Shown here piece by piece: positions 1-64,000 of a stretch of DNA of 64,000 bases. The notes under the pieces were generated by a model, which worked only from the letters and a program-made list of their open reading frames with translations, was not told the origin of the DNA and made no database searches. The DNA is from Neckera pumila. Lineage: Eukaryota; Streptophyta; Bryopsida; Hypnales; Neckeraceae. The stretch covers positions 10,602,001 through 10,666,000 of the forward strand of contig OZ018415.1 in NCBI GenBank assembly GCA_963969595.1, written 5' to 3'. Position 1 is the first letter of the stretch; each line of letters starts with the position of its first letter. The position numbers and the translations under genes are program-made.

Positions 1-155
1 CAAATATCATTTCAGGCCAAAAAAAATTATTTATTTGTTTTGAAAATGACGTGGCATTGTCTCGACCACATTAGCCAGCAACTTTCTTGCGTTCCCGCAG
101 TCTGGGAACATAAGATAACTCACAGACTCTTGGAAGCCTCAAATCTCTTCTAATG
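1..155. mobile_element. Right part of a CATTAG...CTAATG MITE, cut by window edge
   Basis: The segment ends in CTCTTCTAATG and contains a GTTCCCGCAGTCTGGGAAC-like core and a GACGTGGCA stretch. All three recur in the copies at 37351-37612 and 48369-48660 (and the ends at 39624-39889). The left end lies outside the window. The superfamily is not resolved because no clear target duplication can be read. The assignment rests on similarity to three other copies in this window. Confidence 0.5.
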
Positions 156-791
156 TATCAAAACTAATTCCCATTCTGGGCATGCACATGGAGGAGCTGC
201 TCAATTCTCACTTAGTGGCACAATTGACAACTCCTCAGCAAGAGCTCTTACAGGTGGTCTACAGGTGGCATGGTGTTGCTTCGTCTAACTTATGATTGAC
301 GGGAGGTCCATCTGTCAGTCAGTGGAGCAATGAATTTGCTCATGTAGTTTCCCATGTGGCAATTGCAGTTCTTGGTTTATTTGTTGATAACAACTTAAAA
401 TCTTCAGTTAAAAAAAAAAACTTAAAATTTTCCTTGCGGATTCTCACACTTACTACAATGACTAATGACCAATTTGAAAGCAACTCTCGTGTGGAGATAA
501 TACACTGTTGGCCTTGCTGGCTAGGATGTTATGATTTTTGGTTGTCCTTCATAAATGCTAAATGGATTGTAGATTTGGATATCATTGAAGACACAAAACA
601 TCAAGCACCCTGTTGAAAATCACACCACTTCCACTCTTCTCTATCACATACATTAAGTCCCACTACATTGGTCACATTTATCTTATAATGAAATAGATGG
701 AAGGACAAAAAAACAATTAAAAAAGTCATGAAAATCATTTTTGGAACATATTTTAAGAGAACCTGCCATATGCAATATAGAATCAAAACAA
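156..791. other. Intergenic, no recognised feature
   Basis: The stretch contains short open frames on both strands, but none has a recognisable domain, splice structure or codon bias. I see nothing functional here. Confidence 0.5.
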
Positions 792-1675
792 TTAACCCCT
801 AGAGGCCTAAGGCCTTTTTTCTGCAAAAGAACACTCAAAACTGCCATTTCTATAGCAAAGAGTAAAAAAGTTTGAAAATTGGGTTTTTTTGCGTATCTAA
901 GAATAAGATCTTACACCTAACGAGTATGAGAATGTATGTAAAGAAATTTCAGAATTTTGACCGTACAAATTGCAAGATAACCGCGTTTAAAGTGAAAGAA
1001 TCAAGTTTTTATGTACATTGTAGGACTGGATTTTTTACTTTGAACATTTAGAGCTTTAAATTTTTGCACTTCAAAATTTTGAGCTTTAAATGTTTATAGT
1101 GGAGAATTGAATAGAAAATCTAGCCAAAAAAAAATTCAAAATAACTAAATTTTCATCATTAAAAAAATTGTTAATTAGAAGCAGGAGAGATAGAAGGAAA
1201 ATCTAAAATATTAATATCTTTTATATGGAATAAAAAAGCACTAATTCCGATGTTGAGATTGTTTTAGCAGAAAAACTAAACCACGTGGAACTTTTTTTGA
1301 AAAATTGTATAAAGTGCATTCAAAAAAAGAAATCCTACAAGTGTTTTTTTCCAAGACGATGCTCTAAGTGCCAAAAAAACAAGATTGTTCATAACTTTCT
1401 CATAACAAATTCAAATGAAATTAATCAAAGCTTTCCAGATACAAAAACATAGTCTATAAGAAAAAAATTTAAAAGAAAAAAAAAAAAAATTGCAAATTTT
1501 TTTGTTGCCCTCCAAACGTTGTTTTGAGCTTATTTGGGCATAATTTTTTTCCTGGGCACCGGAAAAAAAAAGGATTTTCCCATGAAGCTTGGCAATTTTT
1601 TCTATCTTCCAAAAAGAATTTGGGAAATCACGACAAAAATTCAGCCTGTATGGACAATGGGCCTTTAGGGATTAA
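792..1675. mobile_element. TTAA-flanked piggyBac-type MITE (copy A)
   Basis: The element occupies 796-1671 between TTAA tetranucleotides at 792-795 and 1672-1675. The left end reads CCCCTAGAGGCC and the right end is the inverse, GGCCTTTAGGGA. TTAA duplications with ends starting CCC are the signature of piggyBac transposons. The interior is AT-rich and noncoding. It is closely similar to the copy at 35953-36573, sharing the ctgccatttctatagcaaag stretch. It is non-autonomous. Confidence 0.7.
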
Positions 1676-2900
1676 GGACTATAAATTTGAAAATTGAGTA
1701 AGACAAAGGACTTCAAAGTTTATTTTAGAGTAGAAAATCCATAACAGCCCGCAAACAAAAAATCCTCATAACTTTTGAATCATTGATAAAAATGGAACGA
1801 TTCAAAGCTTTCCATGTATATGAAACTCTAGAAAACCAATTTCAAATTTGAAGGTGAAATTAGGAAATAAGGAATTTAAGTACTATTTTTGACCCAAAAA
1901 TGCAAATTTGAAGGTGAAATTAGAAAACAAGGAATTCTACTAAAGTTACACATGTCAAATAGTAAAATGTCCACCTTCCACATGTGCTCAAAGTGCAGAA
2001 TTAAAATGGTAATAAAAAAAATATTGAGGAACAAGAGCCTATAAAACTATATATATATACATACAGTTGTACGATTTTTTGAATTTTTTAACTATGTTCT
2101 AAAAATACTATCCCAAGATGTCTATTTTTGTGCATTTTTCAACATTCTTTGATTGTGAATAACTTTTAGAGATAAATTTTTCTAGGGCTGAAAATTTCAC
2201 ATACATACATATTTGAATGTATATTGTAAATTATCCATATTTTATTTTAATTTAAAAAAAAATTATTCCAAAAGTCACAGTATTCAAGTACCATGGCCGT
2301 TTTGAACCCAAATCGTCAAATGTTTCTTGCAACTACCCAATAATTTTTTTTTAAGATTTTGTGGTTTTCTACTGCTTGCATCCTTTTTTTTTTTATCAAA
2401 ACACATAGACAAATTCCATTGATAAAAAGAACAAATACACATACACCAAAGGACCAAGTTCCTGGTAGACATTTTTAAATTTTCTAAAACAGTATGAACC
2501 CTCCTCCATTCAACAAGGTTGACCACCTTTTTCTAGTAAATGTTCACCCTCAACCATAGGACTATTCATCTCCTTGCCTATAAGCCCAAAATGCAACATC
2601 TAAAAGAGTAATATACAAAGCCAATGCGTGTGGTGTCTTCCAAAATCTAAACTTAGAACATTCAATCTAATCGTAATTCTAAACTCCAACCCAAATAATG
2701 TGGAAAAGAACTCCAATTTTTTTATTGGGTTGGTGCAAGTCGACTTTACAGTATCTACAATACCTAGAGTGAAAGGAACTTTGTTGATAAAAACTCAACC
2801 AATATAAGGTATAACATCACTACAAAGAAAAATGTATCTTGGTCACATCCCGCAAGATACCAATACAAGAAGGAAAAAATACAATAGGATTGTAGTTAAT
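1676..2900. repeat. Rearranged pieces of the TTAA-element family
   Basis: 1676-1860 resembles 39170-39330. The stretch around 1860-2340, read on the minus strand, resembles 31160-31680 and 38640-38900; the shared word is tgcaagaaaca followed by ACGATTT. No terminal inverted repeats bound this copy. It is best read as a decayed, partly inverted relic of the same family as the elements at 30950-32305 and 38207-39578. From about 2400 to 2900 I see nothing recognisable. Confidence 0.45.
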
Positions 2901-3289
2901 AGCATAGATTAGAAAATATAGACAGTAACAAATGTAGGCATGCATGTAAGAAGAACAAAACATGTATTACATTTACAAAACGTAAATAAACAATTATATA
3001 GTTTGATATGTGCGTCAAAAAGCAACTTGTAACTATCTAAAAATGTTAAATTCTCTTTAACAATCTCATTTTTTATGAAATAGATTGCTTCACAATATGA
3101 TCCATAATCATTTTCTGCACCCCTATTACAACTTCCACAGGGGATTTCACAACCTTGATGGTATATAGGTATTGGTGACCATAGAAGGCCACTTAGAATG
3201 AGTGGCATCGAGATGGTACCACATGGGTGTCATTCTCCTCCTCTTGCAAGTTGTGTATTGCAATGTTTTGGTTCAAATTCCACCAGGTC

Positions 3290-3860
3290 CAAAATAATAA
3301 TTTTTTGTGCACCTATAGAATAAAAGGTTAGAATGGATTCAGCTACAACATACGAGTCCATTGCTTGTGGTAAGTATAATAACATCTGTCCTGGCACATC
3401 CACTTCTCCCCGCAAGCATCACAGTACCACCTCTATAGATGACCACAAACCACACATTGACGCCTTAACTTGGAGCAAGAAGGGGCGTGAGTGCGACTAG
3501 GCCTTTGTATTGCACGCCCAAGTTGCATCTTCTTCCTCGGCCTACTTTTTAGAGCCTCTTCAATAAGGTGTTTTCCCACTGCAATTTTGAACTTAACGTG
3601 AGACATCACTTTAAGCCCCAACTGCTCCATCTTGTGGATCCATGTTACATAGGAGTCACCATGCTCTGGTCAACAATAAAATGGAAGATCTTTAACCACC
3701 ACTTGTGACACCTCAATTGAACCGAATAATTCCCATGCAATTGTGTCAATTCCATGCATATACTCCACATATTGCCGGTGCATTGGTGCTAAAGGCACTA
3801 CTAGTTGCCCTTGGAGTCCTTGGAGTCCTGCTATACGACGCAAAATCTTGGTGTTTGGTT
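3290..3860 (-). pseudogene. piggyBac-type transposase, C-terminal fragment
   Basis: Read on the minus strand, three reading frames in series resemble the C-terminal third of piggyBac transposases. The first has a YVEYMHGID stretch, corresponding to the family's YN..M.GVD. It is followed after a frameshift by HKWWLKIFHFIVDQ, corresponding to the conserved KWW helix. Last comes a basic linker and a cysteine-rich tail with CVVCGHL, a stop, then CDACGEKWMCQDRC and YH. Paired CxxC groups ending in H are typical of the piggyBac C-terminal zinc-binding domain. The catalytic N-terminal part is not found. At least one frameshift and several stops make it dead. It lies 90 bp from a TTAA-flanked element, and TTAA is the target of this superfamily. 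The fold is inferred from motifs only. Confidence 0.65.
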
Positions 3861-3947
3861 TCTACGGTGCTGTAGCGGTGCTTAGCAAGGTCAATAGTCT
3901 TTGGTGCTATTTTTACCCTGCCTGTGCAAGAACAAAGTTAACTGCAG

Positions 3948-5241
3948 TTAATCCCTAAATGCCCAATGCATGTTTTGGGCTTTTTGGAATTTGCTCTAAA
4001 TTGAACAAAATGACAACATTTTGATAAGTTGTATCAATTATTTTTGAATTGTAATCGTACAAATTCAAACTGGACACGGTAGAGATCTCATAGGAAAAAA
4101 AAACACAACAATATCACTTATGGAGTGAAAGATTGTAATGTTTGACCATGAGGGTACTAAAACTGCAAAAATCTTTTAATCTTCTTTACACAAGTCAAAT
4201 CTAAAAAAATTGGTGATTAAAAAAAATATGAGGTTAATCCCAAAATGACCCTGAGGACAAAATGTGTCCTCAATCAATTTTTGAAGTTAAGTAAAACCTT
4301 ACCAACTTATTATTTTTAATAGTTTATATTTTTGAAAAATTCTTTTTGAAGTGTAATTTTAGCTTCAAAAATCTGATTTTAAAAATGATTGATTATAAAT
4401 TTTCTATTCAAGATTTTGTGCATGGGTGTCCATTGCAATCTTGACTTTTTGTAGTGTTGAGGGCTCTTGGGAATGAGCCTAAATACACTAGATCTTTGAT
4501 AAAAAATCACATTAGAAATTCATTTAAAAAAAATGTAGAGTAGATTTTGAGAAGTCATAAATTGATTGGGGTTACACATGTTAGGCCCTTTAACCTCATT
4601 TTTTTTGGTGACCAACTTTTTAGATTTGACATGTGAAAAGAGGATTAAATGATTTCAAATCACTTTCATAGTTTTAACACCTTCATGATCAAACATTATA
4701 ATCTTTCAATCCGTAAGATATATTGTTGTATTTTCTTTTCTAATGTGATCTCTAACATGTCTAGTTTGATTTTATATGGTTACAATTTAGAAAGAATTGA
4801 TACAACTTATAAAAAATTTGGCTTTTTATTCAATTTAGAGCACATTCCTAAAAGCTTAGGAAATTCCAGGGTCATTTTGGGGTTAAAGGGCCTAACTTGT
4901 ATAACCCCAATCAATTTATGGCTTCTTAAAATCTACTCTATATTTTTTTTCAATGAATTTGAATGTGATTTTTCCTCCAAGATCTAGTGTATTTGAGGCT
5001 TGTTTCCAAGAGCTCTCAACATTACGGGAAGTCAAGATTGCAATGGGTACCCTTGTACAAAAACTTGAATAGAAACATCACTATCATTTATTTTCAAGAT
5101 TGGATTTTTGATGCTAAAATTAGACTTCAAGAAGAACTTTCTAAAAATATAAACTATAAAAAATAGCAATTTGATTAAGTTTTATTTCACTTCAAAGGTT
5201 TGCAAACACCAGATTTGGTGCCTTGGGCATTTAGGGGTTAA
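3948..5241. mobile_element. TTAA-flanked element B, containing a nested inner TTAA element
   Basis: The outer element spans 3952-5237 with TTAA at 3948-3951 and 5238-5241. Its ends are TCCCTAAATGCCC and the inverse GGGCATTTAGGGG. A second pair of inverted ends, TCCCAAAATGACCCT and its inverse, lies at 4238-4882 with TTAA at 4234-4237 and 4883-4886. The sequence at 4270-4640 is repeated in inverse at about 4650-5230, so most of the unit can fold back on itself. A related copy is at 47792-48738. No coding capacity is seen. Confidence 0.65.
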
Positions 5242-5249
5242 AGTCCTTG

Positions 5250-5258
5250 CTTTGTTTG
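5250..5258. repeat. Left target-site duplication of the MULE (CTTTGTTTG)
   Basis: Nine bases identical to 19261-19269 directly abut the inverted terminal heptamers. A 9-bp duplication is the standard length for Mutator-like elements. Confidence 0.92.
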
Positions 5259-5511
5259 GCAGGACGTTAAATCGTGCCATCCTTTGTGGGCCCGCCTGAC
5301 GTGGCGCACGGGGTCCAGGTTGGGCCCGGCTTGCACGCCGCGACTTGGCCAACCCACAAAGGACAGCCCGATTCTTTGGGAACGTGCGGAGGGCGCTCCC
5401 CGACGCGACGACGATTTCCGCGAACCCGACGGAGGGAATGAACGACGTCTAGCGCGCCTCGACGGGACGGCTTGGGGGCTCACGAATGATGACGGTGAAT
5501 TAATTGCAGGA
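5259..5511 (+). repeat. Left terminal inverted repeat of the MULE
   Basis: It pairs with 18993-19260 over its whole length. By hand alignment I count about 16 mismatches, 14 of them transitions, plus one 15-bp indel present only in the right arm. The GC-rich composition contrasts sharply with the flanks. The inner edge again carries GCAGGA, like the outer edge. Confidence 0.9.
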
Positions 5512-5966
5512 CCTGTTGGTTGTCTTCCAGCTTCCTGCAGTTTTGCTTTTCATTTTCATTTTCGTGCGCGTTTTTGCAGAACCCTCTATAGTCTGTTGTT
5601 CGTCGTTGTTGGGCGCGGTGTTTTACGGTTCGGGCTGAGTATTCACAGCGTTTTGAGATTGCTCTTCTTCGACGGTGCCGCTCTTCACGCTTTTCTTGCT
5701 CTTCTCGCGCTTCTCGCTCTTCTCGCTCTTCTGGCTCTTCTCGCATGCATACGGCGTTTTTCCTGAGGACGTTTTTAGGCCGCACTGTCGGGTAAGGAAG
5801 CCGCCGTTCCTTGCTTGGGAACTTTCCTTTGCATTTTTGGCTTTCCACTTGAGGGTCCGCGTTCTTGTAAACCGCCGTAGGGTCACATACATTTCAATTC
5901 CGTTGTCCGTCATTTCGGTTAGGGTCTCTTCCACTTCAGTTCCGTTGTTTGAGTGATTTTAGATTC
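5512..5966 (+). promoter_or_regulatory. Leader and putative promoter region of the Ulp1-like gene
   Basis: This GC-moderate segment joins the left inverted repeat to the first exon. It contains one GCAGAAC motif at 5576 and a run of CTCTTCTCG-type repeats around 5690-5745. No convincing TATA box is visible. Function is inferred from position only. Confidence 0.35.
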
Positions 5967-8900
5967 ATGCGGGCCGCCTGGATTATTGCACGCCTTGGTA
6001 ATTTAGGGTTCAGGACGGAGGGCGGAATGCCTCGTTCCAGCATTACAGTCTCCGACGACTCCCTATCTGAGAGGGATGGAGATACAAGTGACGACGGAGA
6101 CTCGGAGGAAGAGAGCGGTGACAGCGAGCCAAGTGAAACTGAGTTGTAGAACACCGCACCGAAGAAGTCCGCGGACGCCAAGAAGAAGCCGAAAATGCAA
6201 GCGGCTGGACAGTCAAAGTACCGGAAAGTCATTACGCTAATCGACAATGATGGCAACACGATTTACGCTTACCAGGATCCGGACATGATCCGGTGGCTTG
6301 GTTTGGTCAAGTTCAAGGATATTCTCCGCTTCAGTCCACCCGGGCTCGTAAAAAACGTAAGTAATGCATCTCCTGTTTACGCTTCTGATTATAGGGTTCT
6401 GGGTACGCTTTGTCCTGCATTTTGCTGTTTAGGCTTTGTCATTTATACCAAATGTCGTGGATTACAGAGTTAGGATCCACTGTGTCCTGCACATTCCTAG
6501 AAGCATTGTCCTACATCCCTAATGGCGAAGATTAGCATTTTAGGGTTGTATGTGTCTTGCAATTTCTTCCTGTCGGATGTGCTGCGTATCTATGGTCGCT
6601 GTCCACAGACCGCACTCAGTCTTGGAGGGGCACAGCCCGGCTTTGAGCGTACTGTCTACCAAACTAACTTGTTTCTGCTTTCCGGAGAGTGCAGGTGAAA
6701 GTTGGAGATGCCGGCAACTTGCGCTTGTACAAGAGCAAGATGACGCATTCAAAGAGGCGGGCCGCCTGTCTTTACACGGAGCCGGAGTACGAGAAGCTCA
6801 TCGTGGAGGCGCATGTCACCAACAAGAACCCGGATGCAGAGTGTACCGCGACTGGAAGGAAGCGGTTCTTCTGCATTCACTACCAGATGGAGTGCAAGGA
6901 CAAGAACCGCCTTTCCTGGCATCGGATGACGGGAGAATGTGAAAAGTACCGCGGTGAAGCCTTCCTCAAAATGTATCTGACGTGGTTGAAGGGTGAAGGC
7001 AAAGAGTTGAAGCGGATTCTCCTCAACCAGGGCGCAGCCGAGCCGGTCAGGCAGCCTTCCTTGAAGCGCCGCCGTAGGGAACCAGAAACGTCAGCGCCGA
7101 AAAGAAAACCGAAGGTCCAAGAACAACATGATGCGTCGGCGCCAAAGAAGAAACAGAAGCTCCTAGTCCAGCAAAGCACGGTGCATGACCGCTCTGCGAA
7201 GGACATACCGAAGAACAAAGCCTCAGGCGTGTCCGAGAAGCCGAGGGGAGCACTTCTTCCGGGTGAAACCGACCTCCGCCGGCTTGGGTACAAGCCGAAG
7301 ACGAATCCCTCTCCATCGGAGAAGCGTAGCGACCGGCAGACTAGGTCTGGGTCGCACGCCCGACTGTCGCAGGACACCATGCAGGACACCGCCGTAGATC
7401 CCGCGTCCTGCGTGGATGTGACTCCAGGAGCCGAAGGCAGCAGAGCACCTGGACGAAAGCTTGCAAGTTTGGCTGCACTGGAGGGCACAAGTTCGAAGAA
7501 GACGTTGCGTGATATGACGCTGAAGCAGAACCCGGCCACGAAGACAAAAGAGAAGCCTACAGTAAGCCGTGACGAGGTGGTTATTGAAGCTAAAGCTGTG
7601 GCGGCCAAGTGGACGTTAGAGGGCAAGACCGGGCTGAGGGCAAAGCCGGAGGAAGTGTAGTGGACTGGTGCTGCGCTTATGGTTCATGATAGCGGGTTAG
7701 TGCTCGATTCTGAAGTGCTAAAAGATCCGGAGGCGGCAATGAAGGAACTCCGGCGTATGCATGAAGAAGGCATCCTCGTTAAGAAAATGTACGAGGTCCT
7801 CGGGATGTGGGGTTACCCAAACGATGAAGAGGATCAGGTTTGTCCCCTTCCGATCAAACACTCCGGAGTTCTGTAGTCCTTCGCGTCGTTTTTGTCAGGG
7901 TGCAAAACACTGTCCTGCACTGTCAGCTACTTTTCACCGGGTCTTGCATCTTTTCGCAGGGATTTGCGTTGACCAAATAGATTGTGTATACCTTTGCTAA
8001 CGGACTTTGGTTACTGATTTTCTCTAAGACAGGGCACTAGTACGGTGGAGAAGACTGAAGAATTCCGGATGGAAGTTCGGCGGTCCCTGAAGAAGTTTGA
8101 CCTGAAGTTCTTCAAAGTCGGCGGTTTAGAAGAGTCTGTGGACAAGGGACTCCACGACATCCAGCATTACTTGGAGTTCCGGAATGACATGGACAGGTAT
8201 ACCGTTGAGAAGGAAAAGGCCAAGAAGACTCTGGAGGTTCTGCGGTTTAAGCACGTCGAAGACCGACTTTGGGTATTCGACAATGCAAAGAACCTCGCTG
8301 ATGAGCAACAGCAGTGGCAATGGTCGCCACTGTACATAATGCTGCAAGGCACGCACAAGCGGCGACGGAGAGCTCCCTAGGCTCACACCACGAAGGAGCT
8401 GGACAAAATTCTAGAGGAGTGGACAGCCGAAGACGCACCAGCAGAGTTCTCTCTTGAAAAAGAATGCCCGCAGATTCTCCGAGCGGTGAAGATTATGCTT
8501 TGCCGTGCAGCAGGAAAGGCGGAGCCCTTGGCCCACCCATCTCTAGGGCTTACTTCTGAGAATCTACTAGCTGTTGTTCGAGAGGGATCCACGTCGAAGC
8601 AACTCGTGGCTGCTGCGCTAGATTTTTTACATCACGGTTGGGTGTTCTTCCCAAAGATGTTCAGCAGTACGGAGTCCGTTAATCAGTGCAGGACGGACCT
8701 CCTCGCGCTTTTAGGGTATTCTGGACAGCAAGCCGAGGTCGTTGAGAAGGTCAGAGAGTTCCTCCACCGCGTTTGTTGGGGAGCGTTTCTAGATATGCAG
8801 CGCAATGGGCAGAGGTCTTCCTTGGAGAGTCTGTGGCACGGCAAACCATGTACCGATGTCGACAAGCAAGAATGCCAGAAGGTAAGATTCCAAACTATGT

Positions 8901-11116
8901 TCTACCACTTCCGTTTCCAAGTGGCGGTTTTGTCTTCTGAGGATGACCTTGTCTTTAGGCTTCCGGGTCAGAAAGATTTGTCTTTTTCTCTAACGACTGT
9001 AGTATGTTCTGCATTTTCACCAAGGTTTGTTCTGTCTATTTCCGTGTAGGCCTTTCGGGACATAGTCGCACTTTGTGAAGATATCGACATGGGGTGGGTG
9101 TTTGTGGGAGAAACCACCTATGCGAGTGCCGCCTTCGAAGGTCAAGTTGTCCTGCAAAGATCTGTTCAGGGCATGCAGGACCTTCGCGTTTCAGGACTGC
9201 GCGCAGTCCAGCGTCTTCTGATGCAGTCCCCACGATCGCACCATCCCAAGTTCAAAGAAGCAGGCGATGACACGTCATGACATGGAGAGCAGGAGAACCG
9301 AGAGTTGGGTGAGCAGAGCGTAGGAGAGGGCGAAATCCCGACCGGCACCGAATCCACTTTCCTTCGGGGAATTGAGGGTTACTGTGCGCAGGACATTGTC
9401 ACAACTTCATTAGGAAATGAGGTCCCTGGCAGCGCTGACCAGGGTTCAGAGGAGAAAGTCATCGAGTTGCACATGCGAGAGGTACCATGGGCATGTGCAT
9501 TAGGGGATGGACCAGCGTTTGTTCGCGAGCGGGGAACAATTCTAAAAGGCGATGCAGGGAGTTCTAGGGTGGTAGTGAACAATGACACCACACTGCCGGA
9601 CGTTCCAGACGCAGTGAAGTCCAAGTCCGATGAGAGTGGTCATGCAGGAAAACCTTCCGTAATGGCGGGATCCGACCTTCCACATGACGACGGCGACGAC
9701 CTGCAATCGGTTGAACAGGACACCACTCGCGACCCACATGTCCTTGCAGACGAGGTCACGGAAGACGCGCTTAATGCAGAGCAATGAGACCTGTAGGGCT
9801 ATGTAGTTATGCGGTGTAGACGATGCTCTCGTGTCATGCAGTGGTATGCCACTACAGAATACTATGTCCCGTGGAACATGTTCTGCGTTGGACACTTGTA
9901 TACCTCAATGAACCATGCTTATTCACAGAGTTCATTCCAATCGTATTCTACCGTCTTGCACTCATTGGCTTCATTCTCATCGTGGATTGCATTAGTTTAG
10001 TGTTGCAGTGAATTGCCCAAAGTAACGATTACCTACTTTGTGTTGCAGGCTCGAAGGCGAACTTGACCGCATTGTGGATATGGCAAGTGGGTGTGAGGTG
10101 TTCACGCTGCACTTCAGAGAAGCAAGTCACTCTTGCTCTTTGGCCGTTCCGCGGGACACTCGGGCCCTTTTTGAACGGGATGGGTGGGTTAGTTCTGCTC
10201 TTTTTGATTGGTTCCGCCATTGGTGCTTATTGCAGTACCTTTCTGAGCAATACCTGTTCTGCAGTCCGTTTCTTTTCAGCTCTCTAAAGAAATTCGCAGC
10301 CGGCCAAAAGGAGACGTACAGCCTAATTGAGGAGTTTTTAAGGAAGAAATTTCCACTTGACCGTGATCCCCCCATTTTGGTAGTGCCTGTTGTGGATGCG
10401 GGGCACTAGAGTTTAGCGATCATGACGAGTGAGTCACAGCTATTCCATTTTGATTCACTGCATTCTGCTACATTGCACAACAACACAACTTTATATCGAC
10501 TTCTAGGTAAACTATGGGCTCAGAGATTAGGGATAACTCAGCAAGACAAGAGTTACGGTTATGCTGTTGACCGGCGTTCTTGGAAGTGGCTGTCAGTGCC
10601 GGTGTAGAGTGACATGTGGGAGTGCGGATATTGGACCATGAAGTACGCCTTGACATGCATCCGACAATGCTGTAAGGGAGCACTTAGTGCGTCAAAGGTA
10701 TGTGATTCTAACGAGAAGTTTACCACTGGACATTTCCTCTTACATTCGCAGGACACGCGTTGAAGTGTGTAAGGCTGTTTCAGGGGTCGAAGCGGTTGAC
10801 GGAGGATGGTGGGATCCAGATGTGGGACTGGGTTAAGAGAACTCTGTACCAAGTCCTGTGCAGCGTGCACGGTCTCGATGCTCAGTGGCAGGTATTCCTT
10901 AGCCCCGCTAAACCAAGATGTAGTATTGCAGAGTAGGACGCCGACGATTCCAAATGCGAACTCCTGGAACACGGTCCGCTTGCAGGTGGCGATTCCCTAG
11001 TGACCTCCATTAGCGCCTACGAAGGTTCCTGGAGTGCAAAAGGAGTAGAACATACCCGCAGTGTGTAGAGGTTGTCCCCGAGGAAGATCGATTACGCAAG
11101 TTCTTGAATTATTTGG
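5967..11116 (+). pseudogene. Ulp1/SENP-like (C48) cysteine-protease gene of the MULE, broken by nonsense codons
   Basis: Five exons fit in phase: 5967-6356, 6695-7837, 8033-8881, from 9050, and 10049-10697. Further coding pieces reach about 11116. The first part is acidic with a Ser/Asp/Glu-rich tract, followed by a Cys/His-containing block near 6760-6960 and a long Lys/Arg-rich region. The C-terminal exon has the Ulp1 arrangement: His (10404-10406, in DAGH), Asp (10452-10454, in HFDS) and Cys (10623-10625, in ECGYW). The spacings of 16 and 57 residues suit the family. Such enzymes cleave SUMO or related conjugates. In-frame stops lie at 6147, 7658, 8378, 9278, 10407 and 10605. The stop at 10407 falls where the family normally has Trp after the catalytic His. 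The intact splice sites indicate a recently functional gene. The middle domains resemble nothing I recognise. Confidence 0.75.
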
Positions 11117-13186
11117 TAAGCTTTTAGATCTATGGTAGCTCTGAAGTCGTGCAGCTGTAAATTAGGCCCAAGTATATTGGGATAGGGTTCTGCTTCAACA
11201 GTATGGCATGCAAAAATTCATGCACTGAGTTCATTCCAGTGCAGTACTGCAGTTGGTGGACCCCCCGGAGACGTCGTCGTGAAGTAACACTGGGGGCTAT
11301 ATATATGCTACTTTTAGGTCCTCACGCTCCTATCGGGGTTTAGGGTCACATTTCAGTTTGTACTCCGGCTTGGACAACACAGTGGATGAACTCCACTTCT
11401 GTTAATTATATTGTTAATTATATTATGTTCTGCCAATTAAATTGTGCTGCGCATTAGGATTCCCCTCGGCACCAATAGGAGCCTCCAAGCAACGTTTTTT
11501 AGTTTTCTAAAATATTTGGTTCCAATTTTTTTTCTTAACATTTTATTTATTTATCTTGTAGTTTTCTTAATGCTTCAAAGCTCCGCGTTGCGCCGAGAGT
11601 GCCCCTACAATGCAGCGTGGAGTCCCCCTATTTAAAAAAAATAAAAAAATAAAAAAATAAAAATTTATAGCAAAATGTATCCCATCCCAATTTTTAAAAA
11701 ATTAAAAAAAACTATCAAAAAAAATGGGTAGCCAAATGTATGCCCTCCCAAATTTTAAAAAATTAAAAAAAAAAAAAAAATTGGTAGCAAGATGTATCCC
11801 CTCCGAAGTTTAAAAAAAAAAAAAAAAGTAGCAAAATGTATTACCTCCCAATTCTTAAAAAATTAAAAAAAAATTAAAAAAAAATAGGTAGCAAAATTTA
11901 TCCCGTCCCCCTTGCATTCCATCTTGGCGCCAAGGGGAGCTTCCAATGCCAAAAACATAACAAATCATAATAATTCTTCTAATGTTTAGATTTTATTTTA
12001 TGTGCTTAGGAGCTCCTACTGGCCTTGATGGAAGGCATGCAGTTAGACTTCAGTCATAACCAATACACAATAATAGGTACAAAAATTTACCAAATATCAT
12101 AAACTTTGATCTAATTTTTTGGATGGAAATCTAGAAAATGAAATGTGATTTGTAGCGGATTATGATCTTCAATAACTAAGGCGACCAAAATTGCAAGACA
12201 AAATTTCTAAGTGTACTTGTACATTTATTTATCTTCTTTCCAAAATGATAAAAAGGTAGAAAATGTACCATAATTTTGGAAAAATTTGGATGCATGAATT
12301 TAAACTTTGTCATTATAATGTTGATTTTTTTTTCAAATTTTTTTTTTCTTATATTCTTTTTCCTATATGTTGTTCATTTCTAAATGACTTGAAATGTCCA
12401 CCCTATGTAGCGAACTTTCCATAATGAATCACAATAAGGGTACCCCCACGCAGGACCTTTCTTTATATATATGTGACTTTATGCAACTGCCCACTTTTCA
12501 TTGGGATTGTCTCTATTTTTTTTTAAAAACAGACGCTATTAGCTTGCAATGTGCAAGTTGGAAAGTTCAGATATCTCTTCCCGATCTTCTCAAAACAGTT
12601 TACTACAAGATCCTATGGGTTCTGTGTGTTCTCGACGTTTTAAATTTTTCCCGAATTGCACCCTTTTACATTCGCATGACAATGTTGTAGGAATTTTGGT
12701 GAAAACATAGTCAGCATTTTAAAAAAAGTTACTGGCATGTATAATCCATTATCAATTTGTATAGTAAGCTTCTATATGAAACAGAAAACCGCCTAACATC
12801 ACTTCAGTGTGTGTTCTGCATGACAAAGGTGACCTTGACCCCTGAGGAAAGCAGTGGCAGTAGAGCACTGGCTACAAAATCAGACAAGGGATACGGTGGA
12901 ACCCACACACAACACTTAATCTCCCAAAAACGGGATTGAGAGAATAAATCCACTATTGTATCGAAATGCAGATAACAAAATGTTCACTCAGTCCATGTTC
13001 TGCAGTGCCTAGTCTTCTTGGACAAATCCAAAGAAGAAGGTTAATATGCAACAAAAAGAGGACCACATGAATGCATCAGTTTACAGTTCATGCTCTAACG
13101 TATGTCCATGCATGTGTTGCACACTGTGAGCAGAACTACACACAATGTTCTGCACATATAGTTCAGGAAGTCCTGCGCCAGTAGGG
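11117..13186. other. AT-rich centre of the MULE between the two convergent genes
   Basis: No gene is recognisable here. The segment holds two small inverted-repeat units around 11455-11616 and 11919-12041, a tandem repeat between them, and long A/T runs. Six copies of the GTYCTGC motif (11427, 12450, 12813, 12997, 13147, 13170) show that the segment belongs to the element. It probably contains the 3' ends of both transcripts, but no polyadenylation signal can be assigned with confidence. Confidence 0.5.
11455..12041. repeat. Tandem repeat flanked by two small GCATT...AATGC inverted-repeat units
   Basis: About four to five copies of a roughly 60-bp unit occupy 11665-11910. Each copy contains GTAGCAAAATGTATCCC-like text followed by TTAAAAAATTAAAAA. 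On either side are short units with matching inverse ends: 11455-11616 opens GCATTAGG and closes with its inverse, and 11919-12041 opens TTGCATTCCATC and closes GATGGAAGGCATGC. They look like MITE copies of one family with an amplified interior. Confidence 0.45.
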
Positions 13187-16100
13187 TTATTTCTTAGGAG
13201 TCCTCGTACGTGAAGCCTTCCTGCTTTTCGACTCCAAGAAACTACGGTACCTCTTCAGCGAGTTGTCCCCCGGAGTCCCCTCAAAAACCCGTGAGCTCAA
13301 GTTCTCTTCAACTCCAGCGAGGCCCCGGGCTACAAGTTCGATTTGCTTTCCCCTCGCGTTCTTCAGGTCTGCAAGGAGGAAGTCAAAGAGCCGAGGGTGT
13401 TCTGCTGCGCCGTCAACTAGAGCATCAAACAATTTTTCCGTCGTAACCTTAGGATTCTGAACTTTTTGAATGGCCTCGGCACCAGTGTGCAGAACGTTTA
13501 CTGCGCAATTCTTTAATACCCGGTCATCTATGGCAGTGGCGTTCTCAAGCTCCGGGAACATGTTCTGCATTGTTTCGGACGCCTCTTGACGTGGATGAAA
13601 GCACTAGGACAGCGGAATCTCCTTCTCCACTCCGTACGAAGTACCGGCCTCTCTGACAAGAAGTCCATCTGAAACCTCCGGGTGTAGGAGATGGAACACT
13701 TTCATTGTATGTTTGTAGATCATGCCCTGCAGTCCAACAGGACAGTCACATTGGACCCACTCTGAATCAGGTCCGAAGATGGTCCAAACCTTAAGAGCGT
13801 GGTTGATGGAGCTAACAACCGCGATGTCCTTCCCGTCCGGGTAGATAGTCACTGCCGAATCCGGAATGGTTTTGGCCCGGACTATCGCAGTGGCAACAAT
13901 CCCCTCCTGGTTCTTATTCCGCACGAACCCATAGACCTTGCACTGCACTGCGTATCAATAATGGGTGCACACATCTCCCACAAGATGGAAAATGAGCCAA
14001 TCTAATCTTCTACCATCAAACCGTTCGCGGGAGGACTTCAAAATGCTTTTCAAGTTCTCGTGGTAGGACTCGATAGCAGCATTCATGTTCTGCCCTGCGT
14101 GTGGAATCGTCCGGTTGCTCACGCACCACATTCCTGCCTTATTCCGCTAGTGTTTTTTCATGTAGTTCATGAAGGTGGCAGCATTTGGGCGTTCTTTAGA
14201 AAGGGTGTCAAGTGCCTGCTGCGCCCAGAGGACAAGATCGCAATCCACCGGCAGTCCTTTGCCGTACATGATGTCACCAATCGCGTTCAGCACATACGCC
14301 CGCTCTCCAATAGTCGAAATTTTCTTCACCGCATTCTCTTTCCAGGCCTTCCGAACATGCTAGAGGCACAGAAAAATTGCACAGTGCGGCCAAATTGTCC
14401 TGCATAATCCTTATCATCTTAAACATTGGCATCCGGTTTTCAGGAGTTATACGCTTGAGCTCAAAGAATTTTCCAGAGTCCACCCTAAATTGAAAATACA
14501 TAATACTTAAATGCCGCGTGCTTTCAGTTTCAGGTGGTGGTCCTGCACATGTACCTAAGGATGTCCTGTCGTACATGGCTATGTACAGCCGAGTACGACT
14601 GAAGCTACGTGGACATTGACAATTCTTCCTAAGATGAGAGTGTATCCATAACTAAAACCGGGCGGAAGTACCTGAGCACATTTATCTCAGCTTGAGCATT
14701 GTCGACGATAATTGATGTCGGAGACCAGGACCGGTGGTCTTTAAGTACTCGATTCTACAACTCTTGGAGAACATACCGCAGGTCCTGCTCTCGGCACAGG
14801 GAGATGACAAAGAATGCGACTGGAATTCCGTTTCTCCACTCATTAAAAACCATCACCGTGTACAAGGGGTACTGCAGTCCATGCTCATTGTCAGATCATC
14901 TCATATTGTCTATTTCTTCTAGCTCTATGTGGAGGGGAAAACTTCTTTCGAGTTTTAACCCTGGAAGTAATGATGCAGAACCCAGAAACTTCATTATAAT
15001 TAGAGTTGTCTACCGGAATCAAAGCATTTGGAAGTGCTTGAGAGTAGTGAGGCGCACCCGAGTAACGGATGTGCCAAACGTGGCATCAATGGAGAGTGCG
15101 CTGTTGTGATCGCACTTCGCAAGCATCTCCAACTGCCATGGAGTTTGTATCCCTAGAGTGAATGGTGTATTGTCCTACTTCTTTTCATTCAGATCTAGGA
15201 GGCCATGTTCTCGGTAGCAGAACACTGAGTCTGGGTTCTCGTCAACCCACATCTTCACGCTTCTGGGATCACTGGCATGCCTCTGCCAAAGCGCTTTGTC
15301 TCTCGTTTTGGCGAGGTTTTGGACGTCCTGTGCCTGCAGGAATGTGTCCCTACTAACCTTGCCGCTCTCTGCTGCCAAGTTCTTCACAAACGTCTTATGC
15401 TGTTGCATGACCTGGGAAAAGGACAGGACCAAGCCAGAGAAGGTTCGTCAGGTGTTTCTTCATCTCGTCTAAAAGCGCAGAACCCAGATTATCCTTGAAT
15501 TCGGGAACCCGGACTACGTGAACAACATGACCTTCTTTGTTGGTATGGTGGGAATGGCGGTAAATGATCTGGCAGATTTCTGGGTCCTGGTATAGCTGCT
15601 TGGCAAAGAAGCAGCATTGGCATCCTCGTTTTATTGATCTTCCGGATTGCTTCTTACCAATTCTCTTCCGCTTTCCTTGACTCAGTTGTGTAGTAGGAAA
15701 AACATCATACTCAGGAACTACCTTCTTGCCTCTCCGTTTACCCATGCTATTCTCTGCAGCCTTCTTTCTTTTCTTAGTTGATGAGTCCAAAACTGCTTGG
15801 ACGTCTTGTGGCACGACTTCAGAGTGGTTTTGCGGCCCAAAGCAGCAGTGGTATCTGTAGTATCAGTGCAAACGAGGATGCAAATGTCAATCAGTGAAAC
15901 CAGACCGAAGTTTTGAACAATTACTCCTGCTTAATCATGGAGAGCCAGTGTGCATGTTGCCCTATCAAGGTGGCCACAGATTGCATGAATTTGTTTGGTG
16001 ACTTGCAGGACAGAACCTTCGCACCTTTGCAAGTTGGATACCCTAATTCTTAAGCCGACATGTTGGGTAAGAGTTTCCAGTTGCACTTACCGGATAATTT

Positions 16101-16452
16101 GGGAAGCGGAGTAAGCCTGTGGTCTGGCTAATGACCCTGCGGCATTTTTCTTCTTTACGTGGCAGTTGAAGGTAGCTGGGTATTCGGGGTTCTGTTGCTG
16201 CCCTTCGACAAAATCTTCTAATCATTCCCAGGGAATGGCTGCAATTTCGGAGATGACGACGGAACGATTGCCAGTGGTCTCATGCGGAATCCAAACGAGG
16301 TCAGCGTACCTGATGAGGCCTAATTTTGAGTACTGCACCATGTCCTGCATTTCTCGAACGAGCTCCGCCTCGCGCTCCGGGTCATAAGCTCCAGCTGCCT
16401 CTTGCTTCTCCTCCTCAGATGCTGATGATTCGAAGTCATCGGTGGACTCCAT
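13187..16452 (-). pseudogene. MULE transposase (DDE plus SWIM zinc finger), inactivated
   Basis: The start chosen is the ATG at 16450-16452, opening an acidic N-terminus; the first exon ends at a GTAAGT donor near 16091. A Lys-rich stretch and a Cys/His block (GCQCCFFAKQ ... YRHSHHTNKEGH, about 15600-15510) follow. The MULE catalytic core has Asp in SIDATFGT (15085-15087), Asp in IIVDNAQAEIN (14701-14703) and Glu in MNAAIESYHENLK (14069-14071). A SWIM finger follows, with CDC at 13742-13750 and its final CxH at 13709-13717. Here the Cys is replaced by Tyr through a single transition. An extra C-terminal domain ends at 13187. In-frame stops are at 16222, 15175, 14755, about 13967 and 13604. 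A frame change near 15430 may be an indel or an unrecognised intron. Several introns are likely but not all could be placed. Confidence 0.8.
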
Positions 16453-17283
16453 GATCGCCGTCGAGGAAGTACCATGAAATTTGGAAGACACGACACGCAC
16501 TCCGATGGCAGGACGCCCGCACGAAGGAGACACTGAACTCTAAATTCCGCTGTGTTTTGCACTGTTGCTCTCGTGACATGCAGGTCGGTGTTGCGAAGCA
16601 TGTGTAATACGTTGACTACGTAGTATACCTCCTCTGTACAATCATCTAAGTAGGCGTAGCACGGATTGCATGACACGCTCTAAATCCTACCTAAAGAGAT
16701 AATATAATCAAATAGTCCCTGCGAATGTGTGCAGTCCACTGCGAACATGCGCCAAAATAGGAAAACGGCAAAGCGGCAACAGTAGCGCCGGCAAATATCC
16801 ATGAGCGGCCCCGAAACCCTAAACCGCCGGCGCCAACAGAATTATGGGTGTGATATAGGAAATCAAGTAAACCTAAAATCGCATGCAGAACATTCCCGAC
16901 ATTTTCAACGGTCTGCTCATTGTGGTTGCAAAATACATTCATCATTTTTATTTCAAGTGGAACAGAAAAATGCCTAAAGCACAGCAGTTGTGAAACCCCA
17001 CTTCGTGAGTGTCGCAATCGGAATTTTTAGTTTTTTCTGATTGTCTAAATAATGGAACGGAAACAGGTAATTAGGATCCGTATCCAGTTAGAGGGGCAGA
17101 AGGAAACTAGGGATAGGCAACGCTAATCCAGTAAGGAGAAAACTGTATTTGATCCGGTCAGAATGTTAGTATTCAGGAGCGGAATCACATCCGGATCTCA
17201 CCTCAGATCGGATTAGGATTGGACCGGATCAATAGAGAACCAGACCGAAAAAGGTCATGATGACCTGCCAGGGGTCCTGAGAC

Positions 17284-17291
17284 TATATAAA
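17284..17291 (+). promoter_or_regulatory. TATA box (TATATAAA)
   Basis: A consensus TATATAAA is followed by a pyrimidine-rich stretch, about 280 bp before the ORF at 17566. A second TATATAAG lies at 17941-17948 after the ORF. These are sequence matches only; transcription is inferred. Confidence 0.4.
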
Positions 17292-17565
17292 GGCTGGTCG
17301 TCCTCATTTTCACTTCTTTACTCCCCTCGAGCTCTGGAGCTGACCATGAGCGCTTTTACGCCTCCGTCCGCGCCAGAGCCATTGTATGTATGTGCGCTTC
17401 CGGCTGGGCAGGTCTGAGAGTGTAGAAAGAGTAAAGAACGTGTGGGTTGCAGGTTTTGTGTGTACTTTCCGGTTGAGATCGGATGAGAGGAAGTGAGGAA
17501 CGAGACGTGCGGCTAGGAGAGAGTGAGGTAGCGATCGGTAAGGGTCCAGCGGTCGTCTACTGTCC

Positions 17566-17880
17566 ATGCCTCAGCTGCGTAAGACCAGACCGGGCGCGCC
17601 CAGTTCCTCCTCCGACGTCAAGCTCCGGAAGATAGTTCCGGTCATTCCTATAGAAGAACCGGCCCGGACTGAGCTCATGGAGGACCTCAACACCATGGGG
17701 TGCCTAGTCCTGATGGATAAACCCTGGGGGTTTCGGGAGGAGCGGATGGTTAGGGAGATCAAGTGTAAGATGTCGAACGAGTTCGACAATACTCTCCGGG
17801 GCCGCCCGACCGAATGGGAAGAAGAAAGGTGGAGGGAAGTTTACAACTTCCGGATGGGAGGTTCCAGTCTGGCCGGTTAG
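17566..17880 (+). CDS. Small unidentified ORF in the motif-free segment of the MULE
   Basis: The 104-residue frame starts at an ATG in a TATA-preceded region. The protein has a basic, Ser-rich N-terminus, a central KIVPVIPIEEPART stretch and a C-terminal EWEEERWREVYNFRMGG segment ending in SSLAG. The C-terminal part has the look of a conserved domain start, and the frame may be a 5' exon or a truncated gene. I do not recognise the family. It may be a captured host exon or part of another element's gag-like protein. Confidence 0.35.
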   Translation: MPQLRKTRPGAPSSSSDVKLRKIVPVIPIEEPARTELMEDLNTMGCLVLMDKPWGFREERMVREIKCKMSNEFDNTLRGRPTEWEEERWREVYNFRMGGSSLAG

Positions 17881-18992
17881 GATCGGACCCGGATGTCCAG
17901 CGTGGATTTCTGAGGGCCTTTTTGGTTTGTAACCAAGTTGTATATAAGTCAGCCCCTGCTTGGGAGCTGGGAGTTTTTTCACCTCATTTTCGCGTACGTC
18001 TTCTCTTGGCCTCTTGTTGCGTGTCTCTCCGGTGTGCGGCAGGGTTGTGTGGTGAGGAGTTAGGAAGGCGCATGCTAGTGTGGGTGAGATTTCTCCCTTT
18101 GGCGTTCTTGTTTTGATCTTATGTGCAGGTGAGCGGGTTGCGAAAGTGTTGGGAGTGGATTCCAGTTCCTTAGCAGCTCTAAAGTTTAGGATTCCGGGCG
18201 AGACAGCCGTTGTTAGGCTAGGAGGATAGGGAGGGATTCCTTAGTCGTGCTAGAACTCCTGGGTGGTAAATCCAGTTGAGTGTCCAATCTCCTGAGAGAT
18301 CTCGCTACCTCAGTGGGCAAACGGAAGGACTTTAGTGGATGTTGGAACGGACGGGTTCACTTGCAACCGCCTGGCTTTGCACAGACGGAACGTGGCGCTA
18401 AGGTCGTTGTAGTATGGAAGGATCGTACGGGGGGTCCTTGTGTGACCGGTGATCCAAGGAGTTTTTTGGATTGCTGTGAAGGATCAAACCGGGTCCAGGT
18501 TAGTGTAGAGAATTGGGGTAGGACGAAGTGGGTCTTCAGCCACTATAATTCACGGAAGGAGCGGCGGGCCTGCCACTCTCAAAAACAAGGGGCAAACCCT
18601 CTGATGGTGAAACAGAGGTAAAACTAAACCGGATGGTAGTAAGAGCGGATGTGAGTTGATCAGACCAGATCGGAAAGTAAACCGGATCGGAGAAGGAGAA
18701 GAGGGTCTGATTATAGTTCTTGGTGTTGTTGTATTTCCGGTTGTTATGTTTGAACCGGAAGAGGAAATATACGTACTGACTTAGCTTAGAGACTAAATAA
18801 GGCTATCTACTTCACAGAATCTCGTGGGTTCGATCTTTAGAGTCACTTTGTTATACTTTAAAGTGGTTTTTGGTAGTATAACTGGGAAATTGCTTGCCTT
18901 GTGCTGCGACAGTGAGGAAGGACGACGACGCTGATTTTTGGCAGTATGTCATGGAGCAGTTGGAAATGCAGAACGTCTGCTTGCATTCGACT

Positions 18993-19260
18993 TCCTGCAA
19001 TAAATTCACCGTCATCATTTGTGAACCTCCAAGCCGTCCCGTCGAGGCGCGCTGGACATCGTTCATTCCCTCCGTTGGGGTCCTCTCCGTCGGGTTTGCG
19101 GAAATCGTCGTCGCGTCAGGGAGCGCCCTCCGCACGTTCCCAAAGAATCGGGCTGTCCTTTGTGGGTCGGCCAAGCCGCGACGTGCAGGCCGGGCCCGAC
19201 CTGGACCCCGCGCGCCACGTCAGGCGGGCCCTCAAAGGATGGCACGATTTAATGTCCTGC
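18993..19260 (-). repeat. Right terminal inverted repeat of the MULE
   Basis: This is the inverse of 5259-5511, ending in GTCCTGC at the insertion site. It contains a 15-bp indel (near 19070-19085) relative to the left arm, apparently a short duplication around CGGAG. Confidence 0.9.
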
Positions 19261-19269
19261 CTTTGTTTG
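19261..19269. repeat. Right target-site duplication of the MULE (CTTTGTTTG)
   Basis: Identical to 5250-5258 and directly adjacent to the terminal GTCCTGC. Confidence 0.92.
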
Positions 19270-19754
19270 TCAGGACCCAGATCAGTCTTTGGTCTTGCTC
19301 ATCCCGTCAACAGTGAGTCAGTACTGCAGTGCTGAAGCTGAACTTTTGTGTGCAAGATTCCTCTCATCCTCTCTTCCTCTTCACCTCTCCTCCTCTCCTG
19401 TAAAAGTAGTACTGCTAGTGTGTCGAATGTCAACGAGGAGGAGAGGAGGAGGCTGGTTCATTTCATCAGTTGCCTGTCAGGAACCTTCAGTTGTCGGTTG
19501 GGCCCATTTTGTTTTTTTATTTTTATTTCTAACTTTTTGAAACCAAGGAAACGCAATTCTTGCTGGGCCCCCATTGGACTGAATGCAGTAAGTTAAGCTT
19601 ATCCCAGACTGGAATCAAGTCTGGACAGAATCAGGGTTTGTAGGGCAGTAGCGGCACCACAAACTAACTTACTCACTGGAGCCTAGATTAAAAATTGGGG
19701 GAACTGATTGCTGCGGGTTAACTATTCCAGTACCAAGGCTATTCCGGATCGAGC
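19270..19754. other. Flank between the MULE and a MITE; no gene recognised
   Basis: This stretch should continue from the sequence left of 5250 before the MULE inserted. It contains a CTCTTCCTCTTCACCTCTCC pyrimidine tract near 19370. No domain or splice structure is recognisable. Confidence 0.4.
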
Positions 19755-20142
19755 TTAGAGCATCGCCACCCACTCCCCGCATACACGGCTTGGGGAATGG
19801 GGTGGTTGGGGCCTTGCTCCTTTCGGGCCGCTTCCATGCACAACCTGTTCACAGGGAAGCGGGACACAAAAACAAGACAAACTCATGCATTAATGGCTTG
19901 TCATAACCAAGAGCCAACCGAAATGCTAGTTCATTAAAAAAATTTAAGAAATGGACCACTAACCAACAAAGTCAACAAGATCAAGGCCCAAGCCAAAGCG
20001 TGGCGGGAACGGGGAGCTAGTGTTTGGAGATCTCATTTTGGAGTGCCCGGTCATCTTTTGTCTCTTTCCCGTGAATGGATGGCTCGCTTTTTCTTCCCGG
20101 CCCGGGAGCTTGGCAATGAATTTAAAAGTGGCAATGCTCTTA
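19755..20142. mobile_element. PIF/Harbinger-type MITE, TTA duplication
   Basis: The element at 19758-20139 (382 bp) starts GAGCATCGCCACCC and ends with the inverse GTGGCAATGCTC, between TTA at 19755-19757 and 20140-20142. GAGCATC ends with a TTA (TWA) duplication are typical of plant PIF/Harbinger MITEs. It encodes nothing and resembles in its ends the element at 27405-28156. Confidence 0.6.
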
Positions 20143-20445
20143 TAATTGTATGACAAGCCTCTTGCGGAGGTAAAGCCCAGGATGAATGTAAAAAAAAAGA
20201 CCCCCTATTTTAAGCCGTCTTTTATCAATTGTTAAGACCTCACCTAGCTAATTTGGGGCCTTTGATTGCAATATGAACTCAGAATTTGCAACCCAACCCG
20301 AGGGCAGGGCCCAGTGAGGCCCCTCATGGCCAACCACTCCAGGAACCCCCCTACCCCCCAGCTGCAGTTGCGTCGATCGTAGAGGCTCGAAGACGAAACC
20401 GTCTGCCCGTCCAATTGGGGTTGGCCGTCCCCCACTCGAGCAAAT
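20143..20445. other. Left flank of the copia element; possibly part of a LINE-like remnant
   Basis: The stretch contains an A-run at about 20190 after GGATGAATGT, which may be an old retroposon tail. It continues, after removal of the copia element, into the LINE-like 3' tail at 26848-27012. No gene is seen. Confidence 0.35.
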
Positions 20446-20450
20446 ACCCG

Positions 20451-20667
20451 TGTTCAGAACCGTAGTGTGAACGCTCCCCATAATGCATGGTGGATTAGTC
20501 AACAAAGTAGTAGATGCTATTTCTTAGCCAATACGGAGAGAGTACTATTGATCTTCTCTCTCCTTTTGTATATACTTCCATCCTTCAATGTTAGTGTATG
20601 TATTATTCTCTTGTATACTTTCATGTTATTGTTCTTTGAGTTTGCGTTTCATTTATTATTCTCAACA
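20451..20667 (+). repeat. 5' long terminal repeat of the copia element
   Basis: The LTR is 217 bp, TGTTCAGAACC to TTCTCAACA, and matches 26626-26842. By eye I count about 10 differences (roughly 4.6 percent). It is preceded by the target duplication ACCCG at 20446-20450. The primer-binding site follows directly, starting CGTTATCAGCACG at 20668; this sequence is typical of plant copia elements primed by a methionine tRNA fragment. Confidence 0.9.
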
Positions 20668-21562
20668 CGTTATCAGCACGCTCTTCGTCTTTTATTTTTG
20701 AATTTCTTAAGTTTACAAGATCCCGATTTAGATTTTATTTTGAAGAGGAGGCTTGCACCTCCCCATTTTTTTTTCCTCTCTGTTGCTCTCTCTATACTCT
20801 CTATGCAGCTCTCCGCTCTATGCACCCCCTTCCCCTCCATTTTTTTTCTTTTCTCCACAGAAGCACTTGCTCCGTCCCCTGGCCTGCCTTCCACCTCCTG
20901 GCCTGCTCCTCGCCTCTGCTTCCTCCTGCTCTCCTACCCTCCGTCTCTTCCCTGCCCTCCATTTCTCCAACCCACTACTCACTAAGCTTCCCACCTGTTT
21001 GCCTCAACCGAGCTCCCCATGTGTGCCTTAGCCGGGCTCCTTACCTGTTCGCCTCACTCGCCCCCTCCTGCCCTTTTGGACTTCATTTTTTTTCTTTCCT
21101 CTTCTGCGACTTTTCTTGTCCATATTTTTGTTTCCACTTCTTCTGAAGCTCTCCCCCTTCGCCTCTTTTCTTCTATTCTCTACGCTGCTTCAACCAACAC
21201 TTTGTCACTTCAAGTCTTTTTAGTTTCCTCTCCAAACTCCAACTATTTTATTTTATTTTATTTTCATTTTTCATTTTTCATTTATAATTTCTATATATCT
21301 TTATCTTTATCCTTCCATTTTTTTTATCTCTATTTTTCATCTTTATCTTTATCTTTATTACTTATTATTTACTATTTACTACTTATTATTTATTAGTTTT
21401 ATTTTTATTTTTATTTATTTCATTTCATTTTATCTTTATCTTTATCTCCAATTTCATATTTATCTTTATCTTCCTATAAAAACCCTAATTTTTTTTTCAG
21501 ATCCAAATTTCCTTTTTTTTTCAAACCCTAATTTCTCCCCGTAGTTATTTTCATTGTACAAC

Positions 21563-24500
21563 ATGACTACTTCAACTTCTTCTGTTGCTAAATCTACGAC
21601 TATTCCGGTGGCTGCTACTATTATTGAGCCACCAAGGCTTCAGCCTCTGCTTTTTACACAACTGGCAACTGACGAGAGCAATTATTTGTTATGGGCGAAG
21701 ACTGTCAAAGCACATATATTTGTTGAGGGACTATCAGAAGCTATTGTTTTTGACACTATTTCTACTGTAAGTGCCACTGCTCCTGCAGCTACAATTCCTA
21801 TCGTTCCTGCTGTCACTGTTTCTGCTTCCACTTCTTGGAAAGCTTTACTTTTGCTCCGTCGCCATGTCGTTCCTGCTTTACAACATCAATACTTAGAGAT
21901 AGAAAAAACACATGAGCTTTGGCAGAAGTTCAAAGCTCGTTTTGACCATCAAAAAACGATGTTTCTTCCTAGGGCTTTCCACGATTGGACGCATTTACGA
22001 GTATTGGATTTTCCAACACTTGTTGCTTTCAACAATTAATTGTATCCCATCATATCGCAATTAAGATTATGTGGTCAAACCATTACCGAACAAGAAATGA
22101 TTGAGAAAACTCTCTCAACATTTCCACCCGTTTCTGCTATACTTGCCCAGCAATATAGAAACATGAAATTTGAGAATCACTCAGATCTCATGTCTCTGTT
22201 ACTTCTTGCTGAAAAGCAAAACGAGATCCTTCTACGCAATGCAGAAGCCCACCCTATTGGAACTACAATTCCTGAGTCCCATGCTGTCAAGGTTTCTAAT
22301 GTTAAACCTAGGACACATAAATTTAAGAAACATCCTTATAAACAGTCTGGTAGTCACAGTCATGCGTACAAGAAGAATACCAATTCTTCTTCTAACAACC
22401 ATAATAAGCATCAATCAGAGACGCGTATTTGCCACAAATGTGGTAGAGTTGGCCATTTGGCAAATGTTTGCCGTACATCAGATTATTTTGTCAAGATATT
22501 CCAAGAAAACAAGAAACTTCAAGCTTAAGGTCGTGAAACTCATACCATGGATGCGTCTATGGACTCATATGGAGCTGAAGATTTTGAAACACATGTTGCT
22601 GAGGATACCTCTATTGGTGAGTCTTGTGATGCGCTCCTTGACTCTGCAATTACACATACTATCTTGCAGAATAAACAATTTTTTAATGTTGACAATCTTT
22701 CAACTTGGCAAACCAGAAATTTAATAACTATGGCTGGATCGTATGTGTTTCGTTTCCAGGAGGGATCTGCAAAGGTGATTTTGCCTGAGGGCACTACCAT
22801 AACATGCATGTGTGCTATGTTTTCTCCCTCTGCGCCTCAAAGCCTGATCAGCTATCGAGATATCCGCTCCAATGGTTTTCATCTCTCGACCAAAACTTTA
22901 GATAGTTGAGAGGCTCTGGTTTTTGTACAAAACAATAAAGTAGTGGAAACAAACTTTGCTGCGGCAAGTGGCTTGTATTGGATTCCAATCTGACCACCAG
23001 TTGTATCTAGTTTTGCTTTATCTTCTAAAGATAATAAAATTTCACTGTGGCATGGAAGACTTGGTCATCTAGGCTCCATTTTATTTCGAAAAATTCTTCC
23101 AACTGTTCTTAGTCATAATTTACAACCCGCTAATGTAAATTCCATGACACTTTGCCAAGCATGTGTACAAGGCAAATTGATTGCCAAACCATCTATATGG
23201 AAGCTACCCAGTAAGTTACCACCTATGCTTTCGAGACTGCATAGTGATATTTGTGGTCCAATAACACCTATGTCTGGACCATTCCAATATTTTTTTATTT
23301 TGGTTGATGCATCAGGCAGACAATCTCATGTTTCTTTATTATCAACTAGAAATTTGGCCTTTGCCAACTTACTTTCAAAGCTTATTCGGTTCAAGGCTCA
23401 TTTTCCTGATTACCCAATCAAAATGCTTCGCATGGATAATGTCCAAGACTCCCAATCCAAATCTTTTGAAGATTATTGTACTGCCACTGGGGTTGATTTG
23501 ACATATTCAGTGCCGTATGAACATGCTCAAAATGGATTGGCAGAGTCCTTTATCAAGCGAATCCAACTTATTACGAGGCCTTTGCTTTTACATACAAATT
23601 TGCCCGCATACCTGTGGGGACATGCAGTTCTACATCCTGCAACTTTAATTCGACTTTGTCTTTCATTTGTCGAGATTGTTTCTTCACAAGAACTTCTTTC
23701 AGGACGTGCTCCAAACGTATCCCATTTGCGAGTATTTGGATGCCGTGTTTGGGTTCCAGTTGCAGAACCTCAATGTCATACTATTGGCGCTCATCGCCAA
23801 GAAGGCATCTATGTTGGATTCGATTCTCCCAGCATTATTCGTTATATTAATCCTTCTACTGGTACATTACTTCGTGCGCGTTTTGCCAACTGTCGTTTTG
23901 AAGAAGACATATTTCCATCTTTGAAAGAAACAACCTCTATTCAAGAAACTCCTACTAGTCTCACTTTTCAAGCTCCTCAAACATTTACTTCAAATCCTGA
24001 TCCACGGACATCTTTGACAGAAAACAAAGTTGCTAAGATTCTGTATTTGCAAAAGATTACAGATCAGACACCTGATGGATTCAATGACGCACCAAGAATC
24101 ACTAAAACTCCATTGAATGAGGCTCGAAATCTTCTTGCACGAGTTATTTTTCCAAAAACAACAACCATTCCTACTCTTCAATCTATGGGCAAATGAACTC
24201 GTGGACCAGATAAACAACCACGCAAACGCATGACAACATTTGATGTTGCTAGTCCTTCTCTACCTATACCAACCACTGCAAATTTTACTCATCCATCTAC
24301 ATCTAAAGAAGAAATATCTAAGGTAAACACAGAATTATCTGTACTGTACTGCGGTACTGGTCAAGTATGGGACAGAGCAAGTATTGACATAGATGAACCA
24401 TTCATTTCTATGATTGTAGAAAATCTTTCTTGTGAAAAAGATGATCCTGAGCCACGTACTGTTGAAGATGCGATGAATCGCTCTGATTAGCTCAAGTGGA

Positions 24501-26070
24501 AAGCTACTATTGAGGAGAAGTATGATTCTTTGCACAAGAAACAAGTTTTTGGACCTATCATGAATAATCTCAATTCACAATCCCTTGGATACAAACTAAT
24601 TTTTGTACGCAAACAAAATGACAAAGGTCAGATTATTTGCTACAAGGTTCGTCTTGTTGCTCAAAAATTCACAGAAAAATTTGGCATCGATTATGATATC
24701 ACATATTCACCAGTTATGGATACTATTACTTTTTTATATCTTCTTGGAATGGCGGTACATACCATCTTTGAGATGACACTTATGGATGTTACCGCTTTTC
24801 TATATGGCTCACTTCAGATTAATATATATATATGAGAATCCCACCTGGCCTTGAATCTGCAAATCCAAGTGTAACTATTCCAGGCAAATATTGTGGCGTT
24901 AAATTACAATGTGCATTATATAGTCTCAAACAATCTGGGTGCATGTGGTATCAACGCCTACAATAATTTTTTATTGAGAATCATTTTATTAATGATGCAT
25001 TGCTTCTATGCCTCTTTATCAAACGAGACAAACATGATTTCGTCATCATTGCTATTTATGTTGATGATTTGAACCTTATAAGTACCAAATCTGCAATTAC
25101 TGCAGCTACTCAGCTTCTTGTTCGTGAGTTTGAAATGAAGATACTTGGTAAAACTACTTTTTGTATTGGTTTACAAGTTCTTCATTTAAAAGATGATAGC
25201 ATTTTTCTTTCTCAAACGACATACATCAACCAAATCTTAAGAAGATTCAACATGCTCGATGCATATCCTCTGTCATCACCTATGGTAGGTCGGAGTTCTA
25301 AAAGTGAAGACCCTTACCGTCCTTGCGAGGAGGAGGAGGAAACATTGGGTGAAAACTATCCATACCTCGCTGCGGTTGGAGCACTTTAATACTTAGCTAC
25401 ATCTACAAGGCTTGATATTGCATTTGCAATTAGTGTTCTTGCAAAGCATAGTGCTCGTCCCACACTTCGACATTGGAATGGCATCAAACACCTTTTCCAT
25501 TATTTGAAAGGAACCAAAGATTTGGGACTACACTATACTTGATCTCTGGATCCAACATTGGTTGGATTTGTTGATGCTGGATATAGATCAGATCTTGCAA
25601 CATCCAAATCTCAGACAGGTTATATTTTCTTGTGACATGGAGATGCAGTATCTTGGAAATAAATAAAGCAAACTATCACTGCAACATCATCTAATCATGC
25701 AGAAATTATTGCTTTACATGAAGCATCACAAGAGTGCATCTGGTTAAGATCGATTGACAAGTTCATTCGAACCAACTGTGGATTATTTTATGACAACTCT
25801 CCAACTATTTTATATGAAGACAATAGTGTTTGTGTTACTCAAATGCAAGTAGGCTTTATTAAAGGTGATCGCACAAAGCATATTGATCCAAAATATTTCA
25901 TCTATACTAATGATTTGATTACAGACAAGGTACTTGATACTAAGAAAATTGCATCAGCAGATAATCTTGCTGATCTTTTTACCAAGATTCTTCCATCATC
26001 TACTCATCGTCGACTTGTTCATGATATTGGAATGCGACGACTTAGTCTTTTGAAACAAGAAATTCAATAG
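21563..26070 (+). pseudogene. copia gag-pol polyprotein, broken
   Basis: One reading frame runs from ATG 21563 to about 24835. Gag ends with a zinc knuckle (C-x2-C-x4-H-x4-C, about 22430-22471). Protease follows with the catalytic DSA at about 22640, where DSG/DTG is usual. Integrase has an HHCC-type N-terminus, SDICGP (about 23250), RMDN (about 23430) and LAESFIKR (about 23540). Reverse transcriptase has YVDDL at 25057-25071. RNase H has DNLADLFTK near the end. In-frame stops occur at 22037, 22526, 22907, about 22994, 24194, 24488 and others. The frame changes at a TATATATA run near 24821-24832, consistent with repeat slippage. Most stops are one transition away from Gln, Arg or Trp codons. 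It cannot encode a working polyprotein. Confidence 0.9.
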
Positions 26071-26625
26071 TTTTTCATTACGAATTTATTGATTTTTTTT
26101 TATATCCTTCCATGGATTTTTCTCACTGGGTTTTATTATGAGAATGGATTGATAAAATGAGTTGTACTCTTTTTCCTTTATCTGTGGTTTTATCCTTGAA
26201 TAGAACCAAAGTTTTCCCAGATAAGGTTTTAATCAGGCAACAACCGTAAACTTTTAAGATTATAGAAATCTCTGGATAGAAAAAGGTGGAGTCATGGTGA
26301 GAACCACGATTTGGGGTTCAATGCTGGAGCTTGTTAACCATCTTGAGGTGTCCTGCATCTTGTCACATCACAGCTCAGAGGTGGAATAGCGGGTTGACTG
26401 TTATTCCTACCTCATTAGCATGCCAAGCCGCGAGTTTTCCGAACCAGTCAACGAGGCCGACGGGAATCGAATTGCGGACCGGTCGGTTGACCACCGACGT
26501 ATGAAACCAGCTGATCAAGTCCACGACTTGGCGACTGTATTCGGCAATCAATTGATTTTATTGCCTTCATCGACCAGCCAGTATGATTTTATTATTTTAT
26601 CCATATTATGTCAAGCGAGGAGGAG

Positions 26626-26842
26626 TGTTCAGAACCGTAGTGTGAACGCTCCCCATAATGCATGGTGGATTAGTCAACAAAGTAGTAGATGCTATTTCTT
26701 AGCCAATACAGAGAGAGTACTATTGATCGTCTCTCTCCTTTTGTATATCCTTCCATCCTTCAATGTTAGTGTACGTATTATTCTCTTATATACTTTCGTG
26801 TTCTTGTTCTTTGAGTTTGTATTTCGTTTATTATTCTCAACA
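26626..26842 (+). repeat. 3' long terminal repeat of the copia element
   Basis: 217 bp, matching 20451-20667 with about 10 substitutions by eye. It is preceded by a purine-rich tract and followed by the ACCCG duplication at 26843-26847. Confidence 0.9.
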
Positions 26843-26847
26843 ACCCG

Positions 26848-27012
26848 AAAGTCAGTTGCGATTTGACCTTCAACCGGAATAGCGAGTCGGTCCCGGAGGT
26901 TATTGTTGCGTTGTTTTATTTGCTTTTTGTGCCAGGCCACTTGTAGCTCGTTGTATATTATGGAGTATGATTCTTGGCAATGAAATCCTGTTTCATCTGT
27001 TTAAAAAAAAAT
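26848..27012 (+). mobile_element. LINE-like 3' tail (first copy)
   Basis: The stretch ends GGCAATGAAATCCTGTTTCA followed by an A-run at 27003-27011. The same terminal word ends the copies at 28160-28249, 38140-38190 and about 43815-43987. In plant L1-type LINEs the 3' end carries a conserved word before the A tail. The copia element is inserted just upstream, within or at the edge of this remnant. Confidence 0.5.
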
Positions 27013-27054
27013 ACCCCAAAATAGCAACTTATGAAGGTGGTTGTATATGGTAAT

Positions 27055-27154
27055 GCCCGAGTCTGAGGGAATTTTGCCAAAAAAAGGACCGACAAGGAGG
27101 GCGGAGCCCGACGAGGAGGTCCCTTTTTTTGGCAAAATTCCCTCAGACTCGGGC
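27055..27154. repeat. 100-bp perfect hairpin
   Basis: The two arms start GCCCGAGTCTGAGGGAATTT and continue through TTGCCAAAAAAAGG. They are perfect inverse copies over 33 bases, with a 34-base GC-rich spacer. No target duplication is clear. It is probably a very short foldback MITE. A transcript would form a strong stem. Confidence 0.8.
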
Positions 27155-27401
27155 ACTACCCGGCGTAAACGACCACTGGGCAACAAATTTTCTTGGATGA
27201 GATATGTGATCTGGATGAAAAATCCGTAATCCCTGATTACGCGGTTTTGCCTACGTAATCAGGCATTACAGCACAGATTTACTCGCCTTTTGAACGGGAC
27301 AAATCCCAACGGTGGTTTACGTAGAGCTGAAGGTGGTTGTGGAGCGTAGGGGCCTCACGGCACCTTCTGGGGCCCGACCCTTGGGCCTGTTGTTGTGTAG
27401 G

Positions 27402-28159
27402 TTAGAGCATCACCACCGTGAACTGGTCAAATCCCCACATGAAACAACGTTGCACAGGTACTGCCTACAGCTCGGATCCTGCGGCTCTCCAAGTTTCCAA
27501 CATGGGCTAGCCAAAGTGGCCCAATTGCTGCTTTTTTTTAATAAGAAGTAATAATATTCCAACTCCAACTATTCATCTGACAAGTTCTAAGGTCTTTGAG
27601 TAGAAGCTGGGGCAAAAAATACGGAGAAGTCTTTGAAAAGCTAACAACTCCCGGCCCTATTGAAAGTTGAATGTACACAGGATCTTGAAGCAAAATGAGT
27701 CATATTTGGTGCGCCCGACATTAGAAAAAATCTCAGCCCTCCAAAGTACCTTGAAATTTGATTTTAGGGGGCTAACAATTTCATTTTTCTCCTATTCCTG
27801 CGCAAATGAAATTGCAGTGACAATGGCACAAGAACCAAGTTTTACGAAATAGAAATTTATTAAAAAACAATTTTATTTTTATTTTATTTTTTTAATCTTA
27901 AAAAAAAACATTAAAAATAAATGCAAAATCTGACTGTTTTGGCGAGCAGACTGGTCACCGGGGGACTTTTTCAGATTGATAGACCAAGCTTGGAAATAGT
28001 TTGGTCTGTCAATCTAGAGTAGCCTTTCAAAGGGCTGATATTTTCTCTTGTGGTGCTTCAAACCTTGTCTGCTATGCCATGGTGGGAGGTTGTTTGGCTT
28101 CCGGTCCCGGCCTATGGCGTCCCAACTATGGAGGCTGAGCCACGGTGGCGATGCTCTTA
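27402..28159. mobile_element. PIF/Harbinger-type MITE interrupting a LINE-like tail
   Basis: The element at 27405-28156 starts GAGCATCACCACCGTG and ends with the inverse CACGGTGGCGATGCTC. It is bounded by TTA at 27402-27404 and 28157-28159. The left flank (about 27310-27401) and right flank (28160-28249, ending in the GGCAATGAAATCGTGTTTCA word and an A-run) look like one LINE-like tail split by this insertion. No coding capacity is seen. Confidence 0.6.
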
Positions 28160-28258
28160 GCCTTGCTGTATTTGTCCCGCCATGACACCCATGGCCGGCA
28201 AGTTTGTATTCATATCTTATTGGCAATGAAATCGTGTTTCATTTGTTTAAAAAAAAAT
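28160..28258 (+). mobile_element. LINE-like 3' tail (second copy)
   Basis: It ends in GGCAATGAAATCGTGTTTCA plus an A-run at about 28249-28258. It matches the terminal word of the other LINE-like tails in the window. Confidence 0.5.
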
Positions 28259-28259
28259 A

Positions 28260-30198
28260 ATGAGTGGGCCAACATAGCAAAGCCATTTTCTCCAAATTGG
28301 CTGTCATTCATTGGCCCATGTTGAGAACTTAGATATACAAACAATTTGAGGGGTTGGGGGGGGGTGGGGTGGAAATCATTTTTTCCTAATTTAATGCAAT
28401 ATTTGGAGGCCCAAAACTATCAAGATGATCACCCATTTCTGACCACTGAAGCAATTTAGCCTATCTATGGCATAGGGAAGGGAAAAAATTCCCCGTTTAC
28501 AGAAATGGACTTAAGGAGGAATTCATAATTTCTACATTTTTTTCTTCAAAAACAATATTACCATAAATTGTTTTTACAAAGATTATGTCTATTCCATTTA
28601 TGATTTGTAGGCAAACCTATTTCCAACCATAGGCTAGATACAAAATTGATGTAATTAATCATTGTGGCTTTCAATGTATATGTTGTGATCATTGTATGCG
28701 TTCAATCCCGGAAATTTGGCTACTTCTGCTCTACATGAGCTGTCATCTATACCACAATTGATCCAAAATACAACAGCCTAATTTGTGAAAATAGGAGGCT
28801 GGTCGGAATGGATGATCTCCTTCACTTCAAAATACGGGGATCCAAAGCAAGGCCAGAATCTTCATCTATATTTAAATTTTAACAAACCCAACCATAGCAT
28901 CCTTTCGTTAATTTATTCAAGTACATTTTCCATAATAAATATCCACACCAATTGCAAGAACTTTCCAAAGTAATTTTTTTCTGTTAATCCTTCCATAATA
29001 CGAAGTTTTGTCATTCAACATTTTTTTACAGGATAAAACATGTATGTTCCATAACTTGTATAATTTAGTTAATATGTGGAAAAATGGATTGAGATTATAT
29101 GAAAAAAATAAATAACCAAAAAGACATTTGTATTCATCTAATAAAATTTCTAAAATAGTAGGTGGTATTGGATGAAAAGAAAAAAACTATTTTGCTAATA
29201 ACTTTTACAAGAAATTGAGGACTGAAATTTAAATCTCAAGGGTAATAATGTTTTAGTAAGAAATATAAATTTTAAGTTGTTGTGTTAGTTAGGAAAATAT
29301 TAAAATTGAGTTCCAAAAACAACTTTATATGTTTTGGCTATCTTCATTGCCTAAAAAATAAAACTCCTCATAACTTTCATCTTATTACTTGGAAATGATT
29401 GGTTCAACTATTTATAAGTGAGCATCAATCTAAAAAATTAAACAAAATTAATCAATATTTTTTAGAATATATATTTAGGTACCTGCTTTGTATATCATTG
29501 AAATTATGAATTGCCAGATTGCCAAATTCTCAAAATTGCCAATCTCCATGCTTGTTGTCTTGCTGCAAGGCCCTTTTCCCTCTTAATTTATCTAAAAATA
29601 ACATAGAAAAAATTCTAAATTAATTCTAATTACTAGAAATTTCAACTTACTACAGTAATCATTCTAACTTTGGAGAAATGCTCCAAATGGCAAATGAATT
29701 ACGCCATTGGCTTCAGAAAGTCCAAATTAGTGCTTAGGACCCACCCCCTACTTTTAGGTCATTTGGCTTACAAAATCCAATGAATTTCAAATCAAGAAAA
29801 GGTAAAAAGATCGAAATGATAGAGCTTACATTTTTCAATGGATTTGACTAGCCTAGGTTATTAGAAAAGAATCCAAGTTGGATTCATTTGGACATTGCAA
29901 GCTCTTGGTATATCGGTCAAACCATTAAATGTTTTTAAATTTTGCTTGAATTTAATGTAGCCGCAGATTTTAGAATCTGTCAGTATTGGAATACCTTGAA
30001 ACTTGGTTGGACCCTTATTTATGGTATAAGAAAATATATCCTAATTTTTTGTAGATTTATCAGTACTTGGATAATTTTCATGAATTTCTCATCGTTGATA
30101 AATACGGTTGACTTCCCATGAGTCACCTTTTGCAATTTGAAATATTCCAAAACTTGTTGAATAACTACTAGGAAACCCCCAACTAGAAAGTGCAAGTT
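28260..30198. other. AT-rich intergenic DNA, nothing recognised
   Basis: A short G-run (about 28353-28370) and many A/T runs are present. No ORF has recognisable domains, and no inverted or direct repeats are evident by eye. Confidence 0.45.
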
Positions 30199-30949
30199 TT
30201 AACCCCTAAAGGACCAAACACCGTTTTTTTGGCAACATAACAATTTTAGGCAGCTCACTCCAAACGGAGTTTTTATTTTTTTTCTTTGAAAATTTCACAA
30301 AACATGTGCCTGAGGAGTAGCTTTAAGGTCCAACAAATTTTCATAACTTTTGACTACATGATTAAAAATTTATTGCATGGTATGTAATTTTTCGGGTTTA
30401 GCGGGCAGCTCGGGCAGCTCAAAAAACTCCTTCAAAAATCACTTTTTTGAAAAATGAAAAAGTTGGAAGTGGTTCTAAGAAAACATTTAATAGTGGAAAA
30501 GTTTGAATCACTCCATTTTGTGAAATGAGTTGAGAGTTATTAAGAATTTGAATTTGTGGGTAGGTTTGGAATCGAGAGACTCCATACCTATCCACAAACT
30601 GGAATTCTTAATAACTCTCACCTCATTTCACAAAATGGAGTGATTCAAACTTTTCCACTCTTAAATGTTTCCTTAGAGCCACTTCCAATTTTTTCATTTT
30701 TCAAAAAAAGGAGTTTTGAAGGAGTTTTTTGAGCTGCTCGGGCTACATGCCGAACGCGGAAAATTACATATCATGCAATAACTTTCTAAACTTGTAGTCA
30801 AAAGTTATGAAAATTGTTGGACCTTAAAGCTACTCCTCAAGCACATGTTTGTGAAATTTTCAAAGAAAAAAAATAAAAGCTCCGTTTGTAGTGAGCTGCC
30901 CAAAATCGCTATGTTGCCAAAAAACGGTGTTTGGTCCTTTAGAGGTTAA
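30199..30949. mobile_element. TTAA-flanked foldback element C
   Basis: The element at 30203-30945 (743 bp) lies between TTAA at 30199-30202 and 30946-30949. Its ends are CCCCTAAAGGACC and the inverse GGTCCTTTAGAGG. The two halves are nearly perfect inverse copies of about 350 bp each, with a short loop near 30565-30585. The whole element can therefore form one long hairpin. It is noncoding and shares its outer arms with the element at 55407-56340. Such structure is typical of MITEs that feed small-RNA production, though that is inferred. Confidence 0.8.
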
Positions 30950-32309
30950 TCCTAAAGCGCTCCAACATCCAATTTCTGGACAATTAATTGATTGAAACTC
31001 AAGTTTCATTCCCATTACTGCTTGGATGAAAGTCATATTAATTTGTGGAGATACTTTATGAAGTTGTTGTCCTATCTAATTGTTAGATGGTGTTACTAGA
31101 GCACATATTTTTCGAAAATTATAAATGTGGAAATATGTCAAGTGATTGACCAAGCCAAAATTGCATTGACTCTAGTGGGTGGTTGCAAGAAACACTTAAC
31201 GATTTTGGCTCAAAATGGCCTTAGTATTGGAATACTATAATTTTTGAAATAATTCTTTTTTAAATAAAATAAAACACAAATGATTTGTAAACATTCAAAA
31301 AAGTATGTGTGGAAATTTCAAACTTAGAAAAATTTATCTCTAAAAGTTATGTATGGTCAAAAAGTGTTGGAAAATGTAGGAAAATAGACACTTTGGGCTT
31401 TTTTTTTAGAAGTAGTAAAGAAATTCAAAAAAATCCCTCTCAAAAGGCATTTTTTCTAACTTAAAGATGCTTCTTCTCAACTATTTTCATCTCTAGGAAA
31501 AAAATTGTATTCTCTGCATGTGCGCAAAGGTAGTATACTTTGAGCACACGTGGAAGGTGAATATTTTATTATTTTTGGAAAATCTCTTTGTAGGCTTGTA
31601 TAACTTCAGTAGAACTCTTTGTCTTCAAATTTTCACCTTCAAATTTGCATTTCTGGGTCCAAAATAGTACTATCCACCCCCACCCCCCACCTCCACCCCC
31701 ACCCCAAGATGGCCAAGGTAGACATCCAATTGGGGGCAGTTTAAAAATAATGAAATAATTTTAAGAAATCCAAAAAATTAATCAATATTTGAAACTACTT
31801 CATGTACCTTCATTTCAAATTTCATAGGAAATGGATATAAGATGCAAAAGTTATGAGCAAAAAACTATGTATCCAAGGCCAAGGGGACAAAAAAAAAGGA
31901 CAAGTATTTCTTGCAACGACCTTGGCTCAAACTTGGATTTGCAAAAATGAAGTCACAGATTTAACCACATTTGTTCTAATCAAATTTTCTCGATGGGCTA
32001 TAACACAAAAATTTCAAAAAATCAAGAATCTCATTTCAAATCCATTCCAACAAATAGTACTAGGAAAAATTATTTAGCTTGTAATCAAATTAAAAAAGGA
32101 ATTTTAAAATATTCCTTTGAAAATTTATAAAAATATAATACTGATGATAGCATATTGGTGATAGCATTGGTAAATCTATTTGTATGGATGGAATTTGAAG
32201 CTCAAAGTCTACAACATTTATTTGTATATGAATTCCAAAATATTCCTTCAAGTAATACTTTATGATGATTTTTCCTAGATCGAGAAGATTCTAGACGTTT
32301 AGGGGTTAA
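30946..32309. mobile_element. TTAA-flanked element F, abutting element C
   Basis: The segment 30950-32305 begins TCCTAAAGCGC directly after the TTAA that ends element C. It ends CGTTTAGGGG before TTAA at 32306-32309. The interior (31160-31900) matches 38640-39120 and part of 1830-2340, so these are members of one long family. A C-rich run of CCACCCCC type lies at about 31674-31706. No gene is seen. Confidence 0.55.
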
Positions 32310-35300
32310 ACTTTATTTTGTATTATTCATAGGAGAATTGAAATTAATTACCTCCTATTTAATTCCTTCAAAAAGGAATCATTCACATAATATAGAAATT
32401 GGACAAATCAATTTTGCCGTTGAGCTCCTTGTATGTTTTTATACTAGAAACACTTCTTTTCAATCTTCGTCTATATATTTCTTGTATTGTTTGGATTTTA
32501 TTTGCATGATGCAAAAGGAATTTCTCCCAGTTCTCTTGAAATGGATGGTGACCTCTACGTAGGTCATCCATATAAATTCCTAAAACCTCATAGGATATTT
32601 TCTATTATGTACCACTAATTCCTATAGCCTATGTTCAATCACATGCACTCAAAGGTTTAGTCATGGTAAGATCTAATTTGTGCATCTTTCTATTATCTTA
32701 GCCAACGAAGCCCAACTATCTCTCGAACTCCTAACTAACCATTTAGACACCCAATGGGACACCTTTAGAAACCTTTTAGATACACTAGAAGCAAGAAATG
32801 CAAGTGCTTTTAAGGCACTTCCAAATTCTTGGGAATAATTCACTGTATTTAAAGGAACTTTTACCAAACATGATGCAAACACTCTTTTTAGATCTCTTAA
32901 ACTGTAAATTCATTCAAAAGTGAGCAAAAGTGAAAATCAAAATAAGAAATTCCAAGACCTGGGAGATAACTACGAGGCTCAATAAAGACATTATTTTGGG
33001 TGTAGTATAGTCATTAATTATAGTTATAATGCTGCCAATTGACATGACATCCCTGCAGCACAAACAAAATTGGATCATTGGTACTCTAAATTTCTTCAAG
33101 ATGGATGGATGAAATCTTCTTACAATAAGAAATACACTCCGTACTAGCCAGCATTGAAGGAATTTGAGACCTTTACCGGTTGTTATCCTTCAACTCCGAT
33201 CTTCAACCATTTATTCAAGCACATATTCCTGATATTGTATTTATTTGTATTATAACAAAAAGATTTTTGGAAATATTGAACCATTTTTTCCATATACTTT
33301 CCAAATTCCAGTATTTTTTTCTTCTTGTTTCCACCACTTTACATTTACAATTCACTAACAACTTGTAATCTCCAATCGTTAGTACAAACTTTGAATTATG
33401 GTGTTTAAGCTCTAAAAGACAAATTCCATTACCATGTAGACAAACTTCTTTTCTAAGCACATATTAGCCTTTCAAATTGTATTGAAGATTCAATATTATA
33501 TTTCTATAATTATATGACACTATGTGTTGTCTATTCATGTCAAAAACACTTATTAGATTCTTGAAAAAATTTCATTATTGTAAATTTATAGCAAAAAGTG
33601 AAAATAAATGAGTGAATATAACATAAACAATTCAAGTGGTTTGAAATTCTTTATGAGATACATGTAGCAAAATAGAGTAGGGTGACATTTTTTCAAGTAT
33701 TTCCAAAGGACAAAACTAGTTTAGCTAATAATTTTTGGGTATTAAAATTTTTTTATTTTTCTATATGGACAATTATAGATTTCAAATGACTTTAAAATCA
33801 TAATTTTCAGGTGCCATAATTGAAGTGTTGTAATAGAAGCCATGATTATACTATACTAGATCTATCTTTTTCTTATATGATAATCTATTAAAAAATTTCT
33901 ATTACAAATTTATTAGCAATGAAAACATTGGAATTAATTTCAATGATAAACTTTAGGTGTGGGTATGTGTGTGTATGTATATATTTGTGTTGAAGCCACA
34001 ATTGTTGATTCAAATAAATTGTTTATCCTTTCATTGACAATTGCATTATTTAAATAAATTAGTGCCTTATTCTTGAGATGATTGAAGAGTTATTTTAGGC
34101 ACGTATTATTTTGGTGACAACCTTTGGGTCAGAATTTATTTATTCAATATTTAGTGATGACCTTTAGAGATACATGTAGGTGCAACTGAGCTATTATAGA
34201 ATTCTTTTGAAGCCAAATGACCGAGGGTATAGAATTTTGAAACCTTGATTGTTTTTAAGAACATGACTGTCCTTTGCAAATGTTCTTTCAACCTCAAACT
34301 CCACACAACTAAAGCCAAAATTGTTGCTTGAACACTTTGAAACATTTACCTTCATAGTAGATTTATGTAACTTCTAGTTCCTTGTACTTTAAGGTGAATT
34401 TTAGTCATAAAAATGTTATTTCTAATAATATAACCTAGAAAATAATTAAATTTATTGTTCTTGGCTAGTTGAAGATTATGCACTCATTTTAGCTAATTTT
34501 CATCCAATTCTATCAATATTCATCTATTTTTTCTAACTTTTGTCTAAATGAGCAACTCGAATATGCTTAAGTGGGAAGCTTTGGAATTTGCTTCATTGCC
34601 ATGTACAATTTGCATTTAGTAGTCATTTGAAGGCGATGAGCACTAAGCTTAAATCCACCTTTTTATTATCTAAATTTTTTCTCATTTCCCTTTTGTTTTC
34701 TCCTTTGTGTCTCTCTAACATTCACATACCTTTGTTTTGATGATAAGTTTAGTACTCCTCATCATTGCATTTACAAATTCTTGTTATTACATTCAAAAGT
34801 TTTGTTAGTGAGCACAAACAATTTCTAATATAAGTATTAGAAGGCTTGAGTAGGAGTAGCAAGAGTAAGGGATGAGGAGGGCGCAATAAACAAGGGTAAA
34901 GAATATTTTTCTGTTTTATTTTGTTACATCTAAGAATGTTGATTAGGAAGATCAATACTTCACTCATAATATACTAGTATTGACTTGACTACATCAATTT
35001 TCTGGCTTTGAATTCAAGAAGTCATTCTAAGCATAAGGTACAAATTATTCTTGCCTTATGATATTGTTGAAATCCTTATTTCAATTCTTTAGGTTTGTAG
35101 AGTGTGCATGTTATGCTTGATGTATTTTGGTGCCACTGGAATTATTTTATCTTTAGTAGGTATAAGTTTATATCACTTGTTCTCTCATTAGCTTCAATGT
35201 TTTGTAGATTAACCTTGTAAGGGTGCCATAGACCTAAAAGATTATATGGATGATTTCAATAAATGAACCTATTGATCCATTAATAAAAGTATTTTGGTGA

Positions 35301-35948
35301 CTACTTTGGTCATGGGTTGTTGTGTCCATCCAAGGTTAAGAGTGTTATTAAATGATGAAGCTACTTTTACAATCATACGTAAGCCTATAAGCCATATAAG
35401 GTAACTACACCCAAAAGCGTCCAAATAAGCAATTCATTAGAATTTCCATTATTATATTGAAAAACGTTTTGTTTGAATCTTGTTAGTATTTTAAAGTGAA
35501 TTCTAGATTTTTCTTAGAATGCATTTTTTGGACACCATATGAATAAACCATAAATTTTCAAAGTGATGAAAATAGGTGTTTTTAAATGTGATCCTAGAAT
35601 CTCGTGAATAGTGGAAGTACATGTAGGGCAAGAATGTGTAGGGGGCGGTTTTAGAAAGGGGTCAATTTTAGGTGTACATACTTTATTAATATTGAATGGA
35701 AAATATGGATTCATCAAACTTGATTAATGAACTAGATTGTTATGAACTTTTTGGTAGTGTCATTTTTGCTTTGAATTTATCTTCACTTTTTTTCTCAATT
35801 ATTGTTATTGCGTTTTAGATGTTTAGAAGCCAGTTGGCATATGCTTACAAATTGAGACTTGCATCATATGGTTAGGTGATATTCTTGATTTCATTTCACA
35901 TGACACTAACAAAGGTAACAATTTGTAATATGTTTAGTTTTGTTGGAT
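32310..35948. other. AT-rich intergenic DNA, nothing recognised
   Basis: Only short frames lacking motifs or splice context occur here. I found no terminal inverted repeats, LTRs or RNA genes. It is probably decayed repeat DNA. Confidence 0.4.
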
Positions 35949-36577
35949 TTAACCCCTAAAGGCCCAAGGCCTTTTTTCTGCCAAAAAACACTCAAACTGC
36001 CATTTCTATAGCAAAGAGTACAAAACTTTGAAATTGTTTTTTTTTTTTACATCTAACTATAGGATCTTACACCTAATTAGTATGAGAATTTCTTAAAAAA
36101 AAAAAAAAAAAATTGACCGCACAAATTGCAAGATATTTTTCACTTTACATTTTTTGAAAAATTATATAAATTGCATTCAGAAAAGAACCTACAAGTTATT
36201 TTTTACAAGAAAAAGCTCTAATTGCCCCCAAAACAAGATTGCCCATAACTTTCTCATAACAAATCCAAGCGGATTGAATCAGAGCTTTTCTAGTAGACCA
36301 AAATTCAATCTATGAGAAAGAAAAAAAATTTAAAATTTAAATTTTTTAATTTGTCTTTTGCTGCCCCCTCTCTCCCCCCCTTCCAATTTTTGAGTTGTCT
36401 GGGACACAAGTTTTGTTCTTGGGCATCGATTGAAAAAAGATTATATTCTCACAAAGCCAATCAATTTTTCTATCTCCCAAAAAAATTTCAAAAAATCAGG
36501 TCAAAAATTCAGCCTGTAGGTACCTCTCCAAATTTCCCATTTGCCACTTGAAGGGACAATGGGCCTTTAGGGGTTAA
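35949..36577. mobile_element. TTAA-flanked piggyBac-type MITE (copy of A)
   Basis: The element at 35953-36573 (621 bp) has ends CCCCTAAAGGCCC and the inverse GGGCCTTTAGGGG, between TTAA at 35949-35952 and 36574-36577. Its interior aligns with 796-1671, from which it differs by several internal deletions. It is noncoding. Confidence 0.75.
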
Positions 36578-37350
36578 AGTGCACTTTCTATCTCTCAGTG
36601 GATGTGTTTGGACTAGGTGAACCATTTGTAGCAAGACTCTATAACTCCAACCAATTGGTTAGTGTAAATCAAGAGTCTATTTATTTTAAATACTATGTTA
36701 TATTGTTGTCATAGCAGGAACTCTGAAGTGTCTTCATCATGAAATTTATTGCATAATCCTCTACATAACGTTCCTCCACAGGGCAACATACCAAGGTGTT
36801 CATCATATTATCCATGGACCTTCATATTTATGTTGTTGGACATGAAATTGAGAGTGTTGAAGCAAGAAAAATTTTCAGTTTTCATTTTCCCTAGTGTGGC
36901 TTCTTTTTGTACTCTGAAATTTGTGTCCAAAAAAGGGTCCTCAACAAAAAAACAAAGGCTGAAACAAATCTTCAATTAGGCATCACTAGTTGAATATAGA
37001 GCAATGGATCGTTAGCATATAAACTTGTATTAAAAAACCTACAATGAAATGTCAAATCCTCAAAAAAATTATATATCAAATTGTATTTCAAATAATAAGA
37101 ATATTTTAGTAAGGAATTCATGCCTAGCCAATGTTTTGATTTTGCATGAAGCGACTTTGTATAAAGTAAGAGCTATACAATCATGAATGTCTTAGATGTT
37201 TGATGACTTTGTTTTCTCTTCAATTTCTTGATTAAACCTTCATAACTTTCATCTCCTCAATCAAAATAAAATGAATCAAAGGTTCAAATAAAGCCATATT
37301 ATTAAAATTTGCGAAGTTAATTTACTTAAAATGTCTATATTGAGATGAAA
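36578..37350. other. Intergenic, nothing recognised
   Basis: AT-rich sequence with short frames only; no repeat borders or domains are seen. Confidence 0.4.
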
Positions 37351-37612
37351 CATTAGAGGAGATTTGGGCCTCTAAGAGATTGCAAGTTTCCGGACTGTGG
37401 GAACTCTACGGAAAAGCTGGAATGCTGCCAAATGGCCAATTTGACATGGGCGAGCGGCTGCCACATAATTTATTTACTTTAAATATTCTTTTAACATTTT
37501 AATACCCTTTTTTTTTTCTTAAATAACTTTTTTTTTCTGACAGTAATGTGTTGTTCCAAGCATTGGGAACAGCCTTGAAACGGTCTTTAGAAGGCTCAGA
37601 TCTCTTCTAATG
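37351..37612. mobile_element. CATTAG...CTAATG MITE (copy 2)
   Basis: The unit starts CATTAGAGGAGATTTGGG and ends with the related inverse GATCTCTTCTAATG. It is 262 bp, noncoding and related to 1-155 and 48369-48660. Superfamily and duplication are unresolved. Confidence 0.55.
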
Positions 37613-38139
37613 TAAAATTAGAAAATTTATTTTATAATCCAAAGTTCAGGTTACAATAAATTATTACATTTTAGGAATTTTCAAATTTTCAAATTGAGGT
37701 TACACTAAAACTTGATTACGTTCATTTTATAACTAAATTCAAAAATGATAATTTTCACAGATAAAATTCAGGTGTAGAACATCAATATCATGAAATAATA
37801 GATGGATGTTTGTGCGTAATCTTCACAATAAAGTATACCGCAAACATCATGTATCTTACCTAAGACATTGATTTAGGTTGTCACTTCATAACAATGTACA
37901 TGAATTTGTTCTCTGCAAACACCAAGAAATTGTGAATGTATGAATTTGAAGTATACTGAATTATTCATTATAGTCTAAATTGCCATTGAAAAATGGAACT
38001 CATATAATAATGTGGGTTGATGAAAGTGCATTGAACAAGAAGTGATGCAAGAGTGCCAGTTTCAATCCCGAGCAAGAGAAGAAATGCATTGAGTTCAGAA
38101 TTAATATCTAAAGTTCCATGACTATGTGGCTGGCCGGTA
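37613..38139. other. Intergenic, nothing recognised
   Basis: AT-rich sequence without identifiable features; its right edge leads into the LINE-like tail. Confidence 0.35.
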
Positions 38140-38195
38140 TGTATTTTTCTCTTTGCAATGAAATTCCGTTTCATTTGTGCCAAAAAATAAAAAAA
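38140..38195 (+). mobile_element. LINE-like 3' tail (third copy)
   Basis: The word GCAATGAAATTCCGTTTCAT (38155-38174) is followed by an A-rich tail. It appears to have truncated the left end of the TTAA-family element that follows. Confidence 0.45.
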
Positions 38196-38206
38196 ATAAA
38201 ATTCCG

Positions 38207-39582
38207 TGACTATGTTTTCACCCAAAACGCTCAAAAATTGCCATTTTTAGAACAAGTACCAAATTTTTGAAAAAAAACAACATTTGACACATGTGACCCT
38301 AGGATCTTGTAGCATGCTGACTTGAAAACATGTGGTAAAAATTTCAGAAATTTTCACCGTGTGGATTGCAAGATACATGCATTCAAATTCACGTGAAGTC
38401 ATTTTTTTAACCATGCAAAAAATAGGGCAGCTGCACTTCACAAGCTCACTTTTTTATGAAAATGTCCGAATGGTGGTGCTTCTTTGGATTCTTTTTTCTA
38501 AACAAATTTGCCACATGCGTGAAAAATTTCACATCATTTGGAGTTGTACAAGATGCAAAAAAATTAGTAAGTAGAAAGAAGTAGAGATTGATTCAAAATA
38601 TAAAATTGTTAAGAATTTAATTCTAGTTGATGTAGTGTTGGATGGTTGTAAGAAACACTTAACGATTTTGGCTCAAAACAACCTTAGTACTAGAGTACTG
38701 CAACTTTTGTAATAATAATTTTTTTTAATAAATTGTATTCTCTGCATGTGCGCAAAGGTAGTGCACTTTGAGCACATGTGGAAGGTGGACATTTCACGAT
38801 TTTTGAAAAATCTCTTTGTAGGCTTGTGTAACTTCAATAGAATTCATTGTCTTCCAATTTTCACCTTCAAATTTGTATATTTGGGTTTGAAATAGTATTA
38901 AAACCCTCCAAAATGGCCAAGGTAGACATCCAATCAGGGATAGTTTAAAAATCGTATAATAATTTTAAAAAATTCAAAAAAATTACTCAATGTTTGAAAT
39001 ACTAAATGTACCTTTATTTTAGATTTCATAGGAAATAGACATAAGACACAAAAGTTATGAGCAAAAAAATACCTATCCAAGGCCAAGGGAACAAAAAAAA
39101 GAACAAGTGATTCTTACAATGACCTTGTTGTAATAAACAATACATCCTATGATATTATTTTTTCAAAACATATTGAAAATTGACTAACATAAAGGACTTC
39201 AAACTTTATTTTAGAATAGAGAATCCATAATTGCCCACAAACAAAAAAGCATGATAACTTTTGACTCATCGATGAAAATGGAATGATTCAAAGCTTTCCA
39301 CATATATATAATTCTAGAGAACCAATTTCAAACTTTCATTTTTGAAAAAAGTGATTTTTTCTGGTCTGCCCAAAGTGCCCGAGTTGAGAAACAAACTACA
39401 TTTCATGCAATAACTTTCGACTTATATTTCCAAATGTCATCAACTTTGGTGCATGTGAAAGATATTCCTTGTCCTACCTTCTATTAAAATTTGGGCCAAA
39501 AATATAGAAACTTCTCGTCACATGTACCTACCTTAAATTTCTATGTCGCCAAAAAAACGCATGTTGGTCCTTTAGGGGTTAA
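38207..39582. mobile_element. TTAA-family element E, left end missing
   Basis: The right end reads GGTCCTTTAGGGG at about 39566-39578, with TTAA at 39579-39582. The left end starts inside the family terminus at the ACTATGTTTTCACC word. 38207-38600 and 39160-39578 match, in inverse, the two halves of element D (55407-56340). The middle part, 38640-39120, matches elements F and 1830-2340. It is therefore a longer version from which D could arise by internal deletion. Confidence 0.6.
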
Positions 39583-39623
39583 AAACACTCTCTGCAAGCA
39601 ACATACTTTATTGCCCCCTAAAT

Positions 39624-39889
39624 CATTAGAAGAATTCTAAACCTTGTAGAAGGCTGCCAAGCTTTCATTTTTGGCACCTATGCAGTGCAAATACAGAAAA
39701 AATAAAAATAAAAATTGAATTTTTTGAATTTTTTTTTTTGAATTTTTTTTTAAAAATAAAATAAAAAATTGAAATTGTTGGTCTGACATGGCACTAGTAA
39801 AGCCCAGTCAGATTTCCATTTTTTTTCCCATGATTGCACTCCCCTTTCTGTCTCACGGCCTTCTACAAGCCCTGAGACTTCTTCTAATG
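39624..39889. mobile_element. CATTAG...CTAATG MITE (copy 3)
   Basis: It starts CATTAGAAGAATTCTAAACC and ends in the inverse-type ACTTCTTCTAATG. It is 266 bp with an AT-rich interior containing A/T runs. Its inner arms pair as GTAGAAGGC and GCCTTCTAC. Confidence 0.55.
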
Positions 39890-42800
39890 CTTACATTCAT
39901 CTGTTGTTAGAATCTTTAGTACTTCACCAATTTCTAGGTTATTCTTTTTTTCTATATAGGTATATATATTTTGAGATTTTTATTCATGTGCCTTCAAAAG
40001 CTTCTATATTGGTGTTGACAGTTTGAGGAGGTTATATCCCTCATCACTATGAATTTAAGCTACAATGGATCTTTTTTTTCTCAAAGTTATATTTGAAAAC
40101 ATTGATTCTAGCATATATGGTAGTTTTGAGAATAGTACAAATTTTCTTACAATCATCCGTCTAGTAATTCCAGCTCAAACAGTACTTGCATTTAGGGATA
40201 GTATCAAACTACCAAAAATACAAGATTTTTTCAAAACAAACTAAAATAATGAAAATAAAATATGAAAAATTTATTAGAATACAAAAAAAATTATATTCTT
40301 AAAACACAAAGCTTCAAAAACAATTTCTCCTATAACTTGGGACAAATGTGGTATTAGGAAAAATCTTGAAAAAGGAATGCTTGGATTTTGAAATTGCTAG
40401 TAAATAGTGCATATGTTTCCTCCAAAATAAAAATTAACCATTTCTAATTATGACCTAAGAGATATGAGATTCCATAGAAAAATGTGATGGGTTTGAATGT
40501 TTGTGACTATTGTGATAGAAGTGCACGAAATTAGAGTCTTCCTACATTCAAATAGAGAGCTAGAATTTTGTTCTATATTTTAGACTCCCTTTGAATTTTA
40601 GATGTAGGTGTTTTGTGTGAATGTACTTTCAAAAAGTGATCCCTAGGTTTGTTTTTAGGTATTTGAAAGTCCTAAAGTCCATGAAAACTAAAAGTGTGAC
40701 AAATTAGAAAAAAGAAATATTTTCAATAGCACACGACATTTGAGGGGTGCTATTATGTGAGCATAGGAGTGTGAGCCCATGAGCTTAGAATACTACACAC
40801 CTATTATAAGTGTATATACTATTGAAACCATCTATGATTATATATATGTTACAAATACCCATATTATAGGTATTTATGATATATACACCTTCTATAGTGT
40901 ATGGTATCTATATTATAAGTACCTATATTGTAAGCTCAATGCTCACAAGCTTGCATTTGTAGGCTCACATACTAGCACCGCTGCACGACGTTCTAAGAAA
41001 TTCAAATCCATAACTGAAAAGCCGATCATGACCACCTTCATTGTAAATTAATTATTGTCACTAATTTAATTATTCAACCACTTGTACCTATGGTGTACAT
41101 TTTTGTTTACAACTTTACTTTTTAGACACATAAAGGTAGGTTTGAGATGAGAGATCATATACGGGGTCACCTTTAACATTTAACTAAAGGTCTTTGGAAA
41201 ACAATATATGTAGTATTGTATTTAATTCTTGGATTAAAAACTACGCACTAAAATATAGCAAGACATACACTATTAGATTTATAATTCAAAAATTAGCATC
41301 TTTCATTGGGATGCTACTTTAAGATCTCAAGTTTATTTTTCTCAAATATAACACCAAACGTGCCTAGAATATGTAAAAAATTTGCGGCTTTTGAGAGATA
41401 CAGGAGGTGCAATAAAGATCCATCTTTTGCCATGGGCCATTGAATCAAGGTCAACATGAATTCCAAATTTTATCATTGCTATATATACCTCAATTTATGG
41501 GCCTTTCATTTCAAATACGCAAAAATCACTATATTAGGTCCAAAATTGTGCTATGAAAACTATTAACCTAGAAAGAGGATGAGACTAAAAAATAGCTAGC
41601 AGATGGTCTTTAAGAATATTGTACAAATGAAAAATGCAACTATTGGTCTAAAATCAAATGATCTTTGGCAAAATATCTTGGTGATGTGTTAAGGTCCAAG
41701 ATTAACAACAAGATCCATTGCCAAGAACCTTTGCTAGTAATGATCCAATTTATGAACCAGTAAGTGCATTTTTCATTTCTCCAATATTCTTGAAAATCAT
41801 CAATCAATTACTTTTGGGCCTTATTACCTTTTCAGGATTAATCGCATGAGAGGACGTTTCAAGTCTTTTGGATGATTTTAAGGAGGCCTCAACAATGGAT
41901 AAAAATGTATTTTGTCCAAATTTTTTTAGAGGCTCCTTAAACTTATTTTCAATGAATGGTATTAGGTGTTTCTTCTTTGTGATGTTTTTTTACTTTCCAA
42001 TATAAACAGATGGCAAATCTAAAGAGCATCATGTAGTGTGTTTTGGCAAGTTTAACCTCCTTTTTTTAATCAATGTTTTAGCCATTAACTTGATCATTTT
42101 TTAATTTGACATTGAGACTAATATAGGAAATAAAGCTTATAAAGTTCTAGTTTCTACTCCAATTTGAAAACTTAAAAAATTCTTGAGTTTGCAATTTTTT
42201 TCTTTGGTTGACCTTCACTGCAACATTGTCGACGTCTACAATCTACATCTTCAATTTTATATTTTATTTTGGTCTAATTTGCAAAACAATTTCTTGTCTA
42301 GTGTGTACAATTGACTAGGTTAAGCCCACTTCAAAGTTCTGTTTGAAGTCTTCTATCTTGTAGTCGAAGGTGACTGATATCTTTGTCTCGTATTGATCCA
42401 TTGCTATCTATGTATTTGATGATCCTTTGTTAGTTATAGACAAAGTTTGCATAAAGAATCAATCTATCAATGTGGTATTGGAAGCCAAAGGATTTACAAT
42501 CCATTATTGTCTTGACAACGTCTGGTCCATCTACAATCATCGAGTTCCAACTTCGATCCATGAATCAAATAATTCTGGAATGATGTAATTGAAGACAAAC
42601 ATGTGAGCAATCTTGTGAATATCTCCTTGAACTTCAAAGAACATGTCCACAAAGACGCCAAGAAGTAAAAGCCACAATAAATGAGTGTGTTTGATACTTG
42701 CACTTGGCCTCACTGACAAAGCTTTGAAAGTCTTTATAGAGCTTTGTTCCAAAAGTCTTGTTTGTTGCCATGTTGGAAAGAAGTCAGTTTGGAGAGTAAA

Positions 42801-43814
42801 ACAAGGGGAGAAAATTTTGAGTAAATTTTTTATATCCTTGATTGTGGCTATGGAGGTAAGAAAGTTGCATTGTAGAAAAAAACACTATCTTCTAGTAAAT
42901 CCGTGTGAGATTGACTTTCACAAGTAGCTTCTTCAATCTTTGTATATAAAAGAAAATACATTTCCAAGAATGCTCCTTGGATCAACCCAATCTTCACATA
43001 AAGAAGGGTAAAAGTCCATCCAATAAATCGCAAAAGTGAAAAAAATAGAAGGACAACCTAAAAGTTTGATTTTAAAAAGTCAAAGTTTCAAAATCATTGC
43101 AATGCAAGATTGAAATGTACAACACAATATATTTATTTACATTTTCAACCAGCTAATTGATGTATAGGAACTAAAGGATCAAGATAGAATTGTCAGTGCA
43201 TATAGGCATGATGGATGAGGACTTTGGAAACAATCCTTGCCCTATTGAAACAAAACTTCAACACTTTTGCCTTATAACTCCTTGCAATGAAACTACCGCC
43301 AATCTTCAATACATCCCTTACTCGCATGCCCTCCTTTATAACCAAAAAAGACAAAAATCCAATAGTGAAACTCTACCTTGAAAAGTATATAATTTCCAAA
43401 GCTCTCTTCAATGTATATAAAAGCACTTCTATTATTCTACTACGAGTAACCATTGTTAGAGGCTAAACACATCAAACCAAATGCAATCAAAAATCTACTA
43501 AAAAAATGCCTAAACCTTGGTGGATTTGTTTGCTGAGGTTGCCAAAAAGATAGAAACTCTAGAAAGAGAATCCTTCATGCGTAAGCTGTGGCTATATAGC
43601 ATGGATTGCCTTCTTGGAGAGGTACAAGTTATCCAAGATTCGTGTGCAGTACAATTCAGACCATTGTAGTTGGTCGAGACCTCAAGGCGATCACTCATAC
43701 CTATTCATCTAATAGCAAGGACAATCAAGATTTCCAAATGGGCAATTATTCCTTGAAAAGATGCAAGCCAATTTTGTTCCTGCAATTTCCCTCAATGGGC
43801 CATCCGTGAGCCAT
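39890..43814. other. AT-rich intergenic DNA, nothing firmly recognised
   Basis: Short inverse words such as TATTATAGGT/ACCTATATT cluster at 40790-40940, where an AT-rich inverted-repeat element may lie. Frames around 42494-42927 have no recognised domain. No splice-supported gene was found. Confidence 0.4.
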
Positions 43815-43990
43815 CCGTGAGATGCTCTCACCGTTTTGCACCTTGTTGTTGGCTCTTGGTGGCGTCTTCCTTGTTTGTTAGTCCTCGGTCTGTTGTTGTT
43901 GTGGTGAATCTTTGTTCTTGTCATTTCCACCTAGGCCACTTGTGGTTGGTAGTCTTGTATTCTTTGTTCTTGCAATGAAATTCCGTTTAC
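43815..43990 (+). mobile_element. LINE-like 3' tail (fourth copy)
   Basis: A GT-rich stretch ends in GCAATGAAATTCCGTTT at 43972-43988, directly followed by the LINE ORF2 fragment. It lacks an A tail and seems to be joined to another copy. Confidence 0.4.
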
Positions 43991-44899
43991 ATGCATACTC
44001 TACATCTACATGCAGACTGGTACTCACGAAGCAAACTCACCTCAAGCGATCCATTACTTCCAAGTGCAGTGACCACCTCCCGGCTAATTTTGTGCATGAA
44101 GGGAGAGCTTTGGCTTAAGACTCGATTGCAGAAAGAAGTGGCCTTCATGTGGTCTGTGTGGCATAACGAGGTAGCCATGAACTTATGGAGAGCCTATATC
44201 AACCCGGGAATCAACACCAATTGCATCTGTTGCACAACGGACATCTCCAAGACGCCCATATACAGATTTTATTATTGCCCACGTGCCCAGGAGGTATGGG
44301 AATATGCCCAATCTATCCTCATTCATCTTTGTGGAGATCAGTTTAATTTTATCCTACACACGAGACTCAGTTACAAGCATTGCATATTTGGAGACACACT
44401 TCCTACGAGGTTCTGGTTATTTAAAAAAATTTGGTCACTAGTTAGAGGATCATCTTTATAGATCATATGGATTTCTAGGAATAGTAAGGTGTCACACAGA
44501 GTGAATGGTCTCGTGAACGTATTTACAAAGCCATGTAGACAGTGCTACTTGACTTAGTACAAGCAACCCATATCAAGGCCATCAATGCAGCCCGACGACA
44601 TCCACAATACGCCAAGGCGATTTGGACAGAGTTTGATAGGATTTGACTCCAATCCTCAATCCTTACCACCCGAGATGGTGTGTGTGGGGGGATATGTGGA
44701 CCAAAGAGGGCCCTCCATCGTGTTTGTTTGGATAGGACTGGGTGCCCTTGAGGGTGCCTTCTTTTGGTCTTAGGTGTTCTTGCTCTTTTTCTCTTCATTG
44801 TCCAGCTGTGAGGCTTGGTTGTTTTGTTCAGGGTTCCTGTTTTTTTAATGCAGTGGGTTCTCCCATTTGTTCAAAAACTAAAACTAAAACTAAAAATAG
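43991..44899 (+). pseudogene. LINE ORF2 C-terminal fragment with 3' tail
   Basis: The frame at 43991-44461 has the layout of the plant zf-RVT domain found after reverse transcriptase in L1-type LINEs. It contains LWRAYINPGINTNCICC, then YYCPRAQEVWEYA and later FWLFKKIWSLV. The usual His of the zinc-binding group is not preserved. Coding traces in other frames continue to about 44850 (IDRPSM-like, FDSNPQSLPPEMV). The end is an A-rich run of AAAACTAAAACT units after CCCATTTGTTC. The reverse transcriptase core itself is absent, as expected for a 5'-truncated LINE. Confidence 0.65.
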
Positions 44900-46100
44900 G
44901 AAATTTGGTTTCATTTGTGGAAAACCAGAAACCAGAAGATTTGGAGTATTTGCATGTCAGGATAGGCTCCGATCCATGCATTGATCTTATTTCCAGGGTT
45001 GATCAGTTAGTCAGTCATGATGCAAGCAGTCCTCATATATGGTGTCAGTTCTCAACCATATGGTGTCTGGACACCCCCCCACCCCCCCCCCACCCCCCCC
45101 CCCACCCCCCCCACCCCCAAGGCCAAAATGAAATAAGATTCAAGACCATCCAGTTTGCTTGTGTTTGCATGTGGTACTCAGAGAAACGAAGAGGCAGAGC
45201 TTCAAAGATGGACAGCACTTCCCACTTCCAAGCAGGCCACCCCAACTCCTCTGTGAGGGTGACACGTTCACGTTGGCCAAACCTGGGCCAAACCTGGGGA
45301 TCCTATGCGTCCGTCTGTCGCATCTTGTCTTTATTTCCAGAGTCCAGACAGGCATTTTCTTGTCTTTGGGACAGGAAGGAAATGATCACTTGCATTGCAA
45401 GAGGAAGTTCAGTTCCACAGAGTCCACACCTCAACCCTTTCGAAACATGCAAGGCCTAGCTAGGGCTGCTTTGGGTCAGAATGCAAGAGGAGAAGGGAGG
45501 AGGCTCAGAAATGGAGCATCCAAGGGCAGGGTCACCTTTTTCATGAATTCTTGGACGGGAATATTTCTAGCTCATTTGGTAGACAAAGAGAAAGTGATGA
45601 AGAATCGAACCCAGGTCTTTTTCATATTTTTTCAAGCATTTTTGAATTATTTATGAATTTTCAAATGAGTTGGGTCAGAGGTTCCTATTTGTGAGCCTAG
45701 GTATTGCATAAACGGTTCACTTGCAATTCTAAATAAAAATGGAAAAAGCAAGAGAATGATTGGCTCTTGCAATTAATAATGCTTGTTTCCTTGATTCATT
45801 CAAGGACTATACTCATCAATTTCAGAACCAACTCATGTCCATTTCACAGCCATTTATAAGATCCATTCTTAATGCCCGCTCTGTTTTACAGCCTCCTACC
45901 TTAAATAGAGATTTTAGCACATGTGGGATTCCTACTAATTTCTCGACATTCAACACAATATAAATATGTACAGTCATTGTAGAAGAATGCAGTAATGAAA
46001 AAACTATGTGTGTTGTATGGGTTGGTGCATTGTTCATGGCTCAGGTTTAGAGAATTGCATGCACCTCTCCATGTGGACAAGCAATGGCTCATGAGCTAAT
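44900..46100. other. Intergenic with a poly-C tract
   Basis: Contains a cytosine run interrupted by single A bases at 45073-45117. The opposite strand could form G-quadruplexes. Open frames across it are low-complexity artefacts. Nothing else is recognised. Confidence 0.45.
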
Positions 46101-46107
46101 TTTTGTT

Positions 46108-46170
46108 AGTGAAGGCAACCTAATTTCACTGTTTTGTATACACAAAATAGTGAAATTAGGTTGCCTTGTC
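46108..46170. repeat. Short perfect palindrome
   Basis: AAGGCAACCTAATTTCACT and its exact inverse flank a spacer of about 18 bp. The word GCAACCTAATTTCACTAT recurs at about 46346. A second GTCAATTAGGTTGCCTT copy follows directly on the right. It is probably the end of a small foldback element. Confidence 0.6.
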
Positions 46171-46516
46171 AATTAGGTTGCCTTCCTTGAGATAAATTAC
46201 TTCATGTGTCAATGCTTGTTCTACATGGAGGCGCATGCCACTCTCTGTGAACTGGTTCACAAATCTACGCCATTCACATGGCTCTAAATTGAATGTGTCA
46301 TTGTACAAATATTTCTATGGAGTGGACTGTCAAGATATTAGTGTGGGGCAACCTAATTTCACTATTCTGCATGGCAAAATTGAGGTCTTTGCTTGCAATT
46401 ATGAGTTCAGAATTTGCAAAAAAGAAATTTGTGGCAAATAAAGAATTCCTGTGTTTTTCCCAGGGGTAAATTAGCGTCCTCCCTCAGTTCCCGCAATCCA
46501 AGTAAGTTGCTGATGG

Positions 46517-46577
46517 TTCCGTCTTGCCTTGCCTTGCCTTGCCTTGCCTTGCCTTGCCTTGCCTTGCCTTGCCTTGC
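46517..46577. repeat. (TTGCC)n pentanucleotide microsatellite
   Basis: About eleven tandem TTGCC units. The open frames across it on both strands reflect the repeat (a KARQG-type pentad) and are not genes. Confidence 0.9.
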
Positions 46578-46830
46578 CCAGGCAGGGCATGGCCAAGTCG
46601 TGGAGTTTGGAGTTCCGAGCCCATGGCTCCCAGTTTGCCAGCAGATTGCTGTGACATCTGTGCACTGCATGCATGCCTCCAAATGCTGGCTAACCTGGCT
46701 TAGTGGCTTCCAGTCCCGGTACTGCTGAAATGGATTTTCAGGGATTTCATGGCCAGGACATGGAAGGATGTGTCGAGATCGAATGTACACTGGGTTGTGG
46801 TCATGGAAAGACAAGTACTGTACTACTACT

Positions 46831-47716
46831 GTACAGTCGGGGACTGTAATCTGACAACCGGCCAGTTTGAGCCATTCACAACTTTTGTACAATGTGCAAT
46901 ATACACTAATTGGTATATTTTGGTGAGCATAATCATCATGCAATCCTCACGCAATTCCAATCAAGCGTCCAAAATTTCAATTTCAAAAAAGCAAAATTCC
47001 ATTTTTGATGAATTTCTAAAGTTTATTTTCATGATTTTACATAATATTTTATTGAGAGCAATTGATGATGAATCTTTTAATCCGATTGCGTAGATATGTA
47101 GGGAATATCCATACGCACATCTCTCATATTTAAAAAAAAAACCCATTAAGTAACAAAGATGTAGTCTAGGAAGATTTCAAAGTTACAGTGACATTGCCCA
47201 AATTCTGTGAAATAGATATTTCTATATTTTAACTAGATTTTGGCAAAGTAATTGTACCAACATGTTGAAAATGTACAAAATTAGTTGTAGTAGGCAGGTC
47301 AAATCAAAAAATCTAATTGTAATAAAGAGATATATATTTCACAAAACTTGGACATTGTCACTCTAACATTGAATCCTTCCTAGATTACATTTTTGCTACT
47401 TAAAGAGTTTTTTTTTAATTTGAAAGATGTGCGTATGGATGTTCCCCACATATCTATGCAATCAAATTAAAAAAATTCATCACCAATTGTTCTCAATAAA
47501 ACACTATGTAAAACTATGAAAATTGGCTTCAAAAATTCACCAAAAAATGAAATTATGCTTTTTCAAATCTGAAATTTGGTATGCTAGATTGGGATTGCAT
47601 GAGGATTGATTGGTAATTATGCAAGATGAAAAATTCAAATTCTTTTTCTATGCTATGAAAAAAATCTTTGAATGGTTCAAATCAACCAGTTGTAAGATTA
47701 CAGTAACAACTGTACT
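46831..47716. mobile_element. Long-TIR MITE of unknown superfamily
   Basis: About 300 bp at each end are inverse copies. Shared words include GTACAGT at the tips, ACTGTAATCT, CCATTCA, and CAATCCTCA, and the pair GATGTGCGTATGGAT with its inverse near the centre. The 886-bp unit is noncoding. The exact borders and target duplication are uncertain. Long inverted repeats would suit a non-autonomous MULE or a foldback element. Confidence 0.6.
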
Positions 47717-47787
47717 GGAGTTCTTTCACTCAAATAGACTCCCTCCGTCTCAAAATGTGCTTCCAGTTGGACAAAATGGTTTTGGGA

Positions 47788-48741
47788 TTAACCGCTCAAT
47801 GCAGACCTAAGGTGCCAAATTTTAGAGTTGACAACACTTTGAAGTTGAATAATACCTTATCAAGTTACTGTTTTCAGTCTGTAGTTTATATTTTTGAAAA
47901 ATCCTTTTTCAAGTCTAGTTCTAGCATTAGAAATCCAATTTTGAAAATGAATGATTATGATTTTCCTATTCAAGATTTTGTGTATAGGTGTCCATAGCCA
48001 ATTTTGATTTTCTAGTATATTAAGCCTCAAATACACTAGAACTTAGAGAAAAAAGCACATTAGAAATTCATTTAAAAAATTGTAGAGTAGACTATTGAGA
48101 AACCGTAAATTGATTGACTAGGGTTATGCATATTATGCCCTTTGACCGCTCATTTGTTTGGTGATCAATTGTTTAGATTTGACTTGTAAAAAGAAGATTG
48201 GAAGACTTCAAAGCACTTTTACAATTTTAACATCCTCACGATCAAGCATTATAATCTTTCAATCCATGAGTGATATTGTTGTGTTTTCTTTTTCCATATG
48301 ATCTCTAATATGTCTAGTTTCAATTTGTATGTTTACAAGTTTAAAAAAATTGGTAAAACTTATCAAAACATTAAATGAGATTCGGGGGTCTTGGAGGGCT
48401 CCGAGTTCCCCTGCTGTCTGCTGCGTTCTCAGACTGCGGGAACGCAACAGTAGCAACTGGCTGACATGGCACAATGACTGCCACGTCATTTTTTTTATTT
48501 TTTTTATTTTTTATTTTTTATTTGCTTAAAATGATATTTTGGTAATTTATTTATTTATTTTTAAAAATTTTGACACACCCATACTGGCGTTCATTGAATC
48601 TGGGCAGATTAGGGAACGGGCCTGAAACGGCCCTCTAAGACCCCCAAATATCATCTAATGTGCTGTCTTTTAATTTTATTTACAATAAATTCCAAAAAGG
48701 TAAAAAAAGGCCTTGAACATTTAGGAGTTTTGAATACCCCT
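47788..48741. mobile_element. TTAA-family element (relative of B), with a nested MITE
   Basis: The left end is TTAACCGCTCAATGC at 47788. The right end (about 48726-48741) is a mutated CATTTAGGAGTTTT. The interior 47800-48360 matches 4270-4640. A CATTAG MITE interrupts it at 48369-48660. It is noncoding and older than the nested MITE. Confidence 0.5.
48369..48660. mobile_element. CATTAG...CTAATG MITE (copy 4), nested
   Basis: The 292-bp unit starts CATTAAATGAGATTCGGGGG and ends with the inverse CCCCCAAATATCATCTAATG. It carries a TGACATGGCAC ... TGCCACGTCA inner pair. It sits inside the TTAA-family element 47788-48741. Confidence 0.65.
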
Positions 48742-48750
48742 AGAAGCCTA

Positions 48751-48933
48751 TAGTAGAACCTCCTTCAGTCAACCCTCTATAAGCAAATAAACCTTCGTAA
48801 GATAATCTTGTCAAACCGGTCCTGGACTTGTCCCCATTACAAAGATTATGACGAAAAATGACCCTCCATAAACAAATAAACCTCCCTAATTGACCTTATC
48901 TTGGACCTATCAGTTTTGAGAGGTTCTGTTGTA
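48751..48933. mobile_element. Emigrant-like (Tc1/mariner) MITE
   Basis: The 179-bp unit at 48753-48931 starts GTAGAACCTCC and ends with the inverse GAGGTTCTGTTG between TA dinucleotides. The left end, including CCCTCTATAAGCAAATAAACC-like text, resembles the Emigrant/Lemi family of plant mariner-type MITEs. Identification is by end sequence only. Confidence 0.5.
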
Positions 48934-49451
48934 GTTGGCACCCAACATACGAAAGAGTTTCTTTCTCCAATCTTTATACATCATCCCCCTTGCATACAAA
49001 GATTTCCCATCCAAGCTTCAATGTGTGTTTCAAAGCGCAAAGTGAGAAGGATTTGTAGTAAAGCTAAAACAGCAGTAGACCGTGCATGCTATACACTCTG
49101 AATCTAATTCTTTACGAAAAAGTTCCAAATAATTATTATTGAAAAGACACTGCCCTTCTTCTACTTCTACTTCTACTTACTACTTTTGGATAGCGCATCA
49201 TCCATCGTGTGTGTGCAAGGCGGGTCCTCTACACTAAGCATTCCTCCTGTCCCCTTTCTGCAGGCACTTGGAGAAACGAACGGAAAGGACCACTGTGCAA
49301 TACCGGAGACACGAGAAGTGTCGACCACCCGATTGACTAGAATGATTTCAACAACCCTCGATAGCACATTCTAGAACCTACTGGAGTCCCCATCAATATG
49401 TATTACAAATTACCACTGCGGACTGCAATTTGGCAGGGACCTACACTGCTG
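48934..49451. other. 3' flank of the PPR gene
   Basis: The segment includes a CTTCTACTTCTACTT-type run near 49155-49178. It should contain the 3' UTR of the minus-strand gene that stops at 49452. No polyadenylation signal is assigned. Confidence 0.35.
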
Positions 49452-52400
49452 TCAACTGTTCGTATGTTCTCCGTAGGCAGCGCTGTGCTGAGAGATCAAT
49501 TTCTGCGAAGGTTCGTGATATGGATCTGAATGTTGGACTACGAAGTCATAGTACTTTAACCCTTCTTCATACCGCTCGGCTTTAGCAAAAGCCTTCACTA
49601 ACACAGCATATGTTACAATGTCAGCAATGAAGCCTGCGGCCTCCATGTGCTTCAGCAACTTTTCGGCTTCGTCACACAGCCCTGCTTTCCCATACGCCTC
49701 CATTAGTGTTGTGTAGCTTTGAGTGTCCGGTTCCACTCCACAATCTTGCATCTCTTCAAATGTCTTCAATGCCGCCTGGACACCACAAACGAAGGCGTCT
49801 CTTTAGAAGCAGCCTGATACCATGTTGAAATATATTTAACACAGATGAACTGATGAAGTGGCACTTGCCAACCAACCATACAAGAGATAATCAGTGATAT
49901 GCTCAAGAGTATCTCCTTCACTCACCAAGCTACAATTATACTATACCCAGGAGTTTCCTACATGCCATAGAACGTGTAGGAACTTACTGGACTCATGGTA
50001 GAGCGACTAGTAGTTTAGTCCTTAGTCCTCGGTGCTCTTGCTACCTTGGTCCACAGACCCTTGGTTGATTAAATTACCAAGAACTAACTTGATTCCAAAA
50101 CTCCCAGTTGGCTAAGTCCCAATTATACATACATCTTTGCTGGTGGTATGTGATACTCCTATTACTGAAATCACTCCTGCTCTATTGCCCAGGTTTTGAA
50201 ATATAAATTATGTCTCAATACAACATAATTCCGGAACTTGGACACATTCCTACCCGACAGTACCTAATCATAATTACTAGGTGAGCTGAGAATTAAATTA
50301 AGGTGTGTAACCCCCAAACCGCCACTTTTCGCTACTTTTCGTTACTGTGCCTCATTATTATTACTATTATTAGACTGGTCAACTTTTCATATTTTCTTGT
50401 TGACAAGTGAAAGGAGGTTGAAATGAGGTTCCAACGCACCAAAGAACGCAACAATTGGGTACCGTATAAAAAATTAAGAAAAGTTACAAAGGGTCAAAGT
50501 TTTTTTGGTAGGTGTTCTAAAATGGTTTCTTCAACATACGTACATCTTTGGAGATGGACATAAAATGGTTTATTCAACATCCGTACATATTTTGGAGATG
50601 GACACAGAGTGATGATGGCGGTTTTAGGCAGGGTGCGAGTTTGGGTGTACCCACCTTACTGAAGACGGTCTGAAAAATTCCAACTATTGCTGTATTTGAC
50701 ATCCCTGAATATCATTTCCAATCAAACCAGCCCAGCAGCACCGAAATCAATACCTTGTACATGCCGTGGTGACTGTAGCTGTTAATCAATCCACAATAGG
50801 CAGTTGCATTTGGGACGCACCCGGCAGCCCGCATCTCAACCCAGACGCTCTCTGCTTCTTCGAAGTGTCCCAGTCGCCCATACATGTTGATTAAGGCACT
50901 GAAACTGACAAGATTAGGCGAGTGTCCAGCGGCTTTCAGATCCACGAAAATCTGCATAGCTTCACTTAAACTGCTAGCTTTGCCGGCAGCATCAAGTAAT
51001 ATGTTATAAGTCCAAAGATCAGGTGTGCAGCCTGCCAGCTTCATGCTTCTCAAGAGCTCTCTACCTTTTGCTCTCCTACCCCACTTGCTGTAGGCATCTA
51101 GCATTGTATTGTAAGTTACCTGCACAAGCCACCAATAGTATCTCCATTCAATGCTGGAGCATAGATGAAACCAATGTAGGTTAAATGATGCTGGTGCCGA
51201 TTGACTTCTCATTCAATCTCCCAGAACATTCACTTTGAGAGTAGGGAAGTTGAAGATACCCTATCTGGAGTGCAACCCTTGCGTTGCATTCCAAAAAAGA
51301 CGCCTTCAGCCTCCGCAAAAAGACCACCCCGACCGCACATATCAATAACGGTATTGTACGTGCACAGATCAGGCATACACCCTTCATCTTCCATTCCTAC
51401 AAACAAACCCATAGCCTTCTCATAGCGCCCCTCCCGAGCATACGCCTTCAGCAGCGAGTTATATGTCCACGAATTAGGTGAACGTCCAAGCTCCTTCATT
51501 TCCTCAAAAAGCTCTACCGCTTCTTCTAGCCTCCCAGACCTTCCCAGTGAATTGATCATAGCAGTGTAGGATATTACGTTGGGTAAACAGTTCACAGCCT
51601 TCATCTCCTTCAATATTTCACTCGCAGTGTCAAAGAGCCTTTGGCAGACACATGCATTCACCATGCAGTTGTAGGTAATGTCATTCGGTTGAACCCCAGC
51701 CCGTTTCATCTCTTCAAAGAGCCCTACTAAGTCTGGTAGTCTATAGCCTCTCTTGGTACAAGCAATTATAAGCGCGTTGTATGTTAGAATGTTTGGGGAG
51801 AAACCCTTCTGTTTCATGACTTCAAACAAATCCCATGCCTCTTTAAGGAGACCTTGCTTTGCATACCTGCCAAAAACGCAGAGCCCAGATTACTGAGTGT
51901 ATTTGTCAGTGACTTTGTGATAGCTACTAAATAGTAATCGATACCAACAGTAAATCTGCCTTCACTCATTAATTGATTATCAATTACAATACTCACATTG
52001 ATGGCACAAGGGAGAACCCTGGGTGATGCAAACCTACCCACTCAGCAAAGAAGTGTAAGAATGGACGGAGGGTGTAATGCCAGATTTTGTCATTCCTTCA
52101 AATATCTCCCTAGCAAGTCCCAACTTTCCTTCACGCCCTAGAATGGATATAAGAGTTACGCAGTTATGTTCTTTCAACTCAAACTCATGATTATTTTGTA
52201 AGAACCGGAACACTTGAAGAGCTTGTCTCCGCGCTCCTCGAATTTCAAGCTCCTTCATCATCTGCCAAAGATGTTTCTTGCTTAGGCTTCAGGTTTCCGA
52301 AATTAGGAAACTGATGGATTCACATAGAAGCACAAATGACCAATTTACCTGATCCCAGTAGGTACTCCGATCCCCAAACGATTCTAAGGCCCTCTGGAGC

Positions 52401-53976
52401 GCCTCCTCCATGCTATCAGTATGAGCTAGAACATCAATCACAGCCTTCCGAACGATTTCCGAGGTTGATTTCGTCGTTCTCACATTGCTCGTCGCCTTGG
52501 CAGGGCTTGGTTTGATCACTAAACGAGAATTTCCCAATTCAAAATCCCTCCTGTCAGGCAGAACCCTAGTAGCAGCGTCTTGGGGAATGTCAGATTGCCT
52601 TGACGGTTTACGTTGCAAAGTTGTCGACAAATCTTGGTTCCTGCCTCTCCACCTTTCGTTGGGACCGACGTCTCTCGACGTAACAGCGCCACCGTCTTCT
52701 CTGAATTCAGCAGCATGAGCACCATTTGATGATAAGGTAGATGTCCCAATTCCACCTGGCTCTTTTAAACCATATATCTAAAATTTCACTCAATATCATT
52801 CAAGTAGCAACCTAAACCACCACATGCTAAGATTTCATTCATGAAAAGTGCCTTGCTTTCAACCTTCTCATGCAAAGTTTTAAAGAGTTAGGAAGGTTAG
52901 AATAACCATAAAGCCATGGAACTAGCATAATTTGGAAAAGGCACCTTAGTGACTTTGAAAATTCATACATAATTCAATATAACCCCCAAAATTACGAAAC
53001 GACTTGTGCTGGGTTCCATTTTTCCCGTGGCCTAAACCACAAATTATGCAAAATTCATTCTTATCAGGCCAGATCCTTGTTTGCAAGATTTAAGAGAGCT
53101 TACCTTGGACCTCTTGCAGGGTTGAATCCGATGACATCAGCATCGTTGCTGAACAAAGCTGTATCGTTGTTACGTTTCTCCTGGGCGTCGCTACCCACGC
53201 TAGCGTTCGGAGCCTGGCAAACCTAAATTCCAAAGATCACCTTTAATGGTGAATTAACCACGGCGACTTTTTGTTGTTGTTGTTGAATCAGTTCTATCAA
53301 GTAATAATTCACATGAATAAGCTCCTACACAATTTCATTAAAACAATCACAAAAGATTTCTGATAGGGGCATTTTCCTCTTCAATAGATGGCTTCCCCAC
53401 AAAGACTTCAAAAGCGGATTTTCTTATTCAAGGAGCTCTTTCACACATCCACAAAATGCAAAGCACCAATCTGCTCAATCTAGGAATTCTCCTAAACCCT
53501 AAACCCGAAGCTCACCTGAAATGGCGAATTGATCACGGCGAGAAGTTTTTGACGAATCAGTTCCATCAAGTAAGTAAGCTCACAGGAAGCAGTTTTACTC
53601 GAATTCGTTACACAATCACACACGATATCTGATATAAATATATATTTCCATCTTCAATGGATTGCTATCCCCCAACAACTTCCACTGCAAACACATCATC
53701 GACGGAGCTCTTTCTCAAAAAGCAAGCACCAACCTGTTCAAGTCTAGGGAAGTCTCCTTTGGCGATACCACCATAATTCTCCCACGGCACCACCACGGCC
53801 TCTTCCGTAGAGGGTTCGTCCCCGCGAACTACTCCCCTGCACTTGAGCGTCAAATGTGTAAATTCCGTGCAAGATCTCACTCCAGCGTGACCGGGCTGCA
53901 CAGCTTCAATTGCAGTCCGACCATGATGTAGTCGGAGCGTGCTGTGAAAACGTAATTGAGTTGACGACGATGCCAT
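49452..53976 (-). CDS. P-class pentatricopeptide repeat protein, seven exons, predicted organellar
   Basis: Exons, in order of transcription, are 53734-53976, 53104-53222, 52349-52700, 52038-52261, 51260-51866, 50754-51119 and 49452-49775. All splice sites are GT-AG and the phases match, giving 744 residues ending in TGA. The N-terminus (MASSSTQLRFHSTLRLHHGR) is rich in Ser, Arg and His and low in acidic residues, like an organellar transit peptide. After about 230 residues come roughly a dozen 35-residue PPR motifs of the plain P type, with helix starts such as VTYNTMLDAY and DIVTYAVLVKAF. There is no E, DYW or SMR domain. P-class PPR proteins bind organellar RNA and act in its stability, splicing or translation. 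The specific ortholog and target are not identifiable here. The exon 2 to 3 junction (acceptor at 52701) was chosen because it alone keeps the frame open. Confidence 0.9.
49776..50753 (-). other. Intron 6 of the PPR gene (978 bp)
   Basis: The donor is AAG|GTATTG at 50754/50753 and the acceptor is TCCAG|GCGGC at 49776/49775. It is much longer than the other introns. No element borders are evident inside. Confidence 0.8.
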
Positions 53977-54127
53977 AGCTGCTCGAATTGCAACAACTGA
54001 TGAGCTTCAGAAGCTTCAGCTTCAACGAGCTGCGCAATTCGTACAACGAGCTTGTGCCAAGCACAATCTTACGCAAGCCAGTAGAGTCTGGAGCCTTTAT
54101 GGAATCTAGGAAATTTAAGATCTGCAA
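53977..54127 (-). promoter_or_regulatory. 5' region of the PPR gene
   Basis: This lies directly upstream of the chosen ATG. It is mildly GC-richer than its surroundings and probably holds the 5' UTR. No TATA box is clear. Confidence 0.3.
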
Positions 54128-55402
54128 TGGATAGAATGGGCTCTACAAAATCTTCGAATACTTATATTTAGTCAAATTTTCGATTTCATAGATTTTGGGT
54201 TACAGAAACCAGGGAGTCACAGTAGGGAGCCCTCATTCCGCCTCAACATTGATGAAATGCATGTGAAAGGAGATGAGTAAGGTAGGCGCACCCACTCCCG
54301 TTCGTTTACCACATTCTGTGAGTATGTAGTTAAGGCTCAAATTTTCTTTCCACACTGTATTGCATTCAGACATGACAATGGAACGAGGTACACGGACAGG
54401 AATGGGTATGCCTACCTTAGGTAGCCAAGAATCCTTCTCTTAACTCATTAATCCTTATCCCTATTTAGCTGCTACGGACACTAAGGTAGAAGCTCCAATT
54501 GTCAACCATGCCCAGTACCCAACCAATACGGGAGGAATTGTTCCAACCAAGATTGGAACAAATTTCCAATGGAAGCTGGGAATGTATTTTTTTGTTTCTT
54601 TTCAAGGTTGGGATTAATAAGGTTATGACACATGTCCCCAAGTAGTGAGCAAGAAAGTAGGAAGTAGTGAGTAGGAAGGCATTTCTTGAATTATTGAAAT
54701 TGGAAGAGTCTAGACATTGGCTATTGGTGAATGCACTTATTGGCTTCCAAAATTCATTGTAATTTCAATTTTGGGAATTAAAATCTGAAAATTTGACAAT
54801 CCCCATATTTCCTATTTTCCTACATGGGAAAGATTACCACCTCTTATTGCGTATGATCTGCTCCAAAGTTGCTTAAATGATCGACTACTAGTACTTCTAC
54901 CTTAAGTGTCCAATGGAAATTTTACAACTTGAAGCAAACATGTGACTTCATCTCTAAAAAATAAACATAAATTTTTTCACTCATATCTAGTTGGAAAATG
55001 GCAACAAATAGAGAAATGGACAATGAGGCTACAACTCAGTGGTCATGGACCCATCTTTATAGGGTTAAAGGATGTGGCCCCCTATAACCAAGGTAGCCAC
55101 CAAATGGCTCCAATTATTGAACCAATAGGTACATTCTTTGTGTTTACAATGAACAATGAAGTCATCCATCAACCACTTTTCAACCTTAGAGTCCTTCAGA
55201 GGTTAAAGGGAGGTACAATAGAAATGCAAGTGTTGTGCTCCATTTTCTAAGACTACAGTGACTCCTCCATTCAACAAATCAATAAGCATACATTCAAAGT
55301 TGTGACCACTGCAAATGTGATTTTGGTGTGATTCGGTCAAAAAGTCATTATCAAGCCAATGAGAGTGAGCAAATGTGACATTCTCCAAGTTCACGGAGAC
55401 TT
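54128..55402. repeat. Intergenic, with a direct repeat shared with 56420-56610
   Basis: 54580-54790 and 56420-56610 are related in the same orientation. Shared words include TTTTCAAGGTTGG, ATGACACAT, and TTGGCTAT with CAAAATTCAT. They flank the TTAA element D on either side. No gene is recognised. Confidence 0.45.
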
Positions 55403-56344
55403 TTAACCCCTAAAGCACTGAACATGCTTTTTTGAGAACATAGTTTTTTTGGGCAGCTCACTACGAGCGGAGATTTTTTTTTTTCTTTGAAATTTTCACA
55501 CAACATTTTTCCAAGGAGTAGCTTTAAGGCCCAACAATTTTCATAACTTTTGATTACAGGAGTAAAAAGTTATTGCATGATATGTCGTTTTCATTGCTCG
55601 ACGGGCAGCCCGGGCAACAAAAAAAACTTTTTTTAAAATCACTTTTAAAAAAAATAAAAACTTGAAATTGGTTCTTTAGATTTATATGTAGGTGGAAAGC
55701 TTTGAATCATTCCATTTGGATCTATGAGTCAAAAGTTATGAGGATTCTTAGTTGGAGGGTAGTTATGGAATCTCTACTCTAAAATAAACTTTGAAGTCCT
55801 TTATTTCACTCAATTTTCAATATTTTTGAAAAAAAATAAAAACCTTGGGTGTAGATTGTTTATTACAACATTACAACCGCTGGGATTGGCACTTTTCAAT
55901 TCCATAAATAAATTGTTAACAATTTAGTGTTTTGAATCATTCTCTACCTCTTCCTACTTACTATTTTTTGCCTATATGTTGTACAATTCTAAATGATCTG
56001 AATTTTTTCAAGCATGTATCCAACTTGTCTAGGAAAATGAATCCAAAGAGTAACCACCAATGTGGACATTTTTTTCATATAAATGTGACCTTGTGAAGGG
56101 CAGCTGCCCGGATTTTCGCAGGGACAAACGAAGGATATTTGTCAATTCAACCGCTATTATCTTGCAATCCTCACGGTGGAAAATTCTGAAATTTTTTCCG
56201 CATCTTCTCAAATAAGTTTACTACAAGATCCTACGGTTACATGTGTCCAAAAATGTTTTTTTTCTAAAATTTGATACTTGTATTAGAAATGGCAGTTTTG
56301 GAGCGTTTTTGGTGAAAACATAGTCAAAAACCTTTAGGGGTTAA
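55403..56344. mobile_element. TTAA-flanked element D
   Basis: The element at 55407-56340 (934 bp) lies between TTAA at 55403-55406 and 56341-56344. The left end is CCCCTAAAGCACTG and the right end CCTTTAGGGG. The left half matches the outer arms of element C and, in inverse, the right part of element E. The right half matches, in inverse, the left part of E. It is noncoding, a probable internal-deletion derivative of the longer E type. Confidence 0.7.
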
Positions 56345-57990
56345 GGTAGAACCACCCATTCCTGACCAGTGACCCATTCTTAACCTGTAGGTGCACGTAT
56401 TTTTGACCAAGCATAGAATGTGGTTTTTTTTCGTTTTCAAGGTTGGAACTAATAAATACATGACACATATCCCAAGTTGTGAGAAAGAGTAGGAAATAAT
56501 GATTAGAAAAAAGTTCTTGAATGATTGGAATTGGAAAAGTCTAGATGTTGGCTATGGGTCTAGAGCACTTTTGCCTCCCAAAATTCATAGTAATTTTAGT
56601 ACAAACAATCAAATTACCAAATCTTTTGCAATCCTTGTCATTTCTATCAATGTACCTCTGAAAAATATTTGTTTTGCCTTCACTACTTTAGATCATGTTG
56701 GAATTCCTTATTTGGTTGGTTATGGGTGGCTCTACCTTATTGCCCCAAAGGTTAGGTAACATTCTTTAGTGAGTTCAATGAACGTGAAGGCCAAGTAACC
56801 ATTGTATGCTTGCTACAATGGTATTTTCAATGAGTTGAGAGAGGGGGTCAATCAATTGTGACTCTTCCTATCAAGAGGAGCCAAAATTCACAAATTCCCT
56901 TCCACAAATTCAAAAAACACATTTGATATAGCAAGCATCTATTTGAGCACCTCAATAGGTTCAACAATTTGATGACAAACATTCTTTGGTCTCCAAGTAG
57001 TCTAAAGCATAGTAACATTGTTCAACAACCTTTACTATGATCTCCTATTGAAAAAATTTATAATATCGTTTGGAGATGAGTAAGGCTTTTTTCAACTTGC
57101 TTATGTCATAGTAGATAATTGTGACTCTTCCTTTGTGATAATTCCATGCATCATTAAAAATTGGATGCACTTCAATCAATTTAATTGTAACTTTGAAATA
57201 TTAATCTTTGTATTCAATTCAAATTAATAAATAAAAAACCAATCAAATATGGTTTCTACTTATTTTTTAAATCCATAAGTGGAATTGTATTTTCTCAAGC
57301 TTAAGTGGGATCCTATTTTTTGACAATAAATTGCAAGTTTTGTGGATTTTCAAATTGACTTGCCCAAAAAAATACAAAAGATAAATCAAAGTGAAAAATA
57401 TAAAAACATAATCTAAATTTGCCCCAAGTACATTTTAAAATCAACTCCCTTGAATCCTTCAATCACTTCAAAGATGTTCAAAAAACCAACTTCCAAATGA
57501 AATGAAGATTCGTATTTCAAATGTCATTCTTATATCATAATTTATGAATAACTTAATCCTTAACCTTTAAATGCCTAATCAACCATTTTATAGTCATTGG
57601 CCAACTTCTATGGTTGTCCAAATACCAAAAACACATTTTTTTGAAATTTTGTGTTTTTTCATGTAGTTTGGCAAGTTATCTTTCCATAGCCAAAAAAGTA
57701 TTTTGATTTGGACAAAGACTCTACCTTGGGTGATTTTTTGAGGTCATAACACTCCCAAAATGGTTTATTGAGATATATATGCCTTGTTTTTCTAATGTAC
57801 CTCATTGATTGCAAGGCTCTAAAAACATTTTTCTTTTACCTAATCCTTATGAATATTGGCATGCATATTATTATCTATTCATAAGTATTGAAGATCACTA
57901 GCATGAGCTTCCATTGTTGCTCATTCACGACTTCCTTTATCAGAACCCAAGTTTGTTGACTGTGATTATCCAAGTGTCAATATATACAAC
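56345..57990. other. AT-rich intergenic DNA
   Basis: Apart from the direct repeat at 56420-56610, no feature is recognised. Confidence 0.4.
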
Positions 57991-57994
57991 TCAT

Positions 57995-58600
57995 CAAGAA
58001 ATACCTTTGAGAATATAAGCAACATATTGGCATTTAAGTTGCTCAATTGTTGTTCTTCGTAGGTATGCATTGTGGTAGTCAGTGACAGCTTGTAAGTCAT
58101 GCAGAATGTTTCTGTAGTTGCTTTTGCTATAGTAGAAACCCATCATCTTCAAGTATTTTTGATGGGTCTAGACATTGAGATCAATGTCTTCTTTTCTCAA
58201 CTTAGTCATGAGTAGCTTGGCATAGACATCATTGCCGGACTTGTTCCCATTGATAACTAATTCAAAAACTCGCTACATTAGTTTGAAGTCTAATTCTAAC
58301 TTTGGACAACTCACAATTTTTTGCACCGATGTTTCAACAACATGGAATAGATAAATTGCTTCTTGTGCCACATTCTCATTCACTCTCGTAATCATCAAGA
58401 TGCTTGTGGGAGTTGAGCTTCCTCAATTTAGTGACCAATGGTTCAACTTCAAAAAGGTGTTTATGGACACTGATAAGAATGTGGAATTCATTTGGAGTAG
58501 TGGGGGTAGATGTGCATCTAAGTGCAAGCATAGTCATCATTAGTAGAGGTGAAATAGAGCTTGATAGAGAATTGAGAATCAAAGCTTTCAAACGCAAGTG
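57995..58600 (-). pseudogene. Unidentified decayed protein-coding relic
   Basis: On the minus strand a near-continuous reading can be followed. It starts around 58597 with FHILISVHKHLFEVEPLV and continues, after a frame change near 58385, as VAQEAIYLFHVVETSVQKIV. RVFELVINGNKSGNDVYAKL, HQKYLKMMGFYYSKSNYRNI and YHNAYLRRTTIEQLKCQYVA follow. At least two TAG codons interrupt it. The mixture of helical, charged stretches looks like real former protein rather than random frame. I do not recognise the family. It could be a transposon gene remnant. Confidence 0.4.
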
Positions 58601-59908
58601 TTTTCAAGAAATATTGCTTAACGATTAGGGTACTTACTATCTTCAGGTACAGTGGTGAAGTGATAGAGTAATGTTTCTTTGTACCATTGATTCTATTATA
58701 AAATTCAATAAAGAAGGTTAATTTAATGATATCTCTCAAACAAAGTTTTAATATGATCCATTGACCATATCCATATAGTGATCAACCATCACAATATTTT
58801 TTAGTGAAATATAAACGAGAAATTATAAATTTCCTTTGAAAATGATTGTAAATTGAATTTTTATAGTTTTCACAAGAATTTTTTTCCTCCAATTTCAAAA
58901 TTTTAAGATCAAATTATGGTGTTTTTTAAGATTTTTATTTTACTTATTTATTCTAGTTGTTTTTGAAGGTCCATTTTTTAAAAGGTTTCTTTTTGAAGTC
59001 AACTATACTTGTGCCTCTTAAAAATGTTAGCTATTGGGATTGGATATCATTGTTCGAGTCATCATACAAACAAAGCCTTCAAAAATGCCTTACTATAATT
59101 AAAGAAGGTTGCACCATCAAAACTATCATGCATGTACTATGCATGCCATCATAAAGGTGTTGCTTGTAAATTTACCAATACCAGCTTTAAAGAGATCTTG
59201 GAGTAAACACTCAATTCTAAAAACGTATACAATATTAAATAGTATACTATCAAAATTATATAAAATTAGCCTCTTAAGTAACAACCCATAAAATTGTCTA
59301 AATAAGAATTTGGATATGGTTCCCATTATAATATTGTTTAAGTTTTTGTAGGATCTTATTAAAGGTTAAAAGGGGATTTAAGATTCTTTTAGCATTACAT
59401 TTTTGGACATTGCATGAATAGACTATAAATTTCCAAAGTGTTGGAAAATATCTACGCATAAAATCAATCCTAGGCTCTCATTTTAGATAGAATCTAGATG
59501 GGTCGATTTTGCAAACAAGTCACAATTAGGTGCAATTACCATCTTCGACACAATTTGGGCTATATCCGGGGCTTGCATGGTAAACACAAAAAATTAATAA
59601 AAAAATTGGTCCATATTTGCATGATTAATGGTAGAAAAACGAGATCTCGTGCTATTGTTTATAAAACTTTTCATACCTCAAACAATCAACAAGGTGGCTA
59701 ATTTCTACAAAGGTGATGATTAGTACCAAGTGCTTCAAATACTAGCTTCAGAGGGCCCAAGGAAGCTGATGTGGATAGCTATATCATTTTAAACACTAGT
59801 AGAATTCAGCTTAGCAAATGACCATAATGCATATTTATCAAGTTGATCAATCTCTTCAGATTAGAGAGTGCACGCAATATTCACTCTTAAACAGTGAAGT
59901 ACAGGTGG
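58601..59908. other. 3' flank of the UBL-LRR gene; intergenic
   Basis: AT-rich, without recognisable features. It should contain the 3' UTR of the gene that stops at 59909. Confidence 0.35.
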
Positions 59909-62900
59909 TCACCACTTCTGCCATTGCTCTACATCAGCTCCCTCATCAAAACCACTTGTAGAAACCATAACCTGCATGTCAATTTGCTTGGTGTACTTGT
60001 CTTTCCTTCGTTTATCGAATTCAGACCAACCATCCAACTGCAAACATAATGAACAGGGTGAGTACTTCTCCTCATAATGGATATAATGTAGCACACCAAA
60101 AATGGAAACTACTGTGGGTTGCAAAATCTTCATCTTCATCTTAGATTTCTCTACATTCGTAGATATATTTGTAGTGGAAAGCAACTTCTTCGTAAATAGT
60201 AGTACCCACAGTAATTACGAATTTGGGTGCAGCCCTGACGAGCAAATCCTCATCACCAGCTGTGCCTCAAAATGAACCAGCAGAGTCAAAATTACAATAA
60301 AGTCACTGAGATTGTCTTGAGAGAGTCACCTCACGAAGATCATCCATTGTAAGTTCATTTGAATGTAAGGAAAGGGTTTGCAGCTGAGCACATTTCTGTA
60401 AGATCTCTGGAGGGAAGTCCTTCAACTGATTGCTATCCAAAAACAGTCTCTGCTTATATATCAACCTCACAAAGCGTTAGAAAGGCAGTCACTAAGAGAA
60501 AACTAAATGTTGAATTACCAAAAATTAGGAATTAGTGATCATGTCAAAACTAGAGAAGAAGAAAATTACAATCAGCCTAGAGAACAATAATAAGTCACGC
60601 AAGCCACATGCAGGATAATATCATCCTGTACCAGGTCGTTACCGTATTCTCAATATCGTTTGCACGGTGGATCTTCAAATTGAAATGGTCTAAAAAACCG
60701 GCAACCCAAGGACAAGCCGACAAGGTAAGAGACTAACCTTCAAATACATCATCTGACTCCAGGATGCAGGAACGGACATCAAGCGATTTCCAGTCAAGTT
60801 TACCTGTGTCAGAAACAAAGTTGAAAAGTCACCAATGGTCCAAATAATATAATCTCAGTGGACGAAAATAACACACAGTAAATAGAACGTCAGTCAAATT
60901 TCTTCACCTCTGAAAGCTGTATACACCTCCCAAGGCTTGGAGGTACATCCTGAATGCTGCACAAAGAACCATAACCCAAACTTGTCAGCAGCGACAAAGG
61001 ACCTGGATGCATTTCATATTCAGTAGTGGAAATCTCATCTTAATCATTGGGGCTCAGCGTACACAGTGCATTCTCGTATGTGCCGTCCATTAAAAGCCCA
61101 GATCAATCGTACTCACCAGTTATAACTGAGATCAAGCTTTTCAAGTAACGTTAAGTTGCCAATTTCATCGGGAACAGATGTCAGTTTGTTGTATGCAGCA
61201 CTGAAGCATCTCAGAGAAATGAGTAGTCCAATCTCTGGAGGGATGGAATCCAATCTGGCATGCAGGTTTACAGAACTGGATTAGTAATCCACGTTCTGAT
61301 CTCGGTTTACTCAGATACGGCATAAGGCTACAGCATATGCAAAATGCTAATAACAGCAGTTGAAAAACTAACCACCTGTACAGTGGCAAAGGGATGGTAC
61401 AGAGCTCCGATATAAAGAGAAGACCAAATTCGAACAAAGAATACACTTAATATGCTTGACAAGGTCTTGTGATGAAATCACTTCATCACTTAGATAAATA
61501 AAGATTAAAGTGAATAAATAAAAAAGATAAATCTAGAGAATAGAAGGTACTGACAAGTTGTGATCAAGGGCTAGCACAGAAAGCTGGCCCAGTGAGGACA
61601 AGTTTTGCCAACTGACAGCGTCACTTTTCAGTTGGTTGCCTGATAAACGCAATCTCTACAGGCCCACCATGAAAAAGTAACAGTAAATTCAGAAGCGAAT
61701 GACGAAAATATATTACAACAGACATGTGAAAAATTAACTAAAACAAGAAACGTAAATAACACGTCATAAAGAACTTAACATTCAGATAATAAAACCAACT
61801 ACGGTTTATAAACCTACAAACATAAAGTCTCGAGAGACAGAGGGCTTTGTTTTCATACTTGTAAATTTGTCAAACCCTTAATATCCGTAGGAAAGAACGA
61901 TAAGGAGTTGCCACCAAGATCCAACACCCGCACAGCCGACTGTAGAGACCAAACCGCAGCTGGAATTTTCTATACATCCCTTACAGCCATGCACATCTGA
62001 AAATTAGTTAAGGTTGTAGAAACGAACAAAAGACGAGGGATTGACCAAAGGGTTTCTGTCTGGATAGGAATAGGCTATGATTCATGTGCAGTATGAACAC
62101 TTCGAAATTTGTAAATTATCTTGGTTAATTTCAGAAATTAACATTGTGTAAATGCAAAGATCCTAGCTCACTTTATCAGAAAATAGATAGAGATAGAGAT
62201 AGAGCCTTCCAAGTTGCAAAAGACTTCTAAGTTCTCCGAAAGTAACAGCAATAGACTCGTCAGGAGTCTAGTTAGCCTTACCATCAATAAAAAAAGGAAA
62301 ATCATTGACTATGGTTTGCTTAGGAAGAAATTCTCATATGTGTATTACAGAAACTAGAGCGTAATCAAAAGGAGGGTGAGGTCAGTTATTCACACCTGCA
62401 ACTCACTATCTCGAAGAGAAACTACACCAGTCAGTTTCCAAGCCTTTACTCTGCTCTCATCGACTTGCATGGACCTCAGAGAAATCTGCTTGAACGGTGA
62501 AGTGCTTCTCTTGGGAGGGGAAGTCTTCCTCTTGGTTGGCGACGCACTTCTAACAGGGAACTGCAGCCATGCAGCACGGGGGCTTGAATACAGAAACCGT
62601 GCACAGATCATGGGCTTAAATCTGTTCACATATGTTCATAGACTTAAGATTGTTCAGGTCCGTATGCTACTATATATTCCTGTGTAAGCAGCATGCACAG
62701 AAGGAGAACTACGAATTCAGAACATACCCTACTCTGAAAGCCTTGCGCAGCCATCAGCATAATCTTGGAGCCGTTTGTTAAACGTGCATTCTTCAGCGTT
62801 AATTCCGGTGTCAACACTTTCCCTGCATGGAATTCAAAGTACGATCATCCTACATAGACAATTGGCCCTTAAACCTCAGAAATGACCTGAGAAGGTCGAT

Positions 62901-63874
62901 AACTCATTTCTGGCACAGATGTTCATTTTAAATGTTCAAGAGCCAAACTAAGACCGACCAAACTAATTTCTTCTATCGTCAGTTTCATTTTCCTTTCACA
63001 TTATGTAAAAATGACAAATATCAAGTGAGATATGTGTGTTTTAAATTTGAACTCTATGGAAGTCAACGGAACTCTCAATAATCCATAAATCCTTTAGGTT
63101 TTGTTCAATTATGATAGTTTTTCATCGTTTATACATATGTGATTCTAAAAAATTAAAATTAGATTCATCTTGTCAATCAAAATCAAGAAAACTAGAAATA
63201 AATTTGAACATCAATTCATGACTCACTTTGAAGCAATGTCAGAATCCAATAAGCAAGGTTTCTGACATCGGTTTGGGTTCAAAAGGAATTATGTAAAAAT
63301 ATGAGAAAAAAGAAGTGAGAAAGAGTCTCAAAATGAGAAAAAATGCATGAAGTTTAAGGGTTTACTCCAGACATAGACGGAGACTAATCAACTAAAAGTA
63401 TGCCTACAGTGCAAAAAATTTCAAATGACAATCTGGTGACAGATAATCTGGCTTAAGAAAATATCCAAATCCGCGTCAAGTGTACAATTCCGGCCTAAAT
63501 GTGTGACCTAGAGTTGTGTCCACATTTGTGACACGTCAAATGCATAGTCACCTCAGGATTTTACTAAGAAGACTGGATTCCACACTTGGATTCCATACTA
63601 GAGCTTGAACTCGACACTAAAGTCTCACTCCAGACCCAAAAAACAAAAACAGAACAAAACAAGATTTTAAAAGATCTTTCACAAGCACACAAGAAATCAA
63701 CTCTGCCAAAACCTCACCTTTAAAAATTAGCTTCTGAACCCGAGGCAGCACGTCGGTATCTGTCTGAAGCTGCTGCATCAGATCGCTCACTTTGGAGGAC
63801 GCCGGCAAAGACATCGCAATGTTTTTCACTCCAAACTTGATCGTAAGATTCATCGTTTCGCTCGTCCTCTCCAT
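59909..63874 (-). CDS. Ubiquitin-like and leucine-rich repeat protein (At2g30105-type), ten exons
   Basis: Exons in order of transcription are 63718-63874, 62728-62822, 62396-62560, 61859-61969, 61555-61655, 61117-61254, 60908-60956, 60738-60803, 60330-60452 and 59909-60037. All introns are GT-AG and phases agree, giving 377 residues. A ubiquitin-like domain (MNLTIKFGVKNIAMSLPASS to KIMLMAAQG, residues 8-83) is followed by a Ser/Pro/Lys linker. About eight leucine-rich repeats come next (AVRVLDLGGN, LEKLDLSYN, LQTLSLHSNEL). The C-terminal tail FDKRRKDKYTKQIDMQV ... GFDEGAD is the family signature. The Arabidopsis counterpart is about the same length and is annotated as an LRR and ubiquitin-like protein. 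Its function is not established, and I infer a scaffold or ubiquitin-related role only from the domains. The first ATG (63872-63874) adds seven residues; the ATG at 63851-63853 matches the family start better. Confidence 0.93.
62182..62204. repeat. (GATAGA)n microsatellite in intron 3
   Basis: A run of GATAGA units, short and intronic. Confidence 0.7.
62823..63717 (-). other. Intron 1 of the UBL-LRR gene (895 bp)
   Basis: The donor is AAAG|GTGAGG at 63718/63717 and the acceptor ATGCAG|GGAAAG at 62823/62822. The other introns are 104 to 426 bp: 62561-62727, 61970-62395, 61656-61858, 61255-61554, 60957-61116, 60804-60907, 60453-60737 and 60038-60329. A long first intron is common in plant genes. 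Nothing else is recognised in it. Confidence 0.85.
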
Positions 63875-64000
63875 CTCGCTCGTCTTCCAATTCTCCGATG
63901 AAAATTACGAGCAAACAAAGAGAACAGATTGCAATGGAAAAACCGTCTAAAATACTCCAAAGGCTCACAAATTCATGATCGGAAGCTCGGTCTGAAACCC
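63875..64000 (-). promoter_or_regulatory. 5' region of the UBL-LRR gene
   Basis: Sequence upstream of the ATG reaching the window edge, presumably 5' UTR and proximal promoter. No specific motif is assigned. Confidence 0.3.

Follow-up and report, generated by a model that had tools for sequence, protein, structure and literature searches.

Sequence-specific anti-silencing by transposons has so far been detailed for the VANDAL elements of Arabidopsis. The VANC21 motif is YAGTATTAY and the VANC6 motifs are AGTTGTCC and AGTTGTAC, and VANC motifs sit in non-coding DNA as tandem repeats. VANDALs are termed non-TIR MULEs in two papers, and one VANDAL21 paper mentions TIRs. TIR-MULEs such as MuDR combine a MULE transposase with TIRs and a 9-bp TSD, and we know of no dispersed terminal heptamer in MuDR. 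Repeated short sites also occur in the subterminal DNA of Ac, to which Spm with its TnpA is a similar case. The Ac transposase binds repeated AAACGG hexamers that lie in the terminal ~200 bp (PMC3260210). Some VANC genes, named KIU (Kaonashi), carry a Ulp1 domain and are described in a 2026 review as acting on motifs of their own group (PMC13317346).

Here we describe a Mutator-like DNA transposon in a 64,000-nucleotide stretch of Neckera pumila DNA (the window). It shares the transposase, TIRs and 9-bp TSD of TIR-MULEs such as MuDR. Like the VANDAL/VANC system, it belongs to the Mutator superfamily, has a short, partly degenerate, element-specific repeated motif and carries extra genes beside the transposase; unlike it, the motif is the terminus itself and is scattered singly, exons included, and the TIRs are long, although the non-TIR criterion is itself not clear-cut. 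As in the KIU genes, a MULE gene has a ULP1-like end, here a putative one recognized by eye, but it begins with a zinc-finger-like segment. From both VANC and KIU genes it also differs in DUF1985, for which no match was found in the accessory pieces of the window copy and of copy L047 (E up to 1 or 10), where decay or divergence could hide it. With Ac and Spm it has in common a short site in many copies, which a protein of the element recognizes in Ac and putatively also here, whereas its sites lie along the whole body and not only in subterminal DNA.

Results

The window copy (5259..19260), a DNA transposon of the Mutator type that has long TIRs and a 9-bp TSD, spans 14,002 bp, or ~12.1 kb once a later nested insertion is subtracted. 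The TSD CTTTGTTTG is perfect on both sides (5250..5258 and 19261..19269, + strand). The termini are exactly GCAGGAC and GTCCTGC: the left TIR (5259..5512, + strand) starts with GCAGGAC and carries GCAGGAC again on its inner margin (5506), and the right TIR (18993..19260, - strand) has GTCCTGC as its last letters. TIR lengths are 254-269 bp here, with arms of 177 and 90 bp that are 94% and 91% complementary. Ten further genome copies, selected for having both TIRs, were aligned with the window copy, so that paired TIRs are present in all eleven; the TSD is exact in 9 of the 11, with a single mismatch in one and a shift of one base in the other. One scan each of viral and genome contig collections returned no relatives. 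The window copy is dead, and its in-frame stops mean that it cannot make its own proteins.

Two gene regions were recognized. The accessory gene region (5967..11116, + strand, limits from the first reading), which we infer to be one spliced gene, comprises a zinc-finger-like N-terminal part, an uncharacterised middle and a ULP1-like C-terminal part, and the blocks used (6689-7849, 8036-8959, 9050-9787, 10125-10226 and 10281-10700) hold six stop codons, one of them at a block end. Its first part is 47% identical to the homologue P0024, and a homologue search with the middle part gave no match. In the zinc-finger-like Cys/His segment (6872..6940, + strand) the second Cys is replaced in the window copy; P0024 and L047 show CxxC...H.....C, and a PDB comparison gave weak C2H2 finger matches (best E 0.084 and 0.055). 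The ULP1-like protease region (10125..10700, + strand) was recognized from a His-Asp-Gln-Cys arrangement read by eye and had no Pfam or PDB sequence match; the arrangement is readable in L047, although a stop interrupts it between Asp and Gln and a second stop follows the Cys. Two fold predictions, one of them of the ULP1-like part, gave no usable structure (pLDDT 36 and 37). The MULE transposase gene (13189..16452, - strand) is spliced and decayed: the blocks used for it contain six stops, and its frame shifts near 15429. Its pieced read-through matched PF10551 (E 2.7e-9, 37.8 bits vs a cut-off of 27.6), single reading frames on their own giving no MULE domain match, and the relatives P0001-P0018 are 46-52% identical.

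A count on both strands gave 44 GTYCTGC/GCAGRAC sites in 5259-19260 and 4 in the remaining 49,998 bases (3825, 23762, 26350 and 52558). The first bases of the exact sites in the element are 5259, 5506, 5576, 6412, 6484, 7369, 7381, 7405, 7525, 7912, 8237, 8688, 9006, 9149, 9175, 9388, 9880, 10192, 10256, 10748, 11187, 11427, 12450, 12813, 12997, 13130, 13147, 13170, 13399, 13489, 13562, 14087, 14397, 14540, 14782, 14975, 15217, 15477, 16005, 16342, 16508, 16885, 18968 and 19254. The initial annotation had given 40 copies in the element and about three in the other 50 kb, had equated the dispersed motif with the exact terminal heptamer, and had placed it in exons, introns and spacer on both strands; the full count raises both numbers slightly, and the site mapping bears out the rest. 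The enrichment stands against shuffles that keep the element's dinucleotide counts exactly (mean 3.7, sd 2.0, max 11; n=1000) and against Markov simulations of orders 1 to 4 (means 4.0, 6.0, 9.3 and 14.7), the top count at order 4 being 27 (n=200), and the rest of the window holds 4 motifs vs 6.8 in shuffles (n=200). In an unbiased scan of heptamers in which no more than one position was two-fold degenerate, GTYCTGC ranked first (43 vs 5.4 in the element core). Position 3 is C in 22 sites and T in 22, and other single-base variants of either motif form occur at most 7 times each vs ~1 to 4 expected, a few GTCCTGC variants being moderately commoner than expected. High z-scores alone are also reached in other stretches by heptamers that are simple or tandem.

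The ten other copies carry 41-54 motifs each (per-copy shuffle means 3.2-4.7, max 11; n=200 per copy) vs 3 in 11,026 bp of their flanks, so none lacks the internal motif, and the motifs fall mostly at the same aligned places. Alignment of the 11 copies gives 68 sites in total, of which 57 occur in over half of the copies, and the majority letters of the alignment give 59 motifs vs 6.2 expected; in the ancestral 12-kb element the ~57 shared sites are ~215 bp apart on average. At either end, 9 of the 11 copies have an intact terminal site, decay affecting a single terminus in four copies. Fifteen sites decayed in the window copy (6146, 6508, 6554, 7183, 7868, 7902, 7941, 9313, 9854, 10541, 10853, 10933, 11045, 15172 and 15827) are kept in at least 5 of the 11 aligned copies, with 10541 carried by 5, and site 13399, present in 2 of the 11, was probably gained later. 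Most losses reflect C-to-T decay, chiefly at C4 and G6, and such decay within CTG would predict CHG methylation. Position 3 does not follow this pattern: across the 57 shared sites it is C only at 25, T only at 28 and mixed at 4, and since the base is fixed at 53 of the 57, the Y reflects tolerated degeneracy and not decay. In dead copies 75.9% of motif sites are intact, compared with 74.7% and 71.4% for two sets of controls; the motif thus decays there like matched sequence, with no current constraint visible, and the ancestral sequence and the sister family C3b, described below, are what suggest a constraint on it.

In coding blocks of the window copy, 18 motifs were found vs 5.2 by synonymous shuffling, and in the open frames of another copy 23 vs 6.8, with none of 2000 shuffles reaching the observed number in either case; the initial proposal that coding sequence was shaped by the motif agrees with these figures. 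Codon bias or recurrent dipeptides could in principle generate such a pattern, and several coding sites do read Gln-Asp or Gln-Asn, but 36 of the 57 shared sites lie outside coding blocks (21 within them), and both ordinary and synonymous shuffles fall far short of the observed counts. With shuffles, Markov models to order 4 and synonymous-codon shuffles all ruling it out, an artefact of composition or coding deserves practically no credence.

Sense and antisense counts in the two gene regions are 15/14 and 5/8, and this strand balance disfavours an RNA-level signal. Spacing is random-like along the whole element (CV 0.88 vs 0.98 for random placement), which contradicts even, nucleosome-like phasing, and no dyads or fixed-spacing pairs are evident by eye in the site list. 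The sites might have arisen by the spread of a repeat unit or by a mutational process (duplication, nested repeats or sequence-specific mutation) instead of selection at single sites, given that VANC targets build up through tandem-repeat formation and that a few two-copy repeats of 18-30 bases (D4, D9, D10 and pair I3) include the motif. We consider this very improbable, as the tandem arrays found in the element carry no motif, the site flanks are unlike one another (best 13/24 matches, mean 6.3) and exonic sites fall in different reading frames. The flanks do show a preference for T at -1 (23/42 sites, p 5e-4) and, more weakly, for A at -2 (18/42, p 0.01); otherwise unrelated flanks with such a preference are as for a putative binding site. 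A at +7 was not significant vs the base usually following TGC.

Among five sampled relatives, strong enrichment is confined to C3b, a sister family 65% identical to the element where alignable, which has accessory and ULP1-like parts. GTYCTGC tops its own heptamer scan (20 vs 3.3; none of 500 shuffles reaches 20), and its right terminus, the only one seen, is GTCCTGC. Of the 15 internal sites that align, C3b keeps 5, compared with 190 of 3182 control 7-mers, in a small test that is somewhat generous to the motif because the control uses the decayed window copy. This retention in one diverged sister family and the positions shared among the copies support the initial reading. In C11 and C4d the transposase is present and no accessory gene was detected in the 15 and 14 kb fetched, which may reflect truncation, or divergence of the accessory gene beyond recognition. 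C11 has a weak excess of motifs (6 vs 1.8 expected) and no visible site retention (1 site kept of the 9 that align, compared with 11% for controls), and C4d has 0 motifs; the top heptamer of C4d was rejected as a dispersed motif, being mainly a local minisatellite with 8 of 11 copies within 7234-7334. L054, a 4-kb piece of a relative that is too short to judge the accessory gene, has 0 motifs, and L061 ends in ATCCTGC. The association between accessory gene and motif is drawn from four families. Relatives are located at C1:23164538-23208802, C7:22120053-22158446 and C11:4564697.

Discussion

From these comparisons, GTYCTGC is well supported as a self-recognition word of the element. Its reader could be a host activator or chromatin protein, exploited by an element that lacks a reader of its own, and a short motif could fit such a factor. 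The motif, however, is scarce in the rest of the window and in the copy flanks, coincides with the element's own termini and is strongly enriched in C3b alone among the relatives, which makes a host factor decidedly unlikely. The transposase, rather than the accessory protein, is a less improbable reader, though still an unlikely one: the terminal heptamer would be a cleavage-proximal site, and the internal copies would concentrate or titrate the transposase like overgrown Ac or Spm subterminal repeats. The motif stands at both exact ends and recurs on the inner margin of the left TIR, C3b and L061 terminate in GTCCTGC and ATCCTGC, the transposase has an N-terminal part that might also act as reader, and the binding of hexamers by the Ac transposase offers a precedent. 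Against this, the sites are element-wide with random-like spacing and not subterminal, dozens of internal sites would presumably rival the ends, and C11 and C4d have a similar transposase, no detected accessory gene and no strong enrichment.

Our preferred reading, with a probability of about 0.52, is that the zinc-finger/ULP1-like protein of the element reads GTYCTGC in a VANC-like anti-silencing system; we infer the reader, and the anti-silencing role is, by analogy with VANC, the most likely one. GTYCTGC would serve as a DNA-level self-recognition word of the transposon lineage, with the product of the + strand accessory gene, as putative reader, most likely binding the ~57 sites plus both termini. 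Such dense self-labelling would set the element apart from host DNA, and binding would most likely keep off or remove silencing chromatin element-wide, much as VANC acts on VANDALs. The motif bound at the ends may also aid assembly of the transposase complex. The odds are about even for the full proposal, in which a TIR-MULE lineage repeats its terminal heptamer ~57 times, also in exons, as a tag that addresses its own zinc-finger/ULP1-like protein, so that one word would serve end recognition and element-wide anti-silencing. The word would have evolved site by site and been kept across families ~35% diverged, and it is weak or absent in families with no accessory gene detected.

The initial annotation had proposed a parallel to the VANDAL system in a TIR-MULE of a different type. 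The identity of motif and terminus, the exonic sites and the lack of motif-bearing tandem arrays set the element apart from VANDALs, but the system is not wholly unlike the Arabidopsis case, because the + strand gene region ends ULP1-like, as in some VANC (KIU) genes. What is new relative to VANC systems is a motif that is the terminus, is dispersed and is present in coding DNA. A second system of other architecture, if true, would suggest that transposons generally use short words to mark themselves, and would open to test whether a single word serves end recognition plus chromatin control. As an example of a DNA word imposed on coding sequence, the element is unusually clear among eukaryotes and comparable with bacterial uptake sequences, and a new protein that reads 7 bp could find use in epigenome editing.

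The element also contains repeat DNA of other kinds. An AT-rich block (11480..12760), present in all ten other aligned copies and carrying one motif, includes repeat DNA that recurs at 38207-38622 and 55906-56326. The nested insertion is a dispersed repeat (17004..18911, limits to ~10 bases) that carries 0 motifs and is missing from all ten other aligned copies, and DNA 76-89% similar to it occurs at L058, L053 and L057.

Structure of the element and its genes

The stretch at 5259-19260 (14,002 bp) is a Mutator-like DNA transposon with terminal inverted repeats (TIRs) of 254-269 bp, the termini GCAGGAC...GTCCTGC and the target site duplication (TSD) CTTTGTTTG. A spliced MULE transposase gene lies on the minus strand at about 13189-16452 (PF10551, E 2.7e-9 on a pieced reading), and its relatives P0001-P0018 are 46-52% identical. 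The long accessory gene region is on the plus strand at about 5967-11116. Its first part holds a zinc-finger-like Cys/His segment and has one homologue (P0024, 47% identical), a homologue search with its middle found none, and its end resembles a ULP1 protease when read by eye, with no match to the library models; we infer that these parts belong to one gene. Stop codons are present in both genes, and the window copy is therefore dead.

Enrichment of the terminal motif

By exhaustive count, the heptamer of both termini, GTYCTGC/GCAGRAC, occurs at 44 sites in the element and 4 in the remainder of the 64-kb window; the initial annotation had seen the same imbalance with slightly lower numbers (40 and about three). 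The enrichment persisted after dinucleotide correction, as shuffles of the element gave a mean of 3.7 sites and a maximum of 11 in 1000, and the 4 sites outside fell below a shuffled mean of 6.8. Even a fourth-order Markov model of the element, a background that already holds much of GTYCTGC itself, gave 14.7 sites (maximum 27 in 200). In a ranking of heptamers that allowed no more than one two-fold degenerate position, run on the element minus two motif-poor blocks, GTYCTGC came first (43 vs. 5.4 expected), and its remaining one-base variants occurred at most 7 times each. One-base variants of GTTCTGC were near background, and some of GTCCTGC exceeded it two- to four-fold, a pattern expected from decayed sites. 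The z-scores call for caution, since elsewhere in the window simple or tandem heptamers reach values of 8 to 13.

One motif-poor stretch is a nested insertion of a dispersed repeat (about 17004-18911), found in the window copy alone among 11 aligned, in which 1,900 bp hold no motif against about 7 expected at the core density of 4 per kb. Its relatives (76-89% identity) occur within or next to two further MULE relatives (L058; L053 and L057). An AT-rich block common to all copies has 1 motif in 1,280 bp. An AT-rich repeat occurs inside the MULE at 12348-12713, in a version shared by the element copies that contains GTYCTGC, and at 38207-38622 and 55906-56326 in versions without it.

Conservation and decay among copies

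The left TIR was searched against 339.5 Mb on 18 contigs (40 of 162 candidates scored), giving at least 44 matches, including at least about 15 pairs of facing TIRs with the window's own counted. Ten other pairs were sampled, and none lacked the internal motif: each copy carries 41-54, vs. 3 in 11,026 bp of copy flanks. With the window copy included, exact 9-bp TSDs were present in 9 of 11, and the left and the right terminal motif were each intact in 9 of 11. The copies are 93-96% identical and hence not independent of one another. The positions are largely shared: at 57 of 68 aligned motif positions most of the copies that align have the motif, and the majority letters of the alignment contain 59 motifs against 6.2 expected. 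The motif set is ancestral to the family. Family copies are clustered at C6:22716664-22779423, three with identical transposase search scores, which suggests a recent segmental duplication.

Site losses are mostly C4-to-T or G6-to-A, the CHG site within the motif. Across the alignment of 11, cytosine change per copy was 7-9% at CAG/CTG and CG, 6% at CCG and 1-3% in most other contexts; such strong C-to-T decay at CG and CAG/CTG is a trace that CG and CHG methylation would leave in this host. After insertion the motif stayed intact in 75.9% of cases, compared with 74.7% and 71.4% in two matched control sets, and since it decays like matched sequence, the copies are not under constraint.

Sites are spaced at a mean of 215 bp with random-like variation and are balanced in orientation with respect to each gene (15/14 and 5/8). 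The third base is constant within a site, C at 25 and T at 28, with 4 mixed. Past the two adjacent bases the flanks bear no relation to each other; the sites therefore did not spread within a longer repeat unit. Coding blocks contain 21 of the 57 sites, and the proposal that coding sequence was shaped by the motif gained support from synonymous-codon shuffling, with 18 motifs vs. 5.2 in the window (maximum 12 of 2000) and 23 vs. 6.8 (maximum 15) in the open frames of another copy (L047/L048), which may take in some intron bases at their edges. The left TIR has the motif not just at its outer end but also at its inner edge (5506-5512); the counterpart in the right TIR of this copy misses it by one base.

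Diverged relatives

Diverged transposases came up in a protein search (82 of 113 candidates scored), and parts of five relatives were taken. C3b (C3:7193500-7208500), 65% identical to the element where alignable, ends in GTCCTGC at its right terminus, the sole end within the stretch taken. It has 20 motifs (shuffled mean 3.0; 20 reached in 0 of 500), and GTYCTGC again ranked first in its own unbiased scan (20 vs. 3.3). Among 15 internal family sites that align to C3b, 5 keep the motif and another 4 are a single transition (C-to-T or G-to-A) away from it. Of the control heptamers, 190 of 3182 were kept, a figure somewhat understated because the control uses the decayed window copy. Thirteen of its 20 motifs are in DNA without alignment to the family. 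The accessory middle and ULP1-like parts are present in C3b, and 2-3 kb upstream of the stretch there is a zinc-finger part (C3:7190480-7191563).

Two further relatives, C11 and C4d, have the transposase, and no accessory gene was detectable in 15 kb and 14 kb, respectively. In 9.1 kb, C11 has 6 motifs against 1.8 expected (6 reached in 4 of 500 shuffles), and of its 9 aligned sites 1 is kept, which does not exceed the control rate (11%); C4d has none vs. 2.0 expected in 14 kb. The 4-kb piece of L054 has no motif, where three family copies have 12-16 in pieces of that size. L061 (2.1 kb) carries 2 motifs and terminates in ATCCTGC, with zinc-finger matches 34-40 kb away. A GACGGAGG minisatellite lies at C4:16736633-16736739 (C4d 7234-7340), in a related MULE without GTYCTGC.

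Proposed reader of the motif

We propose a factor that would read double-stranded DNA in either orientation, both at single sites throughout the whole element and at its termini, to the element's benefit. The simplest answer would be a reader encoded by the element. The accessory protein is the best fit, since in the four families that can be judged strong enrichment and the accessory gene go together; alternatively, the transposase itself may be the reader. The likeliest benefit would be escape from silencing, by analogy with VANC, the anti-silencing proteins of Arabidopsis VANDAL MULEs, and with the ULP1-bearing VANC genes.

According to the literature on VANC and Ac (PMC5735166, PMC10398659, PMC6446971, PMC13317346, PMC3260210), VANC binds its own element specifically through a short motif, and methylation is lost over the whole element; ULP1-bearing VANC genes are also described (PMC13317346). 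VANC motifs are located in non-coding tandem repeats, whereas the sites here are non-tandem and 21 of 57 fall in coding blocks. Ac hexamers are described as lying in the terminal 200 bp (PMC3260210), in contrast to GTYCTGC, which runs along the whole element. Searches of open-licence PubMed Central literature turned up no description of a MULE with its terminal motif scattered through its body, the key primary paper on ULP1-bearing VANC being outside the results.

Other features in the window

Two adjoining PPR-repeat frames at 50712-51829 on the minus strand are possibly an interrupted pentatricopeptide-repeat gene. PPR repeats, together with the kinds of transposon present, point to a plant host. 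An LTR retrotransposon integrase region lies at 23144-24196 on the plus strand, with an SH3-like domain at E 2.4e-12 and rve under the cut-off.
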